A DNA stretch of 28,874 nucleotides from a virus. The translations under genes and the position numbers were made by a program. Where the stretch lies: IMG/VR virus record IMGVR_UViG_3300025418_000367, positions 1-28,874 of that record. One strand, 5' to 3'. A model generated the notes under the pieces. The model was not told where the DNA came from. It did not search any database and was given only the letters and a program-made list of their open reading frames with translations. Of this stretch, positions 1 to 28,874 are shown in pieces. Every line of letters starts with the position of its first letter. Position 1 is the stretch's first letter.

Positions 1-2
1 GT

Positions 3-584
3 CGTATTCCTGCCGGCGTTCAACGCTACATTACCGACTTCACTGAGCCTAAAATGGATTGGCGTCAAATGTTGCGTATGAACATCCAAAGTATCATTAA
101 AAGCAACTTTAGTTTCCAACGTCCAAATCGTAAGAGCCAACATTGCGGTGCCGTGTTGCCAGGTATGATGAACGAAGAAACTATTGACGTTAGTGTAGCA
201 ATCGATATGTCTGGTTCTATCAGCAACAAAATGGCACAAGACTTCTTAGGCGAAGTTAAGGGCATTATGGAAGAATACAAGGACTTTAAACTGGACTTGT
301 TCTGCTTTGACACCGAAGTTTATAACTATGTTAAGTTCACTGGCGACAATGCCGACGAGATCATGGATTATGAACCCAAAGGCGGTGGTGGTACTGACTT
401 TGATGCTTGCTATAACTTTATGAAGGAAGAAGGCATCGAGCCCAAACGCTTCATTATGTTTACTGACGGTTATCCTTGTGGTAGCTGGGGTGATGAGAAC
501 TATTGCGAAAGCCTGTTCATTGTCCATGGCAACGATAACATTGTTGCGCCGTTTGGCCAAACTGCTTATTACAAAGAAGATTAA
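3..584 (+). CDS. VWA-like domain protein (DUF2201/MoxR-partner type), 5'-truncated
   Basis: The reading frame is open from base 3, so the gene begins upstream of the window; the ATG at 54 is internal. What is visible is a C-terminal von Willebrand A-like domain with a full metal-ion-dependent adhesion site. Numbered from the Met at 54, the motif DMSGS gives D51, S53 and S55; the GGGGTDF loop gives T114; and FTDGYP gives D138. The segment just before it (EPKMDWRQMLR) is the usual linker of DUF2201 / putative metallopeptidase VWA proteins, whose N-terminal part would lie to the left. In bacteria and phages such proteins usually work with a MoxR-type AAA+ ATPase encoded next door. That partner, if present, should be upstream. 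The next gene starts 2 nt after the stop, implying one operon. The family call is firm; the biochemical role is unknown. Confidence 0.85.
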   Translation, partial: RIPAGVQRYITDFTEPKMDWRQMLRMNIQSIIKSNFSFQRPNRKSQHCGAVLPGMMNEETIDVSVAIDMSGSISNKMAQDFLGEVKGIMEEYKDFKLDLFCFDTEVYNYVKFTGDNADEIMDYEPKGGGGTDFDACYNFMKEEGIEPKRFIMFTDGYPCGSWGDENYCESLFIVHGNDNIVAPFGQTAYYKED

Positions 585-586
585 GT

Positions 587-868
587 ATGGCATTGGCTAG
601 AGGCGAGCTAAATCCGTTAGGTGTTTTGGGTATAAGGCGTATAACCTTTATCCCAAAACATTTTTCTACGATTAAAATATCTAAAACCTGCGATATCAGA
701 TTATTAGATCAATGGATATCTTTCAACTTAAATAGTAGGTATAGTATTAAAAAAACTTTTGCCTTAGATAGTAATAATAAATTATCTGAAGTAATTGAAA
801 TTGGTATGGAAGATCCTATGGAACTTACAATGTTCTCTCTAGGGTGTCCGCATATTCATAAAACATAA
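587..868 (+). CDS. Small conserved phage protein of unknown function (93 aa)
   Basis: A 93-residue soluble protein with no signal peptide or membrane segment. The start is the first ATG, 2 nt after the stop of the VWA gene, so translation is probably coupled. The body (ITFIPKHFSTIKI, then WISFNLNSRYSI) looks like a small alpha/beta fold. The C-terminal part (EIGMEDPMELTMFSLGCP) resembles a motif I associate with small uncharacterised proteins of marine T4-like phages. I cannot assign a function. An inverted repeat followed by five T lies in codons 12-27 and may act on transcription through the gene. Alternative view: the first dozen residues could be non-native, but no other ATG exists before the C-terminal third. 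Confidence 0.7.
   Translation: MALARGELNPLGVLGIRRITFIPKHFSTIKISKTCDIRLLDQWISFNLNSRYSIKKTFALDSNNKLSEVIEIGMEDPMELTMFSLGCPHIHKT
622..665 (+). terminator. Possible intragenic attenuator/terminator hairpin
   Basis: TGTTTTGGG at 622-630 is the exact reverse complement of CCCAAAACA at 652-660. Inside it, AAGG (634-637) pairs with CCTT (645-648) across a 3x3 internal loop. TTTTT follows at 661-665. This is the layout of a weak intrinsic terminator 78 nt after the VWA stop, but it lies inside the next coding region. It could reduce expression of downstream genes or mark the 3' end of the VWA transcript. The stem is only moderately GC-rich, so the effect may be slight or nil. Confidence 0.35.
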
Positions 869-879
869 AGGAAAATAAA

Positions 880-1131
880 ATGAGCGATCAAGATCAAACA
901 CAAGTAGCAAGCCAAGACGTAGGTGGAGATGTTTCCCCTGAACAACAGCAACCTCAATTGAGCATTCAAGATTTACAAAATCTTCGTGCTGTAGTTGATT
1001 TGGCAGTTCGTCGTGGTGCTTTCGGTGCCGCAGAAGCAAGTTCAGTTGGACAAGTATTTGATAAACTTAACACATTCTTAAATGCTGTTACCCCTCCTCA
1101 AACAACTGATACTACTGCCCCAACTGCCTAA
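880..1131 (+). CDS. Small acidic phage protein of unknown function (83 aa)
   Basis: Start chosen at the ATG preceded by AAAGGA at 867-872; the stop of the previous gene overlaps this Shine-Dalgarno sequence. The protein has a Gln/Asp-rich N-terminal tail (residues 1-25), a helical core (LSIQDLQNLRAVVDLAVRRG and on to VGQVFDKLNTFL, about residues 27-70), and a Thr/Pro/Ala-rich disordered tail. The core pattern, a dipole of two amphipathic helices with an RGAF turn, is like small uncharacterised proteins of T4-like cyanophages. No enzyme motif is present. It is part of the VWA-thyA operon. Function not recognised. Confidence 0.75.
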   Translation: MSDQDQTQVASQDVGGDVSPEQQQPQLSIQDLQNLRAVVDLAVRRGAFGAAEASSVGQVFDKLNTFLNAVTPPQTTDTTAPTA

Positions 1132-1146
1132 TTAGAGGTACATCAT

Positions 1147-1800
1147 ATGGCAAGAGAATTAAAACACGTAGGTAAGATGAAAAACAATGGCGCTAAAGTC
1201 GTTGTAGCTTATCGTACATTACCTGGCGATGCTAATAGTGCATTGGTAATCGGAACCGGAACATTGTCCGATACTTGGCATGATACTATTATGAGTATTG
1301 TACAAGACGTCAGTGGACAACAGGCCAATGAACTAGCAGACATCCTTGCTGTTCGTAAGTTTCCCGATGGAGAGAATATTTTAGTTTCTTTACATAAACG
1401 CGGGTTACTTAAGAAGGTCCCAACAAATGGAGTTATTATGACTCCATCTGGCAACTCTTCAATTCCATTGAATGAGTTAAATCAGATTATTGCTGACCAA
1501 AAAGGTGTCGAAGTCGAAGACCTGGCAGTTAGTGATGGTACTGCTCCAAAAAGAAATAAATCTGTTAAAGACGATCCTACTCGTACAACCAGTTCGAGCG
1601 TAAATGCAGGCGAAGATATTGTTGCAGAGAGACCAGTAGTTACCGAATCAAAGTCTCCGACTTTGGAATTGACTCCTGCTGAAATGCGTAGTCGTGCTGA
1701 TGCATTGTTTAAACAAGCTCAAGTATTACGCAAACAAGCAGACGAGATGGATCCTCCAAAGAGCAAGAAGAAAAAAGAAGTAGTTACGGACGCTGAATGA
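1147..1800 (+). CDS. Conserved phage protein of unknown function (217 aa), coupled to thyA
   Basis: A good ribosome-binding site (AGAGGT at 1134-1139) precedes the ATG. Residues 1-115 form a compact, probably globular domain (KVVVAYRTLPGDANSALVIG, then HDTIMSIV, LAVRKFPDG, LLKKVPTNGVIMTP). Residues 125-175 are a charged, Ser/Thr-rich linker. Residues 176-203 are a predicted amphipathic or coiled-coil helix (LTPAEMRSRADALFKQAQ). The end is a short lysine cluster (SKKKKE). The stop codon overlaps the thyA start as ATGA (1797-1800), so the two proteins are likely made in linked amounts. The N-terminal part resembles proteins annotated only as hypothetical in T4-like marine phages. The lysine-rich tail would suit nucleic-acid or partner binding, but that is inference. 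Confidence 0.8.
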   Translation: MARELKHVGKMKNNGAKVVVAYRTLPGDANSALVIGTGTLSDTWHDTIMSIVQDVSGQQANELADILAVRKFPDGENILVSLHKRGLLKKVPTNGVIMTPSGNSSIPLNELNQIIADQKGVEVEDLAVSDGTAPKRNKSVKDDPTRTTSSSVNAGEDIVAERPVVTESKSPTLELTPAEMRSRADALFKQAQVLRKQADEMDPPKSKKKKEVVTDAE

Positions 1801-2681
1801 CACATCCCGAACAAGTCTACTTAGACGCACTTAAAAACATTTTAGAAAACGGTGATGACCGTCCTGATAGAACGGGAACAGGTACACGCAGTATCTTTGG
1901 TCTTCAAATGCGTTTTGATTTGACAGAAGGATTTCCTGCTATTACTACAAAAAAACTAGCATGGAAGGCAGTAGTTAGCGAACTACTTTGGTTCTTAGAA
2001 GGCAGTGGTGACGAACTTCGTTTGAGAGAAATCTTACACGGGGAACGATATACTGAAAAGAAAACCATCTGGTCAGATAACGCTGCCGCTTCTTACTGGA
2101 CAAGTAAAAAACTCCAAAGGCACCCCGGTGACTTAGGAAGAATTTACGGAGTACAATGGCGTAAATGGCGTAAGCCATTAGTACGTATTAATAAAGTTAT
2201 ACTACAAAATCACGATCAATTAATCGAACTCATCAACGGCATTAAAGAGGATCCATATAGTCGTAGACACATTATTACAGCATGGAATCCAGGTGAGTTA
2301 GATTTAATGGCGTTACCGCCATGTCATATTCTTGCTCAGTTTTATGTTGTTAACGGTAAGTTAAGTTGCCAAATGTATCAACGTAGTGCTGATATGTTTT
2401 TAGGTGTTCCATTTAACATTGCATCATACGCATTGTTTACACACATGGTGGCGCAAGTTTGTAATTTAGAAGTTGGAGATTTGGTTATTACTTTAGGTGA
2501 TGCTCACATCTATAATAATCATTTCGATCAAGTCAAAGAACAGTTAACTCGCAAGCCGTTACCGTTACCTCAATTACAATTGAACCCCAGTGTCGATGTT
2601 ATTATGGATTTCGAAATGGACGATATCGAACTAGTGGGATATGAAAGCCACGAAGCTATTAAAGCTCCGATGGCAGTTTAA
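1797..2681 (+). CDS. thyA: Thymidylate synthase (ThyA family)
   Basis: Makes dTMP from dUMP using methylene-tetrahydrofolate, supplying thymidine for phage DNA synthesis in the cytoplasm. The 294-residue length fits the ThyA family. Diagnostic features are present: DRTGTGT with R25 near the start; the phosphate-binding SRRHII (R156, R157); the active-site PPCH with catalytic C176; QRSADMFLGVPFN (D199, N207) for dUMP recognition; and GDAHIYNNH (H237, Y239). The C-terminus APMAV matches the closing tail of ThyA enzymes. It is not the flavin-dependent ThyX more often seen in cyanophages. It starts inside the stop of the preceding gene (ATGA) and ends tail-to-tail with the fibre gene on the other strand, sharing 4 bp. 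Confidence 0.97.
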   Translation: MTHPEQVYLDALKNILENGDDRPDRTGTGTRSIFGLQMRFDLTEGFPAITTKKLAWKAVVSELLWFLEGSGDELRLREILHGERYTEKKTIWSDNAAASYWTSKKLQRHPGDLGRIYGVQWRKWRKPLVRINKVILQNHDQLIELINGIKEDPYSRRHIITAWNPGELDLMALPPCHILAQFYVVNGKLSCQMYQRSADMFLGVPFNIASYALFTHMVAQVCNLEVGDLVITLGDAHIYNNHFDQVKEQLTRKPLPLPQLQLNPSVDVIMDFEMDDIELVGYESHEAIKAPMAV

Positions 2682-3892
2682 ACTACTAGAACTTCAATAA
2701 CCCCAAAGCCCTGTGAATTACTTTGCAGGGCTTTTGCTATTACTGCTCCTTCAGATACAGATTTAGCCGCTGTGGCATATCCTGCATAGTCACTGGTAAC
2801 TAGTAGATCACCTCTTTCAATATAGCCGTGAACTTTGCAAGGAACACGACCTTTTAAGGCAATTGGAGGGTGAGTTTCGTCATTTCCAGCGTCTTTATTC
2901 ATTAAATAAGCAGGCTTTTTACTCACTATACCCACTACCCTTGTATCAGCAAATTTAGTGGTAGTTGTAACTTCTTTTAGTCCACCGATTACTAAAACGG
3001 TGCCAACTTCATATACAGCATCAGCTTCATAACGTTCGGCCAAATCTGCATAATAGGCCGATGTAGCGGTGGCATTTAATACGCCGTTATTGTAGTTAAA
3101 CGATGTATTCACTACTGCTTGAGAGACACCAGATGAAGCAGATACCATAGGAATATAAAATGTTCCAGACGGTGCAGTAGAAACTGACAAGCCTGAAGAT
3201 GATAAAGAGTGAGCGGCGGTTCCCCACAACATATATCCAGAAGTGGTAGACACTGCCGATACACCAGTTATTGGATCTGCATTTGGTAAAGTAATGCCTG
3301 CTTTTACCACTGTAAAGGTGTTTACTTGTCCGACACCTGGACCGATATCACTAGTCGAGTACGGAGCCGGAGTGTAGTTGATATCCGAAATTACCAGTAC
3401 GTTCAAACCATCAACTTGTCCTAAGATGGTAGATTGTCTAACGCTTTGGTCGGTTAACTCTTTAGTGAATATCCAATTGCTACCAAGTCCTTGATTGAAC
3501 GGTCCAATTGTGGTCCAACCTCCATTGTATTCGTCGTAAATTGATAATTGGTGCGAAGCAGTACTCCATACCATATTACCAGTTACTTGTCCGGTTGCTG
3601 GTCGAGATCCTACGATGTTTAAACTAGCAATACCTTTAAAGTTCGATCCGTCATAACATACGTTTAATTGTTGTGTTCCATAGTTAAACCATGTTTGGCC
3701 TTGAATAGGACTCGTTGGGGCGGTTTTATTATTAAAATTTTCCAACAAGCCAACAAGGTTTTCTTCCAATGGTCGACCGTAACCAGCAAAGTTTCTACCG
3801 ATAAAAGTAAGACTGGTAGTAGTATCGTCGATTGTTGAATCTTGTACTGTAGTTAAAATAGTACCGCTGGTTTTATTTAAGATGTATGACAT
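2678..3892 (-). CDS. Tail-fibre-type structural protein (404 aa), paralogue of the upstream 305-aa protein
   Basis: The N-terminal module (residues 1-85) has the pattern TIDDTTTSLTFIGRNFAGYG, then LVGLLENF, then GQTWFNY. It aligns by eye with the start of the adjacent 305-aa protein. Residues 95-130 form a second WxxxxxxLxxY...W unit. The middle is Ser/Thr/Val-rich beta structure. The last 123 residues (282-404; AYYADLAERYEADAVYEVGT, RVVGIVSKKPAYLMN, IERGDLLVTSDYAGYA) resemble the C-terminal beta domain of many phage tail-fibre and spike proteins (Peptidase_G2 / auto-processing-like fold). Probably a distal fibre or adhesin subunit, possibly host-contacting; this is inference from position and domain. 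It is the last gene of the tail operon, and no clear Shine-Dalgarno sequence precedes its ATG, so it may depend on coupling to the gene 8 nt upstream. Confidence 0.8.
   Translation of the reverse strand: MSYILNKTSGTILTTVQDSTIDDTTTSLTFIGRNFAGYGRPLEENLVGLLENFNNKTAPTSPIQGQTWFNYGTQQLNVCYDGSNFKGIASLNIVGSRPATGQVTGNMVWSTASHQLSIYDEYNGGWTTIGPFNQGLGSNWIFTKELTDQSVRQSTILGQVDGLNVLVISDINYTPAPYSTSDIGPGVGQVNTFTVVKAGITLPNADPITGVSAVSTTSGYMLWGTAAHSLSSSGLSVSTAPSGTFYIPMVSASSGVSQAVVNTSFNYNNGVLNATATSAYYADLAERYEADAVYEVGTVLVIGGLKEVTTTTKFADTRVVGIVSKKPAYLMNKDAGNDETHPPIALKGRVPCKVHGYIERGDLLVTSDYAGYATAAKSVSEGAVIAKALQSNSQGFGVIEVLVV
2705..2735 (+). terminator. Rho-independent terminator of the VWA-thyA operon, inside the opposing gene
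   Basis: AAAGCCCTG (2705-2713) and CAGGGCTTT (2726-2734) form a perfect 9-bp stem with a 12-nt loop, continued by T and a T-rich tract on the + strand. It begins 24 nt past the thyA stop. The GC-rich core (GCCCTG/CAGGGC) stands out in AT-rich DNA. On the - strand the hairpin is followed by GGGG rather than T, so it should stop only rightward transcription. The same bases encode residues near 387-396 of the 404-aa fibre protein. Confidence 0.7.
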
Positions 3893-3900
3893 AATTTATT

Positions 3901-4818
3901 TTACCATGAAGAAGGAGTATAGCCAATTCTTGACCAAGCATTTGTTCCTGTACAGAAGTAGAAGTAAGAATTATCCCAAGCAATTTCTCCCACGTTTCCT
4001 GTACTAGTATTATGTACCGGAGCAGTTGAACTATATGTTGCTGTAGCAGGATTAAACGGAGCAAAATCAAGCCAACCAGAAGAGGCACTATAAATGTATA
4101 AACGATTATCGTCCCCAGAAATTATTTGGCCAGCAACAGGATTAGAAATAGCTGTTATGGCTGCATAACTTTGAGGAGTAACTATCAAACCTTTGGTAGA
4201 TTGAATATTTCCAAAAATTGTTAATCCGTTTACAACCGTGGCCACTGATGTATTGAACGTGCCAATACTGTTACTAGGAGTAAATTGATTATTGCTTATT
4301 GCACCTAATACAACACCATAATTATCTAACAATGTAACTTGTTTAGGTAATGGTGGAGTAGATGTGTCTGTTACTGCCTGTAAAGGAACTACCCATCCAG
4401 TTGCCCCTTTAGATGTAGGAAATGTAGGGATTGTAACAAACGAACTACCATTATAAAAATTCAATGTTTGAGTTTGTGTATTATTGTTATACCAAAAATC
4501 ACCTGCATTAAGTCCCGCTGGCTGTGCAGGGCCGACCGTAGCTCCGCCGGCACTTATAAAGGTCGCCGAAGTTGCGTCCCATACCCTTACTTTTTTATAA
4601 GTAGTATCATACCAAAGCTGACCGCCTTGGGGATTAGAAGGGGGCTGGAAATTAGGAGCAGCAGAATTGGTTAATAGAGTTACAAAATTTTGACTGTAGT
4701 ACTGTCCCCAGCCTGCATAATCTTTACCGACAAATGTAATACTGGTAGTTTGGTCAATAGTGTTATCTGCTACTCTTAAAAAAAGAGAACCATTACTATT
4801 TAGAAGAGTATATGCCAT
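3901..4818 (-). CDS. Tail-fibre-type structural protein (305 aa)
   Basis: The start is the ATG preceded by AAGGA (4825-4829). Residues 1-80 carry the module shared with the 404-aa neighbour (NTIDQTTSITFVGKDYAGWG, then FVTLL, then GGQLWYDTTYKKVRVWD). Residues 95-135 hold a second LWY/FWY-type unit. The C-terminus (GEIAWDNSYFYFCTGTNAWSRIG) is the short closing motif typical of beta-rich fibre subunits in aquatic T4-like phages. There is no signal peptide, membrane helix or enzyme motif. It likely builds a fibre or baseplate spike together with its paralogue. Compared with that paralogue it lacks the 123-residue C-terminal domain. Confidence 0.78.
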   Translation of the reverse strand: MAYTLLNSNGSLFLRVADNTIDQTTSITFVGKDYAGWGQYYSQNFVTLLTNSAAPNFQPPSNPQGGQLWYDTTYKKVRVWDATSATFISAGGATVGPAQPAGLNAGDFWYNNNTQTQTLNFYNGSSFVTIPTFPTSKGATGWVVPLQAVTDTSTPPLPKQVTLLDNYGVVLGAISNNQFTPSNSIGTFNTSVATVVNGLTIFGNIQSTKGLIVTPQSYAAITAISNPVAGQIISGDDNRLYIYSASSGWLDFAPFNPATATYSSTAPVHNTSTGNVGEIAWDNSYFYFCTGTNAWSRIGYTPSSW

Positions 4819-4828
4819 TATCTTATCC

Positions 4829-5449
4829 TTAAGAACTCAAACTCTGAATACGTATGGTATAGTCAATCTGTATCATACGATTTAAACTCTTTTGTACAGG
4901 ATGGAAGATAACATGAGTTAATAGCAGACCAGCACCTGGACCTGTAGGACTATAGGCTTTAAGTCCTAATTCATCAAATACAAAATTTCCTTCAGAATTT
5001 ACGGCATTATCAAATGCTTGCTGTCCAGCCGGCTCGCCGAAATCTAATAAACAACTAACTAACACATCGCTGTAATAAGCGCCGGACAAATGACGTACTT
5101 GCATAAAGTTTCTAGCAGGATCCAAATCGTAAGTTTGATTTGAATCAACTACTTTGTAATATGTTTGGTTGTATAACGCGGCAGTAGTTCCAATAACATT
5201 TGGAGTGAGATATGTAATAACCCCGGTATCGTTAACGCGAGTTCCACCATTGCCAAAAGCCATGCCTTCAATCATCCCGAGTCCTTGATTGCTTATACTA
5301 TTAGCAAGACTTAAACTAAAAGTTTCGTAGTTAATAGCGTTCTTTTTATCAATAAAAACTTCACCGGTTTCCGGATTATAAATTTTGATATGCCCTTGAA
5401 CGGAAACACTTCCTTGTTCGTTAGGTTTATTTGGTGTGCTGGTAGTCAT
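4829..5449 (-). CDS. Conserved phage structural protein (206 aa; 211 aa from the upstream ATG)
   Basis: The protein reads GHIKIYNPETGEVFIDKKNAINYE, then GMAFGNGGTRVNDTGVITYLTPN, then YNQTYYKVVD and FGEPAGQQAFDN. This set resembles a protein found in baseplate/tail-fibre regions of marine T4-like phages, where it is annotated only as structural. I chose the second ATG (5449): a late-promoter-like AATAAATA ends 5 nt before the first ATG (5464), so the transcript would start about there, whereas the second ATG has GGAA 9 nt upstream and the same promoter-to-start spacing (20 nt) as two other genes here. Its position between the giant wedge protein and the fibre genes suggests a baseplate-to-fibre connector, which is inference. 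Confidence 0.75.
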   Translation of the reverse strand: MTTSTPNKPNEQGSVSVQGHIKIYNPETGEVFIDKKNAINYETFSLSLANSISNQGLGMIEGMAFGNGGTRVNDTGVITYLTPNVIGTTAALYNQTYYKVVDSNQTYDLDPARNFMQVRHLSGAYYSDVLVSCLLDFGEPAGQQAFDNAVNSEGNFVFDELGLKAYSPTGPGAGLLLTHVIFHPVQKSLNRMIQIDYTIRIQSLSS

Positions 5450-5458
5450 TTGTTTTTG

Positions 5459-5462
5459 TTCC
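5459..5462 (-). promoter_or_regulatory. Ribosome-binding site deciding the start of the 206-aa protein
   Basis: GGAA lies 9 nt before the ATG at 5449. No purine-rich stretch precedes the alternative ATG at 5464, whose upstream bases are the promoter box itself. Confidence 0.45.
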
Positions 5463-5469
5463 ATGATGA

Positions 5470-5477
5470 TATTTATT
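5470..5477 (-). promoter_or_regulatory. T4-type late promoter box
   Basis: AATAAATA on the - strand, 7 of 8 matches to the T4 late consensus TATAAATA, in the 28-nt gap before the 206-aa gene and 20 nt before its preferred start. T4-like late genes need only this -10 element, recognised by the gp55 sigma with gp33/gp45. The spacing matches the boxes before the gp6-like and 281-aa genes. Confidence 0.6.
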
Positions 5478-5492
5478 CTAAATTATAGATCC

Positions 5493-8400
5493 TTAATTTT
5501 GAGATTTACCGTAGAAATAACTATCTGGTAAAACTGCTGGACCGTCCCTTAAGAAATTCGCAAGAACTCCTGTGCTAGATGTTAACGAAACAGTAGAAAT
5601 TTCTGGTGTAACTATATTATTCCAGACAGAATTTACTTCTTTCATAACAATCGTTAATATTGCTCCAGTAGTTAATGTTACTGTTGCAGTATTTAATGTT
5701 AACACCTGTGTGTTAGTATTAATTGAGAAATCTGCAGGATGCTGACGTAGTCCAGAATCGACAAATCCCAAAGTAGCAGTTACAACATAATTCGTAGTAG
5801 GACCGGTTGACCAGTAAATTTTATTAGTGCTGGTAACAAGATAAGTAGTGCCTGTTGAAAGTTTTGGTAATGTCGAAGCGGTTCCAGTTGATGTAGAATA
5901 ATCAATAACAACCTGAGAACGTCCTGGGGCATACACCCAAACTATGCTTGTATCGGTAGTAACATATGCCGGGCTACTTGTATATTGGAGATCTTGTTTT
6001 AAAACTGAGTAAGCATTTGTTAACGCTTCAACATTAGGATAAGAGCCACGGATTTGAGATTCTAGAATTCCATCATATGAAACGGTTGTATCTTGAGAAT
6101 ACGAAACATCCTTACGCAATGGATATCCTGCATAATATACTTGAACCTGGTCGACTGCTCGATGACTTGCAGTACTAATTGAATAAACATAAGCACCGTT
6201 AACATAAGTTCCGTTGAATGGATCGTCAGGATAATTCTGCGTCAATGATTTCCAAGGAGAACCAATTAAGGTAATACCATCGCATCTAACTGTAGATGAT
6301 GTTATCCAATTCCAGCCTTTAATCGTCGATGTACTAATCGAATAGGTATTAACCAGCGCCGCGTTTGTGTAAGTATTTTGAATCAAGAATGTTTCTTTAT
6401 AACCTATCTCAGGTCCAATCTGCAATGTTTGATAGGATCCTTGATCTATAACTAAAGTTCCTATTGCCACCGATGCGGTTGTCGATCCTGTTACACCTGT
6501 TCCACGAACACCGCGACGAATTTGACCTAACACATTATTTTCATTTGTATAGAATTCGATCAATTCACCATCAATTAAGATCGTTCCTGGAATATTTGCA
6601 GCTCTATTAGGAGGACTTAATACAGAAGAATCCTGAACATGTATCTGAGTAGATGTTGTATATAAAGGTTGAGTTAGATATGTAGAATTTGGATTAGACA
6701 ATCTTGTATAGGTTTCTTTTCCTAATATATCTTTAAAAATTCTATAACCCAATACTCCCTGAGTTGCTGACGGGCTTGCAATACTCATAATTACTACAGT
6801 ATCGTCGTCGCCAATGATGTACGCATCACTGAGTACAATAGTTCGATGGTCTGGCAATAGTTGGAAATCGATACCACCAACTAATCGTAATGTTAAGGCG
6901 CCTACTGCACTTCTATTCACAGTTACCCACACATAATTTAAATCCATTGCAGGTCTATTGAGTTTAAATGTTCTATAAGGATTTCCTCGGAACACTTGAG
7001 TCTCAATACCCATGTTGTCTTGGTCATTGTATGTAGTAATTGTATAAGTGATGTAAGTTTGGTTATAATAATTAGGCGTGAATAATATGTCTCCAGCAGA
7101 ATTTATTATGTAATCGTAGGTATACTGTTCGCTGTTATTATAAACATAATGCGATAAGAAATTGTGCGGCATCATTGCTTCAACAGCAATAGTGTCTCCA
7201 ACACCAAATGATTTGGTTATTGTTACATTATTATCATCGAATGTATAATCTTGACCCAGTTTTAGTTGAGTGCCGTTTATATAAACGTTGGCATTATCGC
7301 CGTAATTTGTATCTTTTACAAACGTTCCAGAAATATCGTTAATTTTATATGCTGTAACATTAGTAGAAGTTACTGTATAATATGTAACACTAGGAGGCAA
7401 TAAAGTTTTTGTTATTCCTGTATTGTTGTCTGTTGCTTGAACAATTGCTTGAGCACTATAAGGACCAATCTTGCCTAACGGTAAATTAGTATTGATATAT
7501 GTACCTGTGTAACTATTGTTAGGATCCAAATATGTTATATTGTAAACGTTTATAGTTTGAATATTGACTTGGTTGTACTTGTTATTAGGTGCTACATTAT
7601 CAAAGAACCATGCTTGTACTGAATTTACTACATAAGGGTTTGTATTAGACGTTGTTGTAAGATTATAAACAACAACAGAAGCACGGTTATCAGTAGCAGA
7701 TGCAGGTGTCAATGCATAATAAGGATCTGTAATCGAGGGTGTTGAGCCAAGAACTCCGCCATTCAATGTTACATAGACACTGGTTACTTCATTATAACTT
7801 CCTAAACTGACTACTTGAGTGGTTGTAGATCCATGAGAAGCACTTACCTTTTTATCGATAATGCCTACGCCATCGTTAACACCGTCGCCGACTCCAACAA
7901 TAGTATATGTTAAAATTCCATTTACAGTAAGTCTAATAATTAAATCATATCCGTTAATAGTGTAAGTACCGTAATCTGGAGAATTAGGAGTATATATCAA
8001 CTCTTCACCGTTAAATGACACAGCAATGCTTCCAGTAGTAGTTGGAAGAACTGGCAATTTAATTACAGCAGAGCTTGGATCGTTAGCGAACACGTTACTC
8101 GATCCGGTTAATACTGTAGGTGATGAATACGGATTTTTTGTATAGACATCAATACCCAACGTATCAGATACTAATCCTGGAACTACTTCTTCAGGAGCCC
8201 ATGCAGAATTAGGTGTTACAAATCCGTATTCACCGTCGATAATTAAATCAGTAGGATTGATTCCCAAAGCATTTACTAAAATTCCACTATTCCAAGACGG
8301 ATATTGTACATCCAAAACTTCCATTCCAGAATATTGATAAACAGAATCGTCTATTTGACTTGCATTAATAATTGTATCAGGAATACTTCTTCCATAAGTG

Positions 8401-11400
8401 TTTGACCAAACAGGTGCGGAACGTGCCACAATACTACCATTTACGGAGGTAGCTGTAGTTTTTATTGTTGTTGTTCCTTCGTAGTACCCGCCCATTTGAA
8501 CTCGAGGATCATCAATACCAATCATTAATTGATTAGTAGCGGTGGATATCATTTGATTTGTAGGTTGATAGAAATTTTCTATACGTTCTACCGCAGTCAT
8601 TAACGATATACTCTTCTCATAAGAGAATATAATAATTGCACCAGCAGCTGGAACTTGATCAACATTGAGGAATATTAATTTAGAATATTGTTTGTTATAT
8701 CCGTTATATTCTTGTGTATAATTTTTAACTGTATAATCTGTAGGTAATACATATTCTCCAGTTACACTCAGACTCATTTTATATCTATTAGGTTCCGCTA
8801 ACCAGCTTAATGGAAATTCAACAGTAATTCCATCACCAATAAATGTATCTGTTACAGGCAATACTCCAATTTGATTTTCAGGTGTAACCCTATCAAATAC
8901 AATTGTTTCTGTCATTTGACGTACAGGAACAGAGAATATGTCATTCTTTGTAGGAACTTCAGACACTATATATGATCCTCCGTCTATAGGAGAATAGTTT
9001 TGAGGATTATTAAACCAATCGTACGGTATTAAGCCATTGGGGTGGGGTCTGTCGTAATCTAGAACTAATGTTTTAGATACTTCTGTATTACTAAAATTAG
9101 TTGTATACTTACGAATTTTTGTTCTATATGGTTTAATTTCATTTATGAAATCTTCATAATAAGAACTATCTTGTAATTTGTATACCGGTGGCTGATTTAA
9201 TTTTTCTGCATAATTGGTTAAGTTAATGAACGAAGTTTTAAAGGCCCAGTCAATTGTGTGTTGTTCCGAGAACGCATATTTAATTGCTGTAAAGAATAAC
9301 TTATTCCAGTTTACTGACAAGTCATTAATGAAAATTTCATCTTTCAACCCTGCAAGAATAAACTCTATTTCTTTATTAGGAGTTTGGTCATACAATGTTT
9401 GATTATATGTATAATTTTCATCCCATCCGTAGCTTCGATTCCACAACGTATCTAATAATTGAATTGTTCCGTTTTGTATATATTGTATTTGATAGTTAGT
9501 ACCAAAGTTACCAACTGTACCTGTAGACAATGCTTGAACAATTATAGAATTACCATCTCCGCGGTTATTAATTTTAATATATTGTCCTGGTCTAGTATCA
9601 GCACCATAAATTTGATCAACTTCATCAAAAATCAATGCAATGTCTTGATAAGGATTGTATGTAGGCGCTACCCAATCAACAAACTTCCAATACAAAGTTG
9701 TATTATAGCTTTGTGTTTGTACTCTTGTCCACTGATTGTTTTGATAATCATAAACTGTCCATCCGCCATCGTAGGTATCATCTGCTAACACAACCGCAGT
9801 AGAAGTTGTGCCAGTGATTAGGTCTAATTCATAATTATCCACTACCACTGTATACCCTGCTGGGTATGGTTCAATTTCGTTAAAATTCAATAGAGTGTAA
9901 TTTCCTGTTATAGGAACATCAATAAGAATATCGTTTACAAAATTAACAATATTATGTAATGCTTCAAATCTATCATTGAATAGAGTTTGTTGAGGACGAA
10001 TACCAATACCAAATTTTGCTCTTGCAGATAAAGAAGGATCAGGAACCAAGGCTCCAGTTGCGGTATTACTACCGATCAAACTATCAATCATCTTACGTTC
10101 TAATAATGCAGGAGGGGCACTTGTTTCATCTCCCTCTCTCATTAAGACCCATTCTGTATGTCTTGGTATTTTACTATTAGTATTGTCAATAGCAAAATTT
10201 AAACTAATTTGATCAGATCGCAATTCATTAGAAATGTTAGATAACATTAAAGAATTACTGTCGATAATAGATGCAACTTCTAGATCTGAGGCTGTTGGAT
10301 TTGCAATATAGTTTGCAACAGAATAAGCACTAATTCTACGATTCGCTGTAGCAGGAATTACAACCTTGTTCTTGACCCAGAAGTAATACTTATTAACCAA
10401 ACTGTTTGTTGCAGTATCATATACTTGGTTAACAGACAAAGTACCGTTGTCAACAAACTTAGGTTGGCCACTGATTCCAGATGTTAGTCCAGAAGTTGTG
10501 TCTGCTTGAATAGCCCAATCGCTAGGTAGCAATGAAGATTCGACCCACTCGTAGACATCAATACTAGCTCCTGGGAATAATTTACCCCAGTTGTTACGAC
10601 GATATTCTAAATCACCTTGTTCATACCATGTGAATTTTGCAGTGCTTAGATCCCACCACAATTGTCCAACCTGCACAGACATCCATGGAGTAGACGGATT
10701 AACGTTTGTTCCTGTTCCACCGATACTATAAATTGCTGGATCGCTAGGTAATTGGTATGTTAGTTCTGCTTGAGCAATGCCAACAATTTTTCCCTTGATA
10801 GGATCAACATAGTCATAATAGTTGACAATATCATTTGCAACGGTATCAACCAAGCATATTTTTTGTACTTTGTCTACCAAAACTAAATCATCTTGAACTC
10901 GAGTTTGCTGCCAACCGACAATAGTAGGATCATTTGCAGTAAACTGATACACCGCACTTGTAGCAGAACTAATAGTAGATGTCATTCCGCCTGGAGCACC
11001 GACAATTACAATGCCTTCGTCGACAACAACAGAAGTTCCGTAATTTGTGCCTGTTGTTATTTCTTCTTGTGAATTAATCAATTCTTCACTATAAACAAAT
11101 CTAGTATCTCTACGTGAATACATATAAACAGAACCAGACATACTTTCTGTCTCTGTAAATCGTGTAGTATTCAAGTCAAATGTAGTCGAGTGTCCGTCGA
11201 AATAAGTTATTACATTTGAATTAGTACCTAATGCAGAAACAACCAAGATATTAGTTTCTGTATTAAAATCCATCGCAACACCAAATTTCATTTGAGAACC
11301 TGCTACTGGATTTGTGATAATAAAATCAGATATAGGAACGTATTCGCTACCGTTATTTTGATATATTGCAACTGCACCTAAACTACCATCAGCATTTAAC

Positions 11401-14400
11401 ACATTAGGAGCACCTACCGCAAGATAACTTCCATCCTGACTCAGTGCCACTGATTGTCCAAAGTTAGTTGTGGTATTGGTGAACGGAGATAGAATATTAT
11501 AATGTGAAACAAAAGTAGGATTATTAGAAGGACTTGTTGTTAGATATATGTAAACTGTGCCAGAAGAATTATACCCCGGAGCACCAATCGCCACGGTTTT
11601 TCCAATTTTATCTGTAGCGACAGATGTACCAAATCTAGAACCAGCTGTGGTTCCGTCTACAGATCCACTATATGTCGAACTAACTGAATTTGTGCCTGTT
11701 GTAATTAAGTATGTATAAACTGTACCAGTGCCTGTGGGGGCGCCGACAAACAATACACTCTTATTGTAGTTAATAGGAACTATGTTTACACTCGAACCAA
11801 AACCCCAACCATATGTTGAAGTAGTGATTGTTAAATCTATAGCAGCCTTACCATATTGATCAATGCTGGTAACTATCACTTCACCGCTGTTATGATTAGC
11901 ACCAGGAGCGCCGCCAAATATCAATCCGTAACCGGCAGATCCGTATGGATTTGGATTATATGCAACAGAATATCCGTATAGATTTCCGTTGCCCGGAGTG
12001 TCGGCTAATTGATAATAAGAAAGTGGAGATATACTTCCGTTTTCTAATTGGTACAATCCCACGTTACCCGATACATAAACTCCATTATTGTCTATGTTAG
12101 AAAAATAAGGAGATCCTATTGCAAGTACATTACTTCCTTTAGGTTTAGAAATACTATATCCGAAACCCACATTATCAACATTTAAGTAACTAAATGTAGC
12201 GGTATTAGAATAATTTACTATCTTTTTGTATACAGCCCATCCGTTGTTGTCAGTTCCATTTCCGCTGTCAACCCAGATATTTGTTCCAAGGTCATAGCGA
12301 TATAATATTTGATCAGTAGGCATGTCATCATATGTAGCAACACGAATTGAATCAAATGTAAACAATAAACCTGGACTTATTGGATCTGGAAAATCTATAG
12401 AACCCAAAGTACTAGCAACTGTAAATTCAGTTTTACTTGGCACTGCCTGAATAGTGTAGATGCCATCAACTGTGACATCAACGTCAACAACAGAAACTAG
12501 TTGTCCTACGGATAAATTATGAGTGCCGCTAGTTATGAATGTTATCTGACTGTAAGGTTGCGATGCGACAACACTAACAATGTCAGCTGATTGGAAGGTG
12601 TATCGCAGAACATCCCAATTGCCGTCTGGTGTAAATCCTAACCAAATAGTTGTACCATCTTCGATGATATCGTTGTTAGCGATGTCTAGTAAACTATCTC
12701 GGTTATATGCAGTCGAATCGACATCATCGAATCTTACGTATCCACTATGCGGTAGTTCAAATACATCTGTAGATGTTGTGGTTGCTACCTTAGGCAAAGT
12801 ACCGGTACCAATAGTTAATTCATTAGGAGTAATGTAAGAAATCAAAGAATTGTTTTCAGGTACAGTATCAACAAAACTAACAATTTGTGGATTTTCTACA
12901 AACGTTCCTTCCTGTAACGGAACTTCAAATTCATTATACGTTGTAAATGATCCATATTGTCCAACTCTAAAAGCCCACTCTTCTGTAAACTCAATTTGAC
13001 TATTCAAGTTTTCTAAAGAAGCAGAAGCTAATTTAAGAATAGGGTTTGCTGTTCCTTTTTCTTTAATAAATCCTTCGTAAAACTTATATTGACTAACTGG
13101 GTTACTAAAGATATTATTCAAATATGGACGTGGTGTGTAGCCTGTTAAGTTTTGTGCAGCCTGTTGTATACTTGCATCGAAGTTATCAATATCTAAACTA
13201 TAATAATCATTAAATTGATTAATTTGGAAATCAAAGTTAGGAAACAGCCCGGCAGTCGGAGCGGATTTTAATACATTCCATTGATCAAATACAAAGCTCT
13301 GTGCTCCTTGAATGTTAGATTTTGCACTATAATATTGTCCATTGAACAATACTACATCACTGGCAAGATAATTTTTATAAGGAGTCCAGTTGACTACTTT
13401 AGCTTCATCGTATAAGAAACCTGGGGCAAAGAAATCTCCGTTCCAGTTGGAAGTTCTAAAACCAACTAGCTTCACACGTTCTTGACGTTCACCTGTTTCA
13501 ATATCATAAATGACATCACCAAAAATATCAGTGTTGTCAAACACCATACCGTGTTCTTTTTGTATGCAAAGTAGTCTTGCAAAATATATTCCATCAGGAT
13601 TATTAATAACGTTAATCTTAAATTGGCCGTTTTGGCGTGTTATGAATAAGTTACTTTGAGGGAAAGGAGTACCATCTGCTCTTGCAATATTGTAGTCGTA
13701 GAACTTATCAAATACATTATTAACTACAGAATTATTAGATTGGTATGTTAATTGATCGGCAAATGGACTCAATGTAATAACACTATTAGATGTCCAGTTT
13801 TGAGTACTCCAGAACAGGAATTCTCGTCCGCTTAGATACCAATCAACATTAGTTCCTAATTCTTTATTAAAATTGTCAAATACAAACCCTTGGTCGGTTA
13901 ACCAAGCGCCGTAACCAACAATTAAATCGTAAAGATCTTGTATGTTGTTAAATGTTGTTCCATAAGGAACTTGCACGGCGTTTTTATTAAACGACGATGC
14001 TGTTTGAACAGTGGCACCCCCGACTGTAGGCAATGCCGATAAAATTTGATATAAAGAAGAATCAAATACAGCTTCAGCGGCATGACTAACAAGTACTCTG
14101 TAGAAGTTATTACCGTATTGAACAATTTGTCCGGCTTGATAGAAAATATTAGCCGAAGCTGCTCGTGCTGTAGTTGTATCTAAGGAAGTTAAATTTGTGG
14201 CGCCAATAGAACTTGCAGATGTCCATACAACATAATTAGCACTAACACCGCCAATTGTTATTGTAGGTGTTGTTGAATTTCTAACAGAAGGATAATATGT
14301 AAAGTAAGGATTTTGTTGATCATATCCTCTAATTACATAATTTCCATTCAGGCGTTGTATAATAATTCCAGAAATTCCTATACTCTTTATTGGATTACTA

Positions 14401-17400
14401 GTGTTAAGAATTAATGTATAATTTTCATTTGGAAGTACTGCACCTGGTAAGTTTGTAGTTGGTTCATAAGCATCGATAATCACTTGTAAAGTTGATTTAC
14501 TTACGAAACCGCCTACCTTATGGAACAGGTTAAAACTAGCATATTCAAGATCTTGACGTAATTCTTTAATATAATTTTGTGTTCTTTGTTGACCAATTTC
14601 ACTAACAAATACGCTATATCCGCTTGTAGCAACACCATTCTCGCCGTGGATAGGCATATTTTCTAATTGTAAGAATGTATAATTAGATCCATATGTCCAC
14701 TGTCCTGCAACATTAACATTCATGTTATAAGGGTCATACATTAATGAACAATACGATGCGGGTTGAGTCAATGCTAGTAAGCGTTGAAGTGCAAAAGGCC
14801 AGTAGCTACTACGGCGCCATGCTGTTTCAGCAGGTCCTTGATCACCAAATACCCAATTATCTTGTATAGAAGCAGTGTCTGGTTTATTAGATATTAATCC
14901 AATTTGACCAGGAGTAAGAAGATTTCCGTAGTTATCTACAGGCAATATTTTTGATAAACCTGTACGAGCATACAAAGGATATCGACCTACTCTTGTACCT
15001 TGAGCAATAATACCTTGTTCAATATCACTCCACATATTACCATTACCTGAAGTATATGGAGCGGGACCGTATTCACTTTCCCACCAGGAAGGCTTGCTTG
15101 TAAATCCTAACATTTCCCAAGGATTAGTGTGCGGTCGATCTGTATCGTAGAAATATTTAAAGATAGCTCTCCACGACCCACTAACTGTTATTCCTGTGCT
15201 GGTAGATGCACCTGGATAACGCAAACCAAGATAAACAGAATTTTTATAATTCCAGGTTAATTCGTTTTGCAGGTCTACTGTGCTATTAGTGGTGTAATTA
15301 ATACCATAAGTTCCAGACCATTTGATAAAATCTTGTTGTAGTATGTCATTAATTTCTGTAAGACTATATGTGCTTGTTCCTACAGAATCTCTAAATGCGC
15401 CAGGGTTAGAAGAATTTACATCAAATAAATTTTGCTTATATGCTATTTTAAGATTATTATAAACACGACGTTCGTATTCTAAAATAATTGCATCTCGATA
15501 ATCTCCAAATGCAACAGTTAAACTTCCGTCGTGGCCCTGAATAACATTTACGGGACCATTGGCGTATGTATTATCTGAAATTATTTGAGGCACGAAAGAA
15601 GGATACAATCCTAATTTAGTAGGCGTTGGAGGAATAAAATTGCCGTGTGTGTTGCCGTAATCTCTAATTGTAATAACATCGCCAACAGTTAACGGCGTAA
15701 CAATAGATATACCGGCATCATACTGATCAAATATATAATCTCGATAAACGGCTAGTTGTTCGTTATTCAAATATACTAGAACACTTCTATTTGAAACTAC
15801 GTTTAAATTAAATTCTGAAGATGTTGGATAAGATACTGTGCTGGTGTTGGTTACTGTATAAACTAAAGTAGTTTTATCAATGCCGTATGCCAGCATATCT
15901 GACAAATAATAAGGACTTGTAGATGTTCGGCTTAGATTAAAATTAGTAATAATTGTATCAAGAGCAACTGCAGGATCAGATACATCACTTATTGCAGATG
16001 CTTGAGCTATTAATGCTATTTTAAATCTGTTATATGCATCTGCAGATTTATCAATAGCGTCAATTACACTATTGGTTTTCTTACCAATAAACATCATAGG
16101 GAACGACATTGGATTATTGCCGTTAGCAATCAATCGAGTATTCGTTGCTGCCTGTTCATCTAAATCAGATAAAGTAAAATTAGTTAGGTTGCTGTTTAAT
16201 GGATTATTAGCAAGACTTAATGGAATATCATAATAGCCCGAACTATTAACTCTAATAGACGGAGATACTAATTTACTCCACACATTTAAATATTGATTTC
16301 CAAGTTTAAAGTAAGTGTTACTGGTAGGAACATTAGTAGTTTGATTTGAAGATTCTGATATTACAATTTTACCTGAACCAAAATAATTTGTAAACAAATA
16401 ACTTCCAATAGAAGAAATATTACGATAATCAACAGTTAATCCCAAGACAGGATCAACAGGATTACTTTCGTTAATACTGTATCCAAATATTTCGTTACCA
16501 GAAAAATTACTTAGATAATAATTTCTGTTAGAATAACTTATACCAGCTTCATCAAATAAATCAAATAAAGGTGCTTGATTTGTATTTGTTTTTTGTTGTG
16601 CTTTCACCCACAACGAGCCATTATACCAAACTGTAGTACCACCAAATTTTTCGCCTCGCAGTACTAAAATAGATTCATTCAGAGCAGGCAAAGTATCTGT
16701 AGTTGGTGCTAATGTAACTGTATAGGTTCCGTTGATATTAACAAATTGAACTTCGTATATATTATTTTGTACCGTTGGATCAGCATCTTTAGTAAAAATA
16801 ATACGTTGACCGTGTTCAAGATAAATGCCATCTACCACATAACTGCTGGTGTTTGATAACCCTACGACAGGAGTTCCTGATATTTTTAAAAATGCATTTG
16901 TAGTAACATTGTCAATTAGATCAACTGCTTGTCCGGCAGTCGACCCGTGATTGAACAATTGTAGATTAGCATTGAATTCTATAATAGGTCTTTCAGCACG
17001 TTGAAGAGAAGGTAACTTAATATCTTCTTTATTAATTTCGCAACTTGCAATAATTACATCTTCACTAACCCAACGATTTGCTCTAGACCAAGCGTTTCTA
17101 TCTTGACTAGCTCTATTGATGGTAATGTATTGCGGATCGATAGGCATGTTCCTATCGTTATCATAACCAAATGTATCAAAATTATCAGTATCAAAAAACT
17201 CCGGTGAGTATTGAGCCGAACTTTCAGGAGTAGTTAATTCATTGAATGGAATAAGAACAACACTGGTGCCAGTTCCTTCTACAAAGTATTCTTTATATTT
17301 GTATTCTTCAGAAACCCCGTCACCGCTAAACGAAATCAACATACCGTTTAATAAAGTAATGTTAGTTCCGCTAACCGAGACTACGGGAGTAGGTACTCCG

Positions 17401-17873
17401 ATAACACGATTTAATACATCTAAGTTAGGTTGATCAATATCGATTAAAACCGGACCTTCTGGTAACCAGTAGTACTTTTGATAATTTGTAAGTTTGTTCC
17501 AATCAATTTGAGGATAGTATGGATATACCTGACTTCTAAACAATCTATCAAAGTTATCTATTATGCCGCCTTCGACTAGAATCTCGTTGGCTAAATCATC
17601 GATAGCAACTACATCTTGAACAACTCCGTTAATGTCTTTAGTAATTAAAGCAGGTTCTAATTGATATGCCTGACGTAACGGACTGGATTCTTGAATGTAA
17701 ATATCACCTGACTGATATGTAGGTGTAGATGTAGACCCAATATATGCATTCAACCGTTCTAACTGTGCTGGTTGTATTAATTGATCGATAGTGCTCGATA
17801 AGAATTTACTGTTCTTATTAGTTTGTAAATATGTGGGTAATAAATTAACTGACTGTACTGTTGATGTTGACAT
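5493..17873 (-). CDS. Giant baseplate/wedge-type structural protein (4126 aa) with an internal FG-GAP beta-propeller
   Basis: Directly follows the gp6-like gene (2-nt gap; GGAA before the ATG), the position gp7 holds in T4, but four times longer than T4 gp7. The N-terminus (NLLPTYLQTNKNSKFLSST, LERLNAYIG, residues 11-46; WNKLTNYQKYYWLPEGP, residues 125-141) and a core around 2855-2925 (NWNKLFFTAIKYAFSEQ, IDWAFKTSF, EDFINEIKPYRTKIRKY) resemble very large structural proteins of marine T4-like phages. Short modules near residues 1240-1263 and 1495-1530 have a Y..G/D.V...YY pattern like carbohydrate-binding modules. Residues about 1895-2315 contain seven FG-GAP-like repeats, starting at F1904, Y1966, F2025, F2081, F2138, F2197 and Y2278, each ending in a V.VGAP-type strand. 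Near 3745-3800 is an IPGTILIDGELIEFY unit. The C-terminus is LRDGPAVLPDSYFYG. No signal peptide or catalytic motif was seen. Likely a baseplate-wedge scaffold that also displays host-surface-binding domains; the binding role is inference. Confidence 0.88.
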   Translation of the reverse strand: MSTSTVQSVNLLPTYLQTNKNSKFLSSTIDQLIQPAQLERLNAYIGSTSTPTYQSGDIYIQESSPLRQAYQLEPALITKDINGVVQDVVAIDDLANEILVEGGIIDNFDRLFRSQVYPYYPQIDWNKLTNYQKYYWLPEGPVLIDIDQPNLDVLNRVIGVPTPVVSVSGTNITLLNGMLISFSGDGVSEEYKYKEYFVEGTGTSVVLIPFNELTTPESSAQYSPEFFDTDNFDTFGYDNDRNMPIDPQYITINRASQDRNAWSRANRWVSEDVIIASCEINKEDIKLPSLQRAERPIIEFNANLQLFNHGSTAGQAVDLIDNVTTNAFLKISGTPVVGLSNTSSYVVDGIYLEHGQRIIFTKDADPTVQNNIYEVQFVNINGTYTVTLAPTTDTLPALNESILVLRGEKFGGTTVWYNGSLWVKAQQKTNTNQAPLFDLFDEAGISYSNRNYYLSNFSGNEIFGYSINESNPVDPVLGLTVDYRNISSIGSYLFTNYFGSGKIVISESSNQTTNVPTSNTYFKLGNQYLNVWSKLVSPSIRVNSSGYYDIPLSLANNPLNSNLTNFTLSDLDEQAATNTRLIANGNNPMSFPMMFIGKKTNSVIDAIDKSADAYNRFKIALIAQASAISDVSDPAVALDTIITNFNLSRTSTSPYYLSDMLAYGIDKTTLVYTVTNTSTVSYPTSSEFNLNVVSNRSVLVYLNNEQLAVYRDYIFDQYDAGISIVTPLTVGDVITIRDYGNTHGNFIPPTPTKLGLYPSFVPQIISDNTYANGPVNVIQGHDGSLTVAFGDYRDAIILEYERRVYNNLKIAYKQNLFDVNSSNPGAFRDSVGTSTYSLTEINDILQQDFIKWSGTYGINYTTNSTVDLQNELTWNYKNSVYLGLRYPGASTSTGITVSGSWRAIFKYFYDTDRPHTNPWEMLGFTSKPSWWESEYGPAPYTSGNGNMWSDIEQGIIAQGTRVGRYPLYARTGLSKILPVDNYGNLLTPGQIGLISNKPDTASIQDNWVFGDQGPAETAWRRSSYWPFALQRLLALTQPASYCSLMYDPYNMNVNVAGQWTYGSNYTFLQLENMPIHGENGVATSGYSVFVSEIGQQRTQNYIKELRQDLEYASFNLFHKVGGFVSKSTLQVIIDAYEPTTNLPGAVLPNENYTLILNTSNPIKSIGISGIIIQRLNGNYVIRGYDQQNPYFTYYPSVRNSTTPTITIGGVSANYVVWTSASSIGATNLTSLDTTTARAASANIFYQAGQIVQYGNNFYRVLVSHAAEAVFDSSLYQILSALPTVGGATVQTASSFNKNAVQVPYGTTFNNIQDLYDLIVGYGAWLTDQGFVFDNFNKELGTNVDWYLSGREFLFWSTQNWTSNSVITLSPFADQLTYQSNNSVVNNVFDKFYDYNIARADGTPFPQSNLFITRQNGQFKINVINNPDGIYFARLLCIQKEHGMVFDNTDIFGDVIYDIETGERQERVKLVGFRTSNWNGDFFAPGFLYDEAKVVNWTPYKNYLASDVVLFNGQYYSAKSNIQGAQSFVFDQWNVLKSAPTAGLFPNFDFQINQFNDYYSLDIDNFDASIQQAAQNLTGYTPRPYLNNIFSNPVSQYKFYEGFIKEKGTANPILKLASASLENLNSQIEFTEEWAFRVGQYGSFTTYNEFEVPLQEGTFVENPQIVSFVDTVPENNSLISYITPNELTIGTGTLPKVATTTSTDVFELPHSGYVRFDDVDSTAYNRDSLLDIANNDIIEDGTTIWLGFTPDGNWDVLRYTFQSADIVSVVASQPYSQITFITSGTHNLSVGQLVSVVDVDVTVDGIYTIQAVPSKTEFTVASTLGSIDFPDPISPGLLFTFDSIRVATYDDMPTDQILYRYDLGTNIWVDSGNGTDNNGWAVYKKIVNYSNTATFSYLNVDNVGFGYSISKPKGSNVLAIGSPYFSNIDNNGVYVSGNVGLYQLENGSISPLSYYQLADTPGNGNLYGYSVAYNPNPYGSAGYGLIFGGAPGANHNSGEVIVTSIDQYGKAAIDLTITTSTYGWGFGSSVNIVPINYNKSVLFVGAPTGTGTVYTYLITTGTNSVSSTYSGSVDGTTAGSRFGTSVATDKIGKTVAIGAPGYNSSGTVYIYLTTSPSNNPTFVSHYNILSPFTNTTTNFGQSVALSQDGSYLAVGAPNVLNADGSLGAVAIYQNNGSEYVPISDFIITNPVAGSQMKFGVAMDFNTETNILVVSALGTNSNVITYFDGHSTTFDLNTTRFTETESMSGSVYMYSRRDTRFVYSEELINSQEEITTGTNYGTSVVVDEGIVIVGAPGGMTSTISSATSAVYQFTANDPTIVGWQQTRVQDDLVLVDKVQKICLVDTVANDIVNYYDYVDPIKGKIVGIAQAELTYQLPSDPAIYSIGGTGTNVNPSTPWMSVQVGQLWWDLSTAKFTWYEQGDLEYRRNNWGKLFPGASIDVYEWVESSLLPSDWAIQADTTSGLTSGISGQPKFVDNGTLSVNQVYDTATNSLVNKYYFWVKNKVVIPATANRRISAYSVANYIANPTASDLEVASIIDSNSLMLSNISNELRSDQISLNFAIDNTNSKIPRHTEWVLMREGDETSAPPALLERKMIDSLIGSNTATGALVPDPSLSARAKFGIGIRPQQTLFNDRFEALHNIVNFVNDILIDVPITGNYTLLNFNEIEPYPAGYTVVVDNYELDLITGTTSTAVVLADDTYDGGWTVYDYQNNQWTRVQTQSYNTTLYWKFVDWVAPTYNPYQDIALIFDEVDQIYGADTRPGQYIKINNRGDGNSIIVQALSTGTVGNFGTNYQIQYIQNGTIQLLDTLWNRSYGWDENYTYNQTLYDQTPNKEIEFILAGLKDEIFINDLSVNWNKLFFTAIKYAFSEQHTIDWAFKTSFINLTNYAEKLNQPPVYKLQDSSYYEDFINEIKPYRTKIRKYTTNFSNTEVSKTLVLDYDRPHPNGLIPYDWFNNPQNYSPIDGGSYIVSEVPTKNDIFSVPVRQMTETIVFDRVTPENQIGVLPVTDTFIGDGITVEFPLSWLAEPNRYKMSLSVTGEYVLPTDYTVKNYTQEYNGYNKQYSKLIFLNVDQVPAAGAIIIFSYEKSISLMTAVERIENFYQPTNQMISTATNQLMIGIDDPRVQMGGYYEGTTTIKTTATSVNGSIVARSAPVWSNTYGRSIPDTIINASQIDDSVYQYSGMEVLDVQYPSWNSGILVNALGINPTDLIIDGEYGFVTPNSAWAPEEVVPGLVSDTLGIDVYTKNPYSSPTVLTGSSNVFANDPSSAVIKLPVLPTTTGSIAVSFNGEELIYTPNSPDYGTYTINGYDLIIRLTVNGILTYTIVGVGDGVNDGVGIIDKKVSASHGSTTTQVVSLGSYNEVTSVYVTLNGGVLGSTPSITDPYYALTPASATDNRASVVVYNLTTTSNTNPYVVNSVQAWFFDNVAPNNKYNQVNIQTINVYNITYLDPNNSYTGTYINTNLPLGKIGPYSAQAIVQATDNNTGITKTLLPPSVTYYTVTSTNVTAYKINDISGTFVKDTNYGDNANVYINGTQLKLGQDYTFDDNNVTITKSFGVGDTIAVEAMMPHNFLSHYVYNNSEQYTYDYIINSAGDILFTPNYYNQTYITYTITTYNDQDNMGIETQVFRGNPYRTFKLNRPAMDLNYVWVTVNRSAVGALTLRLVGGIDFQLLPDHRTIVLSDAYIIGDDDTVVIMSIASPSATQGVLGYRIFKDILGKETYTRLSNPNSTYLTQPLYTTSTQIHVQDSSVLSPPNRAANIPGTILIDGELIEFYTNENNVLGQIRRGVRGTGVTGSTTASVAIGTLVIDQGSYQTLQIGPEIGYKETFLIQNTYTNAALVNTYSISTSTIKGWNWITSSTVRCDGITLIGSPWKSLTQNYPDDPFNGTYVNGAYVYSISTASHRAVDQVQVYYAGYPLRKDVSYSQDTTVSYDGILESQIRGSYPNVEALTNAYSVLKQDLQYTSSPAYVTTDTSIVWVYAPGRSQVVIDYSTSTGTASTLPKLSTGTTYLVTSTNKIYWSTGPTTNYVVTATLGFVDSGLRQHPADFSINTNTQVLTLNTATVTLTTGAILTIVMKEVNSVWNNIVTPEISTVSLTSSTGVLANFLRDGPAVLPDSYFYGKSQN

Positions 17874-17875
17874 TA

Positions 17876-20800
17876 TTAATTTCCGCTAATATTTAATTGT
17901 GCCGGTGTGGCTGCGGAAATAACTTGTATATTTGCCGCGGTTGCTCCGCTAATAAAAATCTCATTGCTTTGACATGCAACTTCGTATAAATTTCCAAATC
18001 CGCTAGATACAGGAACAAGCAAGAAGTTAGTAATGTCAGGTGTTAAAATATTCATAATATAAGTTGATAGTTCGCTAAAGTAAAAACTTTGTCCAAAGTC
18101 CCAATTTTCTAAAGCAAAGAAAGCATTGATAGCGTTCAATACTTGGCTTCTAATAGCGTTGGCACTTAATACACTTGTAGGGCTTTGTACTACTTTAAAA
18201 GTTGCCTGTAAATTTGTATCGGCTGCATTACCGAATAATATTTTATAAGATGCAGGTTGATATACTATTTGATCGCTAATTGTTTTAATAGGCTCTAGCA
18301 CTGACGAATAGTTATTTGCTAAATCGCTAGTTGTAGGCGGAGTAGGTTTAGTGCCGCCAGAACTCAACCAATTTCTAAATGCCGCATCGTAGTCTGCTGT
18401 TAACATATAAACATCAATGATATTGCTTTTTGCAGGATCAACTCGAACATCATTACTTGGATTGTGTTGGTATTGGAATTTCAAATTAGCACGACCTGGA
18501 AGAACCGTAGGAGTTCCGTTAAGCATAATTGTGGCGGTACTTGTTCCGACAATATTATTAAATGCATCAGGATTTACTATTTGACTGAACTGTTGACTAT
18601 TTTGATTTTGATAATTACTGATTAAAATAGTCGAAGGATCGATATATCCATCGGGCTCTACAATTGTTCCATCTATTTGCCAAACATAGTCCGCAGGTAA
18701 AGGGAACCCTTTAGCTATACCGTTAGTATTTGTATTAGAAGCATTTACAGATAGAATGGTAATTTTATCTTTAACAACCGTGTTGTTTGTATAATCAAAG
18801 TTGATCGAAGAAGTGTCTACATAAAAACCTGTTTGTTCAGCACTTTGAAAAATAAACTGTTCTTGTTTAGATACAATACGATATTTGTTGTTGCCAACAT
18901 TTATGAACATTATTAACCAACTTGCATCTAAATTAGTATTACTTGTATCACTGGCATAGTTAAACATTGTCGAAGGGTCTACAAAATTTTGATTCAAATC
19001 TGACCCTGGGATAATTGTCCAATTTCTTGTATTAGGATTAATTGTTAATCCAAATGTTAAATTAGAAGATACTAAATTAATAAGATTTGTTTCAAACGTA
19101 TAACCTAAATTGTTGATATATGCTGGAATTATTTCTACTGGCAACGCACCATTAGGAATTACATTTGTAAAGATAACAGGACCAGTACCGTCGCTTAAAT
19201 TACCAAGACCGTTGTTAGATCCTGTACCAATAACTTGTTGAACAGTGGTCCACAAATATAAAGAAACTGTAGGATCTTCTGTAGGAGTAACTACAGTAAA
19301 ATTACCATTGGCATCAAAATATTGTTGGCGATCGTATATATCTTTTGGTGCTTGGAATTTAATCATGGCACCAGGAGTAATATAATACAAGATATATGGC
19401 AATGATGAGTAAGATGGTCCAACTGCCGCAGGCGAGGTCAATCCGTTACTAGAATTTACAATAGTAAAATATCCTCGGCTTTGTCCAGCAACTACTTGAG
19501 ATTGAACCCATGCATAATCTAAAAGATTTGAAGAAATTACAGGTTTGTAAGATCTATAGGCATCTAGGTAAAAAGAATATAATTCTGAACTTGCCACAAT
19601 GGGGTTTAGTTCATTTTTAAATGTGGCCCATATGTCATTTTGTGTGTTGAAAGAAAATTCTGTTGTTGAAGTAGTTAATTTCTTAGTTAAGATTCCATCA
19701 TTACAAAAAATATTTGTTTGACTATATTTTCCGCTAACGTCACTAAGTTCAAAGTATTTGCTAATACCACTGCTGATGCGATTAACACTATGCACCTTAA
19801 GAACGTTAGTTGTATAAGTCAACGGAGCAATATTATAGTCCTCTGCGGTGACCATACGATTTTGTGTATAATATTGCTGAGGTGCATTTTTTTGAATGGA
19901 AATATTTGATTCAGTCGCTGAACTATTGCTTACTGTATATTCAAGATTCAAAATTAGACTCAAAGTTTGATTGATTCCAGATTTATCAATATACGGAATA
20001 TCAACTGTAACGCCTGTCAATTGTTCAGGTTTGATAGTATAGGTAGATCCGTTACTTTGACGATAGAAAATTTGAAATTGCCCTGTAGGAAGATTTCCAA
20101 AATTGCCATCAGAAAAGTTTAAATCAATTTGATCTTGATCTCGTGTTGTAATACTGTATAAGTTTCTATTTTTTAAATTTAAACTATTATAGATAACATT
20201 GTTTCCGCTGATTCCTGGAACCCGTGTCCACAATGTAGAATAATTTCCGGCAGGATCTAACTGCCATAACCACACATCTGTGTTATTAATATTACTAACA
20301 TTAATGCCTACAATCTCATTAGGAACTGGATTTGCTATGGTAAAATTACTAGCTGCCGTTGACCCTTGTTTAAACATGGCAAAGAAACCAGATGAAGGAC
20401 TGCCTGGACCCTGATTGTCATTTTGATATATAAGGTTAAAAACATTTCCTGGCAATGGAGTATCTTCGTAGACAAAATCTTTACCAGAGAATGTAGACGA
20501 TACAACTTCAAAATTCATGCTTGAACCATTAATGTTTTGACTGAATTGAAAAATTGGAACGTCTGTGTTAGAACTATTGATAGTGTATTGTTGAGTTAAA
20601 ATTCCACCAATTGTTCCGCTATCGTTGGGAGTGCCAAATGCCATTAACCCTGGCATTGCTGTATTAAGAATTGTTATAAATTGTTGGTACCAGTTAGCAT
20701 TAGTTGGATCATTCCAGATAACCGGGGTGTTTGCTAAATTATTACCAGTTGCATCAAATACATTTCCAGTAGTTGTTACGGCAGAAATCTTTAACATACC

Positions 20801-21145
20801 GCTAGCTGGTACATTACGTTTAGGAACATAACTCACTAATTGTGCTAATCGCAGTATACTGTCACGACGTTGTGCTGTTTCTAAGAAGTTTTCACGGGCA
20901 TTTAAATCAACACGGAAACTTAAATTTTGACCAAGGTAAGCAATTAATTCAACAAGTGCAATATATTCACTACTTTCAATAAAATCATTAAAATCTTCAG
21001 GATAGTTTTCTTGAAGGTAACTGATTAAAATACGACGGAGAGTGTCAAAATCGTAACTTTGAAATTCTGCGTTGGGCAAAGACTGAAATATTTTTGTCCA
21101 ATCTTGATTAAGTAATAGTTGTGAATTTGTTGCTGGAATGGTCAT
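17876..21145 (-). CDS. Baseplate wedge protein, gp6-like (1089 aa)
   Basis: Residues 30-120 carry the characteristic gp6 N-terminal helices (DFDTLRRILISYLQENYPED, DFIESSEYIALVELIAYLG, RVDLNARENFLETAQRRDSI, AQLVSYVPKRNVPA). The long middle is beta-rich. Residues about 980-1050 (SANAIRSQVLNAINAFFALE, DFGQSFYFSELSTYIMN) match the gp6/gpJ-type C-terminal domain that closes the inner ring around the hub. In T4, gp6 dimers join neighbouring wedges and connect them to gp25 and gp53. The protein is much longer than T4 gp6 (660 aa), as is common in aquatic relatives. A late-promoter box lies 19 nt upstream; only a weak GAG site precedes the ATG. Confidence 0.9.
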   Translation of the reverse strand: MTIPATNSQLLLNQDWTKIFQSLPNAEFQSYDFDTLRRILISYLQENYPEDFNDFIESSEYIALVELIAYLGQNLSFRVDLNARENFLETAQRRDSILRLAQLVSYVPKRNVPASGMLKISAVTTTGNVFDATGNNLANTPVIWNDPTNANWYQQFITILNTAMPGLMAFGTPNDSGTIGGILTQQYTINSSNTDVPIFQFSQNINGSSMNFEVVSSTFSGKDFVYEDTPLPGNVFNLIYQNDNQGPGSPSSGFFAMFKQGSTAASNFTIANPVPNEIVGINVSNINNTDVWLWQLDPAGNYSTLWTRVPGISGNNVIYNSLNLKNRNLYSITTRDQDQIDLNFSDGNFGNLPTGQFQIFYRQSNGSTYTIKPEQLTGVTVDIPYIDKSGINQTLSLILNLEYTVSNSSATESNISIQKNAPQQYYTQNRMVTAEDYNIAPLTYTTNVLKVHSVNRISSGISKYFELSDVSGKYSQTNIFCNDGILTKKLTTSTTEFSFNTQNDIWATFKNELNPIVASSELYSFYLDAYRSYKPVISSNLLDYAWVQSQVVAGQSRGYFTIVNSSNGLTSPAAVGPSYSSLPYILYYITPGAMIKFQAPKDIYDRQQYFDANGNFTVVTPTEDPTVSLYLWTTVQQVIGTGSNNGLGNLSDGTGPVIFTNVIPNGALPVEIIPAYINNLGYTFETNLINLVSSNLTFGLTINPNTRNWTIIPGSDLNQNFVDPSTMFNYASDTSNTNLDASWLIMFINVGNNKYRIVSKQEQFIFQSAEQTGFYVDTSSINFDYTNNTVVKDKITILSVNASNTNTNGIAKGFPLPADYVWQIDGTIVEPDGYIDPSTILISNYQNQNSQQFSQIVNPDAFNNIVGTSTATIMLNGTPTVLPGRANLKFQYQHNPSNDVRVDPAKSNIIDVYMLTADYDAAFRNWLSSGGTKPTPPTTSDLANNYSSVLEPIKTISDQIVYQPASYKILFGNAADTNLQATFKVVQSPTSVLSANAIRSQVLNAINAFFALENWDFGQSFYFSELSTYIMNILTPDITNFLLVPVSSGFGNLYEVACQSNEIFISGATAANIQVISAATPAQLNISGN

Positions 21146-21164
21146 ATTTTTTTACTCTATACCG

Positions 21165-21172
21165 TATTTATT
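21165..21172 (-). promoter_or_regulatory. T4-type late promoter box before the gp6-like gene
   Basis: AATAAATA (7 of 8 to TATAAATA) in the 47-nt gap between the gp25-like and gp6-like genes, the largest gap inside the tail operon. It ends 19 nt before the gp6-like ATG. It would start a transcript for the gp6-like and giant genes. Confidence 0.6.
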
Positions 21173-21192
21173 GTGAGTATAAACCACGCAGA

Positions 21193-21630
21193 TTATTGTA
21201 ATGTCAAACCAGTTTCGTGATTAAAATCTAATTTCATTGATGCGGACTGATCTGTTCCGACCAATTGTAATGTTATTTCAATAAGATATCCACCTGGTTT
21301 TTCATTCACATTCATTAACGTAGGAGTAACTCTAGGATCACTGGTGCAAATAGTTTGTATATCATTGCTTAATAAATCAAAGATTTCATCTGTCATTGGT
21401 TCCATAATGACGTCCCATATTATTGAACCAAACGTAGGTAGCATAACACGCTCGCCTTTACGAGTGTTAAATTGATTGATAATATCTTGTTGTATTAATG
21501 CAAAATCGTATAATTTAGAGTTAGTATTAGATATATCAACACTGCTAAACCCAACATAAAATTGACTAGTTTTAGGAGGTTGTTGATAAACCGCTGATGC
21601 ATTAGAAACTGTAACTGATTTGTATGGCAT
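21193..21630 (-). CDS. Baseplate wedge protein, gp25-like (145 aa)
   Basis: Member of the gp25 / lysozyme-like-fold (non-enzymatic) wedge family found in all contractile tails, which binds gp6 and helps start sheath assembly. Visible family features: the helix AIQQDI-type segment FALIQQDIINQFNTRKGERV followed by MLPTFGSIIWDVIMEPM (residues 43-79), then DEIFDLLSNDIQTI and a C-terminal beta hairpin (GGYLIEITLQL). Length matches the family (about 130-145 aa). Its ATG is the only ATG before residue 63, yet it has no Shine-Dalgarno sequence. A GATAAATA box ends only 7 nt upstream. Confidence 0.93.
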   Translation of the reverse strand: MPYKSVTVSNASAVYQQPPKTSQFYVGFSSVDISNTNSKLYDFALIQQDIINQFNTRKGERVMLPTFGSIIWDVIMEPMTDEIFDLLSNDIQTICTSDPRVTPTLMNVNEKPGGYLIEITLQLVGTDQSASMKLDFNHETGLTLQ

Positions 21631-21637
21631 GATATAC

Positions 21638-21645
21638 TATTTATC
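21638..21645 (-). promoter_or_regulatory. Possible late promoter box immediately before the gp25-like gene
   Basis: GATAAATA (7 of 8 to TATAAATA) overlapping the stop codon of the gp5-like gene. The distance to the ATG is 7 nt, so transcription from it would give an almost leaderless mRNA. The other boxes in the window sit 19-21 nt from their start codons, so this one may be chance. Confidence 0.3.
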
Positions 21646-24025
21646 GTCCAGTAATACTGGTAGATAACGGGGCTGTGGTTATTGGATTCCCTGAACTATC
21701 AGTAACAATTGTGCCATCGCTAGATCTTAAAGGTGTTCCAGCGTTAGGTGTCGTTGAAGAAGGAACTATAAAGTAATTAGGTTCTCCTTTAACTATACCA
21801 ACTCCTGCTGCCTTTAAGACATTCACTACAGAAATTCTGCGTAACGACGCTGTGTACGCAACACTACTTGGAGTAATCGATCCTGAACCAGTTTGATCAA
21901 GACTCTTGTTTTGAATATAAATTTTATAATTAGGATCCGATGGATTATTTGTAGCAATAACATCGTTAGGTCCTTTGAATCTAAATGCAGGATAAAAAAT
22001 AGTTACATAGACATTGGCAATAGTTGGTTTAGGAACTTGGGCACTTGGCCAGCCAAATTGTTGGAAGAATTTCTTAACATATTGCATCTGTTCAGGTCTG
22101 GTCATTTGCGCCAACGCCGCGGTAGTCGTACCTAATCCCTTAGCTGTAGATTCCAAGAACTGAATCAATCCTGTTGCAGATCCTAGTGGGTTTTTAATTG
22201 CAGGATCGTACGTTCCGCCTGTTTCATTCCACATAGCACCTAACAAGTCTAATGGGTCAAAATTAAATCCTTCAGAAACAGTTTTAACCGCTGTTAAGAA
22301 TGGTTGATCTGTGCTCCATGGGAATCGTTGACCCCGGACAGTTCCTTTATCAACACCTGGGCCTGATTGGGCAGGATATGGAGTGTTTGTAGTATTTGTA
22401 GCACCTGGAGTAACATTACCATTACTGGTTCTAACACTAGGTTCTGCGGTTGCATCTGTGTTTGTTATTGTAAATTGCGACGGATTTATATTTTCATGCT
22501 GATCCCACGGTTCATGCATTGGAACACGTTGCATAATACTTAATAACTTACCACTGCTATTATAGAATTGACTATTTGACCAGCCTGTACTTGTAGTTTT
22601 TACATCAATCGCAAACTGCCCTAACCCTCGTGCCTTTGTTACTGTAGGTGCCTGGGCTGGAGTAGCAATGGTTGGAGATGCAGAATTCATGTTTATCAAC
22701 GTAGAACCATTTCCAATAGTCACTGACTTGTTGGCTGTTAATGATAAATTTGTACCTCCTGTAATTGCTACAGGGCTTTGAGAACCAGAAGATATATTAA
22801 ATTGACCGCCTGCACTTAAAGAACTTACTCCAGTAGCAAGAATATTAGAATTGCCTCCAGCGGCTAATCCAAAGTTACTCACTACATCTACATTAAGGTT
22901 ATTGCCGGTGTATAAATTAAAGTCGCCAACTGCTGTGTTGTAAATGTTAGTACCAATTTGATTAATATTACCCGACGAGTTTATATTAATATTTCCAGCC
23001 ACTGAAGCACCGTCACCTACGTTGGTTGCAATATTAAAATTACGACCCGCTTCTAAGTTAAAATCTCGTTCTGCACGTAGGTTAAAATCGCCACCGGTGT
23101 GTATTGACACAGAATCCTGAGCATAGACATCAATCTTGCCCTGACTTGTTAGTTCTATCCAAGCAGATCCGGCAGCATTACCTATGTAAATTAAATCAGC
23201 AGTATTATGTAATAATATCTGATGACCAGTTCTTGTTCTAATTCTAACTAATTCGTTTGACAGATTTCCATTAGCATCAGTGTATCCGTCATCCATGACA
23301 AACGTAGTTCCACCTAATCTGCTTACTGGTGCAACTGCATTTTTATTAGGACCGATTTGTTTCTTAGGAGCTGATGCGCTATTATCCAGTGGGCCAGGTG
23401 TACTAATACCATAAACTTGACTAGGAGTTTCTCTACGTGCGCTACTAGATGTTACGCCGCGAATAGTATCCATTAGTAGACCTTGTCGTAACAAAGCATC
23501 TGCAAAAGGATGAACTGGTTTAGGTTTTTGATCTATTCTAGGATCTTTTAACAGTTCTGTCTTTTTGTTATATTCAGCAACAGGTACGTTGGAGGTTCCG
23601 TATTTCTTTTGTTGTGCCGCTGTCATATTCGAATTTTGCGAAGACGCAATACCAGGTATCATGTAATTCTGATATGTATCTTGAACACTACCCATCCAAT
23701 AACATTGATTAGGATCTTCTTGGGCAAAGATTACCATGACCCTACTACCTATGTCAGGAGGGATCATCCAAAAACCATAACTCTTTTGAACATCGTTGAA
23801 GTTTTTAGCATCGCTGCCTTCATATTCAACAGATGTCGCACCACTGAATGGGCTTAGATATTTTGCAATATAAGTCTCGCCTGATATACTTGGATCGTTT
23901 TGTAAACCCTGAATCAAGGAAACTTCTAATCGTCCCATCTTAAGTGGGTCATTGTGATTAACAATTACCGCAATAAAAGGCCCGGAGTTTCTTGGCGGGA
24001 TTCTTGCTCTTTCATCAAATGACAT
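21641..24025 (-). CDS. Baseplate hub/needle protein, gp5-like, with C-terminal lytic-transglycosylase-like domain (794 aa)
   Basis: Residues 12-125 form an OB-fold like the N-terminus of T4 gp5 and VgrG (FIAVIVNHNDPLKMGRLEV, then YGFWMIPPDIGSRVMVIF, then CYWMGSVQD). Residues about 235-445 include a VgrG/gp5-type repetitive beta-helix with short strands (VYAQDSVSIHTGGDFNLRAE, FNLEAGRNFNI, NININSSGNINQIG), the trimeric needle. Residues about 570-700 look like a lysozyme/transglycosylase-type muramidase: MWNETGG with E601 as the likely catalytic acid, then SATGLIQFLEST and the trailing MTRPEQMQYVKKFF helix. It should open peptidoglycan during tube penetration. In T4 gp5 the lysozyme lies between OB-fold and helix; here it comes after the helix. 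Ribosome-binding site TAAGGT overlaps the upstream gene's stop. Confidence 0.9.
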   Translation of the reverse strand: MSFDERARIPPRNSGPFIAVIVNHNDPLKMGRLEVSLIQGLQNDPSISGETYIAKYLSPFSGATSVEYEGSDAKNFNDVQKSYGFWMIPPDIGSRVMVIFAQEDPNQCYWMGSVQDTYQNYMIPGIASSQNSNMTAAQQKKYGTSNVPVAEYNKKTELLKDPRIDQKPKPVHPFADALLRQGLLMDTIRGVTSSSARRETPSQVYGISTPGPLDNSASAPKKQIGPNKNAVAPVSRLGGTTFVMDDGYTDANGNLSNELVRIRTRTGHQILLHNTADLIYIGNAAGSAWIELTSQGKIDVYAQDSVSIHTGGDFNLRAERDFNLEAGRNFNIATNVGDGASVAGNININSSGNINQIGTNIYNTAVGDFNLYTGNNLNVDVVSNFGLAAGGNSNILATGVSSLSAGGQFNISSGSQSPVAITGGTNLSLTANKSVTIGNGSTLINMNSASPTIATPAQAPTVTKARGLGQFAIDVKTTSTGWSNSQFYNSSGKLLSIMQRVPMHEPWDQHENINPSQFTITNTDATAEPSVRTSNGNVTPGATNTTNTPYPAQSGPGVDKGTVRGQRFPWSTDQPFLTAVKTVSEGFNFDPLDLLGAMWNETGGTYDPAIKNPLGSATGLIQFLESTAKGLGTTTAALAQMTRPEQMQYVKKFFQQFGWPSAQVPKPTIANVYVTIFYPAFRFKGPNDVIATNNPSDPNYKIYIQNKSLDQTGSGSITPSSVAYTASLRRISVVNVLKAAGVGIVKGEPNYFIVPSSTTPNAGTPLRSSDGTIVTDSSGNPITTAPLSTSITGR

Positions 24026-24037
24026 ATATTAATTACC

Positions 24038-27000
24038 TTAGGTTGGAATTGCTGAGTTGTTTGTATTTAATAATGCAGTTACTAGGGGACTTGTAGAATT
24101 ATTACTGTTACTTCCAAACCTCGAAACGACCGAGGCCGCGTTATTTGAAAAGTTTCCTACGTTGGTATTAATTAAATTTTGAGTAGATTCTATAGAAGCA
24201 TTAATACCTGCTGCCGCATTAGCCAATTCAACTGAAGACCCTAATCTACCTGCTTGAAGTGAGGAGCCTATAGAATTTAATGCTGAATTTTGTATGTTTA
24301 ACGGATTAGATAAATTTGCAGGCGTAATAGGATTGCCGCCTATCCAACCTGCATATGTAACACCAGGAACTACAGGTGGAATGGCAGGTAAGTTGGCAAT
24401 TGTATCAGCATTTAAGTTATTAATCACAATACCTTGTTTAGAAGCAGATTGTAAATCAACATTTTTTGGTATACTTGCTGCCAGTCCGGCAAGGCCTCCC
24501 AATAATGTTGCCGCAGTTTTTCCTCTTCCGTTACCTAATAAACTACCAAGTAACGCACCAGATATTGCCCCAGTCAACCCTGTAATTCCTTGTGGATTTA
24601 TACCAAATTGATTAGCAATATTGGCGGCTGGATTACCATTTAGAACTTGTTGAACATTTTGTTCTACTCGATTTACACCACTAGTAACTGCCTTTGCAAT
24701 ATTAGTAGAAGCCAACGCTTGTGTTAAATCTGCATTAAGGCCGACGGCTACTCCTGCGGCCAAAGTTGCGTTTGCTGATGTTGCACCGCTTATTACCTTT
24801 TGTGCGGTAGTAATTAACGATGCCGCATTAGGTACTAATGCTGTTTGAGCACCGAACAGGGCGGCGGCATTTGCGCTACCAAATATAGAACCTTTTGTAG
24901 GTGCTAATACACCAATTGAATTTTGTGCTCCTGGTACAGCATTTAAATTTCCGCCAAGCCCGCCATAATTTTCAATAGAAGTGTTAGGTACATTAATTAA
25001 AGCAGATGCGTTAATTGCCTGTGATACAGGAATCGTTGTACCGTCACTGGTTACAACAGTGCTAGGCGCACTAGGTTGTGATGTATCTGTTGTTCCTTGA
25101 TCATTAGGATTCTTTATTGCACCGTACTGTGCATTTAATGGACTTGCTTGTTCGTTAGAGTTTTGCGGTTGTCCTGGCACTCTAACAATAGTTAAAGTTT
25201 GTCTAAATGAGCCGCGTTTGAATTCGTGTCGTATTTCAGTTACTTGAAATAATCCACTAAACCCAACAAGATCATCTTCAAATTGTGCAAAACCATTATT
25301 GTTGCCATTTATATCTATAGGATTTTTAAAATTAATTAAAATGTCAACTTGTCGAACACTTTGATTAACAACAGCATTTTTTGATTTACTTTTAACAGGA
25401 ACAGCATTACCATTTGTGTTATCACTAAGGAAGTATGGATCTCCCAAAATAGTAATTTCTCCTGTAATCATACCAGATTTACTACCACCGTATATCAAAT
25501 CATTCATAACTTTTCGAACTTGCTGCCATGGTTCTAGAGTTTGATCAGTTGAATTAACTGTATTTCCTGGAGCATTAGAGGAAGCATTAAAAGTTTCTGC
25601 TTTAGGTGGTGTTGGAACTCCAGTTGAAGCAGTACTAGGTGTAGTTTGTTTGTTTACGGGATTTACAGTCTTCTGCGGTGCGGCTTGATCACGAGCAGGC
25701 AAAATCTTAGATGCGCCCATAGCTCTAGGCATTTCTTCAAAAAACAAATTATCAAAATGAATTTTAAAATCTAAAACATCTACATTCATTCCTGTGTAGA
25801 TATAATTGTAAGTTCGTACAGCACGATTTTTAATAAGTTGTTTAGAGATAACGTTTCTTGCCAAGCCTGGTAAAGCGGTGGTATACAACATAGGATATTC
25901 TAAAACCATGTAAGTATACTTTTTATAAGGTGCATTTGTTTCAGGATTAATACTATTAGGTATTTCTGTTACTCGAGGAACTATGTTAAAATACTTAATG
26001 TTTCCATTTTTATCAACAAATGCAGACGGGTCGCCACCAGAATAAAATGCTTTTAAAGTGTTACCTATATAAGAACTATCCATAATTACAGCTCTTATAA
26101 TAGATTCTATAGGTTGTCCTGCAGAAAAATGTCCAACTGTAGTTCTTCCAGAACGAGATATATCTTGATCAGTAGGTTGTTTCAAAGAAGAAGATACTTG
26201 ATATGCGGTTCCTTGATCCGTTACAGGTTTAGATGGCGGAGTTACATAGTAATAGGTTGCGGCGGCAATAGAATTGCTACCGCCAATTGCTTTACCGTTA
26301 CTGTCAATCATAGGATTGCCGTTGCTATCAGTATTAGGAAAAACTATTTCATAAGTATCATGATTTCCAGATGCACTACTTTTTTCTTCATCAGCTTTTA
26401 AAATTTGTTCGTTACGTTGTTTAACTAGATCCTGCAACATTCCATAAACATTAGCCCCGCGTATTGTCATCGATCTAGGAATTGTAGCAACAGATTTTTT
26501 CATTGTAGCTTCACTAACTGGAATGGCTGCTACTTTGTAAACTGTTCCTCTTTCGTTAATGTCCAACTCTGCTTGAATAATTTTAATTGTAAAAACTCTT
26601 GTAGCATCGCTGATTAACACAGGATCTGGAACATCACCAGTATCTGGATACCCATAAAATTCCATAATCAATGCATAGTTACCTGAAATATAATCAGTAT
26701 ACCCTGCGCCTAATGATCCAACTTGAAGTGCTTCAAAGAATCCATTAATACTGTAAGGCTCCACAACATCAAAATGTATTTCTGTTGGTAAACTAGTTCC
26801 ACTAGCACCTGTAAACTTAAAAATTGATTTAATATCAACGTTGTCGATATACATATCAAATCTACCAGGACTAATTCGATTAAAAGAACTTATTAAATCA
26901 TTAACTTTTTCAGCAGTTTGAGCATTGTTTTGTTTTTCTGTTGCGGCTTTGTCTGCTGGCGGTGCATTGTCTGAAACATTGTAATACGGATTAAATCCGG

Positions 27001-27430
27001 CTGCTTCGTTTAGTGCCGTAGTATCTTTAGAACTTGCGGCTGTTGTAGGAGGAGTTTGTATGGTTTCGTTTGGATTTGCGCTAGGAGACATTGATCCAGG
27101 TCTCTTACCTTTATTTGAAGCAATAATAAAAGAAGGTTTAGATGGATCAAATGTCGAAGGATTATTCAACTGCGACTTAGTCATAGTTGCTAATGTAAAA
27201 TTATAAGATACAGATCTATAATTGTTTAAAATATTTGCTGGCGGAATACTAGCCTGAGCATATGCGGCTAATTCTTCCGCAGTAGGACCACCTTGACCTG
27301 TGGATCTTCCTGCATTTCCTACTAAAGTTGTTCGTTGCGCGGCACCGTTATCTTTAACGACCGATGCTGGTGGAGTATTGATAGGAGGTTTTGTTGTACG
27401 TCCTGGTGCATATTGCCCTGTACCTGGCAT
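24038..27430 (-). CDS. Baseplate hub protein, probably gp27/gpD-like, with long Ala/Gly-rich C-terminal extension (1130 aa)
   Basis: The start ATG has GGAG 8 nt upstream. Residues 1-180 are Pro/Thr/Ala-rich and probably disordered. Residues 185-320 carry a conserved beta core (ISPGRFDMYIDNVDIKSIF, EIHFDVVEPYSINGFFEALQ, NYALIMEFYGYPD, FTIKIIQAELDINERG). Around residues 720-752 is GLFQVTEIRHEFKRGSFRQT followed by LTIVRVPG, the closing strand pair of gp27 / late-control-D hub proteins. That signature and the place just before the gp5-like gene support a central hub trimer holding the needle. Residues 755-1130 are rich in Asn, Ala, Gly and Ser. They include a glycine zipper near 945-985 (GAISGALLGSLLG, then LLGGLAGLAASIP), unusual for a hub. 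The hub assignment is moderately sure; the tail's role is unknown. Confidence 0.72.
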   Translation of the reverse strand: MPGTGQYAPGRTTKPPINTPPASVVKDNGAAQRTTLVGNAGRSTGQGGPTAEELAAYAQASIPPANILNNYRSVSYNFTLATMTKSQLNNPSTFDPSKPSFIIASNKGKRPGSMSPSANPNETIQTPPTTAASSKDTTALNEAAGFNPYYNVSDNAPPADKAATEKQNNAQTAEKVNDLISSFNRISPGRFDMYIDNVDIKSIFKFTGASGTSLPTEIHFDVVEPYSINGFFEALQVGSLGAGYTDYISGNYALIMEFYGYPDTGDVPDPVLISDATRVFTIKIIQAELDINERGTVYKVAAIPVSEATMKKSVATIPRSMTIRGANVYGMLQDLVKQRNEQILKADEEKSSASGNHDTYEIVFPNTDSNGNPMIDSNGKAIGGSNSIAAATYYYVTPPSKPVTDQGTAYQVSSSLKQPTDQDISRSGRTTVGHFSAGQPIESIIRAVIMDSSYIGNTLKAFYSGGDPSAFVDKNGNIKYFNIVPRVTEIPNSINPETNAPYKKYTYMVLEYPMLYTTALPGLARNVISKQLIKNRAVRTYNYIYTGMNVDVLDFKIHFDNLFFEEMPRAMGASKILPARDQAAPQKTVNPVNKQTTPSTASTGVPTPPKAETFNASSNAPGNTVNSTDQTLEPWQQVRKVMNDLIYGGSKSGMITGEITILGDPYFLSDNTNGNAVPVKSKSKNAVVNQSVRQVDILINFKNPIDINGNNNGFAQFEDDLVGFSGLFQVTEIRHEFKRGSFRQTLTIVRVPGQPQNSNEQASPLNAQYGAIKNPNDQGTTDTSQPSAPSTVVTSDGTTIPVSQAINASALINVPNTSIENYGGLGGNLNAVPGAQNSIGVLAPTKGSIFGSANAAALFGAQTALVPNAASLITTAQKVISGATSANATLAAGVAVGLNADLTQALASTNIAKAVTSGVNRVEQNVQQVLNGNPAANIANQFGINPQGITGLTGAISGALLGSLLGNGRGKTAATLLGGLAGLAASIPKNVDLQSASKQGIVINNLNADTIANLPAIPPVVPGVTYAGWIGGNPITPANLSNPLNIQNSALNSIGSSLQAGRLGSSVELANAAAGINASIESTQNLINTNVGNFSNNAASVVSRFGSNSNNSTSPLVTALLNTNNSAIPT

Positions 27431-27431
27431 G

Positions 27432-27731
27432 TTAGGCTCCTAATGTTGTTTTTAACGAACTTAATTTAGGCAGATAAATCTGTATTCCCGCAGTCATATC
27501 AAAAATAGGATCTTGTATTACGTTTGGATTTCTCATAGCAAAGACCCACCATAGTTCAACTGTTTGATACAAGTCGAACGATAAAAGATCTGGCCTAAAT
27601 TCGTAGTTCTTAGGTAAGGTATATAACAGGTCATCTGCTTCTACCGGGACTTGTCGCCAATTAATTACATCTAGATATCCGTTTGCTTGACTAGTTGAGT
27701 AGTAAGGGCTTAAAGAATTATAAATTGCCAT
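27432..27731 (-). CDS. Baseplate wedge protein, gp53/LysM-type (99 aa)
   Basis: I placed the start at the ATG at 27731 (MAIYNSLSPYY). It forms a TAATG overlap with the stop of the 281-aa gene and has GGGAA 7 nt upstream. An ATG at 27776 would add 15 residues lying entirely within the upstream gene. The body, LDVINWRQVPVEADDLLYTL followed by YEFRPDLLSFDLY, WWVFAMRNPNVIQDP and GIQIYLPKL, has the peptide pattern of LysM-like gp53-family baseplate proteins (start-up helix, ELWWVI-type segment, G..I..P close). It acts at the junction of wedge and hub. Much shorter than T4 gp53 (196 aa), as in many aquatic relatives. Confidence 0.75.
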   Translation of the reverse strand: MAIYNSLSPYYSTSQANGYLDVINWRQVPVEADDLLYTLPKNYEFRPDLLSFDLYQTVELWWVFAMRNPNVIQDPIFDMTAGIQIYLPKLSSLKTTLGA

Positions 27732-28576
27732 TATAAAATTCCCATTGTTCGTTGAGAGGCTCCTCGATTTAACCAAGAAGGAACCGTTGCATCTAGCATT
27801 TCCTGTCTACTGTACATAGGTTTGCATGATAAGACCAAAGTAGACTTAGTAGGAACTGATGCTTGTTTAAAAACTGAATCATTAATATAGTAGTAATCTA
27901 CATCTGCTGGCAAATCTACTCTAAAGTTTGTAACAGCAATAGGAACAAAATCTAACATAAATGTTCCGTATGCTTGTAATCTGCATATCGGCGGAGGGCT
28001 TCCAGCTAAATTATCAGATCCGCCAAATCTACCTTTAGTTAATGCTCTTAGCAAATGTATGGTGGAAAGATATGTTATAGCATCACTATCATTTTGGACC
28101 GTAAATATTCCATTTATGCTTATGTCACCAACATAGCTACTTTTATAAAAGTTAATAGAAAAGTTACTGTGTAATGGCATATCTGAATTGTAGTCAGCTT
28201 TATGCTCAAAACTAATTTGAGGGGTATAAGGAAAAATAATACCGGTTAAAGGTTTTAAATTATTTCTATACCCCGAAGTAAACGATGTTTGATATGAAGG
28301 TGGAACTAATATTTTAACTCTAGTATCAATCTTATTTCCATTAGATCTAGTAACCGTAGTTTGTTCTGGAGTAGTCTGTGATTCAGTTAAGTCTTGAGCA
28401 GGACGGGCTGCTCCTTTAACTGCATCAATTCTTCTAGGATCAGTAGCGGCAAATGACGCTGAAGATTGACCTGCACCTGCACCAACAATAGGTTGCGTGG
28501 CCACATTGGGAATAGCTGTAGCGGCGGGATTCAACGATGTTGCTGGGTTCAACTGAGAGCCTTGTGTAAAGGGCAT
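27731..28576 (-). CDS. Tail-tube-fold baseplate protein (tube initiator/cap candidate, gp48/gp54-like, 281 aa)
   Basis: First gene of the leftward tail operon, with AAGGAA 8 nt before the ATG. Residues 1-85 are low-complexity (Ala, Thr, Gln). Residues 86-270 form a beta-rich domain: FPYTPQISFEHKADYN, LHSNFSINFYKSSYVGDISI, NGIFTVQNDSDAITYLSTIH, PPICRLQAYGTFMLDFVPIA, TKSTLVLSCKPMYSRQEM. This pattern of long strands plus one central helix fits the tail-tube fold shared by gp19, gp48 and gp54 and the hub tube domains. Its place next to gp53-like and hub genes suggests the protein on which the tube is built. Family membership at sequence level is not certain; a hub-accessory role is possible. Confidence 0.6.
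   Translation of the reverse strand: MPFTQGSQLNPATSLNPAATAIPNVATQPIVGAGAGQSSASFAATDPRRIDAVKGAARPAQDLTESQTTPEQTTVTRSNGNKIDTRVKILVPPSYQTSFTSGYRNNLKPLTGIIFPYTPQISFEHKADYNSDMPLHSNFSINFYKSSYVGDISINGIFTVQNDSDAITYLSTIHLLRALTKGRFGGSDNLAGSPPPICRLQAYGTFMLDFVPIAVTNFRVDLPADVDYYYINDSVFKQASVPTKSTLVLSCKPMYSRQEMLDATVPSWLNRGASQRTMGIL
27739..27743 (-). promoter_or_regulatory. Ribosome-binding site fixing the gp53-like start
   Basis: GGGAA 7 nt before the ATG at 27731, inside the final codons of the upstream gene. It supports the 99-residue form with the TAATG stop-start overlap. Confidence 0.55.
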
Positions 28577-28597
28577 AAATATTATTCCTTGATATCT

Positions 28598-28605
28598 TAT
28601 TTACC
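28598..28605 (-). promoter_or_regulatory. Late promoter-like box heading the tail operon
   Basis: GGTAAATA on the - strand: the last six bases match TATAAATA. It ends 21 nt before the ATG of the 281-aa gene, the same spacing as the other boxes, with AAGGAA between. It is the best candidate start for the leftward tail transcript. Confidence 0.45.
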
Positions 28606-28638
28606 ATTAAATAAAGTGCTAATATTTTAAATATTTGG

Positions 28639-28666
28639 TTGACACTAGCAATTTCCGTGCTAAACT
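28639..28666 (+). promoter_or_regulatory. Sigma70-type promoter for the rightward gene at the window end
   Basis: A perfect -35 TTGACA (28639-28644), a 16-nt spacer and TAAACT (28661-28666, 4 of 6 to TATAAT). Transcription would begin near 28673, shortly before the ATG at 28696, with AGGGA at 28676-28680 as a rather distant ribosome-binding site. It is oriented away from the late tail promoter in the same 119-nt gap, and is consistent with early expression by host RNA polymerase. Confidence 0.6.
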
Positions 28667-28695
28667 AAAAAAGTTAGGGAAAAATAATAACAATA

Positions 28696-28874
28696 TGACA
28701 ACAACAACTATCGCGCCGACCGGCAGAAAGGTAAAATACTTAAACAATAGAGACTTATTAGCAGAAATTCATCGTAGTAAATGTTCATTTTCAAGTTTTT
28801 TGCAACCTGAATATCAACAACACGATATCATTTTAACAAGTCTCGACAAGGTAAACATTAGAACTATAGCAGAT
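28696..28874 (+). CDS. Unknown phage protein, 3'-truncated by the window end
   Basis: The frame begins MTTTTIAPTGRK, continues KYLNNRDLLAEIHRSK and CSFSSFLQPEYQQHD, and appears open to the edge of the window, about 60 residues. The start follows a sigma70-type promoter and an AGGGA site 15 nt upstream. The NNRDLLAEIHRSK segment looks like one I associate with small uncharacterised proteins of T4-like marine phages. No domain can be named from this fragment. Divergent from the tail operon and probably expressed earlier. The frame was read by hand over a short stretch, so the coordinate of the start is slightly less certain than for other genes. Confidence 0.6.

Follow-up and report, generated by a model that had tools for sequence, protein, structure and literature searches.

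A predicted seven-bladed FG-GAP beta-propeller inserted into a giant baseplate-region protein of uncultured jumbo phages

Beta-propellers of the integrin type are known in animals and bacteria, and other types of propellers occur in a few phage tails. The propeller of integrin alpha subunits (human alpha-4 and alpha-M; PDB 3v4p and 9t3y) is a closed ring of seven FG-GAP blades in which an N-terminal strand is placed to close blade 7, and an I domain is grafted in one of the loops. Integrins have calcium loops in blades 4/5 to 7, and bacterial examples of FG-GAP propellers have calcium motifs in all seven blades (PMC3192720). Among phages, the C-terminal part of phiKZ gp131 is a seven-bladed propeller (PDB 4GBF) that was suggested, without proof, to be receptor binding or enzymatic, and the propeller in the baseplate receptor-binding protein Gp45 of Staphylococcus phage phi11 has a proposed sugar pocket (PMC4901313). 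A literature search, in which subscription papers were mostly not covered, yielded no paper joining FG-GAP with a phage baseplate or tail fiber.

The window analyzed here is a 28,874-base record of an uncultured virus, in which the tail genes listed in Table 1 are read from the minus strand. The propeller predicted in its giant 4126-aa protein likewise consists of seven FG-GAP blades in a closed ring, and related phages graft domains in its loops as integrins do with the I domain. Unlike integrin alpha, however, it is part of a phage virion protein and has no DxDxDG calcium loops, no integrin leg, and no beta subunit. It shares the Pfam family of the bacterial FG-GAP/FG-GAP_2 proteins (PF14312), whose cut-off is exceeded by the isolated phage domain, but differs from the bacterial examples in being inserted in a baseplate-region protein and in having no calcium motifs. 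Similarly to the propeller of this window, that of phiKZ gp131 is seven-bladed and located at a jumbo-phage baseplate; however, the only Pfam match of gp131 is RCC1-like (weak), and it shows neither FG-GAP blades nor profile similarity to the window propeller. Gp45 of phi11 differs in having five blades, in being a separate trimeric receptor-binding protein, and in its Gram-positive host. FG-GAP blades are also found in the same broad phage group, but in separate genes: in a 393-aa "hemagglutinin" of Agrobacterium phage Atu_ph07 (NC_042013, 243018-244199), which has seven blades and adjoins the tail sheath genes, and in two adjacent giant hypothetical proteins of Sinorhizobium phage Phosso (PV764938; 3182-aa frame at 48338-57826 and 3702-aa frame at 57900-68978), which together contain ~35 FG-GAP_2 repeats. 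The giant proteins at the gp7 position of these two phages have no propeller. Phosso also has FG-GAP repeats in two smaller proteins, encoded at 92-94 kb.

The gene order in the window is gp5-gp25-gp6-giant, with the giant gene directly downstream of the gp25 and gp6 genes, and the order of the last two matches the 6-7 order of T4. In PA5oct, two wedge genes are likewise followed by the giant gene, and the homologue encoded there, gp355, is marked ESI-MS/MS in its database record. From the gene order we infer that the giant protein takes the place of gp7 in the baseplate wedge. No sequence similarity to T4 gp7 was found: seven segments of the protein compared by hhalign with a six-member gp7 alignment all gave probabilities of <1%, and no part was similar; a profile search of the PDB with the N-terminal 500 residues gave no match. 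The initial annotation had called the protein a baseplate protein, which agrees with its position after gp25 and gp6 and with the mass spectrometry mark on the PA5oct homologue and finds no counterpart in similarity to gp7. Two genes lie on the strand opposite to the tail genes, those for a thymidylate synthase (1797-2681, plus strand), with 357 bits in Pfam, and for a VWA-like DUF2201 protein (54-584, plus strand).

Table 1. Positions of the tail genes, the propeller, its blades, and the flanking hairpin strands in the window
Feature	Position	Strand	Basis
Giant virion protein, 4126 aa, T4 gp7 gene position	5493..17873	-	ORF; PHROG 10938 virion structural protein, 1067 bits
gp6-like baseplate wedge protein	17876..21145	-	PHROG 10646 and 219 baseplate wedge
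gp25-like baseplate wedge protein	21193..21630	-	PHROG 43 baseplate wedge
gp5-like baseplate hub/lysozyme protein	21641..24025	-	PHROG 13211
Inserted seven-bladed FG-GAP propeller (predicted), residues 1885-2319	10917..12221	-	FG-GAP_2, model, fold matches, empty sites
Host hairpin strand 1, residues 1879-1884 (WAVYKK)	12222..12239	-	Model strand 41-44; conserved and continuous with strand 2 in propeller-less relatives
Host hairpin strand 2, residues 2320-2328 (GWQQTRVQD)	10890..10916	-	Model strand 483-487; propeller-less relatives
N-terminal strand, residues 1888-1894	12192..12212	-	Model strand 49-55; alignment with integrin residue 1 begins at model residue 47
Blade 1, residues 1902-1962	11988..12170	-	Blade HMM 19.0 bits
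Blade 2, residues 1963-2021	11811..11987	-	Blade HMM 11.8 bits
Blade 3, residues 2022-2077	11643..11810	-	Blade HMM 10.9 bits
Blade 4, residues 2078-2134	11472..11642	-	Blade HMM 28.3 bits
Blade 5, residues 2135-2193	11295..11471	-	Blade HMM 30.8 bits; best FG-GAP_2 stretch
Blade 6, residues 2194-2273	11055..11294	-	Blade HMM 31.8 bits
Blade 7, residues 2274-2316	10926..11054	-	Blade HMM 32.3 bits

Seven FG-GAP motifs had been noted in the giant protein at residues 1904, 1966, 2025, 2081, 2138, 2197, and 2278, and all were found there; the domain limits determined here are slightly wider than those first given (10930-12190). When residues 1880 to 2330 were searched alone, FG-GAP_2 matched three stretches (32.6 bits; E value, 9.5e-8; cut-off, 23), whereas the score on the whole 4126-aa protein was 22.3 bits. 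All six aligned members (6/6) were also matched, the best with an E value of 8e-28. The window sequence was excluded from a blade HMM, which was derived from 11 relatives and identified seven blades, no more and no fewer, within residues 1886 to 2332. Since their scores (10.9 to 32.3 bits) all exceed that of the highest match outside this region of the protein (6.6 bits) and that of the top match to the reversed protein or any of 200 shuffles (8.2 bits), chance repeats were rejected for all seven blades, i.e., for more than five. HMM support was obtained with FG-GAP_2 on the isolated domain and with the seven blades, but not with the older FG-GAP model PF01839, which remained below its cut-off. 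A relaxed pattern of the cage motif (FG ... P ... G) matched blades 1 to 5; blade 6 has no proline, and blade 7 has no last glycine. Matches to DxDxDG-type calcium loops, which are absent from the window propeller, were seen anywhere in the slot (the region corresponding to the propeller) in 10 of 108 relatives, and because of this absence we file the domain under FG-GAP_2 and call it "integrin-like" rather than an integrin domain proper. The propeller alone, searched against phage records, gave no match.

A profile of 12 sequences with a similar-sized propeller, in which the relatives share 26 to 63% identity with the window across this segment, placed human integrin alpha-4 first in the PDB (6.4e-13), and the twelve best matches were all integrin alphas. 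AlphaFold2 applied to the 12-sequence alignment gave one model with a mean pLDDT of 76.6 and a pTM of 0.80. Foldseek searches with this model also returned integrin alphas first (E value, 1.5e-12), and the best 50 matches were all integrins. In VIA-align, the model was superimposed on integrin alpha-M with a Z score of 33.4 (3.0 A, 353 residues). The WD40 propellers of G-beta reached a Z score of 32.4, nearly equal to that of integrin, and VIA-align alone does not separate the two; therefore, the seven-bladed fold is secure, whereas the integrin kinship comes mainly from sequence. Sequence and predicted fold agree that residues 1885 to 2319 are a closed seven-bladed FG-GAP beta-propeller, as the initial annotation had anticipated, and the modeled ring is closed rather than open. 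The N-terminal strand at residues 1888 to 1894 probably supplies the fourth strand to blade 7 and would thereby close the propeller.

The propeller fills the turn between the WAVYKK and GWQQTRVQD strands, i.e., it is located at the tip of a hairpin, and both strands are also present in the model. Isolates with a giant protein of the same family lack the segment: in 121Q, only 35 residues separate the counterparts of window-protein residues 1850 and 2352, RaK2 has 139 residues against 596 in the window, and PA5oct has 260 against 586. The slot is only 26 to 32 residues long in five uncultured relatives (L133, L140, L157, L196, and L200), three of which (L140, L133, and L196) keep an unbroken hairpin (W-x-V-Y, turn, W...R...VD) at the propeller site, exemplified by PWKVYQ-KYG-VWFEYR...VD in L140. 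The alignment with these empty-slot homologues thus bears out the suggestion that the propeller is an insertion flanked by a conserved stretch on either side and is carried by a subset of the phages. By eye, the slot of SCTP-2 contains a lectin/LamG-like stretch instead of the propeller (no Pfam match), and that of Atu_ph07 contains long PG.GY..P repeats.

A tree based on the conserved parts outside the slot was constructed for 131 relatives among the matches listed. It indicated a single change of state, with 108 rows with blades and 23 without (a ratio that is not a prevalence) split by a branch with a support of 100, and an IQ-TREE analysis of 60 rows gave the same single change. The 23 propeller-less rows include all seven named phage records compared, among them PA5oct, RaK2, 121Q, and Atu_ph07; a degenerate propeller could escape detection in the 13 of these rows in which other material is present, whereas in the ten with a slot of <130 residues it could not. 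The propeller was therefore acquired once, by the ancestor of a large branch of uncultured jumbo myoviruses, or lost once in the sister branch. None of the sequenced isolates compared has the propeller, and among the matches the propeller branch contains no sequenced isolate. Among the members sampled, the integrin-type propeller thus has a single origin and is fixed throughout a large branch of jumbo phages, and it can be used as a marker for this branch, which lacks a sequenced isolate among the records compared. A search of genome contigs yielded two distant loci only and revealed no host of the propeller branch. Two giant-protein relatives (L204 and L205) come from contigs that had been assigned to an Endomicrobia MAG and a Gammaproteobacteria MAG; this binning may be wrong and is not taken to indicate a host.

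In many marine-type relatives (a label read from sample numbers), the slot comprises 565 to 1500 residues. CBM_5_12 was matched in the slot with 28.9 bits in L021 and with lower scores in L012, L017, and L029. Insert sites were taken only from relatives with one or two inserts, as automatic mapping is unreliable in the longest relatives; in these clean cases, the extra part is located in blade 2 (B-C loop, the commonest site) or, in a different clade, in blade 5 (between strands C and D). Each of the 19 pairs compared showed lower identity in the slot than in the downstream flank, and in three pairs with comparable dS (L011/L024, L013/L016, and L106/L112), the dN of the slot was ~1.5 to 3 times that of this flank. 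Over eight pairs, the dN/dS of the slot was 0.06 to 0.16, giving no sign of positive selection over the domain. The slot is thus under purifying selection yet evolves more freely than its surroundings. Loop conservation was 0.32 on the top face versus 0.20 to 0.26 on the bottom face, and the top-face loops vary most in length. As these loops are not less conserved than the others and dN/dS is low, diversifying selection on the top face was rejected.

The reading that we prefer, to which we assign a probability of about 0.55, is that the propeller would serve as a host-contact platform on the baseplate wedge, gained once (or lost once in the sister branch). The presence of the propeller in the whole jumbo branch and its absence from the isolates compared suggest that it is probably a host-cell contact module acquired once, and contact with the host is further suggested by the grafted sugar-binding-like domains, the faster evolution, the baseplate position, and the precedents of propellers at phage baseplates (phi11 Gp45 and phiKZ gp131). 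Because both chain ends enter from the hairpin, the ligand-binding-type face would be on the opposite side, pointing away from the wedge. The fibres could first bring the baseplate near the cell, after which the propeller loops would touch surface sugars or proteins, and the domains grafted in the loops of relatives (CBM5/12-like and others) may share this contact. Against the host-contact reading stand the low dN/dS, the top-face loops that are not less conserved than the bottom-face ones, and the extra domain of some clades in the C-D loop of blade 5, i.e., on the other face, as well as the lack of sequence similarity to T4 gp7. Moreover, sister phages such as RaK2, in which the slot is empty, infect their hosts via other receptor-binding proteins (PMC10253068). 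We suggest more tentatively that an integrin-like head in the baseplate wedge of the entire uncultured jumbo branch, acquired once, might combine close-range host recognition with a role as a chassis for exchanging carbohydrate-binding and other loop domains.

Propellers often act as protein-protein platforms, and the domain could instead be a structural or docking module that braces adjacent wedges or holds a fibre or another baseplate protein without touching the host. Purifying selection and the presence of the propeller in all branch members sampled are consistent with such a role, and the somewhat higher conservation of the top-face loops would fit a fixed partner within the virion. However, a buried brace could hardly tolerate variable loop lengths and grafts of up to hundreds of residues, some of them CBM5/12-like, and in every pair compared the slot has diverged more rapidly than the flanking domain downstream, so that we consider this role, the main rival, less likely than host contact. 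Ig-like and lectin-like decorations occur on other phage proteins, and the propeller might similarly be a decoration in a permissive hairpin slot that provides weak, nonspecific adhesion (e.g., to mucus or particles) and hardly affects infection. The slot of sister phages does hold different material, comprising tens of residues (RaK2 and 121Q), other sequence (PA5oct and SCTP-2), or long repeats (Atu_ph07), but the occurrence of the propeller in 108 of 108 sampled branch members is unlike that of a dispensable decoration, which makes this the least probable of the explanations. If the host-contact reading holds, the exact insertion point and the natural empty sites offer a testable case of a baseplate gaining a recognition domain without a new fibre.

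Blade 6 has a 20-residue loop, FDGHSTTFDLNTTRFTETE, and the model pLDDT is <50 at model residues 382 to 397. A blade 6 loop of low model confidence, FDGHSTTFDLNTTRFTET (residues 2222-2239; window positions 11157-11210), showed a conservation of 0.51 compared with 0.36 for the rest of the propeller, and FD..TT.F motifs resembling it were seen in aligned relatives. In addition, the record of one relative (L062) contains, besides the propeller in the giant protein, seven strong FG-GAP_2 repeats in a 2111-aa frame (58437-59579).
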